Of a stretch of 64,000 bases of DNA, positions 1-64,000 are shown piece by piece. Numbering within the stretch: the first letter of the stretch is position 1; every line of letters begins with the position of its first letter. Made by a program: the position numbers and the translations under genes. This DNA is from Planctomycetales bacterium 10988 (GTDB lineage Bacteria > Planctomycetota > Planctomycetia > Pirellulales > Pb10988), in assembly GCA_009664345.1 (NCBI GenBank), contig CP043547.1:434001-498000 (forward strand), read 5' to 3'. The notes under the pieces were generated by a model. That model saw nothing but the letters and a program-made list of their open reading frames with translations. It ran no database searches and was not told where the DNA came from.

Positions 1-3000
1 GGAGATGTTAACTGAGTAAGTAGGCGCTTGCGAGGTTTCGTGGGTCGAACCTGGGTCGAAAGTTGCCCAATTGGAGATCGTGATGGTTGTGTTTTCTTCT
101 GCTGTCTCATCAATCGTAACGTGGTCAGCAACGAAGGAAGGTTTTTGATTGTTAGAGAACGTCAGCATGATTGAAGTGGTGCTGGACATCGCCGTATCAT
201 TATTGAAGGATTCAATTGCTGTTGCGGTTACCTCCAGTTCGATCTCTCCAACAAAATCAACCGGTGGATAAAAATAAACGAGTTCTTCCAAGTCCAAGTG
301 ATGATCCATCAGCTCCGGGTCCTGCGAAGTGATCAACCAAGTTCCATCGTCTTGCGGCGATCCCGTAGAGAAAGAGGAGTTTTCAGGAAATCCAGAAATA
401 CGAATCTCTAAAGTTTCAGAGTTATCGCTATCATTTAAGATGCTTTCCAAAGAAAGAGTTACTGGAGAATTGACCAGATGAAAGCTGGGGGCAACTGACT
501 CTGTCAGGAAAGGGGCATCGGCAACTCCTTCAACCGTGAGCGGTACATCGGAATGAAAAGTATAAATGGTGGGAGGGTTGGTGCCTGAAATACCAGGATC
601 GTGAATGGTGATTCCAAGTGTTACCTCACCACTAAAGTCTGGTTCTCCCAAATATTCGAGATTTTCCAAGGCTCCTTGGATTGCTGTGAGATCGCCTCGA
701 ATTTCAATAAGTTGGCTGGGTTCGTTAACTTCCCCCTGATCAAAGTTTAGCCCATTATTGGTCGTCAAGGTAAGCATACCTTGGGACACTTGAAAAGTGA
801 GCGTATATTCCGTGGTTCCATAGACGGAATCGGCATCCTCAAACGTGAAGCCGTCGATAGCAGAATTCGAGTCTTCGAGAATTGAAGATGTAGGATTGTA
901 GTTCAGGATTGGTTGTTGATTGTCATGATAGGTGAGTGTCAACACTAAAGTGTCAGAAGTCGCCTCAACGGGATTGCTTTCTCCATCCATCGATTTGGCA
1001 ACAAAGGCAAGTTCAATCGCCCCCACAAAATCAGTAGGAGGCGTAAAAGTAAGTTCATCTAAATCTAATTGTTGATCCAAATCCAGGTGCTGGGAGTCGA
1101 TCCGCCAAGTGCCTGGAGTTACTTCGGACCCCATTAAAAAGCTGGCTCCAACTGGAACTCCCGTAATCGTGATTTCTAAACTTTCCGAACCATCGGTATC
1201 AACCAGAGAACTTGCAACCGGAAGTGGAACGGTTTGATTGACGGCAAGATCGAGAGAAGAGGAAGCCAAACTCAGATTAGGAGCATCGGCAACCGGATTG
1301 ACGGTAATAGATAGGTCCGCCAGTTCGACACCGAGAAGTGCGGTTGTGTTGATCTCTCCAGGATCACTGATGGTAACTGTGAGTGCATCCGTTCCACTAA
1401 AATAATCTGTAGGCTGAAAAGTTAAATTATTAAGAGCGGCTTCCAGCTCAGGTAGCGTTCCACTGAAGGTGAGACTCGGGGAAGGTGTGTCGATCACCGC
1501 TAAAGGAAAGTCGTAATCTGGACTGGCTGGAAGTGTCAGAATTCCCGATTGAACACTGACCGTCATTTCATATTCTAGCTCACTCCCATTGACATCATCT
1601 ACATCGCTGAGAACGAAGCCACTGAGGGAAAGTTCACTTCCTTCATCGAGGCTGAAGGGACCATCATTCGACGTCAGAACTGGTGCGTCGTTGACCGGCG
1701 TAATTTCAAAAGAAAATTGCTGGGTAAAGGTGTTGATACCTCCGTTGTCCGTGCCTCCGTCGTCTTCAACGATGACTTCAAAAGTGACTTCTCCGAAGGC
1801 ATCGGCGACGGATTGATAGGTCAACGTACCATTTTCGTCCAAGTCAATGCTTTGCAGAAGTTCAGAGCCAGATAAAACTGTCAATGTATATGAGGTCGAT
1901 TGAGCGTTCTCATTACTTGGACCTGGCTCAGCTTGTGCCCAACCCTGAAGTTCTTGAACACCACTATCTTCTAAGCTGGAAGGAGGATTACTTGCAGTTA
2001 ATTCAGGAGGATCATTGACGGAATGAACCTGGATTGTAAAGTCTTTGAATGTCGTTAGTGGGGCATCGTTAAAATAATTGTCATCGGTGACGGAAACTCG
2101 AATCTGAGCTACTCCGTGCTCATTGTCCTGCGTGCGAAAGACCAAATCATATTGAGTCTCTCCTCCACCAAGGTCGATTACCTCAATTTGAGGCGGGGTA
2201 GAAAAAGTAACTGTCGATCCCAATAAAACTTCCACATCGATCGTGAAGTTTTGGAGATCGTTTTCGTAAGGTCCTAGATCAATGTTTTGAAGAAAGTTTT
2301 CTACACGGTAGACCTCTTCATTAGGAGTTACTTCATCTTCATGGAGGGTCAAGATTCCACTGGTCGAATCTGTCAGAAGATCGAAAGTTGGGGCATTATT
2401 GATGGGCGTGAGATTCAATGTGAAAGTTTGAGAATCTGAGGTATCGTTCCCACTATTGATACTGCCTCCGCTGTCTACCACGGTGACTTCAAAAGTTACC
2501 TCACCAAAGGCGTGTGCCAAAGGTTTGATGTGAAGATTTCCTTCGCTATCAATGACTATCCCATCAACTTCATTCAGGATGGAATTAGGGGAGATGTTTA
2601 CAAGATAGGTTGGAGTTTGTGAAGCTTCAGATTCAGCACCAGGGTCGAAGGTAACCCAGTTGGAAATTGTGACGGTTGTGTTTTCTTCTGCTTCTTCATC
2701 AATCGTAATGTCAGAAGCAACGAAGGAAGGTTGATGGTTGAAGTAATTTAAAGTGATTGTGCTGTTAACAACGGCTTCGTCGTCATTACTCGGTTCCTTG
2801 GAGGTTGCGCTGATGCTCAGCGTGATCACTCCAGCATGCCCTTCGGGCGGGGTAAAGGTAAGTTCTCCCGATTCCAATTGTTGATCAGAAAAACCTTCAT
2901 CTAAGGAAGTAATGAGCCAAGTATCATCGGCTTGTAGCGTTCCGATGGAGAAGACGGAATTTGCTGGAAAACCAGAGATACGGATCTCCAAAGTTTCCGA

Positions 3001-4962
3001 ACTATCGACTAGCGAGGCGGTAACAGGAAGTGGAACTTCTTGATTGATGGCAAGGTCGAGGGAAGCTGAGGCTGGGCTGAGATTTGGAGCGTCGGCAACC
3101 GCATTGATGACAATATCAAAATACTCACTGTCAGAAAGTGGAGAAGTTCCACCCTCTCCCTCATCTTCTATTTCGATTTTAAATTGAAAGGTTCCCGATA
3201 CATCGGGCTCAGCGGTGAAGACAAGATCGCCCGTTGTGATACCATCGACGGTTTCAAAAATGATCTCAGGAGGGGTTGAAAAAAGATTGATGTCTCCTGA
3301 CAAAACGTTAAGGATCGCAGTTGCGACTTGATCGGATTCGTATTCATTTCCCCAGGAGTCGATGGTTACAAAATTTTCAATCGTTTGCTCGCCAGCATCT
3401 TCATCAACTTCAATGAAGTATCTTTCTGAAGAAGGATCGATAGAAGCATTGATAGTAAAGAGAGGGGCATCGTTTACAGGAGTGACCGTAAGTGTATAAG
3501 ACTGTTCTTTACTTTCCGGTAAAAACGAATCGTTACCAGGCAGACTATCCGTAATCGTGATGATGAGTTCAATATCTTGATGAACATTGCTCTTCAACTC
3601 AAATGTTAGATCAGCTGTCCCATCTGTATCAAAGACTAGAGAAGGAAGTGTTATAAATAAGTTCTCATCCGCTGGGTTTACGAATGAGATAGACTGTTCC
3701 AATACTTGTTGATGTTCGTATTGATCTCCAGGAGAAATGTTTGTCAGAAAATCAACGAACGTGGTAGGACCATTGTCTTCTGCGACTTCAAAAGTTTGAT
3801 TTGGATTGATTAGAAACGTAGGGGGATCATTGACTCCATTGCTTCCCCCCGCAATGTAAGAACCTCCCAAAAAGTTTGAAGAGGTTGCATAAATATTTAA
3901 AAGCAAGTCTCTAGTATTCCCATCGAAGACAAGCGTATGAGGTCCACCGGTCTCTCCGGGGATGGTTAGAATATCCGCGTGCCCATCGTGATTAAAGTCT
4001 GCCGCACCGACTCGAACTCCACCTGTAAAGTTGGGATCGTAGGCATAAAAGTCATGCAGCGAACTTCCATCGAGAGAATTAAAGGCTTTTACACGAGGAC
4101 CACCACCGCTATCGGGTGCGACAACGATATCGTCACGCCCATCGTTATTGATATCGCCCGCTGCCACAAAAAGTCCCATTGTGAGGTTTTGTTCATAGGC
4201 ATAAAAATCAAAGTGGATTTCTGGGACGGCGCCAGTCTGTCCATCTATGACTTGAACCCGTGGACTCCCACCCGGTCCGGCAGCCGAAATGACATCGATA
4301 TAATCATTATTATTTACATCTCCAGCCGCTATCCGGATTTCCCCATAGAAATCGTCAAAGGGTGTGATTACATTTAAAACGGCATTTTCTGTATTGGTTT
4401 CAATCTTTCCATCGAACACTTTTACCTTGGAAGCAGTTCCATCAACCGAATTCACTCCGTTCCAACTGGAGGATGCGCTGGTAATGATGTCATCAAATCC
4501 ATCGTTATTTACATCTCCGACGGCTACATAGACCCCTCCCGTAAAGCTCGGGTTGAAAGCAAAAAAGTTATTTGCTCCTCCGGTAATCTGTTGACCAGTT
4601 CCACTATCAAAAACACGCACATGGGGACCGCCTCCGGGTCCTGGCGCTGTGACAATGTCTAGAATACCATCCTGGTTGATATCTCCCGTTGCCACCCGGA
4701 TCTCACCAGAGAAGAACTCTCCGTAGGGCTCGATCGATAGCTTCTCGACCCCATCTTCGTCAAAGACTTTAACAACGGCAGTTCCATCAGAATCCGTACC
4801 TGTCACTAAAAATGCCGGTAGTTCAGTCACAGTCGTGAGCATTTGGCGGGGTTCGAGCTGTTCGATGGCGAGGTTTTCTGACTCACGATTTTTTCGACGG
4901 CGGGCTTGACGGTTTTTCTGGACGTACTTCGACCAACGATTCCACGCAGATTGTTTCGCCAT
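1..4962 (-). CDS. Giant LEPR-XLL surface protein with FG-GAP and cadherin-like repeats (3' end outside window)
   Basis: The frame is open from an ATG at 4962 to the window edge (1654 codons) without a stop, so the C-terminus is missing. The N-terminus is basic and carries LEPRQML at about residues 36-42, the LEPR-XLL motif of large planctomycete exported proteins. Residues ~50-390 hold FG-GAP/VCBS-type repeats with GDxNxDGxxDI calcium-loop motifs alternating with GGPHVxVFD strands. From ~400 onward come repeated cadherin-like/VCBS domains marked by PVNDAP or NPVADAPNLS linkers. An extracellular adhesive or structural role is inferred. A second LEPR-like giant lies at 39.5-45.4 kb and shares the FG-GAP module, so the two are paralogues in part. 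The assignment to a repeat surface protein is firm; the ligand is unknown. Confidence 0.9.
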   Translation of the reverse strand, partial: MAKQSAWNRWSKYVQKNRQARRRKNRESENLAIEQLEPRQMLTTVTELPAFLVTGTDSDGTAVVKVFDEDGVEKLSIEPYGEFFSGEIRVATGDINQDGILDIVTAPGPGGGPHVRVFDSGTGQQITGGANNFFAFNPSFTGGVYVAVGDVNNDGFDDIITSASSSWNGVNSVDGTASKVKVFDGKIETNTENAVLNVITPFDDFYGEIRIAAGDVNNNDYIDVISAAGPGGSPRVQVIDGQTGAVPEIHFDFYAYEQNLTMGLFVAAGDINNDGRDDIVVAPDSGGGPRVKAFNSLDGSSLHDFYAYDPNFTGGVRVGAADFNHDGHADILTIPGETGGPHTLVFDGNTRDLLLNIYATSSNFLGGSYIAGGSNGVNDPPTFLINPNQTFEVAEDNGPTTFVDFLTNISPGDQYEHQQVLEQSISFVNPADENLFITLPSLVFDTDGTADLTFELKSNVHQDIELIITITDSLPGNDSFLPESKEQSYTLTVTPVNDAPLFTINASIDPSSERYFIEVDEDAGEQTIENFVTIDSWGNEYESDQVATAILNVLSGDINLFSTPPEIIFETVDGITTGDLVFTAEPDVSGTFQFKIEIEDEGEGGTSPLSDSEYFDIVINAVADAPNLSPASASLDLAINQEVPLPVTASLVDSSETLEIRISGFPANSVFSIGTLQADDTWLITSLDEGFSDQQLESGELTFTPPEGHAGVITLSISATSKEPSNDDEAVVNSTITLNYFNHQPSFVASDITIDEEAEENTTVTISNWVTFDPGAESEASQTPTYLVNISPNSILNEVDGIVIDSEGNLHIKPLAHAFGEVTFEVTVVDSGGSINSGNDTSDSQTFTLNLTPINNAPTFDLLTDSTSGILTLHEDEVTPNEEVYRVENFLQNIDLGPYENDLQNFTIDVEVLLGSTVTFSTPPQIEVIDLGGGETQYDLVFRTQDNEHGVAQIRVSVTDDNYFNDAPLTTFKDFTIQVHSVNDPPELTASNPPSSLEDSGVQELQGWAQAEPGPSNENAQSTSYTLTVLSGSELLQSIDLDENGTLTYQSVADAFGEVTFEVIVEDDGGTDNGGINTFTQQFSFEITPVNDAPVLTSNDGPFSLDEGSELSLSGFVLSDVDDVNGSELEYEMTVSVQSGILTLPASPDYDFPLAVIDTPSPSLTFSGTLPELEAALNNLTFQPTDYFSGTDALTVTISDPGEINTTALLGVELADLSITVNPVADAPNLSLASSSLDLAVNQTVPLPVASSLVDTDGSESLEITITGVPVGASFLMGSEVTPGTWRIDSQHLDLDQQLDLDELTFTPPTDFVGAIELAFVAKSMDGESNPVEATSDTLVLTLTYHDNQQPILNYNPTSSILEDSNSAIDGFTFEDADSVYGTTEYTLTFQVSQGMLTLTTNNGLNFDQGEVNEPSQLIEIRGDLTAIQGALENLEYLGEPDFSGEVTLGITIHDPGISGTNPPTIYTFHSDVPLTVEGVADAPFLTESVAPSFHLVNSPVTLSLESILNDSDNSETLEIRISGFPENSSFSTGSPQDDGTWLITSQDPELMDHHLDLEELVYFYPPVDFVGEIELEVTATAIESFNNDTAMSSTTSIMLTFSNNQKPSFVADHVTIDETAEENTTITISNWATFDPGSTHETSQAPTYSVNIS

Positions 4963-5559
4963 TGATATCTCTTTGAAGGATTGCCATCGAGCGAGGTACT
5001 AGAAAAGCACGCTTTCGATGAAGGGTTAACTCAAGTCCTTGTTAACGTTGTATACGGAATCCGGGATCGACCATTCGGCTGACAGATCGGAATTCCTAAG
5101 GTGGGCTAGTTGGCCCCAAACATCCTGTTTGGCTCTCTGAATGTCTTGTCAGAGATCGATTTATTAGAGGATTTAGGAGGAGGATCGTTGCCCTTTGCTG
5201 AAGTAACGATTTTGACGCTCGTAATAAATAGGATACTGATTTCTACTAGAAATCAATACATAAAACGTAAGTTTTTTTGAGTAAGTCACTACTGTTTACT
5301 AGCTAAAGACTTGCGTCATCTCTTAGTGATACTTAGGGAAAGAAATGAGGATCGGTACACCTGTCAATCAGCAGAACCACCCCCTCTTTGGAACTAGAAG
5401 ATAGGGACTTACAGCCCTGAGCTCCGGTCGATTCCTTGTTCTCCTTATGACTCGATCCTTTCCGAAATTTTCCCCCGCGCGCAAATGCCTAGTAATTGCT
5501 CGACGGCAGGTGCCGCGAGTGTGGGCGTGCGCGCTTTCTTCTCTTTGTGGAGGTCGCCT
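4963..5559. other. Intergenic, possible element boundary
   Basis: No convincing gene was seen. The stretch separates the surface protein from the recombinase-led, more G+C-rich block that starts near 5.5 kb. If that block integrated through its serine recombinase, one attachment site could lie here, but I could not find a matching core at the other end by eye. Confidence 0.4.
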
Positions 5560-5853
5560 ATGTCCAGCCATGATCCTTCTTTGACCGAACTTGAGGGCGG
5601 TGTCGATCGAGACTTGCCACCCCAGAAACCGCAAAATGCACGGGTTTCCGTAGCGTTGCGTTCGCCGGATCAGCTTGAACGCTTGGCCGAAATGATCGCT
5701 AATGGGGGCTTGCCTTTGCCTGACGATCTCAGCCCTGAGCAGTTTGCGATGGTCGTTCGTAAAGTCCAAAAACGACGCCACCTAAGATTGGTCAAATTCA
5801 TTGCTCGCGCGATTGCCATGGACATCCATCAATCACGTGAGCCCTCGAAATGA
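5560..5853 (+). CDS. Small recombinase-linked hypothetical protein
   Basis: A 97-residue protein begins at ATG 5560, preceded by GTGGAGG, a better ribosome site than the upstream in-frame codon at 5485. It is soluble and charged, with a helical C-terminal half rich in Arg/Lys (VVRKVQKRRHLRLVKFIARA) that could bind nucleic acid. It ends 9 bp before the recombinase gene and is probably co-transcribed with it. I do not recognise the family. A role as a recombination accessory protein is inferred from position only. Confidence 0.6.
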   Translation: MSSHDPSLTELEGGVDRDLPPQKPQNARVSVALRSPDQLERLAEMIANGGLPLPDDLSPEQFAMVVRKVQKRRHLRLVKFIARAIAMDIHQSREPSK

Positions 5854-5862
5854 GGTGTCTTT

Positions 5863-7083
5863 ATGTTAAGGCGTTGCTTTGATCCGACCCTTTCTTATCG
5901 TGCTGTGCTTTATCTGCGGATGAGTTCCGATCTTCAAAACAAACGGAGCCCCGTCCAACAGGAGGCGGAAATTCGGCAGCGGATCAAGTCCCTGGGCTAC
6001 GATTGGCGGATCGTCAAGGTCTATCGCGACGACGCGAAGAGCGGCCGACTGCTGAGAAACCGCCTAGGCTATCAGCGGATGCTGCGAGAGATCAAATCCG
6101 GCAAGGTGAAAGCGGATCTGATTCTCGTCGATACTTTGGAGCGGTTTGGCCGGGTCGATGAGCTTCCTACGATTCGTAAGGAGCTGTATGAGCGGCACGG
6201 CGTACTCGTTCTTACGGCAGATTCCAGCTTTACGGACCCGACCTCTCCGCAAGGTCGTGCCCTGGGAATGGTCGAGTCGATGCGTGCCAACGAGCATGGT
6301 CGCATCCTCGGCCATAATGTTTTACGGGGAAAACGCGATACGGCCCGTCAAAAGCACTGGCCGGGTGGTTACAGCCCCTTTGGTTACCGGCTCCAGTCGG
6401 TGATGAAGACGGAGCGAGGCCGCGAGGTTGTCGACTACAGTACTCTCGTTCCCAATCCAAAAACTGATTGGATCATCAAACTACTTTTTGAGAAGGCAAT
6501 TGATTCAGGCTGGGGAACTGCTCGTTTGGCTCGATTCCTGAACGAGCACCGCGACATCCCGGCAGATTTGAAGCCCTTCTCTCAAAATGCCATTGGGTAT
6601 TGGTTGGATAATCCCATTTACTTCGGGACCCTGCGGTGGGAGCACCATGTCACCGGAATTGTCGACGACATGCGTGTCAGCGAAAAAAACAAGCCGGAAG
6701 ATGTTCTCATCGTCCCGGAGTTCTGCGAACCGCTCGTCGACCGTGATCTCTGGGAGAGGGTTCAGGCCCTGCGAGAAGCGCGTCGACCGAGACGCCTTGA
6801 ACCCGACGAGGACGGCAAGAAGATCGAGGCCCCCGCTCCGGGGCTGTCGGTCAATTACCTACTCAGTGGATTAGTCTATTGCTCGGAATGCAGCCTCAGG
6901 ATGCAGATTTCCTCGACGGGGGAATACACCAATAGCGAGGGCGAGAAGATCCGCTACGTCTATTATTATTGCCCACGGTCCCGCATCGGTATCTGCCACA
7001 ACAAGCTCCATGTTCCCGAGACACGGCTCCGCGAGAAGGTCATCCAGACGATCCGCGAGCGTCTTTTTTCGAAGTCGAAATAA
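5863..7083 (+). CDS. Large serine recombinase (N-terminal and zinc-ribbon portion)
   Basis: This 406-residue protein has an N-terminal resolvase domain with the catalytic motif YLRMSSDLQ, giving Ser21 as the expected nucleophile, and the D-x-L-x-R active-site region (DTLERFGR). A recombinase domain follows, then a zinc ribbon near the C-terminus (YCSEC ... YYYCPRSRIGIC). It would catalyse site-specific integration or excision. Large serine recombinases usually continue with a coiled coil. Here the protein stops after the zinc ribbon and that part appears in the next gene. It is the first large gene of the 5.5-16.2 kb block and the likely driver of its mobility. Confidence 0.92.
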   Translation: MLRRCFDPTLSYRAVLYLRMSSDLQNKRSPVQQEAEIRQRIKSLGYDWRIVKVYRDDAKSGRLLRNRLGYQRMLREIKSGKVKADLILVDTLERFGRVDELPTIRKELYERHGVLVLTADSSFTDPTSPQGRALGMVESMRANEHGRILGHNVLRGKRDTARQKHWPGGYSPFGYRLQSVMKTERGREVVDYSTLVPNPKTDWIIKLLFEKAIDSGWGTARLARFLNEHRDIPADLKPFSQNAIGYWLDNPIYFGTLRWEHHVTGIVDDMRVSEKNKPEDVLIVPEFCEPLVDRDLWERVQALREARRPRRLEPDEDGKKIEAPAPGLSVNYLLSGLVYCSECSLRMQISSTGEYTNSEGEKIRYVYYYCPRSRIGICHNKLHVPETRLREKVIQTIRERLFSKSK

Positions 7084-7094
7084 CAATCCCTTTG

Positions 7095-7134
7095 GGCAGC
7101 GGCTCCCTTCACGGAGTCGTTGCCTTTTTCTTTT
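7095..7134 (+). terminator. Intrinsic terminator between the two recombinase genes
   Basis: A 12-bp stem (7095-7106 with 7113-7124, with a few G-U pairs) is followed by a T-rich run (TTTTTCTTTT). It lies directly after the recombinase stop at 7083 and before the ribosome site of the next gene, so it could limit expression of the downstream half. Confidence 0.75.
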
Positions 7135-7160
7135 CTGATTACTTTTCTAAGGAGTGTTCG

Positions 7161-8186
7161 ATGAACGACACGATAATTACCCCTGATTGGCTCGCTGAGC
7201 TTACGGCGATGGTATGCGATCATCTGACAGAGCTAGACGACCGGCAGCGAGAGCATCAGCCGGATTTACGACAAGAACTCCAGAGCCTCAAAGCTCAAAC
7301 CGAAGGCTGGAAGGCCTCTCTCGCCAATCCAGATTTGGCACTTCCTCTGCGTCGAAAACTTGAGGAGGAGTACGGCGTTGCGATCGAGAGGATGGAGGAA
7401 ATCGAAAGGCTGCTGGCCGAGGCTTCCCACCAAGCTGATTCGGCGGAACGGCTGCTGGATCCTCAGCAAGTCCTCGACCGTCTCGACTCCCTCAATGAGC
7501 TTCTAGCCGGTGAGAATGTCACCATGGCCAACATGGAGTTATCGCTGCATCTCGATAAGATCGTCTGCTCCCCTGAGGGAAAGGTCGCCGTGAGGACTTG
7601 CATGTTGGGTGGGATGACGGAGACCGTCGAATTGCTCAAAGGCGACCATCAAAATGCTGCGACCAACAAGGGAGGGAGACGTGAGGCGTACTACGGCAAG
7701 CCCCGACGCCGAGTCCGCGCCCGGCTGGGGGAGGCCGATGATGGCCGTGAAGACCTGCGAAGCCTTGCTGACTTCGCCTGCGATCCCGAGCGCTTCGCCG
7801 ACTTGCCGGACGAATGGTTTTGGGAAGATGTCTTTGAAATTCCCGAAAAAACGTCGCCCTATCAAGAGATGGCCATCGAGGTCGCGACGGATCGCCTTGC
7901 CGGTCTCACGCACGAACGGCTTGCCAAAAAATACGGGACGACGACTCCCACCATTCGAAAGGCACTGAAATATGCGGCAAAGATCGATGAGCGATTCCGC
8001 CAGATGCCAAGGAAGATGGCACCCGCTCGCTGGCATGAGGATCACGCAAGCGAGGTCGGCACGTTGAAAGAGTCCGAAGGCCTCACCATGAAGCAGCTAG
8101 TGAATCATTTTGAAAAAAGTGATAACACGATTCGTAAGGCACTTAAGCATTATCGTCAGATGAAAGAGGAGGAGCAATCTTCATAA
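7161..8186 (+). CDS. Recombinase C-terminal-half-like protein: coiled coil plus tandem HTH
   Basis: This 341-residue protein starts at ATG 7161 with AAGGAG upstream; the longer in-frame reading from 6969 overlaps the recombinase and is not needed. Residues ~40-100 form a charged coiled coil (LEEEYGVAIERMEEIERLL), and a segment containing KIVCSPEGKVAV resembles the C-terminal part of large serine recombinases. Two HTH-like units share the pattern TIRKALKYA / TIRKALKHY near residues ~265-290 and ~318-340. I infer that it supplies the coiled-coil and extra DNA-binding functions missing from the recombinase at 5863-7083. It could instead be an independent regulator. The length and strong start argue against a simple frameshift. 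Confidence 0.7.
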   Translation: MNDTIITPDWLAELTAMVCDHLTELDDRQREHQPDLRQELQSLKAQTEGWKASLANPDLALPLRRKLEEEYGVAIERMEEIERLLAEASHQADSAERLLDPQQVLDRLDSLNELLAGENVTMANMELSLHLDKIVCSPEGKVAVRTCMLGGMTETVELLKGDHQNAATNKGGRREAYYGKPRRRVRARLGEADDGREDLRSLADFACDPERFADLPDEWFWEDVFEIPEKTSPYQEMAIEVATDRLAGLTHERLAKKYGTTTPTIRKALKYAAKIDERFRQMPRKMAPARWHEDHASEVGTLKESEGLTMKQLVNHFEKSDNTIRKALKHYRQMKEEEQSS

Positions 8187-8214
8187 AAAGTGCTTTTTAC
8201 TTTTAAAATACTCG

Positions 8215-8254
8215 AAAAGGTCAGGTGAGCCCCCAGGCAGCCTGGCCTTTTTTG
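8215..8254 (+). terminator. Intrinsic terminator
   Basis: An 11-bp stem (8215-8225 AAAAGGTCAGG with 8241-8251) ends in a T run. It closes the recombinase module. A near-palindrome AAAAAG-TG-CTTTTT at 8185-8196 overlaps the preceding stop codon. Confidence 0.8.
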
Positions 8255-8664
8255 GAGTTTGACGCGGTCTTTTTATCACTTCGCCAACCTTCCAAAGAGT
8301 TTCTTCAATCATAGACCAAACGCCTAAATCGAACATAAGTCAATAATATAAATATACTTACGAAAAACTAATTTAAAAAGGAAATGTTTTCGTATCCTGC
8401 GGTGTACATGGTCATCTACCCGGCAGAATACGAAAAGCCTTTCTCATAAAACTCAGAGGGAGATTTTACACTCTGAAATAGACCTTCGCCTTAGATCTAT
8501 TGAACATCTAAATCCAGCGAAAATATGCGTCAAGTAGGTTGAGCACAGGCTTATCTATCGCTGAGAATTGCTGGATTTATACCTCATGCCACTTCGACCT
8601 TTGTCGATAGCCATGGGGATTTTCTTTCTTTGGTGTGATTTCTATTAGCAGAGGAGAGTTATTA
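8255..8664. other. Intergenic region before the DUF1257 cassette
   Basis: No gene was seen in this A+T-richer gap. It presumably carries the promoter of the cassette that starts at 8665, but no promoter could be assigned with confidence. Confidence 0.4.
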
Positions 8665-9033
8665 ATGTCGCACATTGTGGAGATTCAAACAGAGGTTCGA
8701 GATGTGAATGCGCTGCGGGCGGCGTGTGAACGATTGCGATTGCCACTGCCTACTGAGGGGAAGTTCAGGTTGTTTAGCGGTGAGGTAGAAGGTCTTGGGG
8801 TGGAGCTGCCAGGGTGGCGGTATCCGGTTGTTTACAACTTGGCGAGCGGGGAGTGTTGGTACGATCATTTCAATGGCAGGTGGGGTGATCCGCAGGAGCT
8901 TGATCGGCTTTTGCAAAGCTATGTCGTGGAGAAGGCCCGGCTGACGGCACATCGCCAGGGGCACTCGGTCCTTGAAGAGCCTCTCAAAGACGGCTCGATC
9001 AAATTGACCATCCAAGTAGGAGGGGAAGGATGA
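8665..9033 (+). CDS. DUF1257 (Ycf35-like) protein
   Basis: A 122-residue protein starts at ATG 8665 with GAGGAG upstream. The opening MSHIVEIQTEVRD matches the hallmark start of the DUF1257/Ycf35 family, and the rest fits the bacterial version (GWRYPVVYNLASGECWYDHF, then a C-terminal DGSIKLTIQVGG strand). Its biochemical function is not established. The stop overlaps the next start by ATGA, so it is coupled to the DUF2997 gene. In many bacteria these two sit beside an AAA ATPase, as here. Confidence 0.8.
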   Translation: MSHIVEIQTEVRDVNALRAACERLRLPLPTEGKFRLFSGEVEGLGVELPGWRYPVVYNLASGECWYDHFNGRWGDPQELDRLLQSYVVEKARLTAHRQGHSVLEEPLKDGSIKLTIQVGGEG

Positions 9034-9221
9034 AACGAATCGAGATTATTATTTCGCCGGAAGGGCAAAGCCGTGTTGAGACCAAAGGATTTGCCGGTAG
9101 CGGGTGTCGAGATGCCAGCAAGTTTATTGAACAGGCCCTGGGAAAGCAAAGCAGCGAACGGCTGACTTCGGAGTTTTACCTGACACAACAAACGGAGAAT
9201 CATCAACAAGAGCAACCTTAG
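9030..9221 (+). CDS. DUF2997 protein
   Basis: A 63-residue protein beginning MKRIEIIISPEG is typical of DUF2997, the small partner of DUF1257. The segment GFAGSGCRDASKFIEQALG fits the family's conserved G-x-C-x-xAS pattern. It overlaps the DUF1257 stop by 4 bp (ATGA), which indicates translational coupling. Function is unknown. Confidence 0.78.
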   Translation: MKRIEIIISPEGQSRVETKGFAGSGCRDASKFIEQALGKQSSERLTSEFYLTQQTENHQQEQP

Positions 9222-9229
9222 GAGGTCGA

Positions 9230-9901
9230 ATGATTAGTGAACTAGAAGGTCTCGTTCGATCGCCATTGGAAAATTTAAACGATGACGAACGTCCTGTCCT
9301 GGTCTTACTGGAAGGGCAACACGATTTGGAATTTCTGAAGCGGATGAGCTTAATCATGGCGAGTGAAGATCAGACGCTCGTTCCCCTTGAAGAGTTGGAA
9401 GAGGCCCGTCAAATCGTGATGCTGCCGGTGTGTGGGAATGGCCCTCGGCGGTGGATGCACCAGCTTTCCGCTCTTTGCAAAGCCACCTTCTTCTTATTCG
9501 ATCGCGAGGTGCAGCCGGAGAGCCTTCAGCGTCAGCAAGCAGTCCGTGAACTCAACCGCCGTCCTCGATTCCGGGCCGTGCTCACGAAGAAGCGGAGCCT
9601 GGAGAATTATCTACATCCGCAGGCGATCTTCGCGGCCAAGGGCCTGCAACTGCAATTCACAAATACAGACGACGTCGGCGAGTTGGCCGCCATCGAAATC
9701 CTAAGGCAGAAGGGAATTCACTGCGATTGGGATTCCCTCTCCCTACGCACTAGAAAACGGCTCCGCTCGCAGGCCAAGCGATGGCTGAATTCAGAAGCCG
9801 TCGAACAGATGACCACGGAGTTGCTGCGTCAGAGCGATCCAGAACAGGAAATCCTCGGATGGCTGCGAGCCATTCGCGATTTGGTTGCCACCAACGAATA
9901 A
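9230..9901 (+). CDS. TOPRIM-domain (OLD-type) nuclease-like protein
   Basis: A 223-residue protein starts 8 bp after DUF2997 with a strong AGGAGG site. TOPRIM hallmarks are visible: a hydrophobic strand ending in the acidic motif LLEGQHD (Glu28, Asp32), a second acidic motif FLFDREV (Asp91, Glu93), and the downstream SLENYLHP pattern common in OLD-family TOPRIM domains. The usual OLD ATPase domain is absent. It could cleave or process DNA or RNA using metal ions, possibly with the AAA ATPase encoded next. The position inside the DUF1257 cassette is the only clue to its partner. Confidence 0.72.
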   Translation: MISELEGLVRSPLENLNDDERPVLVLLEGQHDLEFLKRMSLIMASEDQTLVPLEELEEARQIVMLPVCGNGPRRWMHQLSALCKATFFLFDREVQPESLQRQQAVRELNRRPRFRAVLTKKRSLENYLHPQAIFAAKGLQLQFTNTDDVGELAAIEILRQKGIHCDWDSLSLRTRKRLRSQAKRWLNSEAVEQMTTELLRQSDPEQEILGWLRAIRDLVATNE

Positions 9902-9935
9902 ACAGAATCAATAGTAGTTAATGGAAAGGAATAAG

Positions 9936-11426
9936 ATGAATTTGAGGGAAACTTTTTCGGAGTATGTGCGGGCGTGCTTCACTGGAATCTGGATCGAGTC
10001 GCATGAGCATGCCGATGCCTTGAGCGAGATGGCTGAACTTTGCCATCAAGAAGGCTGGCAGCTCGGTTCTTGGAATATCGAATCGGGGTTGAGGGTCGCT
10101 GGGCAAAGTACGGAGGAAACAAATAGCATTGATCCTCTGTGGGCGATTCGCTCGGTGAATGCGATGGCCACTCCCGAGGGGACGGCGATCTTGGTGCTGG
10201 AAAATTTTCATCGGTTTCTGCAGTCAGCGGAAATCGTACAGGCCTTGAGCAGGCAGATTCTATTGGGAAAGCAGAACCGAACGATCCTGGTGATCCTATC
10301 ACCTGTCGTTCAGCTGCCGGTGGAACTGGAAAAGATGTTTGTGGTTTTATCGCATGCTTTGCCGGGCCGCGAACAACTCAATGCGATCGCTCAAGGGATC
10401 GCTACCGAAGAAAGTGAATATCCCGAAGGCCGTGATCGTGAAAGGATTCTGGATGCCGCTTCCGGCTTAACAAGGCTCGAAGCAGAAAACGCTTTCAGCC
10501 TTTCCTTAGTACGTGAAGGTAGCATCGCTGCGAAAACCATTTGGGAACTGAAAGCACAAACTCTCAAGAAGTGCGGTGCCTTGTCTCTTTGTCGTAGTGA
10601 AGAAAACTTCGAGAGTCTCGGAGGGTTGGCGGCACTAAAAACTTTTTGTCGCAGGTCGCTCTTGCAACCGAGCCGTGCGAATCCCCATAAGCGAGCCAAG
10701 GGGGTCTTGTTGCTCGGGGTTCCTGGAGTTGGGAAAAGCGCTTTTTGCCGTTCCTTGGGCAAGGAAGTGGGGCGTCCAACCATTACGCTGGATGTCGGGA
10801 GCCTCTATGGATCACTCGTCGGCGAAACCGAAAGGAAAATCCGGCAAGCCCTCGCCACCATCGACGCGATGGAACCGTCGATCGTTTTGTTGGATGAAAT
10901 TGAAAAGGCCTTCAGCGGACTGGGAAATTCTGGACAAACCGATAGTGGGGTTTCTTCCCGGCTATTTGGCACTTTTTTGCAGTGGCTATCGGATCGCGAG
11001 AGCGATGTCTATGTTGTTGCTTCCTGCAATGATATCTCAAAGCTGCCGCCGGAGTTTTCGAGAAGTGAACGCTGGGACGGCTTGTTCTTTCTCGATCTGC
11101 CGGGCCGAGAAGAGAAAGGCATCATCTGGGAGCTTTATCGTTCTCAATACGAAATCGATCCCGACCAGCAGCTGCCAAGCGATGAGCTTTTCACCGGAGC
11201 CGAGATCAAATCGACTTGCCGACTGGCGGCTTTGCTTGATTTGCCACTTTCGCAGGCCGTGCAAAATGTCGTACCGGTAGCGGTCACGGCCTCGGAATCC
11301 ATCGAACGATTACGCAACTGGGCCAGCGGCCGCTGCCTCGATGCCAGTCAACCAGGGATCTATCACTGCCCTCAGAATGAAGGGGACGCCCGGACTTGCG
11401 TGCCGGGTGATCCTCCCATCAATTGA
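9936..11426 (+). CDS. AAA ATPase (Ycf46-like)
   Basis: A 496-residue protein read from ATG 9936, with GGAAAGGA upstream (an in-frame ATG at 9921 is the alternative). The N-terminal ~220 residues form a degenerate ATPase-like domain. The C-terminal AAA domain has Walker A GVPGVGKS (~261-268), Walker B IVLLDEIEKA (~316-325), sensor-1 Asn in VVASCND and an arginine-finger region RSERWD. This two-part layout is typical of the Ycf46 family found with DUF1257 and DUF2997. It probably remodels a protein or nucleic-acid partner encoded in the same cassette. Substrate unknown. Confidence 0.85.
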   Translation: MNLRETFSEYVRACFTGIWIESHEHADALSEMAELCHQEGWQLGSWNIESGLRVAGQSTEETNSIDPLWAIRSVNAMATPEGTAILVLENFHRFLQSAEIVQALSRQILLGKQNRTILVILSPVVQLPVELEKMFVVLSHALPGREQLNAIAQGIATEESEYPEGRDRERILDAASGLTRLEAENAFSLSLVREGSIAAKTIWELKAQTLKKCGALSLCRSEENFESLGGLAALKTFCRRSLLQPSRANPHKRAKGVLLLGVPGVGKSAFCRSLGKEVGRPTITLDVGSLYGSLVGETERKIRQALATIDAMEPSIVLLDEIEKAFSGLGNSGQTDSGVSSRLFGTFLQWLSDRESDVYVVASCNDISKLPPEFSRSERWDGLFFLDLPGREEKGIIWELYRSQYEIDPDQQLPSDELFTGAEIKSTCRLAALLDLPLSQAVQNVVPVAVTASESIERLRNWASGRCLDASQPGIYHCPQNEGDARTCVPGDPPIN

Positions 11427-11450
11427 CTTTCAGAGTGAAAGGAGAGATCG

Positions 11451-11765
11451 ATTTTCACTCATGCTGAACTTGCCACCGTGCGAGCGGCCCTCCGATTTTG
11501 GGAGGATGAAATGATTCCTCATGGTATCGAGGCCGCCCGCAACTACTTCGACGGCGAACCCCCCAAGGGACAAACTGCCCAATCGATTGAAAAATTACGG
11601 GCGAAGTTTCAATCACAGGCAATTCGCTACGCCGTGCTTTCTGCGACTGACAGAGCTTCTTTAGAGCGGGCTCTCTATGCCACCGAAGCGGCATTATTGC
11701 AGGCAGAGCCGAACCTCAGCCGCATCGCTACTGTCCTGTTGCCGACCGAGCCGACGGCGGGCTAA
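11451..11765 (+). CDS. Small hypothetical protein, probable ATT start
   Basis: The frame is open and protein-like upstream of the first conventional start (GTG 11478). A strong AAAGGAGAG site lies at ideal spacing before ATT at 11451, giving an N-terminus IFTHAELATVRAALRFW, and there is no ribosome site before the GTG. I therefore read the start at ATT 11451 (104 aa). The product is alpha-helical and soluble; I do not recognise it. It follows the AAA ATPase by 24 bp. If the ATT start is rejected, the gene is 11478-11765. Confidence 0.6.
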   Translation: MFTHAELATVRAALRFWEDEMIPHGIEAARNYFDGEPPKGQTAQSIEKLRAKFQSQAIRYAVLSATDRASLERALYATEAALLQAEPNLSRIATVLLPTEPTAG

Positions 11766-11780
11766 CTACGGTTTTTCCCT

Positions 11781-12002
11781 TTAAAGACCCTGCATCAGCT
11801 CGGAAAGATTCACTTCCAACGCCTCGGCGATGCGTTCGATATTTCGCAAGGCAACGTTCCGCTCCCCCCGCTCGATGCCGCCGACGTACGTTCGGTCCAA
11901 CCCGCATTGCAGGGCCAAATCCTCCTGCGACCAGCCTCGCTGCCGGCGGAGTTCTCTCACGCGATGCCCGAATCGCACCAAGATATCTGCTGTGTTTGCC
12001 AT
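11781..12002 (-). CDS. XRE-family transcriptional regulator
   Basis: A 73-residue single-domain protein made almost entirely of a Cro/C1-type helix-turn-helix: [20 protein letters not shown], then [16 protein letters not shown]. It lies on the opposite strand, converging on the cassette at 8665-11765 and diverging from the gene at 12156, so it may repress leftward and rightward promoters of the element in phage style. No operator was identified with certainty. Confidence 0.88.
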
Positions 12003-12155
12003 CCCCGAATCGTGGATAATGGATGACTATCAGTCTACGGACTATAAGTATCATTTTATTTCTGCATTGTTTAGAATGAGGAGGGCTTGCTTAGCTGAAG
12101 GAAGTCATGAATCTCACAAGTACCTTTATCGCTAGGAAGAAAAGGAGACAGCGAA

Positions 12156-12602
12156 ATGTCTGAGGATGAAAGCGTTCCCTGGTATAAACATTGGGGAAAT
12201 TGGGTGTTTTTCCCGGCCGTTGGGTTCCTGATTTATTGTCTGTGGTGGAATATGACCCTCAAAAATGCGGAGCTTCGGATCGTTGGGCAGAATGATCCCG
12301 GGATATTTCAGAGCACGCTCACGATCCACGTCTGGCATCAAAACACGTACCCCCTTGAGAAGGCTCAAATCAAGCTGATGGCACAAGGGGAGACGATCGC
12401 CGGAGAGACTGAGGGTCGGGAGCACTTCTTCGAGCATTGGAAACCCAATGGCGTGAACGCCAAAGAGTTTCAATTCCCGCTCACGGAATACGATCCACAA
12501 AAGCCCATCTACGTGTACTGTCGGCTGGATGCCGCGAATGCGAGACCCGCCGTGCTTCGCTATATCTGGAGGAACCATCGATGGGAACAACCTGAAGATT
12601 AA
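12156..12602 (+). CDS. Single-pass membrane hypothetical protein
   Basis: A 148-residue protein with a good AGGAGA ribosome site. One N-terminal transmembrane helix (about residues 15-32, NWVFFPAVGFLIYCLWW) is followed by an exported or periplasmic beta-rich domain without recognisable motifs. The family is not known to me. It is closed by a strong terminator at 12644-12680, so it forms a monocistronic unit. Confidence 0.6.
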   Translation: MSEDESVPWYKHWGNWVFFPAVGFLIYCLWWNMTLKNAELRIVGQNDPGIFQSTLTIHVWHQNTYPLEKAQIKLMAQGETIAGETEGREHFFEHWKPNGVNAKEFQFPLTEYDPQKPIYVYCRLDAANARPAVLRYIWRNHRWEQPED

Positions 12603-12643
12603 ACAACGACGACCGTAAGACGATGACCGTAACGTGTTCACGC

Positions 12644-12680
12644 CGGGTCTCCTTCGCTACCGAGGGAGGCCCGTTTTTTT
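12644..12680 (+). terminator. Intrinsic terminator
   Basis: A 12-bp stem (12644-12655 CGGGTCTCCTTC with 12662-12673) is followed by seven T residues. Confidence 0.85.
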
Positions 12681-12721
12681 ATGCGCCGATCCAATTTTCT
12701 AGGCGTTTTAGGAGAAAAACA

Positions 12722-13672
12722 ATGACAACGATTACTGAAACCTCGACGTCGACGACCGTGCAGAATCAAGTGGCATCGACCCGGCTTCGCGCCACGATGG
12801 CTGCGGCGCGATTGAGTTTTACCTGGTTGGGAGTGAGGAAATCGCTCAATGCCCAGCAGAAAAACCAAGCGGCGGACTCATTCGGTGCGGAAGGGAGGTT
12901 CCTTTCCGCAGGGAAGAAGGTGATCGATACCACCCATCCCGCCTACAAAGCGGTCACCGCGATCCGTAGTCAGGCCCTCAGCTATTGGAAGGGGATGAGC
13001 CTCCCCTTTCCCGAGGTCGGGATTCGGCTGATCCGCCAGGATACGCTCGGCGAGTTCGATGCCCGCATCGCCGGTTTTCGCGAGCAGCTCGAAGGGGCGG
13101 TGCTGGAGCTGGACCATCATTACGACGAGCTGCGGCAGCAAGCCCGTGAGCGATTGGGCGATCTGTTTGACCCCCGCGATTATCCGCCGACGCTGCTCGG
13201 CATGTTTGGGATCGAGCATGACTATCCGTCGATCGAACCGCCGAATTATTTGCGGCAGCTCAATCCGGAACTTTACCAGCAAGAGTGCCAACGGGTGCAG
13301 GCCCGCTTCGAAGAGGCCGTGCAACTTGCCGAACAGGCTTTTACCGAGGAATTGACGAAGTTGATCGAGCATCTCCACGAGCGATTGAGTGGTGAGACCG
13401 ATGGCAATCCCAAGATCTTTCGCGATTCGGCGATCACCAATCTGACCGAGTTCTTCGAACGCTTTCGCACGCTCAACATCCGTTCCAACGCTCAGCTCGA
13501 CGAGTTGGTCAGCCAGGCCAGGGGGATCATGCAAGGCGTTCAGCCGCAATATCTACGGGATAGCGGGGTCCTCCGTGAGCAGATCGCGACGCAGCTCTCC
13601 GCCGTGCAGACTTCGCTCGATGATCTTTTAATTGACCGTCCTCGCCGCAACATTCTTCGCAAACCACGCTAA
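12722..13672 (+). CDS. DUF3150-like phage/element protein
   Basis: A 316-residue protein starting at ATG 12722 (TTAGGAG upstream); the longer frame from 12623 runs through the terminator and is rejected. It contains WLGVRKSLNAQQKNQAADSFGAEG, a long central coiled-coil-forming segment and a conserved DPRDYP patch. I associate this layout with DUF3150-type proteins of phages and mobile elements, but that rests on memory of the family. Enzymatic motifs are absent. It probably belongs to the core of the integrated element together with the following small genes. Confidence 0.6.
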   Translation: MTTITETSTSTTVQNQVASTRLRATMAAARLSFTWLGVRKSLNAQQKNQAADSFGAEGRFLSAGKKVIDTTHPAYKAVTAIRSQALSYWKGMSLPFPEVGIRLIRQDTLGEFDARIAGFREQLEGAVLELDHHYDELRQQARERLGDLFDPRDYPPTLLGMFGIEHDYPSIEPPNYLRQLNPELYQQECQRVQARFEEAVQLAEQAFTEELTKLIEHLHERLSGETDGNPKIFRDSAITNLTEFFERFRTLNIRSNAQLDELVSQARGIMQGVQPQYLRDSGVLREQIATQLSAVQTSLDDLLIDRPRRNILRKPR

Positions 13673-13687
13673 AACCAGGGAAAAACG

Positions 13688-13930
13688 ATGGAACTCTTGA
13701 TTCAACCAACGGGGACGGTTCGCTGTCTCTATGACGAAACGCTGCCGCTACGCGAGCTCGGGAGCGTCTCGATCCGTCGAGGCTCACACGTCGAACCCGA
13801 TGCCGACGGCCGTTGGAGCGCGGACCTCTCCCCGGTTGATGGTCCGCTTCTTGGCCCGTTCACCACTCGTTCGGAAGCCCTGGCGGCAGAAGTCCAGTGG
13901 CTTCAGCAGCACTGGCTCTTTCCTCAGTAA
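13688..13930 (+). CDS. Small hypothetical protein
   Basis: An 80-residue acidic protein with AGGGAAA before the ATG, 15 bp after the DUF3150-like gene and likely co-transcribed. It has beta-strand character with a C-terminal helix (TRSEALAAEVQWLQQHW). No recognised domain; probably an element-encoded accessory protein. Downstream are two A/T near-palindromes (13932-13946, 13956-13970) of a motif that recurs in the window. Confidence 0.55.
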   Translation: MELLIQPTGTVRCLYDETLPLRELGSVSIRRGSHVEPDADGRWSADLSPVDGPLLGPFTTRSEALAAEVQWLQQHWLFPQ

Positions 13931-13981
13931 TAAAAAACACTTTTTAGATTGAAAACAAAAACCACTTTTAGAAAGGTACGC

Positions 13982-14380
13982 ATGTCATCCTCCACCGAGC
14001 CCTCGCATGCTCAGGCCGTGAGCCATCAAGTCACCGCCTTCATCGAAGGATTAAAAGAAGCGATTGTCGTCTCGATGGCCGCTGCCGCTGAAGGGATTCG
14101 CCTCGAAAGCGAAGTCGCTCGCGTCATGCAGCGGATGGGTGCCTATCACGCGGTGCTGGAAGGAATCGAATCTCAGAAGCAAGCCCTCCGCGACTTATTG
14201 AAGCAAAACCGTAGTGCTGCGGAAAAGGAAAGCTTGCGGTTTCAACTCAAACTCCTCGATCAGCAAACCATCGCCGTGCTCACCCGTTCCGGTCTACCTG
14301 CTGAAGTCGCCAAGCAAACGGTAGCCAAACAGCTTTCCGAACCTGCCCGCGATGCCAAAGGGCGTATCGCAAAAAACTAG
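13982..14380 (+). CDS. Helical hypothetical protein
   Basis: A 132-residue protein from ATG 13982 (AGAAAGG upstream; the extra residues from 13949 lie over the A/T repeats and are rejected). It is almost entirely alpha-helical with a heptad-like central region and a Lys/Arg-rich tail. No domain recognised. Followed by the terminator at 14413-14436. Confidence 0.55.
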   Translation: MSSSTEPSHAQAVSHQVTAFIEGLKEAIVVSMAAAAEGIRLESEVARVMQRMGAYHAVLEGIESQKQALRDLLKQNRSAAEKESLRFQLKLLDQQTIAVLTRSGLPAEVAKQTVAKQLSEPARDAKGRIAKN

Positions 14381-14412
14381 CACCAACAACGATCTCAAAA
14401 CCGAATCCCAAG

Positions 14413-14436
14413 AAAAGCCCGCTCGCCGGGCTTTTT
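14413..14436 (+). terminator. Intrinsic terminator
   Basis: A 9-bp stem (14413-14421 AAAAGCCCG with 14427-14435) runs directly into T residues. It closes the small-gene cluster 12722-14380. Confidence 0.85.
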
Positions 14437-14460
14437 CTATTTTCTCAGGAGAAAAACATC

Positions 14461-14673
14461 ATGACTCAACGTGAACTCGATCAAGTCATCGCCACCCAAA
14501 CCGGTAAACCGCTGGGAGAAATCCAGCGAATCGGATTTAGTTTGGTCGAACCGTTTTATGTTTCGTCGATCACCGAGGACCCTGACGACCCGCCGGATGT
14601 TCTTGACTGGGATGATCCCGATCACCTTGTGCCCACCGCCACCATCTCCTCTCTCGACACTTTTCAGGACTAA
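14461..14673 (+). CDS. Small acidic hypothetical protein
   Basis: A 70-residue protein with CAGGAGAA upstream of the ATG. The C-terminal half is strongly acidic (EDPDDPPDVLDWDDPDH). It could be a DNA mimic or partner-binding protein, but that is only suggested by composition. It is followed after 7 bp by the membrane gene at 14681. Confidence 0.5.
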   Translation: MTQRELDQVIATQTGKPLGEIQRIGFSLVEPFYVSSITEDPDDPPDVLDWDDPDHLVPTATISSLDTFQD

Positions 14674-14680
14674 CAGATTC

Positions 14681-14947
14681 ATGAAAAAACGATCGGAATC
14701 TTTTTTCTCACTGCCAGACTATCGGACCGCAGCGACCTATCGAAATTCGATTGACCAGAGCCTGGGCTTTTTCGCGATCGTCTGCTTTCTCAGTTCCATC
14801 TTTATCGGCCCCGGCATGATCCTCGTGTGGCTGCTTACGGCTTACGTCCTCACCGGAGGCGCCCTCTTCGAGGGTTGGCTGCCAGCCTCGACTAAGGGTT
14901 TCAAACCAAATTCCAACTGCTCTTGCAAACCAAGGAGACATCGTTGA
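14681..14947 (+). CDS. Small two-helix membrane protein
   Basis: An 88-residue protein from ATG 14681. One long or two short hydrophobic helices (about residues 28-60, FFAIVCFLSSIFIGPGMI then LVWLLTAYVLTGG) are flanked by a basic N-terminus and a Lys/Arg-rich tail. No family recognised. Its stop overlaps the start of the clamp-like gene (TTGA at 14944-14947), which shows coupling. The longer frame from 14471 is a shadow. Confidence 0.5.
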   Translation: MKKRSESFFSLPDYRTAATYRNSIDQSLGFFAIVCFLSSIFIGPGMILVWLLTAYVLTGGALFEGWLPASTKGFKPNSNCSCKPRRHR

Positions 14948-16080
14948 TCACCCTCACTCGAAAACAACTTCGCACCGCTCGTTCCCTCCTACGCCGAACT
15001 CTGGGACTTCGTTCACGGAACGATCAAACACCTGTCGAAATAGCTGCCACGGCCCAAGGCACCTCGGTGCGAGCCGCGAGCCAAAAGTTTGCCTTAGAAT
15101 ATCGCCTTCCCGGCAATCCGGAAATGGAGACCATTGTTCTTCCTTATGCGACGCTTGTGGAGTGTGAAGGGACCCGGCAAGACCCCGTTCGGGTCCACAC
15201 TGCCAAGGATCAGGTCGTGCTGCAATGGGAAGAAAAAGGGTTTCCTCAATGCATTTGGACGGATGTAAAGAGTGCTTCTAATTTTCCAGCACGGCCCGAG
15301 GAGATGCAGGAAAATCCCTCTTCTCTGTTGACCATTCTGGCGGAAGCGGTGGCGATTACCTCAAAAGAGTCAAGCCGATTCGCACTCGATTGCTGCCGGC
15401 TGCGTGGCTCTGATGGTCAGCTCGCAGCGACCGATGGCCGTCAGGCGTTGGTGCAAGCGGGATTTGACTTTCCCTGGGAAGAAGGATTGTTGATCCCCGC
15501 CTGTCCAGGGTTTACAGCGAAAGAATTCTTGAACGAGAAGCCCGTCCGCATGGGGAAAACGGAAGACTGGGTCGCGATTCAATCCGGCCCTTGCACGATC
15601 TGGAGTCGCATAGACCAGCAGCGGCGTTTCCCGGAAATTGATCGAATTACCCCGAAAGAATCGGAGGCGAGCACCACACTCACTCTCACCGACCACGATG
15701 CGAGTTTCCTGCATTCTGCACTCTCACGACTCCCAGGCAAGGAGGAATACAACGCACCAATCACTTTGGACCTCAGCGAGACCCCCATCATTCGAGCAAA
15801 GTCCGCAAACCATCCGACGACCGAACTTCTTCTCTGTCAATCGACTTGCATTGGTGAGAAGCTGAGGTGCTGCACCAACCGTCTCTACCTTGCGCGTGCG
15901 ATAGAACTCGGCTTTCTTAGTTTTCGCTTGAAAGACGCGAACTCGCCCATCCTCTGTCATAAAAATTCTAAAACCTACTTTTGGGCACCCCTGGATCAAA
16001 GCGGAGTCCTTCCCCCAGAAGAAAACTCTCTACAAATCGAATCCGCTCCACCGAAGCTGGCTGCAACGAACGCCGCCTAA
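14944..16080 (+). CDS. Possible DNA sliding-clamp-like protein
   Basis: A 378-residue protein starting with TTG 14944 behind AAGGAG. The segment RFALDCCRLRGSDGQLAATDGRQ is close to the conserved clamp strand of DnaN (x-GV-x-L-x-ATDGHRL-type), followed by LLIPACPGF and a beta-rich second half ending with CTNRLYLARAIELGF. The length is near that of bacterial beta clamps (~370). I infer an element-encoded DnaN paralogue that could recruit polymerase or nuclease to element DNA. Sequence divergence is large, so a different beta-rich fold is possible. Confidence 0.5.
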   Translation: MITLTRKQLRTARSLLRRTLGLRSRNDQTPVEIAATAQGTSVRAASQKFALEYRLPGNPEMETIVLPYATLVECEGTRQDPVRVHTAKDQVVLQWEEKGFPQCIWTDVKSASNFPARPEEMQENPSSLLTILAEAVAITSKESSRFALDCCRLRGSDGQLAATDGRQALVQAGFDFPWEEGLLIPACPGFTAKEFLNEKPVRMGKTEDWVAIQSGPCTIWSRIDQQRRFPEIDRITPKESEASTTLTLTDHDASFLHSALSRLPGKEEYNAPITLDLSETPIIRAKSANHPTTELLLCQSTCIGEKLRCCTNRLYLARAIELGFLSFRLKDANSPILCHKNSKTYFWAPLDQSGVLPPEENSLQIESAPPKLAATNAA

Positions 16081-16138
16081 CGGCGTCAGAATAGAGTGTC
16101 TCTAACTCGACCTCACCAATGAAGTAAACCACATCTCT

Positions 16139-16184
16139 CTCCCTCTCGTCCGGCTCCCCGGCCGGGCGAGGGGGAGATTTTTTT
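16139..16184 (+). terminator. Intrinsic terminator, probable end of element gene block
   Basis: A 15-bp stem (16139-16153 with 16162-16176, two G-U pairs) is followed by a run of seven T residues. Base composition becomes more A+T-rich after this point. Confidence 0.85.
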
Positions 16185-16480
16185 AGCTCTTGGAAGGTTC
16201 TCTCTTCGGATGGTTAGCGGAGAAAATTTCATGGATTCCACGATGGATGCGATTGCTTTTTTCAATAAATCCAAGCTACAACATGGTTGAATTTATAGCG
16301 GAATAGTTTCGCGGACGGATTACTTGACGTAGGACTTTGACGACATGCGGGGACGGAATATGTTCAAAAGACTAGCAAAAATCCCATATGCAAGCTTGAC
16401 AAACACACCGTTTATCAAGAATAATACGCCAGTTACCCTGTGAGATTATATAGACTTCTAGATACTTGTTATGCCGCAAC
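16185..16480. other. Intergenic, possible right boundary of the G+C-rich block
   Basis: No gene was seen. It separates the element-like block from the membrane gene at 16481. Confidence 0.35.
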
Positions 16481-17167
16481 ATGGACGCCACATCTCCACA
16501 CTCAAACTGGAAGTTCACTGCGTTAGCAATCCTGCTACTTCTCGTTACCGTCGCCATTTTCTTTGGCGGCGTGTATTGGAGTATCTCATCTGCGTGGTCG
16601 GCATTCTCCGAACTCGACAAGACGGTCGCTGTTGCGATCGTAACTGCGTCGGCAACGATCGTAGGCTCAACACTTGCCGTTGTTATTGGTCGCTATCTCG
16701 AACACAAGAAGGAAGGTGACGCCCTTCACCGCGACAAAAAAATTGCGATGTATGATGAGTTCCTCGTTCAATTGTTCAAGCTCTTCGCGAACGAAGATGA
16801 AAACACAACGGATGAAGAGGAACAAGAACGAGACATGGTGGCATATCTTCGCGAAAGCCAACGGAAGTTCCTTTTGTGGTCTGGCCCAAAGGTTATCCGT
16901 GAATACTCAGAATGGCAAAAGAACCTAAAGTCCGGTCAACTAAATGCCACCACGATCTTTCAAATGGAAACTTTTTTCCTTGCCCTTCGCCGTGATTTGG
17001 GCCATAGCAATCGGGGTATCCAACGCGGCGATATGATTCACTTTATACTTCGTCATACCGATTTGTTCCTCGAAGCCGCCAAACAAAATCCAAACATTAC
17101 ATTGTCACAGCTTGCAGACCTCGAAAGCAAATTGGAGTTGAACAAGCCGGACGAAAACACCGCATAA
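16481..17167 (+). CDS. Two-TM membrane protein with cytosolic helical domain
   Basis: A 228-residue protein read from ATG 16481. Two hydrophobic helices lie near residues 12-35 (LAILLLLVTVAIFFGGVYW) and 48-70 (VAVAIVTASATIVGSTLAVV), followed by a ~155-residue charged, mostly helical cytosolic domain (YDEFLVQLFKLF ... RRDLGHSNRGIQ). This type of protein is widespread and unnamed. No strong ribosome site was seen. Function unknown. Confidence 0.65.
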   Translation: MDATSPHSNWKFTALAILLLLVTVAIFFGGVYWSISSAWSAFSELDKTVAVAIVTASATIVGSTLAVVIGRYLEHKKEGDALHRDKKIAMYDEFLVQLFKLFANEDENTTDEEEQERDMVAYLRESQRKFLLWSGPKVIREYSEWQKNLKSGQLNATTIFQMETFFLALRRDLGHSNRGIQRGDMIHFILRHTDLFLEAAKQNPNITLSQLADLESKLELNKPDENTA

Positions 17168-17310
17168 CCAGGTGTTGCTCCGGAGCATTCTCATCTTTCG
17201 GCTTTTCGATGTCTCCACCTTTGCTTACGCTTTGTAGTTATTCAACCTTAATCGCCTAGGGCCACGTGCTCGGCGAATTGATTGTTATCTGCTAATAGAA
17301 GGAGTATCAG

Positions 17311-18036
17311 GTGGACATTGAAACGCTCAAGAAGTATATCGACAGCATCGAGTCTGTTGCACCGCACTCTGACTTCCTTCTTGGCCTCGCGAATCCGTGT
17401 GTAAGTATCAAACTCGCCGATGGTAAGGAAATCATAGAGTCGGGTAGTCGTTTCGGCGGACACCCATTTTTGCCCACCGACTTCCAATGGCCGACTCACG
17501 AAGTCGGTGAATACCGATTCCTTGGACAAATCAACTTCGCTGAAATTGTCAATCGACCTGCATCATTACCCGATTCTGGATTGTTGGCAATCTTTTACGC
17601 CTTCGACGAAGACGGGGAGGTCTTCTGGGGTGATGATGGGTACGTTCTCGGATTCTACTGGCCAGATTTTGATGGACACTCCATTTTCGATTCGCCAACC
17701 GAGGAGGTTCCTGATAGCATCGCGATTGAGTTGACCGGGGGAATCGACATCCCGCGACACGAGGACTTGCGATCCGACTGGCCCTTCGATGGCGACGCAC
17801 TCTATGAATTTACCGACGCATTGGAAGGCAACAGTGAGTACTTGCTCGGTTACCCATCCTTCACGTCGCTCGCTTACAATCCTACCCCTGATGGTGATTG
17901 GATTTCGCTGCTTACGGTTCACTCACTCGATGAATTTGATTGGTGCTGGCACGATGGTGATAAACTGATGATCTTCATTGAGACGGACAGACTTGCCGAT
18001 CGAGATTTCAGCAATCTTAAAAGTGACGCAGGATAG
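17311..18036 (+). CDS. DUF1963 (YwqG-like) protein
   Basis: A 241-residue protein starting with GTG 17311 behind GAAGGAG. Characteristic DUF1963 features are SRFGGHPFLPTDFQWP near residues 47-62, GEYRFLGQINFAE, then LPDSGLLAIFYAFD, and a C-terminal half ending in HSLDEFDWCWHDGDKLMIFI. The family's role is unsettled; members often occur near polymorphic toxin or immunity genes. No toxin gene is visible beside it. Acidic and soluble. Confidence 0.8.
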   Translation: MDIETLKKYIDSIESVAPHSDFLLGLANPCVSIKLADGKEIIESGSRFGGHPFLPTDFQWPTHEVGEYRFLGQINFAEIVNRPASLPDSGLLAIFYAFDEDGEVFWGDDGYVLGFYWPDFDGHSIFDSPTEEVPDSIAIELTGGIDIPRHEDLRSDWPFDGDALYEFTDALEGNSEYLLGYPSFTSLAYNPTPDGDWISLLTVHSLDEFDWCWHDGDKLMIFIETDRLADRDFSNLKSDAG

Positions 18037-18325
18037 GCACAAAAGAATCGCATCTATCTGTGCCGTCGATCCGGTCGGATTGGTGTGGAGCATCAATGCT
18101 ACGGTCCGGTGATGTTGGCCATTGTGCAACGGGATCATGTAGTGATGGAACTGCCGACTTCCAACTACCCGTCGCCTCTGGAGACAGACTTTTCCGATGA
18201 TTTCGTGAGGATGGAACTCTGTGACGCCGCGATCGACCTCGATCGTTTCTCTGTCGTCGGACTGATTCTTCGGGGCTTGGACCATTCGTTTCTCCAAGAG
18301 CATTGAAGAGCAATCCCTCGAAGAC

Positions 18326-18853
18326 ATGCACCAGTCGATCCGACTGAACCCGGCGGAGCCGATGCCGTTGTATACCTGTGCGGAGATCGCCATCTTGCAA
18401 GGCCAGCACAGGACGGCACTCGCCTATGCGAACCGTATTCTCCGGCTAGAACCAGAAAAAGCCGAAGGCTATTTCTTGCGAGGAATCGCCTACCAAGAGC
18501 AGCAAGCCTTCGTTGAAGCAAAATGTGATTTTTCACTGGGTCTGCAACACGACGAAAAGAACGTTAAGCTCCTCACCATGAGGGCGCTCTTATTGGCAAC
18601 TTGCCTCGATGAAGACATCCGCGACGGACAGCAAGCGGTCATCGACGCACACCTAGCTTGTACATTAACCGGCTGGTCCCAGTCCTTTCAGCTCAGGGCC
18701 TTAGCTGCTGCCTATGCCGAACAAGGAGACTTCCCCCACGCTCAACAAGTCGCCGATCTCGCCATCCAACACGCTGGCCCCGAAAAATCCTTCGTCACTC
18801 ACTTCCTCGCCCCCATCCTCAAGAATCAACCTATCCGCATGAAGTATGAATGA
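18326..18853 (+). CDS. TPR-repeat protein, probably 5'-truncated
   Basis: A 175-residue ORF with tetratricopeptide-like repeats (SIRLNPAEPMPLYTCAEIAI, then RILRLEPEKAEGYFLRGIAY, later AAAYAEQGDFPHAQQVADLA). It starts inside a repeat, lacks a ribosome site, and the frame extends upstream to 18266 without a better start. I read it as the 3' remnant of a larger TPR protein. It ends just before the leader-distal end of the CRISPR array. Confidence 0.5.
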   Translation: MHQSIRLNPAEPMPLYTCAEIAILQGQHRTALAYANRILRLEPEKAEGYFLRGIAYQEQQAFVEAKCDFSLGLQHDEKNVKLLTMRALLLATCLDEDIRDGQQAVIDAHLACTLTGWSQSFQLRALAAAYAEQGDFPHAQQVADLAIQHAGPEKSFVTHFLAPILKNQPIRMKYE

Positions 18854-18895
18854 CCTGGAAACTACGATGTACATTGAATACGACGACCGCAGAAC

Positions 18896-20520
<1,625 letters not shown>

Positions 20521-20706
20521 GCTTTAAGTATAAGTCGTTTCCTGACAAGAGTTAAGAAGGGAGATTTCGCGAACCTTGGCGTGAGAATAGATGAGAAGAA
20601 TGAAATGTAAAAGCAAGTGCTCATAACTTCAGGAATAAAAAAGCTTTAAGAAAACGGCGAACCTACTAGGAAATGCGAGCGCGCTTGGGGTTCGCCGGGG
20701 TGAAAA
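20521..20706 (-). promoter_or_regulatory. CRISPR leader
   Basis: An A+T-rich stretch lies between the cas2 stop and the first repeat, on the side where repeats are perfect. It includes an inverted repeat CGGCGAACC (20655-20663) / GGTTCGCCG (20689-20697) enclosing GCGAGCGCGC, and a related TTCGCGAACC block near 20566-20575. These could position Cas1-Cas2 or a host bending factor. No single promoter was assigned with confidence. Confidence 0.75.
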
Positions 20707-20997
20707 TTAGAAGATGAGCGGGCCTTCCATATCGAGACTTGGCTTGGCACCGACGTGCTCTACCTTCTGCTGCCAAGAAGAACCAAGATAATAAAATCGA
20801 AGACTGTCCGTTTGGGGATCGATGATCGAAACCAGCCGTTGCTTGCATTCGGCCCATTGGGCAGGGTCCACAATGATCTCGAACACCGAATGCTGGACTC
20901 GCTGTCCCCAATCAAGACAGGTCTTGGCGGTGCGACGGAGGCGTTTTCGTCCTTCCTTGCTTTCCGTATTGACATCATAGGTTACTAAAACGAACAC
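20707..20997 (-). CDS. cas2: CRISPR-associated protein Cas2
   Basis: A 96-residue protein from GTG 20997, preceded by GGAGGTGACC; the extra residues from 21009 overlap cas1. The ferredoxin-like start [13 protein letters not shown] has the conserved Asp after the first strand (TYDV), and [11 protein letters not shown] and LRFYYLG complete the fold. Cas2 dimers bridge two Cas1 dimers in the spacer integrase. The start lies 2 bp past the cas1 stop, so the two are translationally linked. Confidence 0.96.
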
Positions 20998-20999
20998 GG

Positions 21000-22034
21000 T
21001 CACCTCCAAAGAAAAGGGGGATATGCATCCAGGTCCCCTCGCAGATGGCGAGCGAGCAAGCGGGCCTGGAGATGAAAGAAAAGTCCGATCGAGGTCTTTT
21101 CATGCAGAAAAGGATGGATGAGCTCCTGTTGCTTCCGTTTTTGATAGGCCACCAAGACGGTTTTGCGAGTATTATCCGTCATGCGAACAGCACCAGAGGC
21201 GGTTGTCTCAAATCCATCGGGGTTCACTTGCCGACGATTGATCAGCGATAAAACAAGTCGATCAACAAGAAAGGGCCGGAATTCCTCCATCAAATCGAGG
21301 GCCAACCCAGGCCGGCCAGGTCGGTCCCGATGAAGAAATCCAACTGCTGCATCAAGTCCCGCGCACTCACAAGCGGACCGGAGGTCGTGAGCAAGCATCG
21401 CATAAAGGAAGGAAAGTAAACAATTAACCGGGTCAAGCGGTGGTCGACGGGATCGCTTCTCAAAAGAGAAGGCTGGATCGGAAAGAGTGATTAGTTCCGG
21501 AAATGTATCGAAATAGAGGTGAGCTGCCTGGCCTTCAATCCCTCGTAACTGATCGAGATTGTTCGCCCGACGAGCATCCTGCAAGTGGACCGCTAGTAAA
21601 TCAGAGGCTCGTTGAAGCGAAGTCGTCTTGCTAGGACTTGAGGTAAAATCGCGAATCCCGAGTTGCAAAACAGAGCGAGAATTGGCAATCTTTGCCGCCA
21701 CGATCTGCTGTGCGACAGACAGAGATTTCGTCTCATCATCCGCCCACCGGTATTGAGTTCGGCGGAGCAAGACATTCCCAGGAGTATAACCAACGACCGC
21801 AGCTCGAAAACGACCATGATCGTCTACGAAAGAGAGCGTGACTCCGCTCTCGGCACAAGCTGCCATCAATTGAGGGCTTGCGGAGATTCTTCCAAAGCAG
21901 ACCACTCCTCCAAGATTGTGAAGTGGCACACGATGAACAATTTTCTGTTCCTGGCGGATAGCGATCGCTTGACCATCTTTACCCAAATAGGAACCTTCCG
22001 TGGTAACAAAGAGCGTGTTCAAATGCTGTTTCAT
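21000..22034 (-). CDS. cas1: CRISPR-associated endonuclease/integrase Cas1 (type I-C)
   Basis: A 344-residue protein from ATG 22034 behind GAGGTGATT; the longer ORF from 22151 would overlap cas4. Metal-binding catalytic residues are visible as Glu in [12 protein letters not shown], His in GFLHRDRPG and Asp/Glu in [11 protein letters not shown]. Length and order match type I-C Cas1. It inserts pre-spacers at the leader-repeat junction with Cas2 and Cas4. All catalytic positions are present. Confidence 0.97.
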
Positions 22035-22045
22035 AATCACCTCGG

Positions 22046-22759
22046 TCAGGGGGAGAGGTCCGTGGTGGGACCGGTAGCTTTCAGATGTTGAGAGAGCGAT
22101 TGATCCAGATACACGGATGCGGATTGAGGTCTGGTTAATTTTGGCAAGCAAAGATTAAAGAGCGAACAAGCATCGCACTTGGGCTCGTAAACCGCTGGAG
22201 GGGTTTCCCGCGATCGAATCAGTGCATGCAATTGATCGATGGTCGTGACCGTTTCGTTTCTCAAAGTCCTATCAAATAGAACTTTTGTTTTTCGACGACG
22301 CTTTCCATAAAAAAGAAAGCCCACCGGAATTTCGACGGCGAGCATTTCTTCTAAGCAAATGGCTTGAGCACAGAGCTGGACACGATCACTGGCATCTTTC
22401 TTGGGGCGACCCCGTTTATATTCGCAAGGAACGATCTCCCAGTCCGAAAGTGAACGCTCCGACGAAATGAGCGATTGAAAGGTCATTCGCGTTTTTTCGG
22501 ACGGCGCGACGAAGTCCACAACATCCGTTTGGCCAAAGAGTCCATATCGAAGTGAGCGTACCTTGAGACTCCTGGCGGTATAAACATTTTCTTTCCAACC
22601 ACTTTGGAAACTATGGGCGCGTTGGTGAAGATGTTGTCCCGTAACAGTTAAAACATTTTCCGACCAAAGTCGCTCCAAATGGATCAACGCACATTGGCGT
22701 GGGCAGAAAATCAAATGTTGCAAGGCAGAAATCGGCAAGAGGTCCTCTTCGACAAACAT
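22046..22759 (-). CDS. cas4: CRISPR-associated exonuclease Cas4
   Basis: A 237-residue RecB-type nuclease. It shows the N-terminal cysteine motif FCPRQC, the PD-(D/E)xK core (QTDVVDF, then VPCEYKRGRPKKD), the following QLCAQAICLEEML helix, and the C-terminal cysteine triplet CDACSLFNLC that completes a Fe-S cluster site. In type I-C it trims pre-spacers and selects PAM-bearing ones. It is separated from cas7 by 77 bp, which contain two A/T near-palindromes, and it ends 11 bp before cas1. Confidence 0.95.
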   Translation of the reverse strand: MFVEEDLLPISALQHLIFCPRQCALIHLERLWSENVLTVTGQHLHQRAHSFQSGWKENVYTARSLKVRSLRYGLFGQTDVVDFVAPSEKTRMTFQSLISSERSLSDWEIVPCEYKRGRPKKDASDRVQLCAQAICLEEMLAVEIPVGFLFYGKRRRKTKVLFDRTLRNETVTTIDQLHALIRSRETPPAVYEPKCDACSLFNLCLPKLTRPQSASVYLDQSLSQHLKATGPTTDLSP

Positions 22760-22795
22760 CGTTCCCCTCCCTTAGTATCTAACCTCATCTAAAAC

Positions 22796-22836
22796 CAAAA
22801 AGTGATTTTTCTATTTATTTCCAAAAGTACTTTTGA
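22796..22836. repeat. A/T near-palindromes between cas7 and cas4
   Basis: CAAAAAGTGATTTTTC (22796-22811) and CAAAAGTACTTTTGA (22822-22836) lie directly after the cas7 stop. The second contains the perfect palindrome CAAAAGTACTTTTG. They could act as a weak terminator or as a protein site splitting the cas operon. Related sequences occur at 8185, 13932, 13956 and 60133-60236. Confidence 0.5.
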
Positions 22837-23706
22837 CTAGAGCTTCTCGATCACCGTAATACTATCCGGGATCGAATCCGAATCGATCACAACCTCGTAA
22901 TCAGAAAAATCTCGGGGAGGCCGGCCATCCTTCTCTACTTCTGGCTTGAGCCGCACAGAGACCGCATCGAAGAGTTTCCGGGCGGGAGCGGAACCTAACG
23001 GGCTATCATGTTCAAACAGGATCAGTTTGCATGCGCTCATCTCTCCACGGGCAGCGGAACGGTCATGGTCGAACATTTGCAAGAACGCTTGCCAAAGCAG
23101 ATCTAGGTCCTCGCCATTTTCGTTGAAGTGTGTTTTCTCAGCCAGATTGGCGTTGAAGAAGCCGTGGCCTCGATACAAAGCGTAGGGGATAGTAAACTTT
23201 CGACCGATCGTTCGTTCTTTTTCAAGGTCTTTTTCGTTGGTGACCGCACAACGGGTGACCGCGTGTTCTTGAGAAACAATCGGATGAACACTTCGCGAGA
23301 GGGTCAATTGCACCGGTCCGCGAACCTGACCGGCATTGACCTCGGTCGTCATCACGGCCCCAAAAGTACGCACGTCAAAGAAATTCTGACACATCCAAGA
23401 AGTGATCCGCCGAGCATCTTCTTCTTTCTTGGGGAGCTTTTTGGAAACCGGCTTGAGCTTCGCATCGGCATACGATCGTTCGTGTAGTCGATTGAGGACT
23501 GCCTTCTCCTTGACATAGATTTCAAACGGTGGTTGCTCTTCTTTGACAAGCCCAACAAAGTTGCGAATCTTTCGTTTTAAACAAACGTCGGTTACCAGGC
23601 CTTCGCCGGTTTCCGCATCCAGCCGTGGCAGATTACCCGCATCCGGATCCCCATTGGGATTTCCATCTTTGACGTCAAACAAGTAAACAAAATCAATTCG
23701 GTTCAT
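22837..23706 (-). CDS. cas7: Cascade backbone protein Cas7 (type I-C, Csd2)
   Basis: A 289-residue protein opening [20 protein letters not shown], the signature start of the Csd2/Cas7 family, with [12 protein letters not shown] shortly after. Further marks are DVRTFGAVM and [15 protein letters not shown]. Multiple Cas7 copies coat the crRNA spacer. It starts 10 bp after cas8c and belongs to the same transcript. Confidence 0.96.
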
Positions 23707-23716
23707 GGGTATGCTC

Positions 23717-25549
23717 CTACTCTTTATCTAAATTGCTAAGTTGAGAATTGGTCACTAAATGTCGGGTTCGCTGATGGTAAAAACCAATGGCAAAGAGACC
23801 TTGTTGTGTAAGATTCAAATGCTTTGGAAAATCGTCAATTTTGTTCATAATCCTTTCGATTTCACCTTCGAAGTAACTGCGACCACGGAATTTTGGTTTT
23901 GTTTCCTTTGATACTTCTTCAGTTTCTGTCTCTTGGTCATTTAGTTTTTTTCTCAGCTTACCTAGGTGGTGCTGATTCAATCGAATTAATCGAGGGAAAA
24001 CACTTGCAGGCGTTGCGGAAGCTGACGAGTAATAGCGATCTTTGATCGTGTCTGTAAGTTCTGGAATTGCTTTCTTTTGAGCACTATCCAATACGGCAAA
24101 GAGGCGGCCTAGTTGATAGGCCAGCTCGGGACGATCGGGATCAAGGGACACGGGAAGCTCCTTTTCAATAGCAGTCAATCGGGGAGATTCAGGACGTTTA
24201 TTCGAAAAGCGGATTTTACGATTGAGCACCGCTTTGAGCGTGGCGGCTCGAAAATAATTGACAAGACGATCGGCGCGGATGCGTCGCAGAATTTGGTTAT
24301 AGAGCGCATCGGGATACAGGCCGCCCGACCAAATCGCCCGAAGTAGGCTGCCTTCCAAAAGCGGGGGAATGTCTTTGGCTTCACGAGCCGTTTGACGGAG
24401 AAGGCGATAAGGAGGGGGATAGCGAGGGTCTCTGTCACTGCCGATTAGCTCAAGGTCGCGATAATGTTCTCCAAGATGTTGCATCACTTCGCCGACAGTG
24501 CTGATCATCCAAAACCGGATGGAAAGCCGAGCGGCATTCGGCGAAAGACCCAGTAGATAGAAATTCGTCTTCGGACTTCCCAAGGTTTCATGGGGGAAAC
24601 TGCCGGAAGTAATCTGCTTCAAAACTCTTTCGAGATTTTCTTTTAGACTCTTGTCTTCCGGCTCTACTCCAGTGGTCATAGGACCGAAAACATCCTCGGC
24701 GGGACTAGGTTGATCCGTCCAAAACACCACCCTGGTATCACCCAATTGGATGCGTCGATCGTCATCTCGCAACAAGTAGTTCAGTGCCGTGCAATAATTA
24801 AAGGCCGCTTTCTCAGAAACCGGGGCATTGAAACTCTGCGACTTCCCATACGATTCAAAAGCATCGCAGTTGAAGGAAACAAGCTTCGCGCCCGAGCTTT
24901 GAGCGCCGGAAATTCCTTTAATCGCAGGGTTATGAAGTTGGGCGATCCGGTCTGTTTCTCCTGTGATTAAACATTGGCCAACCACTTCTTGACTCGATGC
25001 TTCCTCACCCGTGAGCTGCTCTTTCCACCAAGTTTGAATAGCCTCTTGGTCATGCACATAATGCGTTTTGCCCCGAAGTTTAAACACTCCAAAGCCAGTT
25101 TCGAGGGCATTCAATGTGTCGATGATCTCCGTGGAGATTGACCCCGGATTCCAAGTTTCAAGAAAACGGCAAACAGAAGAAAACTCTTCATTCTTGATTT
25201 CCTCTTCCAGCCTTAAATGCCGTTCACGAAAAGCCTCGAAAGATTGCAACGTCCTTTCGGGCTTTTTGTCGTCTTGTTTGAAACCCAATAGATAGGCGGG
25301 ATTATCCCAGAGAAAACAGGGATTGATTCCGGCACCAGATGGTTTGGCATCGCCGGGCACAAGCACCAGATCGGGGATTAATTTATTCTTCTCACGCGTC
25401 CCGACTTCCCGAATTTGATGCAAAGACCCATCGGACTCGATTACCACACAAAAAGAGATTTTTTGTTCGGTGAAACCAAAGGGGGCAACCTCCGCTTTCG
25501 GGTCCGCTTCAAGACGATGATAGAAGGCATTCAGACTCTGCAAAATCAT
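23717..25549 (-). CDS. cas8c: Cascade large subunit Cas8c (Csd1)
   Basis: A 610-residue protein from ATG 25549, overlapping the cas5 stop by ATGA. The opening [13 protein letters not shown] fits Csd1/Cas8c, and the middle contains [20 protein letters not shown] and [18 protein letters not shown], both typical of the family. It recognises the PAM and recruits Cas3. Length is normal. A basic, low-complexity stretch near the C-terminus is not unusual for the family. Confidence 0.95.
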
Positions 25550-26211
25550 GACAAGTCCTCCCAAGGGGGAACTTCAACGACCCCCCGTTTCAGCTCGGCG
25601 TGAAAAAAGCGAGGCTGCATTCCGTTCTGAAAGTCAATGTCATGCAGCATCCAACCCAGTGTTCGATTTCCTTCCGGCAGTTCCGCTAAGGGAGATTCTG
25701 GGATGGTATCTGTAATCAATTCGAAATCGGCAGGAAATTCTCTCGTTCCGAGATAAGGAGTGGAGAATGCTTGCCCCTTCTCCGCTCGGCGACGGAACAT
25801 CTCGGAATGTTTTTCCAAAGGTTCATCACTGCCGCAAGGAATGAAGTGGGCTTCGATGAGATATTCCACATCTCGCAAAAGGGTCGAGGCGCGTTGCTGC
25901 CGGTTGTCGCCATCATCGACATAGAAGCCCAGATTTCCCTTCCCAGCTTTCATCGCGCTGGTGACCGTATTCTTGGGAATTTTACTTTTCACCTCGTTCC
26001 GCCGGAGGTTTGTCCAGCGAACAGGATTCATGACATGAATCCGATCGATCCTCCAAGTGATTTGCGGTTTCCAATAAATAGCCTCAATCACCCCTCGGGC
26101 AGCTGAAGGCGTCATACATTCGTAACTGAGACGTTCGGCCTTCGATTCCCCTCGTGTGAACAAAGCGAAATCACCCCACACACGCAGACAAAACTTTTGG
26201 ATTTTTTTCAT
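25546..26211 (-). CDS. cas5: crRNA-processing protein Cas5 (type I-C, Cas5d)
   Basis: A 221-residue protein with the Cas5d start MKKIQKFCLRVWGDFALFTR, then SYECMTPSAARGVIEAIYWKP and RQQRASTLLRDVEYLIEAHF. In type I-C systems, which lack Cas6, Cas5 cleaves the repeat hairpin and holds the crRNA 5' handle. The characteristic Tyr/Lys/His region (HVMNPVRWTNLRRNEVKSK) is present. It starts about 210 bp after cas3, behind its own putative promoter. Confidence 0.95.
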   Translation of the reverse strand: MKKIQKFCLRVWGDFALFTRGESKAERLSYECMTPSAARGVIEAIYWKPQITWRIDRIHVMNPVRWTNLRRNEVKSKIPKNTVTSAMKAGKGNLGFYVDDGDNRQQRASTLLRDVEYLIEAHFIPCGSDEPLEKHSEMFRRRAEKGQAFSTPYLGTREFPADFELITDTIPESPLAELPEGNRTLGWMLHDIDFQNGMQPRFFHAELKRGVVEVPPWEDLS

Positions 26212-26253
26212 AATATAACAATCAAAAGAAAAGAAATATTAAGAGCTGCTTTC

Positions 26254-26281
26254 AGTTTATCGTGAAAAAGAGTAAAGGCAA
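26254..26281 (-). promoter_or_regulatory. Putative promoter of cas5-cas8c-cas7-cas4-cas1-cas2
   Basis: On the minus strand TTGCCT, a 16-bp spacer and TAAACT lie about 45 bp upstream of the cas5 start in the 210-bp gap after cas3. This is a sequence match only. Confidence 0.4.
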
Positions 26282-26330
26282 GCACCGGAAAAGATTTTTG
26301 TTATTTTTTTCGTATAATTACTTTTGTCAT

Positions 26331-26350
26331 CTATTCTTGATCAAGAGTAG
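26331..26350. promoter_or_regulatory. 20-bp palindrome upstream of cas5
   Basis: CTATTCTTGA/TCAAGAGTAG is a near-perfect inverted repeat (one mismatch pair) around TCTTGATCAAGA. It lies about 50 bp upstream of the putative -35 box, in the only sizeable gap within the cas genes, so it is a candidate operator for a cas regulator. No such regulator gene is adjacent. Confidence 0.4.
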
Positions 26351-26422
26351 ATGCGGATTGAAACTTTTGATTGTTGTATTATCGCGCGAATTCCTCGGGG
26401 GGTAAAACTCCCGAGGACCTTT

Positions 26423-28669
26423 TTAGATGATAGAGCTTTCGGGGCTTATTATCCCCGCTCTTTCCGGGTTTAACCCTTTTTTCTCATCATAACAATTTTT
26501 GTTATCGAGAATGAAATACTGATCGTGTAAAGGTTCCAGGTTAATATCTCCTTTGTTTTGAAATGCTCTGAATTGTTTCTCCTCGACATTGACAACATAG
26601 CGTTGAAGTTTCCGCTGAATTCTCCAATCCGGTCGGGTGTCGCTACGAAGTTGGTTGATTAATTTTTCGCTATCTTCGTCCCAGTTAACCAAGACGGGCT
26701 GGCCTGTTTCGTCGATAAAGCGGAAATTTTCATCAGCGTCACGAAACTGAAACTTTGCATCTCCCACTTGAAGGGCCTTCATGACTTTACTTTTCTTCCA
26801 AAGGCTGGATTGCCCCCAATAGTGAAGCTGAAAGTATTGTTCAATTGCTTCTAGACATAGAGGATCGTCAGGAAAATCAGGCAGTACTTCTTTTGTGTGG
26901 CTGATCGCCTGATCGAACATCTTCGGGGAAACTGCATCTTTTAATTCAAAAAGGTAAACTTTTCCAAAAGGTCGTTTCCCTTCCCGATTGCATCGGCCTG
27001 CGGCTTGTGCGATCGAATCAAGTCCTGCCAACATCCGATAAACCGCGGGAAAATCAACATCAACTCCGGCCTCGATTAACTGCGTACTGATCACTCGACA
27101 AGGGAGACCATCTTTCAAACGGTTACGAATATCCGCCAAAACAGCTTCTCGATGAGCCGCACACATTCGCGTACTCAGATGAAAATGGGCTTTATTCTCT
27201 CCTTGTTTTTCCTCCAATGCGGCAAACAGCCCGGCTGCCAGCTGGCGACTATTTACAACACACAGGGTTTGCTCTTCTTGGATCAATCTTTCAATGAGCT
27301 GCTCTTGCAGAAGCTGGCCGAGAAGCTCTGTCTTTACACGTTTGAGCTGCCGATAGAGTTTTTTCGGTTCAGGGATGATCTCACGGACCTCTTCCAATCC
27401 GATGGGGAAATCTTTTCGTTGGTTGATCGCCGGTTGCGTGGCTGTGCAAAAGACAATCGTGCAACCATAGCCGAAAGCCAACTCCCGCAACAAAGAGAGG
27501 CACGGATCGAGGTACTTCACTGGAAGCGTTTGTGTTTCATCTAAGATGATGACACTTCTAGCCACGCGATGTAGCTTCCGACACCGTGAAGTTTTCCTGG
27601 CGAAAAAGGATTCGAAGAACTGAACATTGGTGGTAACCACCAAGGGAGCATCCCAATTTTCGGCTGCAAGACGCGACCAAGGGGTTTCTTTCTCCGAATC
27701 AAAATTGCTGTGATGTTCAAGGATCTGATCCTGAAAGTTCGGAAAAGCCTCGCGATAGACTCTCGCAGTTTGTTCGATAATACTGGTAAAGGGAATCGCA
27801 AAAATCACTTTTCGAAAGTTTTGATCCGGATGGACCTTGGCATGTCGGAAGGCAAAGGCCAAGGAGGCTAAAGTCTTTCCTCCCCCGGTGGGAACCGTTA
27901 ACGAAAAAAGTCCTGGAGGGAAGTCGGCTGCTGATAAGCACGACTTTAAGACTTCCGCCCGAACTCGATTGACCTCGCTCTGCTCCTCACCCGGCTTTGG
28001 CTTAAACGATTCAAAATGCAGTTCTAAGGCGTCTGCCCAATGTTCAAAGGAATGAACCGTTACCTGGCGTGATTTTGTTTTGCTTTGATCGTAGAACGCT
28101 TCGGTCCTCAAAAAGTCGGCATCCACCAGACAGGAAAACAGCATTCGAGTGAATAGGGATAGCTGGAATTCAAAACGATCCGGCTCCTTGGGATCTCGCC
28201 TTAGATGACCCGGGGGTGCAAGTTTCGTTCGAATACCAATTTCCTGAGGTACATTCTGTTCGAATTCTGGAATAGGTTTCTTTAATCGAGCTTCGAGGCT
28301 ACCCTCCGATCCATCTTCATGGGTGCTATTCAATAATCCAGTATGATGGGCGGCGATCGCATGAGAAAGAATCCGATCGATAATCTCTTGTTGCCCTTGA
28401 GAAACCGTGGCCCATTTTGCTCCGGCAGTGGAGTGATCTACTTTACCAGCCGTCGTCTCGATGTGAGCAGCCTGGTCTTGCAAAATGTACTTTTGGAAAG
28501 CGTCCGAATATTTTCCTAGATCGTGCCACCTACCGATTAACTCTCCCCAAGGCCCTGCCTGGAATGCCTCGGCAAACTTCTCCGCTGCCGAGGCCACCTC
28601 CGATAGATGATCCTCTAATTTTTCCCAATCATTCTGCGGCTTCCCCGGAAGACTGTGACCGTAAAACAT
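26423..28669 (-). CDS. cas3: CRISPR-associated nuclease-helicase Cas3
   Basis: A 748-residue protein read from ATG 28669, because Cas3 proteins normally begin with M-x-Y-x-H-S (here MFYGHSL); an alternative TTG start at 28714 adds 15 residues. The HD nuclease domain shows WHDLGKYS and a later HAIAAHHTG. The superfamily 2 helicase follows with Walker A PTGGGKT, the DEAD-box variant DETQ, FCTATQP, and the C-terminal helicase motif QAAGRCNREG. Cas3 unwinds and degrades DNA bound by Cascade. All key motifs are intact. It lies upstream of the other cas genes. Confidence 0.96.
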   Translation of the reverse strand: MFYGHSLPGKPQNDWEKLEDHLSEVASAAEKFAEAFQAGPWGELIGRWHDLGKYSDAFQKYILQDQAAHIETTAGKVDHSTAGAKWATVSQGQQEIIDRILSHAIAAHHTGLLNSTHEDGSEGSLEARLKKPIPEFEQNVPQEIGIRTKLAPPGHLRRDPKEPDRFEFQLSLFTRMLFSCLVDADFLRTEAFYDQSKTKSRQVTVHSFEHWADALELHFESFKPKPGEEQSEVNRVRAEVLKSCLSAADFPPGLFSLTVPTGGGKTLASLAFAFRHAKVHPDQNFRKVIFAIPFTSIIEQTARVYREAFPNFQDQILEHHSNFDSEKETPWSRLAAENWDAPLVVTTNVQFFESFFARKTSRCRKLHRVARSVIILDETQTLPVKYLDPCLSLLRELAFGYGCTIVFCTATQPAINQRKDFPIGLEEVREIIPEPKKLYRQLKRVKTELLGQLLQEQLIERLIQEEQTLCVVNSRQLAAGLFAALEEKQGENKAHFHLSTRMCAAHREAVLADIRNRLKDGLPCRVISTQLIEAGVDVDFPAVYRMLAGLDSIAQAAGRCNREGKRPFGKVYLFELKDAVSPKMFDQAISHTKEVLPDFPDDPLCLEAIEQYFQLHYWGQSSLWKKSKVMKALQVGDAKFQFRDADENFRFIDETGQPVLVNWDEDSEKLINQLRSDTRPDWRIQRKLQRYVVNVEEKQFRAFQNKGDINLEPLHDQYFILDNKNCYDEKKGLNPERAGIISPESSII

Positions 28670-28964
28670 AACAGTATACCCAAATTGAGGAAGTATGCGC
28701 CCTAAAAACATCAAATGCGTTATCTAGATCATGTCCAATTCGCTTCCCGGATACAAGTTATATTGCTACTTAACTTGGATTAGAAAAATTTACGACCTGA
28801 TTTTTTAGGCCTGAATACGTACCGAATATAGTGCCTGACCTAGCCAGGAGCGGGTTCCTTGAGAGATAAACTCTGGGGTGCTGTCTGAGTGAATATCCTT
28901 TGATATACCTAATCTAACGAACATATCACCGGAAGTAGGGTCAGAGCGGGGAGCTTTGTTTTGT

Positions 28965-28992
28965 TTGACGTGACGAATTCTTTCGCTATACT
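28965..28992 (+). promoter_or_regulatory. Promoter of the BlaI/M56 operon
   Basis: TTGACG (28965-28970), a 16-bp spacer and TATACT (28987-28992), a near-consensus sigma70-type promoter 63 bp upstream of the ATG at 29055. The whole spacer equals one copy of the direct repeat TGACGAATTCTTTCGC. Confidence 0.75.
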
Positions 28993-29016
28993 TTCAGAAA
29001 TGACGAATTCTTTCGC
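28971..29016 (+). repeat. Direct repeat, probable BlaI-type operator
   Basis: Two identical 16-bp copies of TGACGAATTCTTTCGC lie at 28971-28986 and 29001-29016, 30 bp apart. The first fills the gap between -35 and -10; the second covers the expected transcription start. Binding of the encoded BlaI-type repressor here would block its own promoter. The link to BlaI is inferred from position. Confidence 0.65.
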
Positions 29017-29054
29017 CACGATTACCATCAGACTCCGCAACGTGAGGGCATGAT

Positions 29055-29441
29055 ATGGCTCGACCTGCTTCTTCGCAGCCGACGGAAGTCGAACTGCAGA
29101 TTCTGCGAATCCTCTGGGACGATGGGCCGAGTATTGCTCGCCACGTTCATGATTCGCTCCAAGCTTTTAAGCAGACGACTTACTCAACGACCGTCAAAAT
29201 GCTGGCGGTGATGCTGGAGAAAGGCTTGCTGCGGCGGGACGACCGTGCCAGGCCCCAAATTTATCGGCCTGCCGTACCTCGCCAGCGGACTCAAAAACGC
29301 ATGCTCAAGGATTTAATCGACAAGGTCTACGACGGTTCGGCGGGGGTGTTGATGTTGCATGCTCTCTCCTCTAAAAAAGCCTCGCCAGAGGAAATCGCAG
29401 AGATCCGTCGCCTGCTCGACGAATTGGAGGGTGGAAAATGA
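29055..29441 (+). CDS. BlaI/MecI-family transcriptional repressor
   Basis: A 128-residue winged-helix protein: PTEVELQILRILWDDGPSIA, then TTYSTTVKMLAVMLEKGLL (recognition helix and wing), and a helical dimerisation tail. This is the BlaI/MecI/CopY family, whose members are inactivated by a membrane M56 protease. The stop overlaps the next gene by ATGA, so regulator and protease are coupled. The direct repeat in its promoter suggests autorepression. Confidence 0.93.
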   Translation: MARPASSQPTEVELQILRILWDDGPSIARHVHDSLQAFKQTTYSTTVKMLAVMLEKGLLRRDDRARPQIYRPAVPRQRTQKRMLKDLIDKVYDGSAGVLMLHALSSKKASPEEIAEIRRLLDELEGGK

Positions 29442-32400
29442 ATTCCGAATGGATGGCTCAACTCCTTGAGCGGTTCGGCTGGACCGTGCTGCACTCGACT
29501 TGGCAGTTTGCATTGATCGGCGTTGTACTGTTTGTACTGTTGACCCTACTGCGACGGCTCTCGTCCTCCATTCGCTATGGGTTGGAGTGCGTTGCCCTGA
29601 CGGCGATGGTCGTTTCGTTCGGGATCACTTTTCTTTCGCTTGGGAACTTAACAGAGTCTACAGAACACAACTCCGACTCGGCGGCGATCCGGAGAGAACC
29701 TACAGCATTGTCCTCTTCGAATTCAGGTCAGAGGACCGGTCAAGCTCCTTCGCTCGCTCCAGTCGGACAAGCTCAATTTGCAGAGGGAGTCACTACTACC
29801 AAGACCCCGAAAGAAAGCACTGAAGCCTCCCTGTCAAACGAAAAAGCTAAAACCACTTTTTGGAACGATCTGTTTCTTCAATGGAAGACACACATAGGTC
29901 ACTTCTTTCAACCCTGGTTAAAAACGGTCTGCCTCTGCTGGCTACTCGGGATGGGGCTTCTATCGTTAAGGCCTTTGATCGGTTGGCGAAAACTTCACCA
30001 AGTTCGGAACACAGGTACGACCGAAGTTGATAGGGGGTTTCACACCTTAGTTATCCGCCTGTCGCGACAACTCGGAATCAAGGGAAGGGTTCAAGTCGTC
30101 CAATCGTCGCTCGTACAAGTTCCTTCAGTCTTGGGTTGGATGAAGCCGTTGATTTTACTGCCAGCCAGTTCGCTCACGGGATTGACCCAAGGGCAGTTGG
30201 AGGCCGTGCTTCTCCACGAGTTGGCTCACATTCGGCGGCATGATCACTTGGTCAATACCATTCAAGTGTTCGTTGAAACGATCTTCTTTTACCATCCCGT
30301 CACCTGGTGGGTTTCGCACCGTATGAGGATTGAGCGAGAGGAATGCTGCGATGAGGTCGTCGTTCATTTCACCGGCGACCGTACGGGTTATGCGCGACTG
30401 CTGATTTTGCTGGAGGAACTTCGCGGCAACCCTCCAAGCCCTGCCATTCCCCTAGCGGCGACCGGCGGGTCTTTGATGAAGCGGGTGCGGCGGATCGCGG
30501 CTCCAGAGGCGTCTGGAGACCCAACTTCAGCCATGGTCACCGCCGTATTCTTTCTCGGAGCTATCCTCTGCGGCGGTTGGTGGTCTGCTGTCTCTGTCCC
30601 TGCTCAGCAGATCGACATCACCTCCACGGGGCAAACCACCCTCACAATCGGAGAATCAGAGGGCGTACCTCTTGCCATGCAATCAAAGGAAAACGAACGC
30701 CAGAACGAGCGAGCTTCGGGCATGAACAAGCAAGCATCTTCATTGAACGATCCTCTCCTTTTCCTTCCTGACAACCGACATGTGAGGAGCCTTCGGTTCA
30801 GCGGTGATGGCTCAGAACTCATCAGTGTTTCCTATGGTCCTGGAAAGGAAACAAGTAAATACTATCCGCGTGTCCGGACTTGGAACCTTGAAACCAGGGA
30901 AATGCACAAGGAGGTGCCCCTGCAATGGCAGCAAGAATGGACGCAATACCTTGACACGTTGGTGCTTTGCGAAGATCAACAACAAATCTTTGGCAGCCTC
31001 GGGACACAACTTGGCGTTTGGGATATAGCCACTGGTAAGATCCTTCGGCGGTTTGATTTGCCACCCGATTTACGGGAGGATGTCGAGATTCAACGTGTCC
31101 TGGTCACGCCGGATGGGTCACGGGTCGCCTGTACGCCGCAATCTAGGGGATTAGGCTCGATCTCGCATGATGCCTACATCGTGATTTGGGACACCGCTAA
31201 CGGGAACGTTTTGCAAAAGCTGACCGCTAAACATGCCAACATCCTGCTTTCTCTTGCCCTCTCCGACGATGGGCAGCGAGTTGCCGGATGGCCCTCCGAT
31301 GGCAAGGTTGCCGTCTGGGAGATCAACGCTGGCGAAGAAATTCTGCATCTCAAGAATGAAAATCTCAAAGATTCCGCTCCGTTTAAGGAAAACATTCCAG
31401 GGGCCCTCGACCAAGTCCTCGGGCTCCAGTTCTCCCACGATGGCGGCACCCTTGCGTTGACCGATCCGGTCGGCATCAAGCTCCTTGACGCAAAAACAGG
31501 GGCTGTCAGGCAATCGATGGAAGCCCCGTTCCGCTATTATGACTCGCCGACGTTTGTCTTCTCTCCTGAGGATCGCCTGCTGTTGCGTTATGGAGTCCAT
31601 TCGAAAGAGGAGCGTGAGGCTTCGCTTTGGGATACAGAAACTGGGGAAAAACTTGCCTCGCTACCGATTGATGGTACTGCTGCCGCGTTCTCTCCCGATG
31701 GTGAATGGCTCGCAATAGGGCGGTCCGATCCGAAGCAAGCGATCGCGCTCTGGAAACCGACCAGCCTGGCCAAGGAACAGCAGGCGACGGAAGATCATGT
31801 CTACTGGCACGACCGCAGCACTGAGGAGTGGACAACCGGTCTTCGGATTATCAAACGACCTAACCTCGATGATCCACAGCTCGTCCTTGAGTACCTGCTG
31901 CGGAATGAGGCGGACAGTCCACGAATCGCAGCGTTGTCTTTCACCAGCGGAAAGAGTCGATATCTGGTCGATGTCCAAAGAAACATCAAGCCTTGGCCAG
32001 GTGCCGAGGAAAGTCGATCTTACCTCGTCGAGCTAAATGTCGCCGCAGGGGGTACCTTAACCGATCCGCGTTTTCGACAAACGTTCGATCTCACCGGTTT
32101 GGAAGCGGGTACCTATCATTTTCAGGCGTCTTCTTTTTTCTTTGTACCAACGGATGAACCGAGTCGGCGACGAGGCATCCCATTGCATCACGAATTCTCT
32201 TTTGCAATCGCAGACCACCCTGCCAAAAAGCCGGAGAAGGAGATTCTTCGTACGGATTCGGAGAAGAAACTTCCAACAGTTCAATGGGGCGATCAAGTGG
32301 GAGGGCTAAGAATTGGACTTGCCTGGTCTCCAGAGGGAGCAGCAATTCCGGCCATCTTTGAACATGGTGAACTGATAACAGCAGACCTTTTTGTGCAAAA

Positions 32401-32845
32401 CGTCTCGGATATGGAAATCGATTGTTCGTCGACTCTACCTCATAGTATGGATGGCTGGGGGTTCAGTATCCATAACTCCGAAGGGCGGCATATCACTCGA
32501 AACCAAATCTTCTTTACCGGATTCGAGCCTCAGCGAACGTTCGTCGCGACTCTATCGCCTGGGGAAGTGAAACGCCTCACCGGTTCACCAAGCCAGTTTC
32601 AAGAGAAAGCCGAAGAAGGGCTGGTGAACGCAACCGTTCCACAACTTCAGTTTGTGGTCGCCGCCGAACCTCCAAAAACACCGGAAGCTCGTCCCCCTTA
32701 CACTTATGGACTCCCGTCGGACAAATACACATTGTCCGCATTCATCCTCCTGAATCGTGAATCCATCCCCGAAGGCATCCTTTCCGCGGAAACCCCTTCC
32801 ATCAAGTTCCAAGTAAAGGCGAAACACCCCAACAGACCGCAATGA
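29438..32845 (+). CDS. BlaR1-type M56 membrane protease fused to WD40-like repeats
   Basis: A 1135-residue protein. N-terminal transmembrane helices (~24-38, 50-70, 160-182) flank a cytosolic M56 metalloprotease domain with zinc motif HELAH (260-264) and the downstream Glu region REECCDE. A further TM helix lies near 362-385. After it come WD40-like beta-propeller repeats (about 430-780; LSFSGDGSEL-, VFSPEDRLLL- and AAFSPDGEWLA-type strands) and a C-terminal beta domain with no clear name. In the family the sensor half faces outside and triggers cleavage of BlaI. Here the penicillin-binding sensor is replaced by a propeller, so the signal is unlikely to be a beta-lactam. The fusion is long but in frame. 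Confidence 0.88.
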   Translation: MNSEWMAQLLERFGWTVLHSTWQFALIGVVLFVLLTLLRRLSSSIRYGLECVALTAMVVSFGITFLSLGNLTESTEHNSDSAAIRREPTALSSSNSGQRTGQAPSLAPVGQAQFAEGVTTTKTPKESTEASLSNEKAKTTFWNDLFLQWKTHIGHFFQPWLKTVCLCWLLGMGLLSLRPLIGWRKLHQVRNTGTTEVDRGFHTLVIRLSRQLGIKGRVQVVQSSLVQVPSVLGWMKPLILLPASSLTGLTQGQLEAVLLHELAHIRRHDHLVNTIQVFVETIFFYHPVTWWVSHRMRIEREECCDEVVVHFTGDRTGYARLLILLEELRGNPPSPAIPLAATGGSLMKRVRRIAAPEASGDPTSAMVTAVFFLGAILCGGWWSAVSVPAQQIDITSTGQTTLTIGESEGVPLAMQSKENERQNERASGMNKQASSLNDPLLFLPDNRHVRSLRFSGDGSELISVSYGPGKETSKYYPRVRTWNLETREMHKEVPLQWQQEWTQYLDTLVLCEDQQQIFGSLGTQLGVWDIATGKILRRFDLPPDLREDVEIQRVLVTPDGSRVACTPQSRGLGSISHDAYIVIWDTANGNVLQKLTAKHANILLSLALSDDGQRVAGWPSDGKVAVWEINAGEEILHLKNENLKDSAPFKENIPGALDQVLGLQFSHDGGTLALTDPVGIKLLDAKTGAVRQSMEAPFRYYDSPTFVFSPEDRLLLRYGVHSKEEREASLWDTETGEKLASLPIDGTAAAFSPDGEWLAIGRSDPKQAIALWKPTSLAKEQQATEDHVYWHDRSTEEWTTGLRIIKRPNLDDPQLVLEYLLRNEADSPRIAALSFTSGKSRYLVDVQRNIKPWPGAEESRSYLVELNVAAGGTLTDPRFRQTFDLTGLEAGTYHFQASSFFFVPTDEPSRRRGIPLHHEFSFAIADHPAKKPEKEILRTDSEKKLPTVQWGDQVGGLRIGLAWSPEGAAIPAIFEHGELITADLFVQNVSDMEIDCSSTLPHSMDGWGFSIHNSEGRHITRNQIFFTGFEPQRTFVATLSPGEVKRLTGSPSQFQEKAEEGLVNATVPQLQFVVAAEPPKTPEARPPYTYGLPSDKYTLSAFILLNRESIPEGILSAETPSIKFQVKAKHPNRPQ

Positions 32846-33282
32846 CGCTCAACCGACTTCGGGTAGTAACAGGACTGTAAAAAGTAACCTCGTCGATCCA
32901 TATAGATTCCACCTTATCAAACTCCACTGTGTCTATAAAAAGTTGTTCAAACTGCTCTTTAACTTCGCCAGCTTTAAACATCATGGAAGACACCAAGGCC
33001 AAGAAATTTGACCAAAGGCTTTTAAATATTCTCACGATTCCCAACGACAAATCTACCTTCACTAGGTATGGCAGGAAGAGAGCAGTAGTTGTCTGGACAA
33101 TACCTTTTACCAGTCGAAAGCATTTAGTATTTTTTGCGGGATAATTCGAGTTTCGGTTCAATTAATATTGTAGTGAAACAGATAAGAACCTATAAGATTC
33201 TGTTCTCTCCAGAGTCATCTAGCTAAAAAGCAATCATATCTAGTAAAAAAGTGGCTGATCGACAGCTACAGAGGAGTCACGG
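32846..33282. other. Intergenic region
   Basis: No convincing gene; the reverse-strand ORF at 32802-33161 has no protein-like features. It presumably holds the promoter of the glycosyltransferase gene, which has a clear GAGGAG site before 33283. Confidence 0.4.
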
Positions 33283-36249
33283 ATGGCACCCAACTCACAT
33301 CCTTTAGTCAGCGTCATTCTAATCAGCTTCAACCAGGAGCGTTGGATTTTAGAGACTCTGGAAAGCATCAAGAGCCAAACCCTTCAAGATTTTGAATTAA
33401 TCTATTGTGATGATGCTTCAAGTGATCATTCAGCAAAACTAGCGACGGAATGGCTGAATAAACAAGCCTTTGCAACCCAAACTATCCTACACTCTGAAAA
33501 TCGAGGACTTTGCCCAACTTTAAATGAAGCAATTTCGGTAAGCCAGGGAAAATATATTCAAATCATCGCAGCCGACGATCTCTTAGAGCCAAACAAACTC
33601 CAACTTCAATCCGAGTTGTTGGAAAACCTTGCTTCCGATGTAGCTTTGGTGTGTAGTAATTTTGCTAAGATAGATGAATTTGGAAATATAAAGAGTCGGC
33701 AGTACTTTGACAGTCAATTTCGCTTACCTGAAGCTCCGTTGGAAATGCTGTTAAAGGCAACTCAAGAAAACCGAACAGCAATTTTGACACCAACGGTTCT
33801 CATCAAACGTAGCGTCTTTGACAAAGTGGGAATGTTTGATGAAACGCTTTTCCATGAAGAATACGATATGTGGTCGCGTGTTTGTGAGCACAACCGTATT
33901 GCCTATTTATCCCAGGTTCTGGTGAAGCACCGCATTTCAAAATTTTCAAGGCGACAGGACCCAGTCAACGAATCGAAGATTTACCGTGATCATTTTTGTA
34001 CGCTTGCGAAATTTGCTGAAAAAAAGGAGCTTCAGCCACTCATTATGGGTTTGATGGTGAAGCTTCTCAAGAAGTGGATGCAAAAAGCAGATTTTGATAG
34101 TCCTTATATTAACAAATTGATTATAGACAACCCAAGTTGGGCAACGGAGTTTCTACGTTCATGGACCCAAACCACTTTTGAATCGGATAAAAAATTATTA
34201 GATAATGAAACAGCAAAACTTCGGCTCGAAGAAAAGATTGATTCTCTGCAATGTCTTCTCAATAGTCGAGTCGATCAAGTACTCGCCCTTGAAAACCATG
34301 CGAACACCCTGCAAAAATCTTTACAGCAGGAACAGAAGAAACTCGCCAAAACGCTTGATCATCTAACACATAGCGATGAACAAAAGATTCTGACCCTGGC
34401 AGAGCTGGAGACCTATCAAGCCCGTGTTGCGGCAACACAAGCTCAACTTGACCTGACACTTTCACAATTAAATGCTTTTCATCGTTCTCGTATCTGGCGA
34501 CTGATGGCTCCTCTTCGTTGGGGGCTTCGAAAATCTCGCCGAGTGGCGAAACTACTTCGAGTCGATCATGTGTTAAGAAAAGTATATCGAAAGTTGGTTT
34601 CTACTATCCGAATCCTCAAGAGGGTTATCAGATCTGGTAATATCAAGTCATTGCGCTTTGATAGAATCTCAAAGCATCAGGGCGAGCGACTAGAAGTTCT
34701 GCCAACAAAAGAGCAACAACAAACCGAAGCGAGCTTGCCATCTTCCCAACGATCTGATCAGAAAGTCATTTTTTCTCCCGACCTGTCGTCCGTTCAATCA
34801 ACACTTTCACTTCCAACGAAGCAAAAAAATGTATATCTGCCGGAAGTGTCTCCATATGACACTTTTGATATTGATCGATCTCCAGAGTTCGTCCAATACC
34901 GCATTGATCGAAATAACCCCCTATTGGAAGGTGCGAACGTACTGATTTACGTTGCCTACTGTCCGCATGGGAAACTGTCAGAACTTCATCAATTCGCTTT
35001 GGAGCAATATGCCAATCAAGGTTTCGAAATTGTTTTGGTAATCAACACAGGACGCTACAATCATTATGTGGAGGCGGAAGAGACATCTTCCTCCATTCGT
35101 ATCGTTCGTGAAAACGTTGGCTATGATTTTGGTGCCTGGTCGCACACGCTTCAGCTTGTCGCAGGTTTAGAATTTGCACAATCTATTTCCTTTACCAACG
35201 ATAGTATTCTTGGCCCCATTCCAGGACATCAACAAAAAATTGTCGATTGGATTGAATTGGCACTTTCAGATGTTGTTTTCCTGACTGAAAATCTTGAATT
35301 TCGCGATCATTACCAAAGTTATTTCTTTACTTTAAAAAAGCAAGCATTGGAAAATGATGCACTAGCGGTGATTCAGGATCGACCTTACCGGGAAGCCATT
35401 GAGGAAGTCATTATCCACGACGAACTTCATCTGTCTTCCGCTTTTGAAGAGAAAGGATTTTCAACAACGGTTGTTTTTCCTTGCCCAGAAGCCTACGAAA
35501 CAATTGTAAACCCAACTATTTCCTATTGGAGGACCTTGATTCATAGAGGATATCCCTTCCTGAAAGTGAAGTTGGTAACCTCGGGTATCATTCCAATTGA
35601 CGATCCTAAGCTAAGGGACCTATTAGGGACTAAATTACTAAGCATTTTAAATGATCATATTAATCAACGAGAACTGCTGGAATGCTCTCGTGTTCCTGAT
35701 GTGAATATGCCTGCTGTTCCTGCCATTTCAAATGTAAGGAGATTTAATCGCTATGGGGCGATGCAGGCTTATAATCCTCCTGCTTCACTTTCTACTCCTC
35801 TCCAAATTCCATTTGAAGGGATAAAAACTGAAGTTGACTTCAAAGATACTCAATCGATTTTGGCTGCAGTCCATTGTTATTATCTGGATGAAGCAGATAC
35901 AATTCTTCGTGCGTTGTCAGAATTAAAGTTAAATCTCAAAGTTTTGTTGACAACCAACACTCGGGAAAAGCGTAAGGCGTTACAGACTCTCCTGCAGAAA
36001 ACAAAACTTGAAGGGGAGATCGTTCTTGTTCCAAATCAAGGCCGGGATATCGCGTCACTCTTGATCGAAACTCCTCGCTATCTAAAAGATGAATCGATTC
36101 TTTTACGTCTGCATACGAAGAAGTCGACACATGATACACGTTATTCAAACTGGGCATCTTTTCTCCGGCAGAATTTAATTGGTTCGAGAGGAAGTTGCGT
36201 CCATTCTCAAATTACTTCAGGAACCCGAAATAGGTTTTGTTTATTCTGA
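33283..36249 (+). CDS. Multidomain glycosyltransferase, 5' part (GT2 + RgpF), frameshifted
   Basis: A 988-residue ORF from ATG 33283 (GAGGAG upstream). A family 2 glycosyltransferase domain occupies ~1-240 (SVILISFNQERWILETLESI; acidic IIAADDLL motif). A coiled coil follows at ~300-400, then two rhamnan-synthesis-F-like modules: ~545-800 (LIYVAYCPHGKLSELHQFAL, NVGYDFGAWSH) and ~855-970 (LLTTNTREKRKA, PNQGRDIASLLI, LHTKKSTHD). The reading frame breaks near 36193, where one extra base would restore the continuation NLIGS-EEVASIL into the frame used at 36179-38188. It probably builds a rhamnose-rich surface glycan. As it stands the gene is truncated. Confidence 0.82.
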   Translation: MAPNSHPLVSVILISFNQERWILETLESIKSQTLQDFELIYCDDASSDHSAKLATEWLNKQAFATQTILHSENRGLCPTLNEAISVSQGKYIQIIAADDLLEPNKLQLQSELLENLASDVALVCSNFAKIDEFGNIKSRQYFDSQFRLPEAPLEMLLKATQENRTAILTPTVLIKRSVFDKVGMFDETLFHEEYDMWSRVCEHNRIAYLSQVLVKHRISKFSRRQDPVNESKIYRDHFCTLAKFAEKKELQPLIMGLMVKLLKKWMQKADFDSPYINKLIIDNPSWATEFLRSWTQTTFESDKKLLDNETAKLRLEEKIDSLQCLLNSRVDQVLALENHANTLQKSLQQEQKKLAKTLDHLTHSDEQKILTLAELETYQARVAATQAQLDLTLSQLNAFHRSRIWRLMAPLRWGLRKSRRVAKLLRVDHVLRKVYRKLVSTIRILKRVIRSGNIKSLRFDRISKHQGERLEVLPTKEQQQTEASLPSSQRSDQKVIFSPDLSSVQSTLSLPTKQKNVYLPEVSPYDTFDIDRSPEFVQYRIDRNNPLLEGANVLIYVAYCPHGKLSELHQFALEQYANQGFEIVLVINTGRYNHYVEAEETSSSIRIVRENVGYDFGAWSHTLQLVAGLEFAQSISFTNDSILGPIPGHQQKIVDWIELALSDVVFLTENLEFRDHYQSYFFTLKKQALENDALAVIQDRPYREAIEEVIIHDELHLSSAFEEKGFSTTVVFPCPEAYETIVNPTISYWRTLIHRGYPFLKVKLVTSGIIPIDDPKLRDLLGTKLLSILNDHINQRELLECSRVPDVNMPAVPAISNVRRFNRYGAMQAYNPPASLSTPLQIPFEGIKTEVDFKDTQSILAAVHCYYLDEADTILRALSELKLNLKVLLTTNTREKRKALQTLLQKTKLEGEIVLVPNQGRDIASLLIETPRYLKDESILLRLHTKKSTHDTRYSNWASFLRQNLIGSRGSCVHSQITSGTRNRFCLF

Positions 36250-38188
36250 TCACTTTTCAGAAGTGGAAGGGTTACGTAATTGGGGCTTTGATTTTGAATA
36301 TGCGAAAGAAATTCTCGCAAAGTTAAATATCTCTCTCAGTGCTGACAACCAACTAGAATTTCCCACAGGTGCGATGTTTTGGGCAAAGGTCGATGCCTTA
36401 TCTCCACTCTTTGATTTAAAACTCACCTACGAAGATTTCCCTCCTGAAGAAGGACAAATTGACGGAACAATCGCACATGCCATTGAACGTAGCTTTCTCC
36501 ACATTGCAGAGGATCTTGGATATCAACACGTCAAAGTACGCTCTGTCGAAGCTAAACCAATTAAGCAATGTCTTTCAACAACGTTTAATGACGTTTCTTA
36601 CCTAAAGCAGCGTCACGAAACCGGGTTATTATACAGCGCCAGTAAGCCATCCGCTTTTAATTCATCTGTAGGAGAAATCTTCCCCGTCAATGTAGCTCGA
36701 TCTGTCAAACAAGGAACTCGATTAAATATCATCATTCCTACAATGAAGCCTGAAAAAATATACGGGGGAATCTCTTCTGCGATTCACTCCGCCAAGTGCT
36801 TGGCAGAGGCAATGAATGTTCAATCGATCCGGCTCCTTGTAACCTCCGATGAGGTTGACACCCCGTCTATGCAACAAGTTGCGAAACGATTGAATACTTC
36901 ATTCCTACTGGCAGAGCCAAACGACGATACCGATGGTAATATTGTCGTGGACTTATTTTCTCGTCGGAATCTTCCGGTTGTGCTTCGTGAAGATGACGTC
37001 TTCTTTGCTACCGCATGGTGGACTGCGGACTTGGCATTCCGCTTGAAAGACGTTCAAGAAAAGCTATTTGGTCATTCTTTGCATGTAGTTTACTTGATTC
37101 AAGATTTTGAACCGGGTTTCTATCCTTGGTCCAATCAGTATGCCTTAGCGGAAGCTACTTATCTGCGAGGCGATGAAACGATTGCCTTGATCAATTCCGA
37201 GGAATTAGCAAATTTCTTTGCTCACCGATATCACTTTGCCCATACTTGGTATCTACCATTTGTTCTCAACAAAGGCATTCAGAGCTCTCTTCGTCCCACA
37301 GTCAAAAAGAAAAAGATCATTGTGTATGGAAGACCCTCTGTACAAAGAAATTTATTTTCCTTAATTGTGGAAGGTCTCCGTATCTGGCAAGATCGTGATC
37401 CAAGAACTCATAGCGAGTATGAAATCTTAATGGCAGGTGAAGCATTCCAGCCTGAACTATTATCTGACTTAGAAAATGCCAAAGTATGCGGGAAACTTTC
37501 GCTTGAAGAATATGGAAGTTTACTCAATGAAGCGGCTATCGGCATCTCGTTAATGCTCAGTCCTCATCCTAGCTATCCCCCTTTGGAAATGGCTACGGCT
37601 GGTTGTTTTACCATCTCAAATGCTTATGAAGCTAAAGATCTGACAAAACGAGCGAGCTCGATTTATTCCCTTAACTCTTTGAAGGCCGAATCGATCGCCG
37701 ATGCTTTGGATATCGCCTTAAACTCCATACAACACGAGACTCCAGCACCGCTTGTTCCTTTAAACGACATAGATACCAAGTTTGATAAAATTGAATACGC
37801 GGCCGTTGCTCGGGTTCTTACTTCGTCGTCCCTGAAAAAAGGTCTTTTTTTTCTCGCTTTTATCAAGCGAGGAGGGGAGTGCGGGTTCGGGGGGGGAGCC
37901 ATTGCTGGGCAGGTAAACGCTTCTTTGAGGAGCTTGAGGAGCAGGGCGAGCTGTTGCCACGGCCAACCAATCCGCGCAGGCCCGAAAGCCAAAAGTAGTT
38001 TTCGGATGTTCGCCGCCGCTCCAGCCAAGACCGCGTTGATCGCGTCACCGGCCAAGCCCTTGAGAAAGCAACGTCCCAGAAGGTGGTCCGACTTGAGGTG
38101 GCCGATCTTTGGCTCGATCGCGTTGCGGCGTCGGCGGCGTTTTTTCTGGGTCCGACTCAGGCCTCGCGTGCTGCTGCCGGCCAAGTGA
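36179..38188 (+). pseudogene. Glycosyltransferase 3' part (RgpF end + WsaF-like GT4), cut by IS
   Basis: This frame continues the broken gene at 33283-36249. It holds the end of the RgpF-like module (IGFVYSDHFSEVEGLRNWGF), then a WsaF-type rhamnosyltransferase region (LNIIIPTMKPEKIYGGISSA; VYLIQDFEPGFYPWSNQYAL; GRPSVQRNLFSLIVEGLRIW). Real gene sequence ends at about 37829, where the IS5-family element begins; later codons are IS sequence. It would belong to cell-surface polysaccharide synthesis. With a frameshift and an IS insertion, the gene is very likely inactive. Confidence 0.8.
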
Positions 38189-39240
38189 ACCCTCGCTGGA
38201 CCACGGTAATCATGGCCGCGATATCCCTTGTCAACGAAGGCGTCGCTCACCGCTTGGCCGGTCGTCGACTCGACCGTTTGCAGCGTCGCGGCGAGGGTGT
38301 GGCCGTCGTACGGATTGCCCTCGCACAGCCGCACGCCGACGACCCAATTGCCGCGATTGCTCGTCGCGAGGGCGATCTTTTGCCCGAATTCGTACCGCCG
38401 GTGGGCCTTGCCTTTGCTGATGCAAACCACCTCCGGCTCGTGGAGGCTGTAGAGTTTTTGCTTATCATGCGGCTGCTGCCGGTGGACGCGTTCGCACAAG
38501 AACAGCAGTTTTTCCAGGGAAAAATCGGGCTTCGGCTGCTTGCGGCGGACGTCGCGGATCACCCGACCGAGGCAAGTGCGGAGCTTTTTGAGGCGGCGTC
38601 GCATCCGCTTGAACTGCTTGGCGTGGGCATAACGACTCGCTTGCAGGGCGGCCTGCTTGGCGACGTTGACATACGATTGCCGCAGGCGAATGCCCCGCGT
38701 TTTGGCCGCCTTGCCGAGTTTGTGGATCGCCTTCAGCAGCAACTTCGAGTCGGTCGGCGGCGTGATATTTTTCTCCTGCACGGTCGTGTCGACGGTGACC
38801 TGCCGCAGCTCTTGAGGCCGGACTTGCTTGCTACGAACGGCCAGAGCGAGGGTCTCTTCCAGCAGCTGTTGCAGCCGTTCGGCCCCGACGCGTTGCCGCC
38901 ATTTGATGAGCGCGGTGGGATGAATCGGCGGCACATGTTGCATCGTCGTGAAGCCGCAAAAGCACTGCCAGTACGGGTTTTCCACCCAACGATCCAGCAG
39001 CGATTCGTCCGACTCGCCGAAGGCGTGCTTGAGATAATGCAGCCCGACCATCAGCCGGGTGGCCTTCGCCGGAGCCCCGAAGTCGGCGGCATAACAGCCC
39101 TCGAACGCCGCCTCAAACCGCCGCCAATCGATCCGCTCGGCGAGTCGAACAAGCGGATGCTCGGGGTTGAGAATCTGCTCGAACGACGCCCGAAACAGGT
39201 CCTGCTGGTTCGACTCTGGGTTCAAAGGCGGCTTCATCAC
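37663..39240 (-). CDS. IS5-family transposase
   Basis: An ORF of 525 residues starting at 39240. The N-terminal InsH/DUF772-type domain is clear (LVRLAERIDWRRFEAAF, MVGLHYLKHAFGESDESLL, VENPYWQCFCGF). The DDE catalytic core follows with VTVDTTVQEK (first Asp), DAFVDKGYRGHDY (second Asp) and RRRNAIEPKIGHLK (Glu). The frame has no stop inside the element: it runs through the left inverted repeat (about 37829) and ends in antisense glycosyltransferase sequence at 37663, adding about 55 foreign residues. All three catalytic residues are present, so it may be active. Confidence 0.88.
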   Translation of the reverse strand: MMKPPLNPESNQQDLFRASFEQILNPEHPLVRLAERIDWRRFEAAFEGCYAADFGAPAKATRLMVGLHYLKHAFGESDESLLDRWVENPYWQCFCGFTTMQHVPPIHPTALIKWRQRVGAERLQQLLEETLALAVRSKQVRPQELRQVTVDTTVQEKNITPPTDSKLLLKAIHKLGKAAKTRGIRLRQSYVNVAKQAALQASRYAHAKQFKRMRRRLKKLRTCLGRVIRDVRRKQPKPDFSLEKLLFLCERVHRQQPHDKQKLYSLHEPEVVCISKGKAHRRYEFGQKIALATSNRGNWVVGVRLCEGNPYDGHTLAATLQTVESTTGQAVSDAFVDKGYRGHDYRGPARVHLAGSSTRGLSRTQKKRRRRRNAIEPKIGHLKSDHLLGRCFLKGLAGDAINAVLAGAAANIRKLLLAFGPARIGWPWQQLALLLKLLKEAFTCPAMAPPPNPHSPPRLIKARKKRPFFRDDEVRTRATAAYSILSNLVSMSFKGTSGAGVSCCMEFKAISKASAIDSAFKELRE

Positions 39241-39364
39241 CGTTCTCCGTTTGCAAGGTTTGCAAGGTCAAGGCCGAAAATCCTGGCAAAGTTTACCCTA
39301 CCCTTCGCCGGTGTTAAAGCTATCATACCCAGGAAAAATTGAATTTTTAAGACTTTTTCAGGGA
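37829..39364 (-). mobile_element. IS5-family insertion sequence
   Basis: The ends are imperfect inverted repeats TCCCTGAAAAAAGGTC (37829 on) and, reverse-complemented from 39364, TCCCTGAAAAAGTC. The element is about 1536 bp with one transposase on the minus strand. It interrupts the glycosyltransferase gene. No clean target duplication could be read. Confidence 0.8.
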
Positions 39365-39513
39365 AGACTACTTCTAAACAGTCTCGAAAAGGGATCATCT
39401 ATAAACTAAGTGATCGTTTGACTTCAAAACAAAGTATCCGGAGAGCTTCTTGAATGCGTCAATGTATTTCACTAGGACTTGGACAGATTTTATATGAACG
39501 CAGAGCAGGTCGA

Positions 39514-42500
39514 CTATCGAATTCCTAGTCCGGTGAAGAGTTTATCAATTTTTTCTGAGGATTGATAAAATTCATCGACTTCGTCATACCAACTTTTCTT
39601 GGGTTTGAAAGTGTCAGTATTAACATTTTCTACACTCTCAGAAGTGTCAGATTTTGAAGTGTTTGAATGATTGACACTGTCAGATGTTAACAGGTTAGAA
39701 AATGGTGCTGACGTTGGTGAAGGGTCTTCGACGGGGAGGAGGCTGACGCCTCCGGTGATGAAGAGGCCGTCGGTGTTGCCCGGATCGCCAGAGAAGAAGT
39801 TGGAAAGATCGGAAAGATCAACGCCGCTGAAGCCACGCGTGTGTGGACCACCGGAGGAACCGGGGACGGTAATAATGTCGGCAAAGCCATCTTGATTTAA
39901 GTCAGCACTTCCCACCCGAACCCCACCGACGAAGTTAGGATGATAGGCGTAAAAGTTTTGCAGTGTCGAACCATCGGCGGAGCTGAAGGCTTGCACATGT
40001 GGACCTCCACCGGCACCGGGCGAAGTGATGATGTCATCGAAGCCATCGCCGTTCACATCGCCGGAAGCGACGTAAAGTCCGGTCAAAACATTCGGAGCGT
40101 AAGCATAAAAGTTGGTCACTGGACCGGGCATTTGCTCGCCGGTCATGCCGTTGATCACCCGAACATGAGGACCACCACCAGGACCAGCAGTCGTGATGAT
40201 TTCAGCGAAGCCATCGCTGTTGATATCACCGGTGGCAATGCGAACGCCGACGGTGACATTGGGTGCATAGGTATAAAACTCGGTAATCACGTTGCCAGTT
40301 AGCCCGTTATAAACCTTGAGGTGTGGACCTCCTCCGGAATCAGGAGCCGTGATGATGTCGTCGTACCCATCGCCATTCACATCGCCAGCCGCGACGAAAA
40401 CACCCGTTGTCACATTCGGGGCATAAGCATAAAAATTATTGAGCCCGCCCGTGATTAGCTGACCGGTCCGGCTATCGAAGACTTGCACATGTGGGCCACC
40501 GCCCGGTCCGGCAGCCGTGATGATATCAAGGACTCCGTCTCCATTGACATCACCGGTTGCCACACGAACTCCGCCGCTGAAGGCACCATAAGGCATAAAA
40601 CTCAAAAGTTCATTGCCGGAAGGATCGAAGACCCGAACAGTAGCAGGACCACCTGCATCGGTCCCGGTGACGATCAGCGATGTTTCGTCGATGGCGTTAT
40701 AGAGAATGGTCGCAGAATCGCCGACGTTTTCATTGCCCGCCTCATCTTCCGCGACTGCATCGGCCACTGTCACGGTGACACCGCCATCTTCCTCGTCTGG
40801 GGTGACTTCGAGAGTGTAAGTATTGTTATCAATGGTCGTAAACGTTCCAGCTGTCCCTCCCGTGACAACAATGTCACTTTCTTCAAAGCCGAACACTTCC
40901 TCAGAAAATTCAAAAGTAAAGAGAATCGGATCGTCGTTGCTTTCGCCACCATCAGGCGTGATCTCCAAAGTCGGAGCAGTTCCGTCATATTCAATAGTGG
41001 CCATCTCCACGAGATTTCCATTCCCGGCAGAATCTTGAGCGACATCATCCGCAACACTCGCGGTAATATCACCATCGGCATCTGGGGTAACGTCGATCGT
41101 ATAAGTATCCTCATCGACCATGGTGAAGTTACTACCAACCCCACCGGTGATGGTGATATCGCCTTCGATGAACTCAACGATCTCTTCGGAAAACTCCAAG
41201 GTGAACGTGATCGGGGTGTTGTTCGTGACTCCGCTATCGGGAGTGATGATCAATGTCGGAGCGGTCCCGTCATAGGTGACCGTGGCACTTTCAACTTGGT
41301 TGCCATTGCCAGCGGCGTCCGTGGCTCCATAGGCCAAAGCATTGACAATCACATCCCCATCAGCCATTGCGGTGACTTGTAGGGTATAGATATCGCCATC
41401 GACCATCGTGAAGGTGCCCTTACTGCCATTGATGACCATCACATCATCGGCAGTAAAGTCAAAGACCTCTTCAGAAAATTCGAAAGTAAAGACCGTCGTT
41501 GCCATGTTGGTCAAATCATTATCCGACGAAACAGCGACCGCCGGCGCGGTGCCGTCGTATTCGACCGTGGCCATGTCGCCGACGTTGTCATTCCCGGCAG
41601 CATCTTGGGCGACCATATCCGCGACCGTCACGGTGACATCGCCATCCGCGGTCGGCGTGACTGTGAGTGTATAAGTATTCCCATCGGTCGTACTGAAAAT
41701 GCCCTTGGTCCCATTGGTCACGACGACATCCTCGGTAGTGAAGCCGGTAACATCCTCGGAAAACTCAAACGTGAACAAGAGAATCTCAGAGTTGGTGATC
41801 GTTCCATCCGGCGTGATTTCCAGGGTTGGAGCCGTGCCGTCATATTCAATAGTCGCACTGTCACCTATCAGAAGATTCCCGGCGGCATCTTGAGCGACAT
41901 CATCCGCCACACTCACGGTAATATCACCATCGGCGTCCGCATTGACTTCGAGAGTGTAAGTATCGCCATCAATCGCGGTAAGAGTTCCCTTTGTACCATT
42001 CGTGACTTGAATAGCATCAATCGTAAAATCTGACACTCCTTCAGAAAATTCAAACGTAAAAACTGTCATCACTACGTTTGTAAGATTGTCATTTGGAGTG
42101 ATAACAACTGTCGGAGAAATACTGTCATAAACAACCGTGACACTCTCACCAACAAGCAAATTCCCAGCGGCATCTTCAGCGGCACCATCAGCTACTGTTA
42201 CGGTGGTTTCACCATCTGAGGTTGGAGTCACTTCAAGGGTATAAGTATCCCCATCAATCATAGTAAAGTTACTACCCGTCCCGCTGGTAATAACAATATC
42301 CGATTCAATAAAACCAACGATGTCCTCAGAAAATTCAAACGTAAAAAGAATGGGATTTTCATTTGTTGCATTGCCATTCGCCGTGACTTCTAGCATCGGG
42401 CCAGCAATGTCATAATCTAAGGTTGCAGAATCTCCTAAACTAAGATTCCCGACAAAGTCCTCGGCGGCATCGTCGGCGACAGTGACCGTGATTAGACCTT

Positions 42501-45387
42501 CGGAACTTGGAGTCACTTCAAGGGTGAAGGTATCACTATCAACAGCGATGAATGTCCCCTTGGTGCCTCCGGTGACTATAATATCGGTCTCATCAAAATT
42601 GTTTACAAACTCGGAGAACTGAAACGTAAAGGTGATCGGACTGTTGTTTGTCGCCCCACCTTCTGGCGTAATTTCCAGAGTGGGTGCTTCGGTATCTTCT
42701 AAGACCCATAATTCCTGTCCATGCAAGCCATCATGGGCTTGAAAGAAAAGAGTCCCATTCACATTCGTCAGATACTGGGGGAAAGAACCATTATTGCCTG
42801 TCCGGATATCCTTGACGAGATAGGTGCCTTCACTGGTTCCATTACTCATCCATAGTTCTTCTCCCGTCGAGCCATCGTTCGCCCGGAAGAACAAAGTCCC
42901 ATTTACATTGGTCAGAAACCAAGAGGAAGAATGTCCTATACCTGAGTGGATATCTTTGACAAGTTGAGTTCCTTCACTAGTTCCATCACTCCTCCATAGC
43001 TCAAAGCCCGTCGATCCATCATTGGCAACAAAGAAAAAGCTCCCATTTACATTGGTTAGACCTTGAGGAAGGGAGGTACTATTTGGACGAATGTCCTTGA
43101 CAAGTTGAGTTCCTTCGCTAGTTCCATCACTCTTCCACAGTTCTGTACCCGTCAATCCGTTGTTGGCCTGAAAGAAAAGTGTCCCATTCACATTCGTCAG
43201 ATTTCGCGGAAAGGAACTCATGGAACTTGGGGAAAGATCTTTAACAAACTGGGTGCCTTCAGAGGTGCCATCACTCATCCAGAGTTCTCTGCCTGACGAT
43301 CCGTCATTGCCTCTAAAGAAGAGTGTCCCATTCATATTGATCAGAAATTGTGGGGAGGAATTAGCACCACCTACGCGAATATCCTTGACGAGTTGAGTGC
43401 CCGCTTCGGTCCCATCGCTCATCCACAGTTCGAGGCCATAGGAGCCATCATTGGCTCGAAAGAAGAGAGTTCCATTAACATCGGTCAAATATTCGGGGTA
43501 AGAGCCGTTCCACTCGCCGGGTTGAATATCTTTCACAAGCTGAGTTCCCGATTCGGTCCCATCGCTCCTCCATAATTCCATTCCCGTCGATTCAATCCTC
43601 GCAACAAAGAAGAGCGTCCCATTCACATTGGTCAGATATCGAGGTAAAGAGCTATCCGACCACCCGGGTTGAATATCTTTGACCAGTTGAGTTCCCTCCT
43701 CGGTCCCATCGCTCCTCCACAATTCTTCGCCCGTCGACCCATCATGGGCCTGAAAGTAGAGCGTTCCATTCACATTCGTCAGAAACTGGGGGAAAGAACT
43801 AGCGGTACCTGGGCGAAGATCCTTGACAACTTGGGTGCCAATAGTGGTTCCATCGCTCCTCCAGAGTTCTGTTCCCGTCAATCCGTCATTTACTACAAAG
43901 AAAAGAGTTCCATTCACATCGGTCAGTTCTTGAGGGCCAGAACTCAGAGTACTTGTCAGGAGGTCTTTAACAACTTGGGTTCCAGCAGTGGTTTCATCGC
44001 TTCTCCAAAGCTCTGTACCCGTCGTTTCAGAGTTGGCTACGAATAAGAGTGTACCATTTACATTGGTTAGGGAGTGCGGACCATAAAAATCGTTGCCCGT
44101 CCAGATATCCTTGACGAGCTGGGTTCCCGCCTCGGTCCCATCACTCATCCATAATTCAATTCCTGTCGAATCTTCCCTAGCCCGAAAGAAGAGTGTTCCA
44201 TTCACATTCGTCAAATAGTATGGAGAGGATTGACTGTTGCCTGCCCAGATATCCTTAACAAGGAGGGTCCCCTCTTCGGTGCCATCACTCCTCCATAGCT
44301 CATCGCCCGTCGATCCATTGTTTGCCCGAAAAAACAAGGTTCCATTCATATTCATTAGAACCTTTGGAGAAGAACCGCTACCGGAGCGGATGTCTTTAAC
44401 CAGTTGTGTCCCTACTTCGGTCCCATCACTCCTCCATAGCTCTCTTCCGGTCGAGCTATCATGGGTAGAGAAAAATAAGGTGCCATTGACATTTGTCAGA
44501 TATCGAGGAGTCGAGTCATTCCCGCCGGAACGGATATCTTTGACCAGTTGTGTCCCTGCTTCGCTCCCATCGCTCCTCCACAATTCTTCGCCCGTCGACC
44601 CGTCATCCGCACGAAAGAAGAGTGTCCCATTCATATTCGCTAGATATCGGGGTACAGAACTTTTTCGCCAGCCGGAACGAATATCTTTGACCAGTTGTGT
44701 CCCTGCTTCGGTTCCATCGCTCTTCCACAATTCTTCGCCCACGGACCCGTCATTGGCACGGAAAAATAGGGTGCCATCAACATTCGTCAACTCTCGAGGA
44801 GTAGAGCTAAGACCGCCGGAAAGAATATCTTTGACCAGTTGTGTCCCTGCCTCGGTTCCATCGCTCTTCCAGAGTTCGTATCCCGTCGCTCTATCATTGG
44901 CCAGGAAAAATAAGGTGCCATCGATATTCTTCAACTCTCGAGGAGCAGAGCCATCTTCACCGGAACGAATATCCTTAACAAGTTGGGTCCCCGCTTCGGT
45001 TCCATCACTCCTCCACAATTCACTACCTGAGCTTCCATCGTTGGCACGGAAGTAGAAAATTCCATTGACATTCGTCAAATATTCTGGAGAGGAGCTACCA
45101 TCCAAACGTATATTTTTGACCAGTTGAGTCCCCGCCTCGGTTCCATCGCTCTTCCACAATTCTCTACCTGTCTGGCCATCGAGGGCAGAGAAAAAGATGA
45201 AGCCATTAACCTCGGTAAGCTCATCGGGATTGGAGGAACTTCCAATTTGATTAATATCGAGAAGGATAGGCTCCGCAGAGAGGAGGTGGCGATCTTCGAG
45301 GACTTCAAGTTGAAGAGGGGTGTCTTTTTGTTGGCGGGTACGGTGGGAGAGTTCGGAAGGTTGGGAGAAGGGGTTGAACCAAGTCAT
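39514..45387 (-). CDS. Giant surface protein: ELW repeats, Ig-like repeats, FG-GAP tail
   Basis: A protein of 1957 residues from ATG 45387 (a TTG at 45432 would add 15). Near the N-terminus LEVLEDRHLLS is a variant of the LEPR-XLL export motif. It is followed by 17 tandem ~47-residue units of pattern GxELWxSDGTxxGTQLVKDI...LTNVNGTLFF plus a partial unit, and then 7 Ig-like domains marked by TITPDG..N and FTFEFSE with acidic calcium-type loops. An FG-GAP region (GDVNGDGYDDIIT, GGGPHVxVF) and a charged tail complete it. It is presumably exported and anchored at the cell surface. The repeats are highly similar at DNA level, so the length may vary by recombination. A damaged inverted copy of its C-terminal part lies at 50.9-52.7 kb. 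Confidence 0.92.
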   Translation of the reverse strand: MTWFNPFSQPSELSHRTRQQKDTPLQLEVLEDRHLLSAEPILLDINQIGSSSNPDELTEVNGFIFFSALDGQTGRELWKSDGTEAGTQLVKNIRLDGSSSPEYLTNVNGIFYFRANDGSSGSELWRSDGTEAGTQLVKDIRSGEDGSAPRELKNIDGTLFFLANDRATGYELWKSDGTEAGTQLVKDILSGGLSSTPRELTNVDGTLFFRANDGSVGEELWKSDGTEAGTQLVKDIRSGWRKSSVPRYLANMNGTLFFRADDGSTGEELWRSDGSEAGTQLVKDIRSGGNDSTPRYLTNVNGTLFFSTHDSSTGRELWRSDGTEVGTQLVKDIRSGSGSSPKVLMNMNGTLFFRANNGSTGDELWRSDGTEEGTLLVKDIWAGNSQSSPYYLTNVNGTLFFRAREDSTGIELWMSDGTEAGTQLVKDIWTGNDFYGPHSLTNVNGTLLFVANSETTGTELWRSDETTAGTQVVKDLLTSTLSSGPQELTDVNGTLFFVVNDGLTGTELWRSDGTTIGTQVVKDLRPGTASSFPQFLTNVNGTLYFQAHDGSTGEELWRSDGTEEGTQLVKDIQPGWSDSSLPRYLTNVNGTLFFVARIESTGMELWRSDGTESGTQLVKDIQPGEWNGSYPEYLTDVNGTLFFRANDGSYGLELWMSDGTEAGTQLVKDIRVGGANSSPQFLINMNGTLFFRGNDGSSGRELWMSDGTSEGTQFVKDLSPSSMSSFPRNLTNVNGTLFFQANNGLTGTELWKSDGTSEGTQLVKDIRPNSTSLPQGLTNVNGSFFFVANDGSTGFELWRSDGTSEGTQLVKDIHSGIGHSSSWFLTNVNGTLFFRANDGSTGEELWMSNGTSEGTYLVKDIRTGNNGSFPQYLTNVNGTLFFQAHDGLHGQELWVLEDTEAPTLEITPEGGATNNSPITFTFQFSEFVNNFDETDIIVTGGTKGTFIAVDSDTFTLEVTPSSEGLITVTVADDAAEDFVGNLSLGDSATLDYDIAGPMLEVTANGNATNENPILFTFEFSEDIVGFIESDIVITSGTGSNFTMIDGDTYTLEVTPTSDGETTVTVADGAAEDAAGNLLVGESVTVVYDSISPTVVITPNDNLTNVVMTVFTFEFSEGVSDFTIDAIQVTNGTKGTLTAIDGDTYTLEVNADADGDITVSVADDVAQDAAGNLLIGDSATIEYDGTAPTLEITPDGTITNSEILLFTFEFSEDVTGFTTEDVVVTNGTKGIFSTTDGNTYTLTVTPTADGDVTVTVADMVAQDAAGNDNVGDMATVEYDGTAPAVAVSSDNDLTNMATTVFTFEFSEEVFDFTADDVMVINGSKGTFTMVDGDIYTLQVTAMADGDVIVNALAYGATDAAGNGNQVESATVTYDGTAPTLIITPDSGVTNNTPITFTLEFSEEIVEFIEGDITITGGVGSNFTMVDEDTYTIDVTPDADGDITASVADDVAQDSAGNGNLVEMATIEYDGTAPTLEITPDGGESNDDPILFTFEFSEEVFGFEESDIVVTGGTAGTFTTIDNNTYTLEVTPDEEDGGVTVTVADAVAEDEAGNENVGDSATILYNAIDETSLIVTGTDAGGPATVRVFDPSGNELLSFMPYGAFSGGVRVATGDVNGDGVLDIITAAGPGGGPHVQVFDSRTGQLITGGLNNFYAYAPNVTTGVFVAAGDVNGDGYDDIITAPDSGGGPHLKVYNGLTGNVITEFYTYAPNVTVGVRIATGDINSDGFAEIITTAGPGGGPHVRVINGMTGEQMPGPVTNFYAYAPNVLTGLYVASGDVNGDGFDDIITSPGAGGGPHVQAFSSADGSTLQNFYAYHPNFVGGVRVGSADLNQDGFADIITVPGSSGGPHTRGFSGVDLSDLSNFFSGDPGNTDGLFITGGVSLLPVEDPSPTSAPFSNLLTSDSVNHSNTSKSDTSESVENVNTDTFKPKKSWYDEVDEFYQSSEKIDKLFTGLGIR

Positions 45388-45929
45388 CGAGGAGTCTGCC
45401 TTGCGAAGAAGTGGAGGTAGGTTGAATGGCAATTTAATCTATGCATGATACCTTTTTCTACAAGGCAGGTAAACGGCAAAGGCCAACTTCTCCTAAAATT
45501 CACCAGTTTTATTAATCCAGCAAAAACTTGCAGCGTTACCGTGTCTTCCTGTAATCGACCATTCCTTAACCATCTACAGCCATCGCCCTACGGAAATAAG
45601 AGTCTGTCAGTACCGAGAACATTCGCGATATCTGTAGAGAAGGGTTGATGCACAACGGGGTTAAGACAAATCTGCTTGATGACCAAAATGCTGAACTACG
45701 ATCGATCAAGTTTCAATCAGATGGAAAAATTGTTTTATGCCCTGGCCTCAGTTCTATCCTCTATTGAGTCTAATTCGTCATAAGTTCTTCTATGACAGGG
45801 ATTAAGTCTGTAGGAATTGTCGCGATACCGCAGCCAAAAAGTTCAACTGGTGTCCAGTCTCCCCGATTCTTTCCTAAATAATTTAATAACAACCACTTAC
45901 GGCAAAGTCATCTATTTGGCTTTACCGTT
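45388..45929. other. Intergenic region
   Basis: No gene recognised upstream of the giant surface protein. Probably contains its promoter; none could be assigned. The far end runs into the recombinase remnant. Confidence 0.4.
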
Positions 45930-46400
45930 TTTTATGCGCCGGAGATACCTTCGATGATACCTTTTTGGCGAAATTTGGGGTAATTTCGCCCTGATATTTT
46001 CCATCATGGTAAATGTATTTTTCCTTCTTCGAATCACCGAATAGCGAGCAGCCACAATGTCCGCAGGAGATCATTCGAGCGAAGGCAAAGGTTTTCCTGC
46101 CATTGGGCTTCTCCTAGTGGCTTGCCAGCCTCTCATTTAATCTTATCTTGAGTTTTTATCTTGAAAGTAGTTGCCGTGGTGTACCAGATACAGGACGACC
46201 GATCATTACCCTTTCGTTTCTATGGCAAGTCCTCCTCCAGTGCTTGCAGACCCTTTCCCAGATACATCTTCTCCTTGCCATGCCTCTCAAACATCCGAAT
46301 AATTTTCGACTCAACTTCGAAGTCAGGAATGACGACTTTCTTCCCTTTCGATTACTCGACATTTAGCTCCCCCATCGGAACCTTGCTGGGGCAAATCACC
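45930..46400 (-). pseudogene. Remnant of a serine recombinase
   Basis: Reading the minus strand, about 46110-45950 encodes FAFARMISCGHCGCSLFGDS followed by KKEKYIYHDGKYQGE, which is the zinc-ribbon segment of large serine recombinases. About 46370-46200 encodes VIPDFEVESKIIRMFERHG, matching the recombinase-domain helix that normally precedes it. The pieces are in different frames with internal stops, so the gene is dead. Sequence up to 46780 may contain more of it but is too decayed to assign. It is unrelated in detail to the recombinase at 5863. Confidence 0.6.
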
Positions 46401-46782
46401 TGTTCGGCATTCTTAAGCATCCTTATTTGAGACTTCAATGAGGTTGTCGACTTATTATTCAACGACATCGATACCCTACTCGTCGGCATAGCCTCGGAGA
46501 AAATTATACTACGTGGCAATCGGGAACCCCCTTTTTCTCCTACTCACCAGACGAGTCACGAGCGTACATTTCGGCCGGAAATAGATTGGTGGTGAACTGA
46601 CGGCCAACCGCATGGACCTAGTTCTGTCGATGAAGACCCTTCTACCTTTCGGTGGTGGAAATGTCTTTGATGTAGTCCATACCCGGTTGCGTTTCCATCT
46701 TTCAGCTCAGCTGATAGATGGCGAAGTTACTCAAGCCGGGGATGGGATCATCCACGCCCTGGCTATAAACACTGGTAAGAGG
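46401..46782. other. Decayed DNA, possibly more recombinase remnant
   Basis: No intact frame. Short minus-strand stretches hint at the N-terminal part of the recombinase remnant, but none is long enough to support a call. Confidence 0.3.
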
Positions 46783-48780
46783 CTATTCTTCTCCGGTCTC
46801 AGAAGTAGCATTCGAGTAGCTGCGAACAGACATTTCCCATAGGTCGAAACCGTACTCCTCTCGAACGACCGTCATTCGCATGACGTCAGTTGTTCCGTCC
46901 GCAATCCGCAGCCCCATGAGATCACGCACTCGGTCTCCAAGGTCGACGTCGCGGCTGTATCCCAACGCACCGTGCGCACGCATTGCCTCATCGCAAGCCG
47001 CCAATGCTATCTCAACCCCTTCGGCCTTGATGCCATTGACGAGGGGTTCCGCAGCGTCAAAGTCACCTCGGTCGTACAATCGAGCTGCCTCCCGCGCCAG
47101 TGCCAATGCCATTCGTAACTTTGTCAGATTCTCTCCAATCGGTTGTTGAAGGTGTGTAAAGCGGCCAATCGGTCCGCCAAAAACATGACGCTGACGGATT
47201 CGCTCTGCCATGATCTCCAGTGCCCGTTCGCCACAACCGATGGCTGCACCCGCCTGCATCAACCTCCAATAAAGGAAATGTTCCTTGAAGATTTCCCCTC
47301 CTTCGCCGTCCTTCCCGATCAAATGCTCGGCACCAACATACATTTTGTCGAACTTCAGTCCGCCAAAGGAGTTTCCTGTCAGACCGTGTGCATAGCGATC
47401 AACGATTTCCAGACCCGGATGATGAATCGGAAGTAGAAATGCAGTCCTGTCATCGGAAGATCCATCAGCCGACGACGTGTAGAGAACAACGTGAGTTGCC
47501 TGACGCAGACGGGCGTTCCACAACTTCGATCCGGACAGACGAAATCCCTCGCCGTCCTTCACAGCCCGACTTTGCATGCTTTTCGTATCTGTCCCTGCAT
47601 TCTCCTCTGTGATCGCGACTGCAAAATATGCGTTCCCGTCGACAAGTTGTTTGAGCGCGGCATTTGCGACAGATGAATCCATCTTCACCGCTGGTCGCCC
47701 ATGAGCTCCTCCAACTACGTCTCGCAGGTTTAGGTTATAACGTCCGGCGTGACGGAATATCTCCAACATCTGCTGCGCATTCCAACCACTTCCGCCAACC
47801 GCTACCGGCAAGTCCAACCCTGGCAGCCCAAAGACGGCACCACGGCTACGCCACTCTCGCGGCGACGTCAGCTTTCCTTCAGATCGGAGTTGTTCGGCAA
47901 GTTCGTCAATCTCGGTCTTTACCTGATTGACAGTCAATAGATAAGCAGAAGTGGGCCCCTGCTCAGATAGGACGAGACGCGCCTTGAAAACCGTGTTGAG
48001 TTCCAGAACACTCGAATTCGCCGACATCCGTCCTGGGCTTTCCAAAAACACTCGTTTATAGTTTTTATAGTTGACAGAAGGTGAATCGCGTTTCTCGACT
48101 TTGAATTGGTAGTCCTTCATCGGTTTGCCTGGATTCAAAACGCGAATCTGGGTGTCGACGTGGTCCTTTAATAGCACGAAGTGTCGGCCAAGCGTCTTTC
48201 CATCAGCTGTCGTGACCGTGTATGCCAATATGCATAACTCGCCTCCTCGAATGACGAGATCAGGCCCATCGCTATCCGACCAGTATGGGCCGGTTTTGGT
48301 GTACTCACTATTTCGGGCGGACAAGACATCAGCTCGAATGTCGTATTCGGGGATTTGGTCTGAGAGCCAGCCAAGGAGGTCGACGAACCGTTTGTTGGTG
48401 ATTCGTCCTCTCTTCAGCTTAGGATCTCTTTGGAATAGCAGTAGTGCGTACTGATGAGGTTGAGGATGCAGCGGCTGACCAGCCATTGACCTAAGTGTCT
48501 GCATCGCAATCAAAGCTGCTGAGATCGGGCATGCCCCACCCCCGTCAGAATCGATTAAAGAATCGAGTTCCCCCTGGCGAACAATGACCGGAGTCTCGCT
48601 GGAGTGGGCATCCTGAACCGACCGAATCGCGTATGTTGGCGATGCCAATTGTCGGTTCGATTCAGCCCAAGCGATCAACTCATCAGACTGAGCGTAAGAT
48701 GTCCATATGGCACTGGATAGCAATATTACCACGGCCTGTGTAAAACCATGCCACTTGCCGATAAAAAAGATCGTATTCAT
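46783..48780 (-). CDS. Secreted/anchored protein with C-terminal acyl-CoA dehydrogenase domain
   Basis: A 665-residue protein read from ATG 48780; an upstream ATG at 48816 would bury the signal sequence. An N-terminal signal-like helix (FTQAVVILLSSAIWTSYAQS) is followed by a ~230-residue domain with DSDGGGACPISAALIAMQTL and HFVLLKDHVDTQIRVLNPGK, which resembles a papain/C39-like fold (Cys with a later His). From ~330 to the end is a full acyl-CoA dehydrogenase: ITEENAGTDTKSM, LSGSKLWNARL, the GGPIGRFTHLQQPIGENLTKL helix and the C-terminal ADGTTDVMRMTVVREEYG. ACADs are normally cytosolic FAD enzymes, so fusion to an export signal is odd. No frameshift joins the parts in this reading. Confidence 0.75.
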   Translation of the reverse strand: MNTIFFIGKWHGFTQAVVILLSSAIWTSYAQSDELIAWAESNRQLASPTYAIRSVQDAHSSETPVIVRQGELDSLIDSDGGGACPISAALIAMQTLRSMAGQPLHPQPHQYALLLFQRDPKLKRGRITNKRFVDLLGWLSDQIPEYDIRADVLSARNSEYTKTGPYWSDSDGPDLVIRGGELCILAYTVTTADGKTLGRHFVLLKDHVDTQIRVLNPGKPMKDYQFKVEKRDSPSVNYKNYKRVFLESPGRMSANSSVLELNTVFKARLVLSEQGPTSAYLLTVNQVKTEIDELAEQLRSEGKLTSPREWRSRGAVFGLPGLDLPVAVGGSGWNAQQMLEIFRHAGRYNLNLRDVVGGAHGRPAVKMDSSVANAALKQLVDGNAYFAVAITEENAGTDTKSMQSRAVKDGEGFRLSGSKLWNARLRQATHVVLYTSSADGSSDDRTAFLLPIHHPGLEIVDRYAHGLTGNSFGGLKFDKMYVGAEHLIGKDGEGGEIFKEHFLYWRLMQAGAAIGCGERALEIMAERIRQRHVFGGPIGRFTHLQQPIGENLTKLRMALALAREAARLYDRGDFDAAEPLVNGIKAEGVEIALAACDEAMRAHGALGYSRDVDLGDRVRDLMGLRIADGTTDVMRMTVVREEYGFDLWEMSVRSYSNATSETGEE

Positions 48781-49641
48781 AACAGATTCCCAGGAGATTG
48801 CTCTCAGATCCCGCATTGATCTAATGCTGGCCGAGTTTACGGCATCATATCACTTCACTCTCGCGAAAAGAGAAGTGGTTGTGACAGCCACTTGTCGCCC
48901 AATAGATGACGATAAAGATTATTATATTGTTTGCAGTAAGAATGATCGACCAACGAGATAGGTATCGGCTTGTAGGTTCATTTACAATTTCTCATCGCCA
49001 CAACCCAATAATAGTTACCTTCACCAGCAACGTAGACGTTAATACTTGAAGTTGAACCGGCAGTTCCCCAGCGAATTGGAGCTTGTAACGAATAGATATC
49101 ACTGGATTCAACTGCGAATCCACGCTCAAGCGTTTGTGAAAAACTCTTCATGCCACATACCTCTCGCATGGGTAGGGTTTTCCAGAAGCGGCACAGTGTC
49201 ATCCCTTCCTACATGTTTGGATAGGACCGACCACGGCTGGTCCATCCTCGTCAATTGGGGCAAACCGGCGGGTCGTTCAAACCACACCCGAATCGTGCAA
49301 ACAGATCGTTACACTCGATGCGGCAGGATACAATCACGTGAGTATTTCCAGCATCGCCAAACTTGCGTAATGCATGTTCACACTAATAACATCTGGGCAA
49401 TCCTCTTGAACTTCATTAATGTACTTATCATTCGGTGGCGAGGTATAAGCGTCCGAGCCCGTTCGCTTGAGCCCTTCTGACTCAACATGCTTTGCTGTGA
49501 CCACCTTCAAACTCAGCAAGCTAGAATCACCAGGTTGCAGAAAGTTTTATCCGAACCACAAATCCGATGGATGCCGCAGCGTCCATCCGCATCAACGCGA
49601 AGGCCGATGTCGACGAATGACATACAATAGAAAGAAGGCTA
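48781..49641. other. No recognisable gene
   Basis: About 860 bp between the ACAD fusion and the IS630 element. Short minus-strand ORFs (49202-48978, 49519-49334) look partly protein-like but have no family features or ribosome sites, and are probably remnants of a gene lost next to the IS. Confidence 0.4.
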
Positions 49642-49649
49642 GTGCTGTG

Positions 49650-50345
49650 TCAGGATTTACTTTTTGGGTAGAGCGACTTCAGTTTGATTCGGGCGTCTGT
49701 GACTTGGAATTGCCAGTCCACCGTGCGTTGTTTTTTATTGGAGGGGTCGGACCAGGCCTTGGTTTCCGTTCGCAGGCGCTGGACGGATTCGAAGCGACGA
49801 CCGCTCACGCACTGCCGGGTCATCGTGCTCAGTTCGTTTTCGGCAATGTTGAGCCAGCTTCCGTGCTTTGGCGTCCGGCGAAATTCAATCCGTCTGACCA
49901 AGCGACGAGCTTCCTCGGCCGGAAACGTTTCGTAAAAGGCTCCTTGGGTGTGCGTGTTCAGATGATCGCAGACCAGGATCACCTTTCGGGCGGAGCGATA
50001 CCGTGTTGTCAGAAGTCGTTTTATTTCCATGGCCCAGTCCACTTTGGTACGTCGATCGCGAACGCGGACTTCGCGCCAGCCTGAGAGCGGTTCGGTGAAC
50101 ATGAAGACGCTGGCCGTTCCGCAACGTTCGTATTCGTAGTCGACACGACGAGCATGTCTCCGGGTGGCCGGGATCGGCCGACGGATTTCCTGGTGAAGCT
50201 GAACGGGTTGTTCATCCATGCACAGCACCGGATAATCGCTGTGGTAAGGTTCTTCGTAGGTATCCAGCACTTCTTCCATCGACGCAATGAATTCGGCATC
50301 GGCACCCGGAGGGATCACCCAGTACTGGACCTTGCGTTGGGTCAT
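49650..50345 (-). CDS. IS630 transposase, catalytic part (OrfB)
   Basis: A 231-residue frame with the DDE core: CMDEQPVQLHQEIRRPIPAT (first Asp), ILVCDHLNTHTQGAF (second Asp) and GSWLNIAENELSTMTRQCV (Glu). It starts at an ATG that overlaps the OrfA stop (ATGA, 50342-50345). Production by coupled initiation or by -1 frameshifting at the A7 run just upstream are both possible. Confidence 0.88.
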   Translation of the reverse strand: MTQRKVQYWVIPPGADAEFIASMEEVLDTYEEPYHSDYPVLCMDEQPVQLHQEIRRPIPATRRHARRVDYEYERCGTASVFMFTEPLSGWREVRVRDRRTKVDWAMEIKRLLTTRYRSARKVILVCDHLNTHTQGAFYETFPAEEARRLVRRIEFRRTPKHGSWLNIAENELSTMTRQCVSGRRFESVQRLRTETKAWSDPSNKKQRTVDWQFQVTDARIKLKSLYPKSKS

Positions 50346-50785
50346 CCCGTTTTTTTAAGGGTCTGGCGGACGGTTTCGTGACTGATCGAATCGACCAGGC
50401 CGAGCTCTACCACCTGTTCTGCCAGCAGGCGAAGCGACCAGCTCGCATAGCCTTCCGGCGGCTTTCCCAATCGCAGAGCAATCACCTTTGCTTCTTGTTT
50501 TCCGTCAAGAACTTTCTTTCTCGGAGGCGACTCGCGAGGCTTCCCGGAAAGAGCAATCTCAAATCCCTCGGTGACCAAACGCTTCCGCAGGTTCTCAACC
50601 GTCTGCACACGACAGCCGAACGCTTCGGCAATCCTGGCGTCCGTCCAGTTAGGACCGCGGACATCTGCTTTCAACAAAATCTGAGCACGCCTCACTTGTT
50701 GCGAGGACCCCTTCAGTTTCCTACAGACATCTGTCAGACGTTCACGTTCACTCTTCGACAGTCGAACCACGTATTTCTTTTGCAT
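50342..50785 (-). CDS. IS630 transposase, DNA-binding part (OrfA)
   Basis: A 147-residue frame from ATG 50785 behind a strong GGAGGAG site; the ORF from 50866 extends into the terminal repeat and is rejected. An HTH is visible (WTDARIAEAFGCRVQTVENLRKRL) with a second in the C-terminal half (LRLLAEQVVELGLVDSISHE). Ends in LKKTG-stop, encoded by CTTAAAAAAACGG. Confidence 0.85.
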   Translation of the reverse strand: MQKKYVVRLSKSERERLTDVCRKLKGSSQQVRRAQILLKADVRGPNWTDARIAEAFGCRVQTVENLRKRLVTEGFEIALSGKPRESPPRKKVLDGKQEAKVIALRLGKPPEGYASWSLRLLAEQVVELGLVDSISHETVRQTLKKTG

Positions 50786-50868
50786 AGAATCTCCTCCCTG
50801 AGTGCCACGCAGTTTCCTCTCTTTCCACCAGATGGAAAACCCCACTTTTGAATCCTGACGAAGCACTA

Positions 50869-52657
50869 GTTTAGGAGATTCTACAACCTTAGTTTATGAC
50901 CTAACAAGCCCGATGCTAGAAGTCACGGCGGACGGTAATGCAACAAACGATAATCCCATTCTTTTCACGTTTGAATTTTAGAAAACATCATTGGTTTTAT
51001 TGAATCGGATATTGTCATCACCGGCGGGACGGGTAGTAACTTTACTATGATTGATGGGGATACTTATACTCTTGAAGTGACTCCAACCTCAGATGGTGAA
51101 ATCACCATAACAGTAGCTGATGAAGCCGCTGAAGATGCCGCTGGGAATTTGCTAATTGGTGATAGTGCTACAGTTGTTTATGACAGTATTTCTCCGACGG
51201 TTGTTATCACTCCGAATGACAGTCTAACAAACGTGGCAACTACTGTGTTTACATTTGAATTTTCTGAAGAAGTGTCAGATTTTACGATTGATGGTATTCA
51301 AGTCACCAATGGTACAAAGGGGATTTTTACAGCTATTGATGGCGATACCTATACTCTTGATGTCACCCCGAATGAAGAAGATGGCGATGTCACCGTGACG
51401 GTTGACGATGCCGTTGCGGAAGATCAAGCAGGCAATGGAATCGTGGGAGATTCTGCAACCATTCACTATAACGCCATCGACGAAACCCCGTTGATTGTCA
51501 CCGGGACCGATGCAGGTGGTCCTGCTACTGTTCGGGTCTTCGATCCTTCCGGCAATGAACTTTTGAGTTTTATGCCTTATGGTGCCATCACTGGCGGGGT
51601 TCGTGTCGCGACGGGCGATATCAACGGTGATGGGATACTCGATATCATCACGGCTGCCGGACCGGGCGGTGGCCCACATGTGCAAGTCTTCGATAGCCGG
51701 ACCGGACAACTAATCACGGGCGGGCTCAATAACTTTTATGCCTATGCTCCGAATGTAACAACGGGTGTTTTCGTGGCGGTGGGCGATGTGAACGACGATG
51801 GGTACGACGATATCATTACCGCTCCCGATGCCGGTGGCGGACCGCATTTAAAAGTTTACAACGGCGAAACGGGCGACGTGATTACCGAATTTTACGCCTA
51901 TGCTCCCAATGTCACCGTCGGAGTTCGCATTGCCTCTGGCGATATCAACGGCGATGGCTTTGCCGAAATTATCACGACTCCTGGTCCTGGTGGTGGTCCC
52001 CATGTTCGCGTGATCAACGGCATGACCGGCGAGCAAATGCCCGGTCCAGTGACCAACTTTTATGCTTATGCCCCGAATGTCTTAACCGGCCTTTACGTTG
52101 CTTCGGGCGATGTGAATGGTGACGGCTTCGATGATATCATCACTTCTCCAGGTGCTGGCGGTGGTCCGCATATTCAAGCCTTTAGCTCCGCCGATGGTTC
52201 AACACTGCAGAACTTTTACGCCTATCATCCGAACTTCGTTGGTGGCGTTCGCGTCGGTACGGCGGACCTCAACCAAGACGGCTTCGCCGACATTATTACG
52301 GTGCCCGGTTCTTCCGGGGGCCCTCACACCCGAGTTTTCAGCGGTGTCGATCTTTCTGATCTTTCCAACTTCTTCTCTGGACCGCCGATCAACACTGATG
52401 GCCTGTTCCTCGCTGGTGGCATCAGTTTTCTTTCGATTGAAGACCCCGTCCCAACCTCGGCACCATTTTCTAACCTGTTAACATCTGACAGTGCCGAGAA
52501 TTTAAACACCTTAAAAAATGATAATTCTGACACTATAGAAAATATCAAATCTGACACTTTCAAGACTAGGAAAACATGGTGGGATGACGTCGACGAATTT
52601 TATCAGTCCTCAGAAAAGATTGATAAATTATTTACCGGCCTAGGAATTAATGAATAA
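50869..52657 (+). pseudogene. Truncated inverted copy of the surface protein C-terminus
   Basis: From 50869, immediately after the IS630 end, the plus strand is closely similar to the reverse complement of the Ig-like/FG-GAP part of the gene at 39514-45387. The first ~100 bp (SPMLEVTADGNATND) carry a 2-bp deletion near 50980 that stops the frame. After that an ORF from 51047 runs to 52657 (536 aa): one and a half Ig-like repeats joined directly to the FG-GAP region and the ending SEKIDKLFTGLGINE. Four Ig-like units present in the full gene are missing, so two distant repeats have been fused. No export motif remains; inactive as a surface protein. Confidence 0.85.
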
Positions 52658-52864
52658 TGCTCACAAAAGTAGATAAGTAGCAATCAACGAAGAAGCTGAT
52701 TTGGATATTACTTCCCTAAACCGAATCGAATCTGCGATTATCTAGGCCACTGAGCTTTGAGACTTATTTGTAAATCTCAATCGGTAAATTTGCTATGATC
52801 GGATTTGCCGCATCCAGAGAAGTCGAATCGAGAATAATTCTAGGAGATTATCTGCAAAATCTAT

Positions 52865-52894
52865 TTGAATTTGAGTTCTTCAATCGGCTAGAAT
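52865..52894 (+). promoter_or_regulatory. Putative promoter of the three-gene operon
   Basis: TTGAAT (52865-52870), an 18-bp spacer, TAGAAT (52889-52894), then 30 bp to the GTG start at 52925. Sequence match only. Confidence 0.45.
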
Positions 52895-52924
52895 GAGGCT
52901 CCCTTATTCACTAGGAGAATCAAT

Positions 52925-53839
52925 GTGGCAGAACTCATAGCATCTGAAGTGTCGATTGAAGAGGAACGTGGGGTCTTGTTGAGAGCCCTCAGGCAGCATC
53001 AGGAACTGGAAAACGAGCCTACCCGGATCACCGAATTACGAAAAGACTTGCCAGAACGCTTTCGGCTGCCGGAAGAGCAAATTGAGGAAATTGTTACCGA
53101 TCTCGTTCAGCAAGGTAAAGTCTTCCGCTTCGAGCCTTACAATTCTCGCGGGGCAAAGAAGCGATACCGCTATTGGTTTGGAAATCCTGAGGAGTATGCA
53201 GCCCTCTTGATACAAGAGCAATTGTCAAAGAAAGTCCGAACACGCTCTGAACTAAAAGCAGCAATCAAAAATCGGCTTGGTGGTTTTTCAGAATCTCGGC
53301 GGGACCAGTTGATCAAGAAGTTAATTGAAGAGGGAACTATTCGAGAGTTGCCTCCTTTTCTCGGCGGTCGGACGAAACGCTTGAGTTTAGGCAAGCCCAA
53401 CCCTCAAGAGTATCTACAGCACGCCGTTGACAAGATTCAACATCTTCTTACTCGTTACGGTATAACCGAGCAGGAAGTCTCCAAAGTCCTCTTCCAGATG
53501 ATCGGAAGCTCCGCATCTAGCCCCTCTCAAATCCCTCCTGTTGAGAAACCTCAGCAATCAACCAGAGAACCTCTTTCGCAGAAGATTTTGCAACGGGCCG
53601 CTGAACTCGAAAGTGGGGTGAGTGGGTCGGTTATCTCCGTAAGAGAACTTCGTCAGGCGAGCGATTTTCTCACCCACTCGAAGCAAGAATTTGATCAAGC
53701 CCTGCTTAAATTGGCGGAAGAAGAAAAAGTTTACTTGCATCGGCATGACCGACCCATGGGGTTATCTGAGAGTGATCGCGAACAACTCGTTTTTGATGGA
53801 AAGAATAATTATTACTCATCTGTTTCTGTGCTAGATTGA
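52925..53839 (+). CDS. Winged-helix-like protein, first gene of ATPase/nuclease-translocase operon
   Basis: A 304-residue protein starting with GTG 52925 behind AGGAG. It appears to contain three tandem winged-helix-like units: ~20-80 (ITELRKDLPERFRLPEEQIE, VTDLVQQGKVFRF), ~105-150 (RTRSELKAAIKNRLGGFSE, then LIKKLIEEGTIREL) and ~230-285 (SVRELRQASDFLTHSKQEFD, LLKLAEEEKVYLHRH), with a polar linker between the second and third. The repeated layout suggests DNA binding or scaffolding. I do not recognise the family. The next gene starts 7 bp downstream, so the three genes form one operon. Confidence 0.7.
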   Translation: MAELIASEVSIEEERGVLLRALRQHQELENEPTRITELRKDLPERFRLPEEQIEEIVTDLVQQGKVFRFEPYNSRGAKKRYRYWFGNPEEYAALLIQEQLSKKVRTRSELKAAIKNRLGGFSESRRDQLIKKLIEEGTIRELPPFLGGRTKRLSLGKPNPQEYLQHAVDKIQHLLTRYGITEQEVSKVLFQMIGSSASSPSQIPPVEKPQQSTREPLSQKILQRAAELESGVSGSVISVRELRQASDFLTHSKQEFDQALLKLAEEEKVYLHRHDRPMGLSESDREQLVFDGKNNYYSSVSVLD

Positions 53840-53846
53840 GGAAATC

Positions 53847-55826
53847 ATGGATCGCCTAAAGTCTCTAAAGTCAATGCCGAATCCTTTTGAAAGCACGGTT
53901 GTCAAAGATGCTTGGCAGCAAGATACTATTGATGTTCCTGTTATTCATCAGGCACAATTCCAAAGTTGTCAACGGTTAATTGAAAGCGTTAGTCAAAATG
54001 GTACGACAGAATCCCTGCTGATTTTTGGAGAAACCGGGAGTGGCAAAACGCATCTTTTGAGAAGGCTTCGTGCCCAGCTTCTTGATAGTGAAAATTTCAA
54101 TGAAGGTCCCACCTCGAGCCGTGCCCTCTTTATTTATATGAAATTGCAGACAAGCCCTCGCATGATTTGGCGTGCCCTGCGTCGTCAATTCGCGACGGAC
54201 TTGCTCCGATCAACCTCTCGAAAGATTTCTCAATTAGAAACCCTGCTTGCAACGCGTTTTGCACAGGAACTAGGTATTTCAAGCGATCCGATCGATTGGT
54301 GGCTGGATTTTCGACAACAACATTCCTCAATGGACAGCCTGCGAGATCACATATCTGATCTATTTGAGGAGTTGAATACCAACATTTCTTATAATCTCAG
54401 AGTGGCCCTGACTCTCCTGCTCATGGGACATCATCGAGCAGATGCGAAGGCTTGGCTGCGGGGAGATATGTTACCCGACGCTATCTTAGAGGCGATGGGA
54501 CTGAGTAGCCATCAGCATGAAGAAGTTGAATTAGAAGATGAAGCGAAGATGTGCGTGTTACATCTTTGTAGTCTCGCTGGTCGGAGCACTTGTTTTGTTA
54601 TCTGTTTCGATCAGATTGAAGCGCTTCAGCAAAACATCAATGACCGTGCAGGACTGTCAGCTTTCGGGAACATGGTCGTTACTCTTTATCATAACACTAC
54701 AAATCTCAGCCTGATTTCATGTATTCAAACAACCCTTCAGCATGAATTAAAAGAAGCATTACACGAATCGGATTATCAAAAATTATCTGCATTCGGTAAA
54801 AACATCTTTCTACAAACATTGAAGTGGGAAGACGCTTTCGAACTAGTAAAAGCTCGCTTGCAGGCGTCGCATGACCTTTGGGAATTACACAAATCCGACC
54901 CTTCGTTGGGAGGGCTTTGGCCGCTTTCAGAAGCCGAGGTCCAAAAGCTTTGTCCGATCCCCGCCCGGAAGTTGATTTGGAACTGCCGCGAACTGTTTGA
55001 AAAAGCTCGTAATAAACAAGTTCCGATCATTCCGGTGGAAGAGTTCCTGAGAAATTCGCTCAATGAGAGTCTGGAAAGCTGTCTCGCGGATTCCAATCCA
55101 GCACAAACCACCGAGGTGCTTGAACACGGCTTATTGCAGCTTGAGGATTTTACAACCGAAAACTGGGAGGTCAGCAAGCTTGAGGATTTAAGGGACGTGG
55201 ACCTCCTTCTTTCCGGGAAAGACGGCAACATTGGGGTCAGTTTTTGTAATGAAGCGAGTATGAACAGTTTGTGTCGTCGCTTAAAGCGGTTGCGAGATCA
55301 AGCCAAGGATAAACGCTTTCAAAAACTCGCCATTCTCCGCGATCCAAGAATTCCGATTACTCCGACCGCCAAAGCGGCCAATCAATATCGCAAAGAATTG
55401 TTAGAGAAAACAAGCACGAATTTTCTTACCCCAAGCTTGGAAGCGATCGCCGCACTCGATGCCATTCGAAAACTGCTCTCGGATTCGAAAGCTGGAGACC
55501 TTTCCTTGCAAGGGGAATCCATTGAACCTGATAAAGTGAAATCGTGGTTGTTAGATAATCTTCCTTTTGAGTTAGATGATTTTTTGAAAGATGTGTTATC
55601 GGCACCGATGATCTATCCTCCTCATTATGAATTAGTGGAAAAAATTGCCGAACTTGTGGAAGATCAATATTTGCTCGATTTAACTACAGTGGCGAATCAC
55701 TTAAAAGAATCGATCACAACCTTACAAAATTGTATTGATAAACACCCCCAACGATTTGGCCTTCTTGATGGCAAGGCAAAAGTCGTCTATCAACTCGTTC
55801 CTGAAAATTTTAAAACTATCAATTAG
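53847..55826 (+). CDS. AAA/STAND-like ATPase, second gene of operon
   Basis: A 659-residue protein. Walker A is GETGSGKT (~60-67), and the Walker B region is CFVICFDQIEAL (~248-259), within an ORC/AAA_16-like P-loop domain; a sensor-like segment LSLISCIQTT follows. The C-terminal ~280 residues are helical and not recognised, with a hydrophobic patch LRDVDLLLSGKDGNIGVSFC. It may load or regulate the translocase encoded next, as many ORC-like ATPases do for DNA machines, but that is inferred. The following gene starts 10 bp downstream. Confidence 0.75.
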   Translation: MDRLKSLKSMPNPFESTVVKDAWQQDTIDVPVIHQAQFQSCQRLIESVSQNGTTESLLIFGETGSGKTHLLRRLRAQLLDSENFNEGPTSSRALFIYMKLQTSPRMIWRALRRQFATDLLRSTSRKISQLETLLATRFAQELGISSDPIDWWLDFRQQHSSMDSLRDHISDLFEELNTNISYNLRVALTLLLMGHHRADAKAWLRGDMLPDAILEAMGLSSHQHEEVELEDEAKMCVLHLCSLAGRSTCFVICFDQIEALQQNINDRAGLSAFGNMVVTLYHNTTNLSLISCIQTTLQHELKEALHESDYQKLSAFGKNIFLQTLKWEDAFELVKARLQASHDLWELHKSDPSLGGLWPLSEAEVQKLCPIPARKLIWNCRELFEKARNKQVPIIPVEEFLRNSLNESLESCLADSNPAQTTEVLEHGLLQLEDFTTENWEVSKLEDLRDVDLLLSGKDGNIGVSFCNEASMNSLCRRLKRLRDQAKDKRFQKLAILRDPRIPITPTAKAANQYRKELLEKTSTNFLTPSLEAIAALDAIRKLLSDSKAGDLSLQGESIEPDKVKSWLLDNLPFELDDFLKDVLSAPMIYPPHYELVEKIAELVEDQYLLDLTTVANHLKESITTLQNCIDKHPQRFGLLDGKAKVVYQLVPENFKTIN

Positions 55827-55836
55827 GATTCTCCTT

Positions 55837-57705
55837 ATGACAGTCAGTCTTCCCGTGCGAGAAATCTCCGGTGAGATCTACCGAGTTGCCAAGCAAGCCG
55901 GCGATGGACGTCCATCAACGATGTTTTTAGGACAAATCTTTCATGAAGTCTTTGCCGAATTGACGAGTTCTTGCTCCGATCGAAACTTTCAGTCTGCCTT
56001 GATTGATGCGGACCCTACACTTGAGGATTGGCAATCGAAGCTTCGTCATCATCTCTATCAGAAGCTGGTCGGTCCTCGTCTTCGCCGTCATCATAACGCT
56101 TTACAAGAAAGTTCAGAGCAAGTCATCGATTTTTGGTCAGCCGTGAAGGACCTGGGGGATTGGTTTGCCGATGTTCTGTTCTCGGCCTATGAAAAATCGA
56201 AAAGCTCCAATACCGAAGCCTTTTTGCAAGGCATCGCCGAAGGGATCGACTCGGAAGAACCCCTGAGTTGGGAACTTCGCCAGCCTGATTGGACCGACTC
56301 GGTTCGTGTGCACGGAATTGCCGATTGCATCTGGAGAATTCCCCAATCCGAGAAATGGTGCTTGGTTGAATTCAAACTTGGAAAGACTTCCCCGGAATCC
56401 GACTTGGCTCAAGTTTGTTTGTATCATCACCTCTTGGAGAACCAAACCGGCAAAGCTGGCCCTCTAGCATTAATGAGTTTCAAACCAACAAAAACGGAGC
56501 AATTCTTCTCTGTGGAGCAGTTGAAAGAGGTACAAAATAGCCTCATCGCTCTCATCGGGAGTGTTGCAGGAGTCCTTCCTACTGCAACCCCTGACCCCCT
56601 TCCTAAACCAAAGCCCAGTTCATCTGAATCGATCTCTCAACTAGGAAAGAAACTACTTGCAGCCTTGGAAGAGTATGGTGCTCCATGTTCTCTGTCTGGC
56701 GATCCGATCGTTGGACCGACGTTTATTCGGTTTCCCCTCATTATGGGAACAAAAGTAAAGTACAGCACCCTCACGAAACACGTAAAAGAATTTCAATTTC
56801 GTCTAGGATTAGACGAACCACCGATCATCGGGGCGAGTAGCGGTCGAGTGGTGATCGACGTTCAGCGTCCGAAGCGTGATACCGTACTCTTCACGGACCT
56901 TGAAGCCGACTTAAAGAAAAAGGAAACCTCCTTCGGGTCCTCGAATATTCTTTTGGGAGTTGACCTAGAAGGGAGGCTCCATTTCGCGGATCTAGCAGAA
57001 CCAGAAAACGCCCATATGCTGGTGGCCGGCACTACCGGGAGTGGAAAAACGGAATGGATTCGGTCGGCCATCGCCTCATTATTACTTTTAAACACGCCTG
57101 AAACACTGAAGTTGATCCTGATCGATCCGAAACGCAATGCCTTCCACGAACTTAAAGGCTCCCCCTTTCTAGATAATGAGAATTCAATCGTTTATCCTGA
57201 TGAGCAACCGGTTGCCGAAGTATTGGAGATGCTTGTCGAAGAGATGGAAGAAAGATATCGCATGATCGAAGGCTATGATCATCTAGCGGAATATGTCCAA
57301 GACACTGGCAATAAAATTCCTCGGATCATTTGTATCTGCGATGAATATATGGACCTGATGTTACAAGATTCCGCACAACGGAAAGAACTGGAACGATTGA
57401 TTTCTCGGCTCGGAGCAAAAGCTCGGGCGGCGGGCATTCATCTTATCTTGGCAACTCAGCGTCCGGATAAAAAAACGGTAACAGGTCACATCAGTACGAA
57501 TTTACCAGCCCGAGTTGGTTTAAAGTTAGACGGAGGAATCGAGTCCCGGATGATCATCGACGCCAATGGTGCGGAAAATCTGCTGGGTCGAGGGGACCTT
57601 CTCTTTAAAAGCATCGGACCTCCCAAGCGCCTTCAATCCCCCTACCTTCCCCCGGAAGCCAGAAATTCTTTGTTTAAAGCGAAAGTTTCCATTCCTGTAA
57701 AATAA
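55837..57705 (+). CDS. RecB/Cas4-type nuclease fused to FtsK-like DNA translocase
   Basis: A 622-residue protein from ATG 55837 (the ORF from 55735 overlaps the previous gene). The N-terminal domain has every mark of the RecB/Cas4 PD-(D/E)xK family: IFHEVFAEL (His36), HGIADCIWR (Asp163), CLVEFKLGK (Glu178, Lys180) and QVCLYHHLL (Gln192, Tyr196). No Fe-S cysteine set is seen. From ~350 a FtsK/SpoIIIE motor follows: Walker A GTTGSGKT (398-405), LILIDPKR, Walker B IICICDE (497-503), then LILATQRPDKKTVTGHI. It lacks FtsK's membrane and KOPS-reading parts. It should pump and cut DNA, assisted by the ATPase and winged-helix protein. The fusion, with three complete motif sets, argues for an active nuclease. 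Confidence 0.85.
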   Translation: MTVSLPVREISGEIYRVAKQAGDGRPSTMFLGQIFHEVFAELTSSCSDRNFQSALIDADPTLEDWQSKLRHHLYQKLVGPRLRRHHNALQESSEQVIDFWSAVKDLGDWFADVLFSAYEKSKSSNTEAFLQGIAEGIDSEEPLSWELRQPDWTDSVRVHGIADCIWRIPQSEKWCLVEFKLGKTSPESDLAQVCLYHHLLENQTGKAGPLALMSFKPTKTEQFFSVEQLKEVQNSLIALIGSVAGVLPTATPDPLPKPKPSSSESISQLGKKLLAALEEYGAPCSLSGDPIVGPTFIRFPLIMGTKVKYSTLTKHVKEFQFRLGLDEPPIIGASSGRVVIDVQRPKRDTVLFTDLEADLKKKETSFGSSNILLGVDLEGRLHFADLAEPENAHMLVAGTTGSGKTEWIRSAIASLLLLNTPETLKLILIDPKRNAFHELKGSPFLDNENSIVYPDEQPVAEVLEMLVEEMEERYRMIEGYDHLAEYVQDTGNKIPRIICICDEYMDLMLQDSAQRKELERLISRLGAKARAAGIHLILATQRPDKKTVTGHISTNLPARVGLKLDGGIESRMIIDANGAENLLGRGDLLFKSIGPPKRLQSPYLPPEARNSLFKAKVSIPVK

Positions 57706-57997
57706 TGTATTTAAAAAATTTGTAAGCTCCATCATCCATGAAGGAATCGCCTTACAACAGTATCAATCACAGTGCTGGAAGCTGATCGAAGGAACATCAC
57801 GAGTGCCCAGTATAAATCTATTAATGAAATAGTCTTCATATAATTAATCCTCAATGGCTGCTTTGGAGGATGATAGGGTATACTATTATAATCTTTAGCG
57901 GTTTCTCTACCCTCAGATGCACAGCTCTCACATCCGCATAGGCAAACATGAGTTGGTACAATTTTGACCTGCTCCTGGAATGGCATCGCAGTTTAAT
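57706..57997. other. Intergenic region
   Basis: No gene recognised between the three-gene operon and the IS3 element. Confidence 0.4.
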
Positions 57998-58004
57998 TTA
58001 GCTT

Positions 58005-58897
58005 TTAATGCGTTGCCTCTTTATTAATTCTTTCCTCCTTGGTTTCTTCGAGAGCGGTGATGCTAAGGGAGGGGCCGCTTCGGGGACGGGAGGTTGATAG
58101 CCTAGCGAAGTATGAGGTCGGATCGTGTTGTACTCCTTTCGCCAGCTTTCGATCAGGACTTTCGCTTCCAAGAGGGTGTCGAACATTTCTCCGTTTGACA
58201 ACTCGTCTCGCAGCTTGCCGTGGAAGGACTCGAGGTAACCGTTCTCCACGGGGAGCCCGGCTAGATAAACAACGTTTTGACCTCCACCTTCTCCAGCCAA
58301 ATACAGGTTCGTCGGGAAGTAAACTTGGGACCGTTGTCCGAGCGGAGGTACTCCGGCACGCCTCGTTGAACAAACAAATCACTCAAGCGTTCCAACATCT
58401 GCTCGTATGTAAGCCGACGTTCCACACCGATCGCCGAGCACTCTTGGGTGAACTCATCCAGGACCCGTTAACATTCGAAATGTTTGACCTTTTTCCAAGC
58501 GAGCATGCACGAAACCGTAACTCCAAACGTGATTCGCATGGCAAGGTCGCAGTCGAACACATGAGCCATCGTTCAACCACAAACGCCGACGCTTGGGCTG
58601 TTTGACGGGTACTCTCAGGCCTTCTCCTATCCAAAGCCGTTCGATCCGTTTATGATTGACGTGCCAGCCTTCCTGCGGTAGCATCGCGGCCATCCGCCGA
58701 TATCCATAGCGGACGTACTCGCTCCGCCAGCCGCACCGTCGCTCGAATGAGTCGCGATTCGTCCGAAGGAAGATGAGGCCCGCGGCGTTGCGTCGACCGC
58801 GGTTGTCCCAGGACTCGGCATGCCCGGCGTTCGGAAACTTGGGTCATCCCTTAAGCCTCGCGAACGTGCTTCACCGCTTGGCAGCGTTTGGCTGGCG
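58005..58897 (-). pseudogene. IS3-family transposase OrfB, multiply frameshifted
   Basis: OrfB pieces lie in several frames: LLTPAKRCQAVKHV, VSERRACRVLGQPR, RMAAMLPQEGWHVNHKRIER, SYGFVHARLEKGQTFRML, and NGYLESFHGKLRDEL with SWRKEYNTIRPHTSLGY. These cover the start, the DDE core and the end of an IS407-type integrase, but the joins need several frameshifts. It cannot make a transposase. Confidence 0.8.
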
Positions 58898-59176
58898 TCA
58901 AAAGTTTCCCGAGGCCGCCTCCCGCAGAATTGCTTTGTCGAGCTCGGCCTCGGCCAACAGCCTCTTGAGACGGTCGTTTTCTTTCTCCAACTCTTTGAGC
59001 CGCTTGGCCTGATCGGTGCGAACACCGCCATATTCTTTTCGCCACTTGTAGTACGTCTGCTCGTGAACCTCCAGCTTCTTACAAGCCTGAGCCACGGAAA
59101 AGCCTTGGGTCAGATGGACCTCCGCTTCGCGGAGCATGGCAATCATCTGCTCGGGTGAAGGTCGCTTGCTGGGCAT
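58898..59176 (-). CDS. IS3-family transposase OrfA
   Basis: A 92-residue protein: an HTH (SPEQMIAMLREAEVHLTQGF, VAQACKKLEVHEQTYYKWRK) followed by a leucine-zipper-like helix (RLKELEKENDRLKRLLAEAE). This is the IS407-type OrfA layout. It is intact, but its OrfB partner is broken. Confidence 0.88.
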   Translation of the reverse strand: MPSKRPSPEQMIAMLREAEVHLTQGFSVAQACKKLEVHEQTYYKWRKEYGGVRTDQAKRLKELEKENDRLKRLLAEAELDKAILREAASGNF

Positions 59177-59510
59177 CGGTTGCCTCCTTCAAAGAATGTC
59201 CAAAACCTGAGCTGACTCTACCACAGGCTGGACTCGTTTCAAGGGGCTGGTCAGGATGATCCTGTTCGAACGGATGCGCTCATTGCACTCGTCCTTAGCA
59301 ATGCAAAGGAAATCATCGAAGTTGCTCTCGAGATTAGGAGGATTAGTGGCCTTACCTAAGAAGGTTGGATGGTTAACGTCCAGCACCCGGAGGCCCACTC
59401 ATGCAGAGAGTTCTCATCCTTGTTCCTGTAAACGCTTCTGTACCTCAATAACAAATTCTGACGCTTTGCCAAAGGACTTCCTGCCGTATCGGGTCGAGCT
59501 ATAACCGAAA
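59177..59510. other. Gene fragment between two IS elements
   Basis: On the minus strand the segments TRYGRKSFGKASEFVIEVQ and NFDDFLCIAKDECNERIRS look like codons of a former gene, broken by a stop and a frameshift. I cannot name it. It is bounded by the IS256 and IS3 elements. Confidence 0.35.
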
Positions 59511-59597
59511 GTTGTGTTCTTGCGAATGAGGGAAAAGGGGCGCATCCTGCTGGAACCATCACCCTCCAGCGGCCCACAACGGGCATCAGGATACGCC

Positions 59598-60894
59598 ATG
59601 ACTCAGTCTACGACTCAGCCGTCCAGCACGCCAGCGGACGGGGTAACCGACCCGGAAGTCCTCGCGTTTCGACAGCCGTCTGACTCCCGAAGCCCGCTGG
59701 ATGAGATCGTCCGCGAAGGGGCTCGGAGGATGTTACAGGCAGCCATTGATGCGGAAGTCGAAGTCTTTCTCTCGCAGCACGAGCATCGCCGCGACGAGCA
59801 GGGCCGGCGGCAAGTGGTGAAGAACGGGCGACTGCCGGAGCGAAAGATTCTCACCGGGGCCGGGCCGATTCCCGTCACCCAAGGCCGGGCCCGAGACAAG
59901 AGGACCGACCCTCACCAGCGAGTCACGTTCACCCCCAGCGTGCTGCCGAGCTACCTGCGAAAGACTACCGCGATCGAGGCCGTGGCTGTACCTCAAAGGC
60001 ATCTCGACGGGTGACTTCGCAGAAGCCTTGCAGTCGCTGGTCGGCGAGCGGGCGGCGGGGCTGAGTGCCAACGTCGTCGTCCGGCTGAAGGAGAAGTGGA
60101 ACGTCGGATGTAATAGGAAATATCTATTAACACAAAAAGCGGTTTTTACAATATAAAGCAAAAAGTAGTTCTTAATATACGAGTCAAAAAGCAGTTTTCA
60201 TTAGTGATGGATTTCAGAGTCAAAAAGTAGATTTTACTTTTTAGCGAAAGGCAAGAAGGAGTTGATCGCGGTCCTCGATGGCTATCGCGAAAGCAAGCAA
60301 AGCTGGAAAGAACTGCTGCTGGACCTCAAGCATCGCGGCCTGCGGATCGATCCCAACGTGGCCGTCGGCGACGGAGCATTGGGCTTCTGGGTGGCTCTTC
60401 GCAAGGTCTTCCCCGGCACCCGCGAGCAACGTTGCTGGCTGCACAAGACGGCCAACGTCCTCAACAAGTTGCCTAAGAGCCTCTAGCCAAAAGCAAAAAG
60501 CGCTCTTCACGAGATCTGGCAGGCCGAGACCCAAGCGACCGCCGAACAGGCCTTCGACAAGTTTCTGGAAAAGTAGGAAGCGAAGTACGCCGCAGCCTGT
60601 ACTTGCCTGAAAAAAGATCGGGCGGAGTTGCTGACATTTTACGCTTTCCCGGCCGAACACTGGAGCCACCTTCGAACGACCAACCCGATCGAATCGACCT
60701 TCGCCACGATTCGGCTTCGCCATCGCAAGACCAAAGGGAGCGGCTCCCGCCGAGCCAGCCTGGCAATGATGGTCAAGCTCGCCGAGTCGGCCGCGAAGAA
60801 ATGGCGACGCCTCCACGGCGTAGCAAAACTCCCGCTCGTCCAGGAAGGACGTTCCTTCCAAGACGGCCTCCTGCAGGAAGAACCCGCCGCTTAA
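59598..60894 (+). pseudogene. IS256-family transposase pseudogene
   Basis: From ATG 59598: SPLDEIVREGARRMLQAAID, EVEVFLSQHEHRRDEQGRRQ, then a frameshift near 59985 into LYLKGISTGDFAEALQSLVG. The gene breaks at about 60110 and resumes at about 60243 with KKELIAVLDGYRESKQSWKE, GDGALGFWVALRKVFPGTRE, an internal stop after NVLNKLPKSL, and ends TTNPIESTFATIRLRHRKTK. That is the normal order of mutator-type transposases, but the catalytic Asp segment between the pieces is missing. Confidence 0.85.
60133..60236. repeat. Four A/T motif copies within the IS256 insertion
   Basis: CAAAAAGCGGTTTTTA (60133-60148), CAAAAAGTAGTTCTTA (60159-60174), CAAAAAGCAGTTTTCA (60185-60200) and CAAAAAGTAGATTTTA (60221-60236), with starts 26, 26 and 36 bp apart. 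The block interrupts the transposase pseudogene and is unlike it in composition. Confidence 0.7.
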
Positions 60895-60914
60895 CCCCAA
60901 CCCCAGAACACAAC

Positions 60915-61212
60915 ATTTGACAATTGCTCACAACCAATTATACTACATAAATTTATGAGAAATTCTGTAGGCTTAAGACGCAAATCTTTTACAAGGATTA
61001 ACGAAGTTTTTCCACCTAGGCATGCATTCCGATTTTGCTATTCTAGATTCTAACCGTCATTCAGTATTTTATCGCGTTCAGACAAAGATTAATTGATTTT
61101 GACAAAATAATTTTAATCTCTCACATTTAGAATCATTATTGTTGATATACCAAGAGGATTGTTATTCAAGAGTAATCTTGGTTTTAAATATATATTCCGA
61201 TAGCTGGCAGTA
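60915..61212. other. A+T-rich intergenic region
   Basis: No gene; strongly A+T-rich. Confidence 0.4.
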
Positions 61213-61917
61213 CTAGATGAGGTCGCCAAAGAGTTCATAGGAGTAGGTGCTAGAGCGATTGAGTAATTGTTTGTTTGACGAGGCTTCCCGGCTTTCTTCG
61301 CTTAGGCAACGGCTCAAAGAGCCTACTTTTGGCTGAGAAAAGTGCAGGCTCTTTGGAAGACCAATTTTTAAGATGCTACACAAATTACCTAGTCGTCCCT
61401 GAAAAAAAGACCTTTTTTCAGGGACGACTAGGTACTCTCGCAATTCACTTCTCTCAAAAAAAAGCTCATCAAACAATTGCTTTGCGGAACTCCGTTGATT
61501 AATTGATCGTTCGCCTTGAAAAAAAAGCTGATCGAATACTTGGTCGATAACGGATTGACTATGTTGAATAGATTCTTCGGCTCTATTAAAGACTTCTGAG
61601 ACCCTGGGAAATCGTGGATCCGATTCTGAGCCAACTCTGCTGAATTGACCGAAAACGTTTCTTAATCCTTGTTGAACCGATCTTTCAATCAAATAAGGTG
61701 TCACAAGAGCCCTATTCAACTCGTCAATTGATGAACGAGTGGCATTTGCTTGTCGGCTAATCTGTTCAATTTTTGTATGTAGCAACGCAATACTGTCTTC
61801 GCGAACAGATTCTTCGATTCGTCTTGCGGCTCCTTTTAATGCTGCATCAATATCTTCCGAAAACTTTCGGATACTGTAAATGATAACCCTATCAAACTCA
61901 TTCTGAAAAAGGGGAGC
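61213..61917 (-). pseudogene. Coiled-coil protein cut by an IS5 insertion at its 5' side
   Basis: The minus-strand frame is open from the IS5 edge (61917) to the stop at 61213; a formal ORF starts at 61785. Segments such as FSEDIDAALKGAARRIEESV, EQISRQANATRSSIDELNRA and EESIQHSQSVIDQVFDQLFF are heptad-rich. No family recognised. The start is missing: the frame upstream of the IS soon reaches a stop. The coding sequence contains an in-frame 47-bp palindrome (61387-61433). Confidence 0.6.
61387..61433. repeat. Perfect 47-bp palindrome resembling IS5-element ends
   Basis: Two 21-bp perfect arms (ACCTAGTCGTCCCTGA plus AAAAA, and its complement) around a 5-bp loop. On the minus strand the core GTCGTCCCTGAAAAAAGG is identical to the sequence at the left end of the IS5-family element at 37826-37843. 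Confidence 0.85.
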
Positions 61918-61920
61918 TAA

Positions 61921-62811
61921 GAGCCTGTGGTCAAAACTGCTTTTTGAGTTGTTTCTAGGTGATCATGGCACAGGCCAAAGTGACAAAAACTTCGTACATC
62001 GAGGCTCGGCGTTCCCGGCGGGTGCCGACGCGGCGATACTGTTTGAGCCACGAAATCGTCCGCTCCACCGGCCAACGTTGTCCCCCTAGGCCAGCCCCGG
62101 AGTCTTGGCCGCGTTGCGGTATTTCTGCCTCGATGCCACAACCTGCCAGCAAATTCAACAACGGCCCGGAGGTGTAACCGGCATCCGCCCGAATCCGCTT
62201 GGGCTTGGTGGGCGGTCGACCTGCCATGCCGCCGAGACGAGGAAAATGCACAAGCGAAAGCGGCAGCAAAAAGCCGACGTCGTGTTCGTTCGCGGCCGAG
62301 ACTTGGACCGCTAGCGGGATACCTTGAGAGTCGGTCATGACATTCAGTTTGCTGCCACTGCGGCCTCGGTCGGTCGGGTTGGGGCCGCATTTTCGCCTCC
62401 GCAGGGGGCTTTGACGAGCCCGCCGTCGATCAGCACCTCGGCCAGGTCGAGGCCTCCGGCAGCCCGGAGCCGGGTGAGCAGGCGATGAGCGATCGCCTCG
62501 AACAGTCCGAGGGCCTTCCATTCGTTGAGCCGCCGACGGACCGTCTTCTCGCTGGCCCCCAGCTCGGTGGGAAGTTCCCGCCAGCCGATGCCGGTCTTGC
62601 ACAGAAAGAGCACGCAAGTGAAGACCGTGCGGTTGTCCACCGGAGGCCGTCCGCCCTTGTGAGAACGTCGATAGGTCGGAAAGAGGGGTCCGATCTGAGT
62701 CCATAGTTCATCTGTCAGTAGTCGACTAGCCATGCGAGTCCCCTTCGTGGAAAAAAAGGTCATTCTCCACATTCGGAGAAATTCGCAAAGATCAGTTTTG
62801 ACCACAGGTTC
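61921..62811 (-). mobile_element. IS5-family (IS427-like) insertion sequence
   Basis: Inverted repeats GAGCCTGTGGTCAAAACTG (61921 on) and GAACCTGTGGTCAAAACTG (reverse-complemented from 62811), flanked by TAA duplications at 61918-61920 and 62812-62814. The element is 891 bp and sits in the coiled-coil gene. Confidence 0.9.
61955..62733 (-). CDS. IS5-family (IS427-like) transposase in two frames
   Basis: The first frame (62733 to 62344) starts MASRLLTDELWTQIGPLFPT and gives the N-terminal part with GRPPVDNRTVFTCVLFLCKT and the first Asp in EVLIDGGLVKAP. The second frame (to 61955) gives SKLNVMTDSQGIPLAVQVSA, the second Asp in RADAGYTSG and the Glu in RWPVERTISWLKQYRRVGTR. The frames overlap near 62380, where GGAGGCGAAAATGCG would allow a shift. 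IS427-type elements commonly use a programmed frameshift here, so the transposase may be functional. Confidence 0.82.
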
Positions 62812-62814
62812 TAA

Positions 62815-63086
62815 GAATATTTTAAACCAGTTGTGACTTGCGTTTAGCCAAAGTTAATAGCAATAAATCCAAGTAGATGATTGCTTGAAATCACCACAAA
62901 AACCATGGCGGATAGAAAGATTCAGCCTGTGTGCAATCCAAGTCAGACGGATAGGTCTTGAACCGCTTAATTATAGAATGTGAGACAGAAAGAAAATTAA
63001 GAGATGTCATCTGAAAAAAATTACGTTGATCGACGTAACCATTTTTTGTTCGCGGGCTGGTACAAAAAGGTTTGTGTACCAATTTG
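62815..63086. other. Intergenic region
   Basis: Mostly non-coding. A short reverse-strand end LDLLLLTLAKRKSQLV-stop may be the tail of a former membrane protein beside the IS. Confidence 0.35.
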
Positions 63087-63698
63087 TCAGCGATGAATTG
63101 GCGAAAATGACCTCTGAACTCGATTCGCGGGGTGCTGGATAGACCCGGAGTAATAAGGACCTGTGCCGAGGACTTTGCGGATCTCCTGATAAGAGTCGGC
63201 TCGCATCATTCCTGAATGCCAAATGGCGATCCCACTATCCTTTTCCCAGGCAAAGAGTGACAATTTTGCAACGCCATACTGCGTCCCTCGAATGTACAGA
63301 TAGAGATCGGGAATCGAATCGACTTCTGTGATTCCGAGTTCGTCCCTTTGGGAATCGGTGCCGTATGCGGCCAAGCCCGCCTCGATGATAACGTCGGCTT
63401 CATCTCTCGATCTGGCCAAGCGAATTCCATGGCAGCTCATCTGTTCGCGGATTCGGTAAGAGAGGTAGCCATCGCTTTCGTCTCCCAGACCGGTAGTATC
63501 GAGATAGCACAGCCGATGACAAAGCGGACTAAAATCGAAGGAACCGATGACTGCATCGGCTGTCGAATTGAGAAGGAGTTGCTGAGAACCGCTCCTTTCT
63601 GTATCCGTGATATGGACTGTCGACCGGCAACCGCTGAGCACCATCATCGAGAGACCGATCACCAAATAAAAGGGTCGGCGATTGGATGAGGCTATCAT
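63087..63698 (-). CDS. Lipoprotein, DUF6655-like
   Basis: A 203-residue protein from ATG 63698 (GAAGGGAATC upstream; the longer reading from 63830 lacks a signal at its start). A lipoprotein signal with LSGC lipobox follows a basic start (SNRRPFYLVIGLSMMVLSGC). The mature part contains SRDEADVIIEAGLAAYGTDS and GVAKLSLFAWEKDSGIAIWH, which fit my memory of a small planctomycete lipoprotein family (DUF6655). It would be anchored in a membrane by its Cys. Function unknown. Confidence 0.7.
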   Translation of the reverse strand: MIASSNRRPFYLVIGLSMMVLSGCRSTVHITDTERSGSQQLLLNSTADAVIGSFDFSPLCHRLCYLDTTGLGDESDGYLSYRIREQMSCHGIRLARSRDEADVIIEAGLAAYGTDSQRDELGITEVDSIPDLYLYIRGTQYGVAKLSLFAWEKDSGIAIWHSGMMRADSYQEIRKVLGTGPYYSGSIQHPANRVQRSFSPIHR

Positions 63699-64000
63699 GC
63701 GGTGATTCCCTTCAACGGCACGTAGGTTGCGAAGATTTCGGCCGAGAACCTCCATTATTGAACTACCGACTGAATGATTCGGAAAGGACTTGCTCTTCAT
63801 ACACCCCGGAAAAAATGTATGCACGGCCACTCGTTTCGTCGACCTATCTTCAGCGGAGAATTGAGAGGATTCTAAACGGTCGACAAACTCTACTTAACCT
63901 GAATAGCTAAACTTCGAGATGTAAACATTAGAGCCCGTTGTCAGAACCCTTCAAAATCAGGTAAATACCGGGAAGAGATGACGCCCCATTTACTTTTGAC
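63699..64000. other. Intergenic, window end
   Basis: No gene seen. Confidence 0.4.

Follow-up and report, generated by a model that had tools for sequence, protein, structure and literature searches.

Enzymes of the acyl-CoA dehydrogenase (ACAD) class are regarded as cytosolic, CoA-dependent and linked to ETF, FAD and CoA being themselves cytosolic, and we know of no exported member of the ordinary class. Nitroalkane oxidase, an oxidase of the ACAD superfamily, is a fungal enzyme without a peptidase fusion and uses Asp402 as its base. It acts on nitroalkanes, and is described as homologous to acyl-CoA dehydrogenase (title of a reference in PMC3509576). The protein described here was compared with ACADs and, for its N-terminal half, with the papain-like clan CA enzymes phytochelatin synthase Alr0975, IdeS/Mac-1, staphopain and the C39 domains.

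The window (the whole 64,000-nucleotide stretch analysed, from Planctomycetales bacterium 10988) carries a single stop-free frame of 665 aa on the minus strand, in which a signal-like N-terminus, a papain-like domain and an ACAD fold follow one another. Translation from the first in-frame ATG, at 48816, would yield 677 aa (46783-48816); the ATG at 48780 is the likelier start, and residues were numbered from it. An earlier note on this DNA had described one uninterrupted frame with 48780 as its end coordinate, and the frame indeed runs through 46783-48816 without stops; the motifs DGGGACPISAAL and HFVLL quoted there are both present in the ORF. The note gave no strand; the gene lies on the minus strand. 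The anatomy of the two-domain protein is assigned with high confidence as follows.

46783..48780, minus strand: two-domain protein, complete CDS (stop-free ORF and homologues)
48691..48780, minus strand: signal-peptide-like stretch, about residues 1-30, with putative cleavage after ...TSYA by inspection
47956..48690, minus strand: predicted papain-like domain of the cysteine-enzyme type, roughly residues 31-275, with ELNTVF as its last strand (model and structure matches)
48529..48531, minus strand: Cys84, putative nucleophile, in a GGGAC motif where a long helix begins
48181..48183, minus strand: His200, putative catalytic His, in a GRHF motif
48133..48135, minus strand: Asn216, putative third residue (alignment)
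46783..47943, minus strand: ACAD-fold domain, about residues 280-665 (Pfam, PDB sequence and structure matches spanning model residues 280-650)
47509..47514, minus strand: Ala423-Arg424, where ordinary ACADs have Ser/Thr and mostly Asn
46897..46899, minus strand: Asp628, at the ACAD catalytic-glutamate position, in IADGTTD

The ACAD domain proposed in the earlier note was found. The window protein scored above the Pfam cut-offs for Acyl-CoA_dh_M (48.2 bits, cut-off 33.3) and Acyl-CoA_dh_1 (94.7 bits, cut-off 22.4), and below it for Acyl-CoA_dh_N (14 against 22.9). The ACAD part was superimposed on isobutyryl-CoA dehydrogenase with Z 38.3 and rmsd 3.0 over 351 aligned residues, and the best 50 rows of ACAD-superfamily structures gave Z 35.6-38.3 at 17-24% identity. 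The same fold is thus shared with isobutyryl-, isovaleryl-, short-chain and butyryl-CoA dehydrogenases, with the PigA/RedW prolyl-carrier-protein dehydrogenases and with ColB1. No named NCBIfam subfamily could be assigned, the best score (118.5 bits, cut-off 575) being far below every listed cut-off. The full-length model had a mean pLDDT of 78 and a pTM of 0.55, which is too poor to judge the domain interface.

Ordinary planctomycete ACADs were represented by 16 of the 18 loci L003-L020, with L006 (stops) and L007 (contig start) left out. Like the ACAD superfamily, the family has the Pfam middle and C-terminal domains, a carboxylate base, Arg506 and a Gly after the base; it differs in its signal-like N-terminus and papain-like fusion, in its Asp base, and in having Ala-Arg instead of Ser/Thr-Asn by the flavin. 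Asp628, at what we take to be the position of Glu376 in MCAD, was present in 31/31 family rows, while the ordinary enzymes had Glu (9), Asp (5), Gly (1) or Ser (1). The base glutamate that the earlier note proposed to check is therefore kept as a carboxylate, the residue being Asp rather than Glu. Ala423-Arg424 was likewise found in all 31 rows, against Ser (10) or Thr (6) at 423 and Asn (11), Ser (3) or Gly (2) at 424 in the ordinary set; the Ser/Thr at 423 presumably adjoins flavin N5, a role known from MCAD. The canonical combination of a glutamate base with Ser/Thr beside N5 was accordingly absent from every family row. His360, Arg362, Arg506, Ala627, Gly629 and Asp632 were also invariant (31/31), and Arg353, Asp354, His360, Arg362, Tyr504 and Trp505, all invariant in the family, were in the minority or absent among ordinary ACADs.

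The pattern of Ala423-Arg424 with Asp628 suggests a specialised, perhaps non-CoA substrate. An Asp base is also that of nitroalkane oxidase. Oxidase-type chemistry of the ACAD domain is proposed with low confidence. These substitutions, an Ala in place of the flavin-side Ser/Thr and an Asp base, might also be expected if the ACAD were a catalytically dead scaffold or sensor (of FAD, acyl groups or lysis-released CoA) that controls the papain-like domain. Asp is, however, found at the base site in 5 of the 16 ordinary enzymes, and the invariance of Arg506, Ala627, Asp628, Gly629 and Asp632 suggests that chemistry was retained; with the selection data given below, such a scaffold is considered quite unlikely.

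The N-terminal domain was modelled separately (model m98267414a417, mean pLDDT 85.8). Its best structure match was phytochelatin synthase Alr0975 (Z 11.7, rmsd 3.5, 155 aligned), followed by IdeS/Mac-1 (Z 11.4, rmsd 3.8, 193 aligned) and staphopain C (Z 11.2, rmsd 3.4, 155 aligned); the C39 domains of PCAT1 and ComA gave Z 9.8 and 9.3, and many clan CA chains matched at Z 11.7 to 9, although identity to the clan CA structures was just 6-16% across aligned residues. Foldseek returned no match in the PDB at E ≤ 0.001, so the class of the domain rests on VIA-align Z and on conserved residues. Pfam gave no match to this part of the window protein at E ≤ 1, nor to the separate N-domain protein of L043 at E ≤ 0.01, and neither protein was placed in the Peptidase C39 or phytochelatin synthase families; among the best 60 of 90 matches in the PDB sequence search, none covered the domain. 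Cys84 was present in 36/36 rows and His200 in 35/35 readable rows (one row had X), and position 216 held Asn (10), Asp (22), Glu (2), Ser (1) or X (1) in the 36 rows, that is, Asn/Asp in 32/35 readable ones. As in the clan CA enzymes, the Cys lies at the start of a helix (domain residue 55, helix 54-70), the His precedes a strand and the Asn/Asp lies in the next strand, giving the Cys-His-Asn/Asp order of papain-like clan CA. The domain differs in having GGG before the Cys and in nearly always lacking the oxyanion Gln six residues before it, which occurs in only 2/36 rows. It is predicted from the model to have the fold of a papain-like clan CA cysteine enzyme. The label 'papain/C39-like' used in the earlier note thus agrees with the modelled fold, and has no counterpart in Pfam.

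A hydrophobic stretch ahead of the first domain was found in 30/30 family proteins with a complete N-terminus, in agreement with the signal-peptide-like start proposed for the window protein. Several ORFs, called mechanically, start too far upstream, and family hydropathy was therefore scanned over as many as 110 residues. The best 11-residue value ranged from 1.85 to 3.33 and was ≥2.2 in 29/30 complete proteins; the 16 ordinary ACADs reached at most 1.74 within their first 45 residues and 1.81 within their first 110, so that they fall below the family minimum by a small margin, the lowest member (L089, 1.85) lying near the top ordinary enzyme. In a second phylum the separate ACADs L043A and L047A have a signal-like N-terminus of their own, which supports an exported ACAD, and the separate N-domain genes (L043 and L047) have signal-like starts as judged by eye. 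A dehydrogenase that stays in the cytosol and uses CoA, its hydrophobic N-terminus being no signal peptide, would accord with the cytosolic place of FAD and CoA and with the lack of known exported members of the ordinary class, and is nevertheless very unlikely in view of these N-termini in both phyla. The protein is apparently exported (periplasmic). The unusual exported enzyme offered by the earlier note as one alternative is supported by the recurring architecture and strengthened by the signal-like separate genes, export being a prediction.

Homologues of the same architecture were found, as the earlier note had proposed to seek: fused, uninterrupted loci numbered 27 in planctomycetes, the window included, and one (L048) in another phylum. 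The gene is rare, occurring in 5/392 genomes of the planctomycete phylum, the home genome included. Close relatives of the window protein include copies from Gimesia and Rhodopirellula. Separate genes for the two parts, which the note had named as evidence against the fusion, do exist in three genomes of the second phylum (L043/L044, L045 and L047; 5' ends complete in L043 and L047), where the two genes are adjacent and ordered ACAD then N-domain, the reverse of the fused order. The separate ACAD was 44% identical to that of the window over 362 aligned positions. In L046, L049 and L050 of the same phylum the N-domain is kept and the upstream ACAD gene is decayed or was not found. The two activities therefore need not be coupled, and the survival of the N-domain by itself would also fit the scaffold alternative. 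Nei-Gojobori dN/dS was 0.05-0.19 in 13/14 domain comparisons, those with finite dS, covering both domains (the pair L085/L086 was nearly identical, with few changes behind its value); in the fourteenth, window against L082 for the N-domain, dS was saturated. Both domains are under purifying selection, with dN/dS equally low in the ACAD and the N-domain, unlike what a dead scaffold would lead one to expect.

The surroundings of the gene in the window are decayed.

48836..49635, minus strand: upstream remnants of two decayed genes, DUF6527-like and ThiF(E1)-like (tblastn E 1e-9 and 2e-34)
49650..50345, minus strand: transposase ORF (DDE_3), adjoining these remnants on their upstream side

The remnants contain frame changes and internal stops; in the relative L026, DUF6527-like and ThiF(E1)-like genes are intact 40 nt upstream of the same gene. 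Decay and a nearby transposase are what an accidental or artefactual fusion in one genome might leave, and the earlier note had raised a recombination event that fused two genes. As a recent accident this was rejected, since the architecture recurs in the 27 loci and L048; sequencing error or a private fusion is ruled out by the homologues and by the low dN/dS of both domains, and the chance of an accident is considered negligible.

Neighbouring genes were scanned with PADLOC models. The test left out two broken loci (L092, L095) and two duplicates (L053, L096), and 20 random regions drawn from the same genomes served as control (five genes per region, against up to four for targets). Because the mechanical ORF calling took the longest frames first, targets and controls alike include some spurious neighbours. 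At no fewer than 17/27 planctomycete loci a gene of the core defence kind (such as restriction, BREX, CBASS or reverse transcriptase) lay within two genes, against 0/20 random regions (Fisher p 3e-6; 2e-5 after collapsing related loci). The core list was picked after the hits were known, and the count for any PADLOC model is the fairer one: at least 19/27 loci against 4/20 (p 7e-4; collapsed 2e-3). At E ≤ 1e-10, 276 models were matched in 103 neighbours and 8 in 100 control proteins. Five of the 100 control proteins, at 4 of the 20 regions, account for all 9 control-scan hits; by our own descriptions they were a sigma-54-type activator (L103), two ABC-type transport proteins (L112), an FtsK-type protein (L113) and an ATPase (L117). 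At 8/27 loci, including the window's own, no PADLOC hit is on record, the neighbours having been scanned singly in part. Single scans without a hit (at E ≤ 1e-5 or E ≤ 1e-10) were those of the DUF6527 gene of L026; 52925-53839 and 53847-55826 of the window; 12161-12562 and 12804-13565 of L036; 3206-4615 of L083; 8127-8909 of L093; 1051-3777 and 5825-7309 of L097; 11960-15346 of L090; and 11714-12937 of L082. As a statement of location, 'defence-associated' can be made with confidence; a functional part in defence is possible and is put forward with reserve.

An exported metabolic enzyme without a defence role has to be weighed at this point. Its substrate would be a peptide-like or N-acyl compound, either secreted or scavenged, and its gene would lie in defence islands only as mobile cargo. 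Rarity and the many kinds of defence neighbours mean that the gene may be mere island cargo. Upstream partners are wholly different from locus to locus, and the window, L026 and L082 cluster in trees, closely related copies thus occurring in different families and orders, as would be expected of transferred cargo. In the second phylum an AAT-type Ntn-hydrolase and a DUF547 gene, not defence genes, adjoin L043 (Pfam only; two neighbours scanned), and AAT-like ORFs, identified by eye, adjoin L046, L049 and L050. On the other side, the bias towards defence neighbours persists when random regions of these genomes serve as the comparison; the gene starts less than 180 nt from, or overlaps, a preceding same-strand gene at 17/27 loci (mechanical ORFs, counted without a control), and this preceding gene is a PADLOC hit in L037, L042, L085, L087 and L098. 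In L087 and L098 the gene is carried by a CBASS operon. The metabolic explanation is a serious possibility, though short of an even chance.

The reading preferred here, tentatively and at slightly less than even confidence, is that of a two-domain enzyme, part thiol enzyme and part extracytoplasmic flavoenzyme, which would be exported to the periplasm and serve as an envelope-side defence accessory or stand-alone gene. The N-domain would be a papain-fold thiol hydrolase or transferase acting through Cys84-His200-Asn/Asp216 on a peptide-, amide- or thioester-type substrate. The ACAD domain would bind FAD outside the cytoplasm and oxidise a polar substrate or the product of the N-domain; Asp628 would abstract the alpha-proton, and the beta-hydride would pass to FAD. 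No extracytoplasmic ETF partner is known to us, so O2 (with formation of H2O2) or an acceptor in the envelope would probably re-oxidise FADH2. The planctomycete gene travels with, and often lies just downstream of, unrelated anti-phage systems, and for this reason its most likely role is in defence on the envelope side, as an accessory or as a stand-alone gene. Export, FAD binding, the chemistry, the absence of CoA, the electron acceptor and the defence role are all inferred from sequences and models. In a more specific form, a mobile accessory would combine an exported thiol hydrolase with a CoA-independent ACAD-fold flavoenzyme, be added alike to CBASS, restriction, BREX, reverse-transcriptase and ubiquitin-like systems, and act in the periplasm, for example by oxidative or acyl-modifying chemistry on the envelope or on entering phage; this form is unlikely. 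An acyl-enzyme thioester on Cys84 feeding the ACAD site in place of acyl-CoA was considered and not adopted, because a Cys on the domain surface has no long pantetheine arm.

If true, a conserved exported ACAD branch, with fused and paired genes, would mean that the fold works outside the CoA and ETF pools. To our knowledge few exported defence proteins are known, and a defence role is open to direct test, given how often the gene lies beside anti-phage systems unrelated to one another; two domains in one gene with clear point mutants form a compact system for study. Searches of the open-access literature, in which a missing match is weak evidence of absence, gave none for ACAD with defence islands or anti-phage Planctomycetes, for periplasmic, secreted or extracellular acyl-CoA dehydrogenase as phrases, for DUF6527, for an ACAD-phytochelatin synthase fusion protein, or for a CBASS accessory papain-like signal-peptide protein. 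Judged by title, papers retrieved for ACAD and signal peptide in Planctomycetes dealt with no such protein, and ACAD with CBASS gave only an unrelated genome paper.

As to origin, a home-genome paralogue as donor was discarded, a single match being found in the home genome at E ≤ 0.001. Plasmid carriage was discarded as well: PLSDB matched the ACAD part only, and the 7 records that passed E ≤ 1e-20 each covered less than 80% of the query, at ≤30% identity. Among viral contigs 0/79 pattern matches encode a relative, a pattern-based search by which distant relatives could be missed. A second copy in genome G446/G971 (contig C227) is known as a match row only. Trees were built with 6 of the 16 ordinary ACADs. 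In the ACAD tree the fused L048 joins the separate ACAD genes (98/97), a long branch that may join falsely according to a warning of the tool; in the N-domain tree its place beside the separate genes is unresolved. The fusion may be ancestral and followed by splitting, or it may have arisen twice independently.

The minus-strand frame at window positions 46783-48816 comprised 677 open residues. From the ATG at 48780, where residue numbering starts here, it encoded a protein of 665 residues with a typically signal-peptide-like N-terminal stretch. Using Pfam, the middle and C-terminal acyl-CoA dehydrogenase (ACAD) domains were matched well above cut-off and the N-terminal ACAD domain weakly, below cut-off; residues 1-298 of the 677-residue frame gave no match. 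The best NCBIfam score, 118.5 bits, fell short of the cut-off of 575, and therefore no functional subfamily name fits the protein. PDB sequence matches (the best 60 of 90) all lay within the ACAD part. The superfamilies of both parts are already known.

The home genome contained no second copy at E ≤ 0.001. Relatives were searched in 57 genomes, home included; besides home, genome G050 carried a near full-length relative (46% identity), and the remaining matches, among those listed, were ACADs at 30% identity or less. Querying with the papain-like N-terminal domain (N-domain) gave 5 positives in 392 genomes across the phylum, home included, 6 in 170 from the family of genome G080, 21 in 241 from the family of genome G431, and eight loci in a named genome collection, including Gimesia, SV_7m_r, Rhodopirellula JC639 and Aporhodopirellula aestuarii. 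These sets overlap, and duplicates were removed before loci were counted; a second copy in G446/G971 is known from its match row alone. After de-duplication, 27 uninterrupted fused planctomycete loci were obtained, the window included, together with two broken ones (L092, with the ACAD frame broken, and L095, N-truncated). No intact stand-alone N-domain gene was found among the planctomycete matches. Both domains are maintained, with pairwise dN/dS of 0.08-0.17 for the N-domain (six homologue pairs with finite dS; window versus L082 was saturated) and 0.05-0.19 for the ACAD domain (seven homologue pairs).

The N-domain was modelled with AlphaFold2 from eight sequences (mean pLDDT 85.8). Foldseek alone gave no match to the model at E ≤ 0.001. 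VIA-align matched it to phytochelatin synthase Alr0975 (Z 11.7, rmsd 3.5, 155 aligned), IdeS/Mac-1 (Z 11.4, rmsd 3.8, 193 aligned), staphopain C (Z 11.2, rmsd 3.4, 155 aligned) and C39 peptidase domains (Z 9-10), all of them clan CA papain-like enzymes. Rows differing by 1 or less in Z were counted as tied, so the assignment goes no closer than clan CA papain-like. Cys84 was invariant in 36 of 36 rows and His200 in all 35 readable rows; position 216 held Asp (22 rows), Asn (10), Glu (2) or Ser (1), with one of the 36 unreadable. The N-domain resembles the clan CA enzymes in fold but differs in the oxyanion Gln six residues ahead of Cys84, which was present in 2 of 36 rows, a glycine-rich stretch standing in its place. 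The N-domain probably works as a papain-fold thiol enzyme; it was not assigned to a named peptidase family.

Residues 281-637 were superimposed on isobutyryl-CoA dehydrogenase with Z 38.3 and rmsd 3.0 over 351 aligned positions. Residues were compared between 31 rows of the protein's family and 16 ordinary planctomycete ACADs. Arg506 was invariant in both sets. The base position was Asp628 in all 31 family rows, as against Glu (9), Asp (5), Gly (1) or Ser (1) in ordinary ACADs. Ala423, which corresponds to the flavin N5-contacting Thr168 of MCAD, was likewise found in 31 of 31, whereas all 16 ordinary ACADs carried Ser or Thr; the adjacent Arg424 (31 of 31) was replaced there by Asn (11), Ser (3) or Gly (2). 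Arg353, Asp354, His360, Arg362, Tyr504 and Trp505 were invariant in the family and minority or absent in ordinary ACADs. This pattern of conservation speaks for a conserved chemistry, putatively on a polar substrate, over a dead domain or one acting on fatty acyl-CoA.

All 30 family proteins whose N-terminus was complete had a hydrophobic stretch ahead of the first domain. Their best 11-residue hydropathy was 1.85-3.33 (2.2 or more in 29), against maxima of 1.74 in the first 45 residues and 1.81 in the first 110 of the 16 ordinary ACADs. When the first 45 residues of mechanical ORFs alone were used, 8 of 30 fell below 1.85 because the mechanical calls place their starts too far upstream. Export of the family protein is put forward as a hypothesis. 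Inspection of N-termini gave no twin-arginine consensus general across the family, which makes Sec export likelier than the twin-arginine route. Sec export would require FAD to be bound outside.

In the N-domain and ACAD trees the window grouped with L026, L027/L036, L082 and L097 (99/97 and 94/93). By search-tool labels this group spans different families and two orders, as would be expected under horizontal transfer. The two parts also occur as separate genes in a second phylum. At L043 (Deltaproteobacteria bacterium AM_0619; Myxococcota by the tree tool's label) an ACAD of 435 residues, 44% identical to that of the window across 362 positions, and an N-domain protein of 265 residues are encoded with a one-base overlap, each starting with a signal-peptide-like stretch. 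The N-domain was present in 9 of 368 genomes of this phylum. The ACAD gene lies immediately upstream of the N-domain gene in G442, G732 and G735 (cut by the contig end in the last), the parts are fused in G669 (L048, 663 aa), and in G733 and G734 mere ACAD-gene remnants precede an intact N-domain gene; such decay was noted at L049 and L050. No ACAD was found upstream in G731 within the stretch read, and the distant relatives L051 and L052 had the N-domain only. Since the parts are fused or adjacent, with signal-like N-termini, they point to a common, putatively extracytoplasmic task; retention of the N-domain only in some lineages suggests that it may do something by itself. Fused L048 clustered with its own phylum's separate ACADs (98/97, with a long-branch warning), so that an ancestral fusion and fusion twice both stand as candidate readings. 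The separate genes at L043 are adjoined (1713-4421) by genes for an AAT-type Ntn-hydrolase and a DUF547 protein, both of which start, by eye, with signal-like stretches; AAT-like ORFs (by eye) again adjoin L046, L049 and L050.

Neighbours of the fused gene vary between loci, yet are largely defence genes:

Defence-type neighbours of the fused gene, by locus
Type I restriction: L027, L042, L093, broken L092
PDC-S18: L037, L038
PDC-S06: L028
E1-type ThiF/JAB gene and DUF6527: L026
CBASS-type nucleotide cyclase or effector: L039, L087, L098
Reverse transcriptase (RT): L085; relatives in L084, L086
QatA: L083
BrxA: L088
MzaB: L091
HmaA/DrmD/BrxH-type helicase: L089

At L026 a JAB-ThiF fusion and DUF6527 gene pair (11628-13378) lies directly upstream of the target relative; no paper on DUF6527 was found in the open-access collection searched.

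Genes of 120 aa or more were taken from both sides of the 27 loci, at most two per side (103 proteins); 20 random regions in ten target-bearing genomes supplied 100 control proteins. At E ≤ 1e-10, 276 PADLOC models were matched by neighbours versus 8 by the control, where one protein can match many models. Single-protein scans gave a match to any model, again at E ≤ 1e-10, at 17 loci (L026, L027, L028, L037, L038, L039, L042, L081, L083, L085, L087, L088, L089, L090, L091, L093, L098); L084 and L086 were counted too, as set scans show three RT members. By locus, at least 19 of 27 were positive against 4 of 20 control regions (Fisher p 7e-4; 2e-3 with related loci collapsed). All nine control matches came from five proteins at those four regions and were of general kinds (RtcR-type activator, LolE-type CARF model, mad3, SspH, mad8). 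With general models dropped on both sides, hence L081 (GajA) and L090 (mad3/AriA), core models from a list drawn up post hoc were matched at 17 or more of 27 loci versus 0 of 20 (p 3e-6; 2e-5 collapsed). No match was recorded at eight loci (window, L029, L030, L036, L040, L082, L094, L097), where single-protein scans covered part of the neighbours. By mechanical ORF calls, and without a control count, the nearest preceding ORF at 17 of 27 loci was on the same strand and either overlapped the gene or lay no more than 180 nt from it. The window's own upstream ThiF/DUF6527 genes have decayed to remnants, which lie behind a transposase; 18-28 kb from the target there is a type I-C-like CRISPR-Cas locus.

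The architecture, conservation and location of the fused gene are well supported; its product's export and chemistry and its defence role are hypotheses. Most likely, the product would be an exported bifunctional enzyme, with the N-domain as a thiol hydrolase/transferase and the ACAD domain as an FAD-dependent ACAD-fold oxidoreductase independent of cytosolic CoA and ETF pools, which planctomycetes would keep as an accessory in defence islands.

Further features were noted in the window:

18885-20520: CRISPR array, about 25 repeats, 32-nt repeat
about 21000-28714 (-): Cas8c/Csd1 (23717-25564) and Cas3 (26423-28714) genes near the array, whence the type I-C reading
52925-57705: three genes in a row, for an uncharacterised 304-aa protein, a 659-aa AAA ATPase (neither matched by PADLOC) and a 656-aa FtsK/SpoIIIE-domain protein
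46100-46780: interrupted coding-like stretch immediately downstream of the target (by eye)
39514-45432 (-) and 51047-52657 (+): homologous, inverted large-repeat-protein coding regions flanking the target segment, with stretches of 1689 nt and 518 nt that are 80.5% and 86% identical in DNA, respectively
33283-38188: ORFs matching RgpF, adjoined by WsaF and a glycosyltransferase domain

The RgpF-matching ORFs are apparently a single gene split by a frame change, since one ORF ends with a match to profile positions 263-383 and the next, overlapping ORF begins with a match to positions 387-503.
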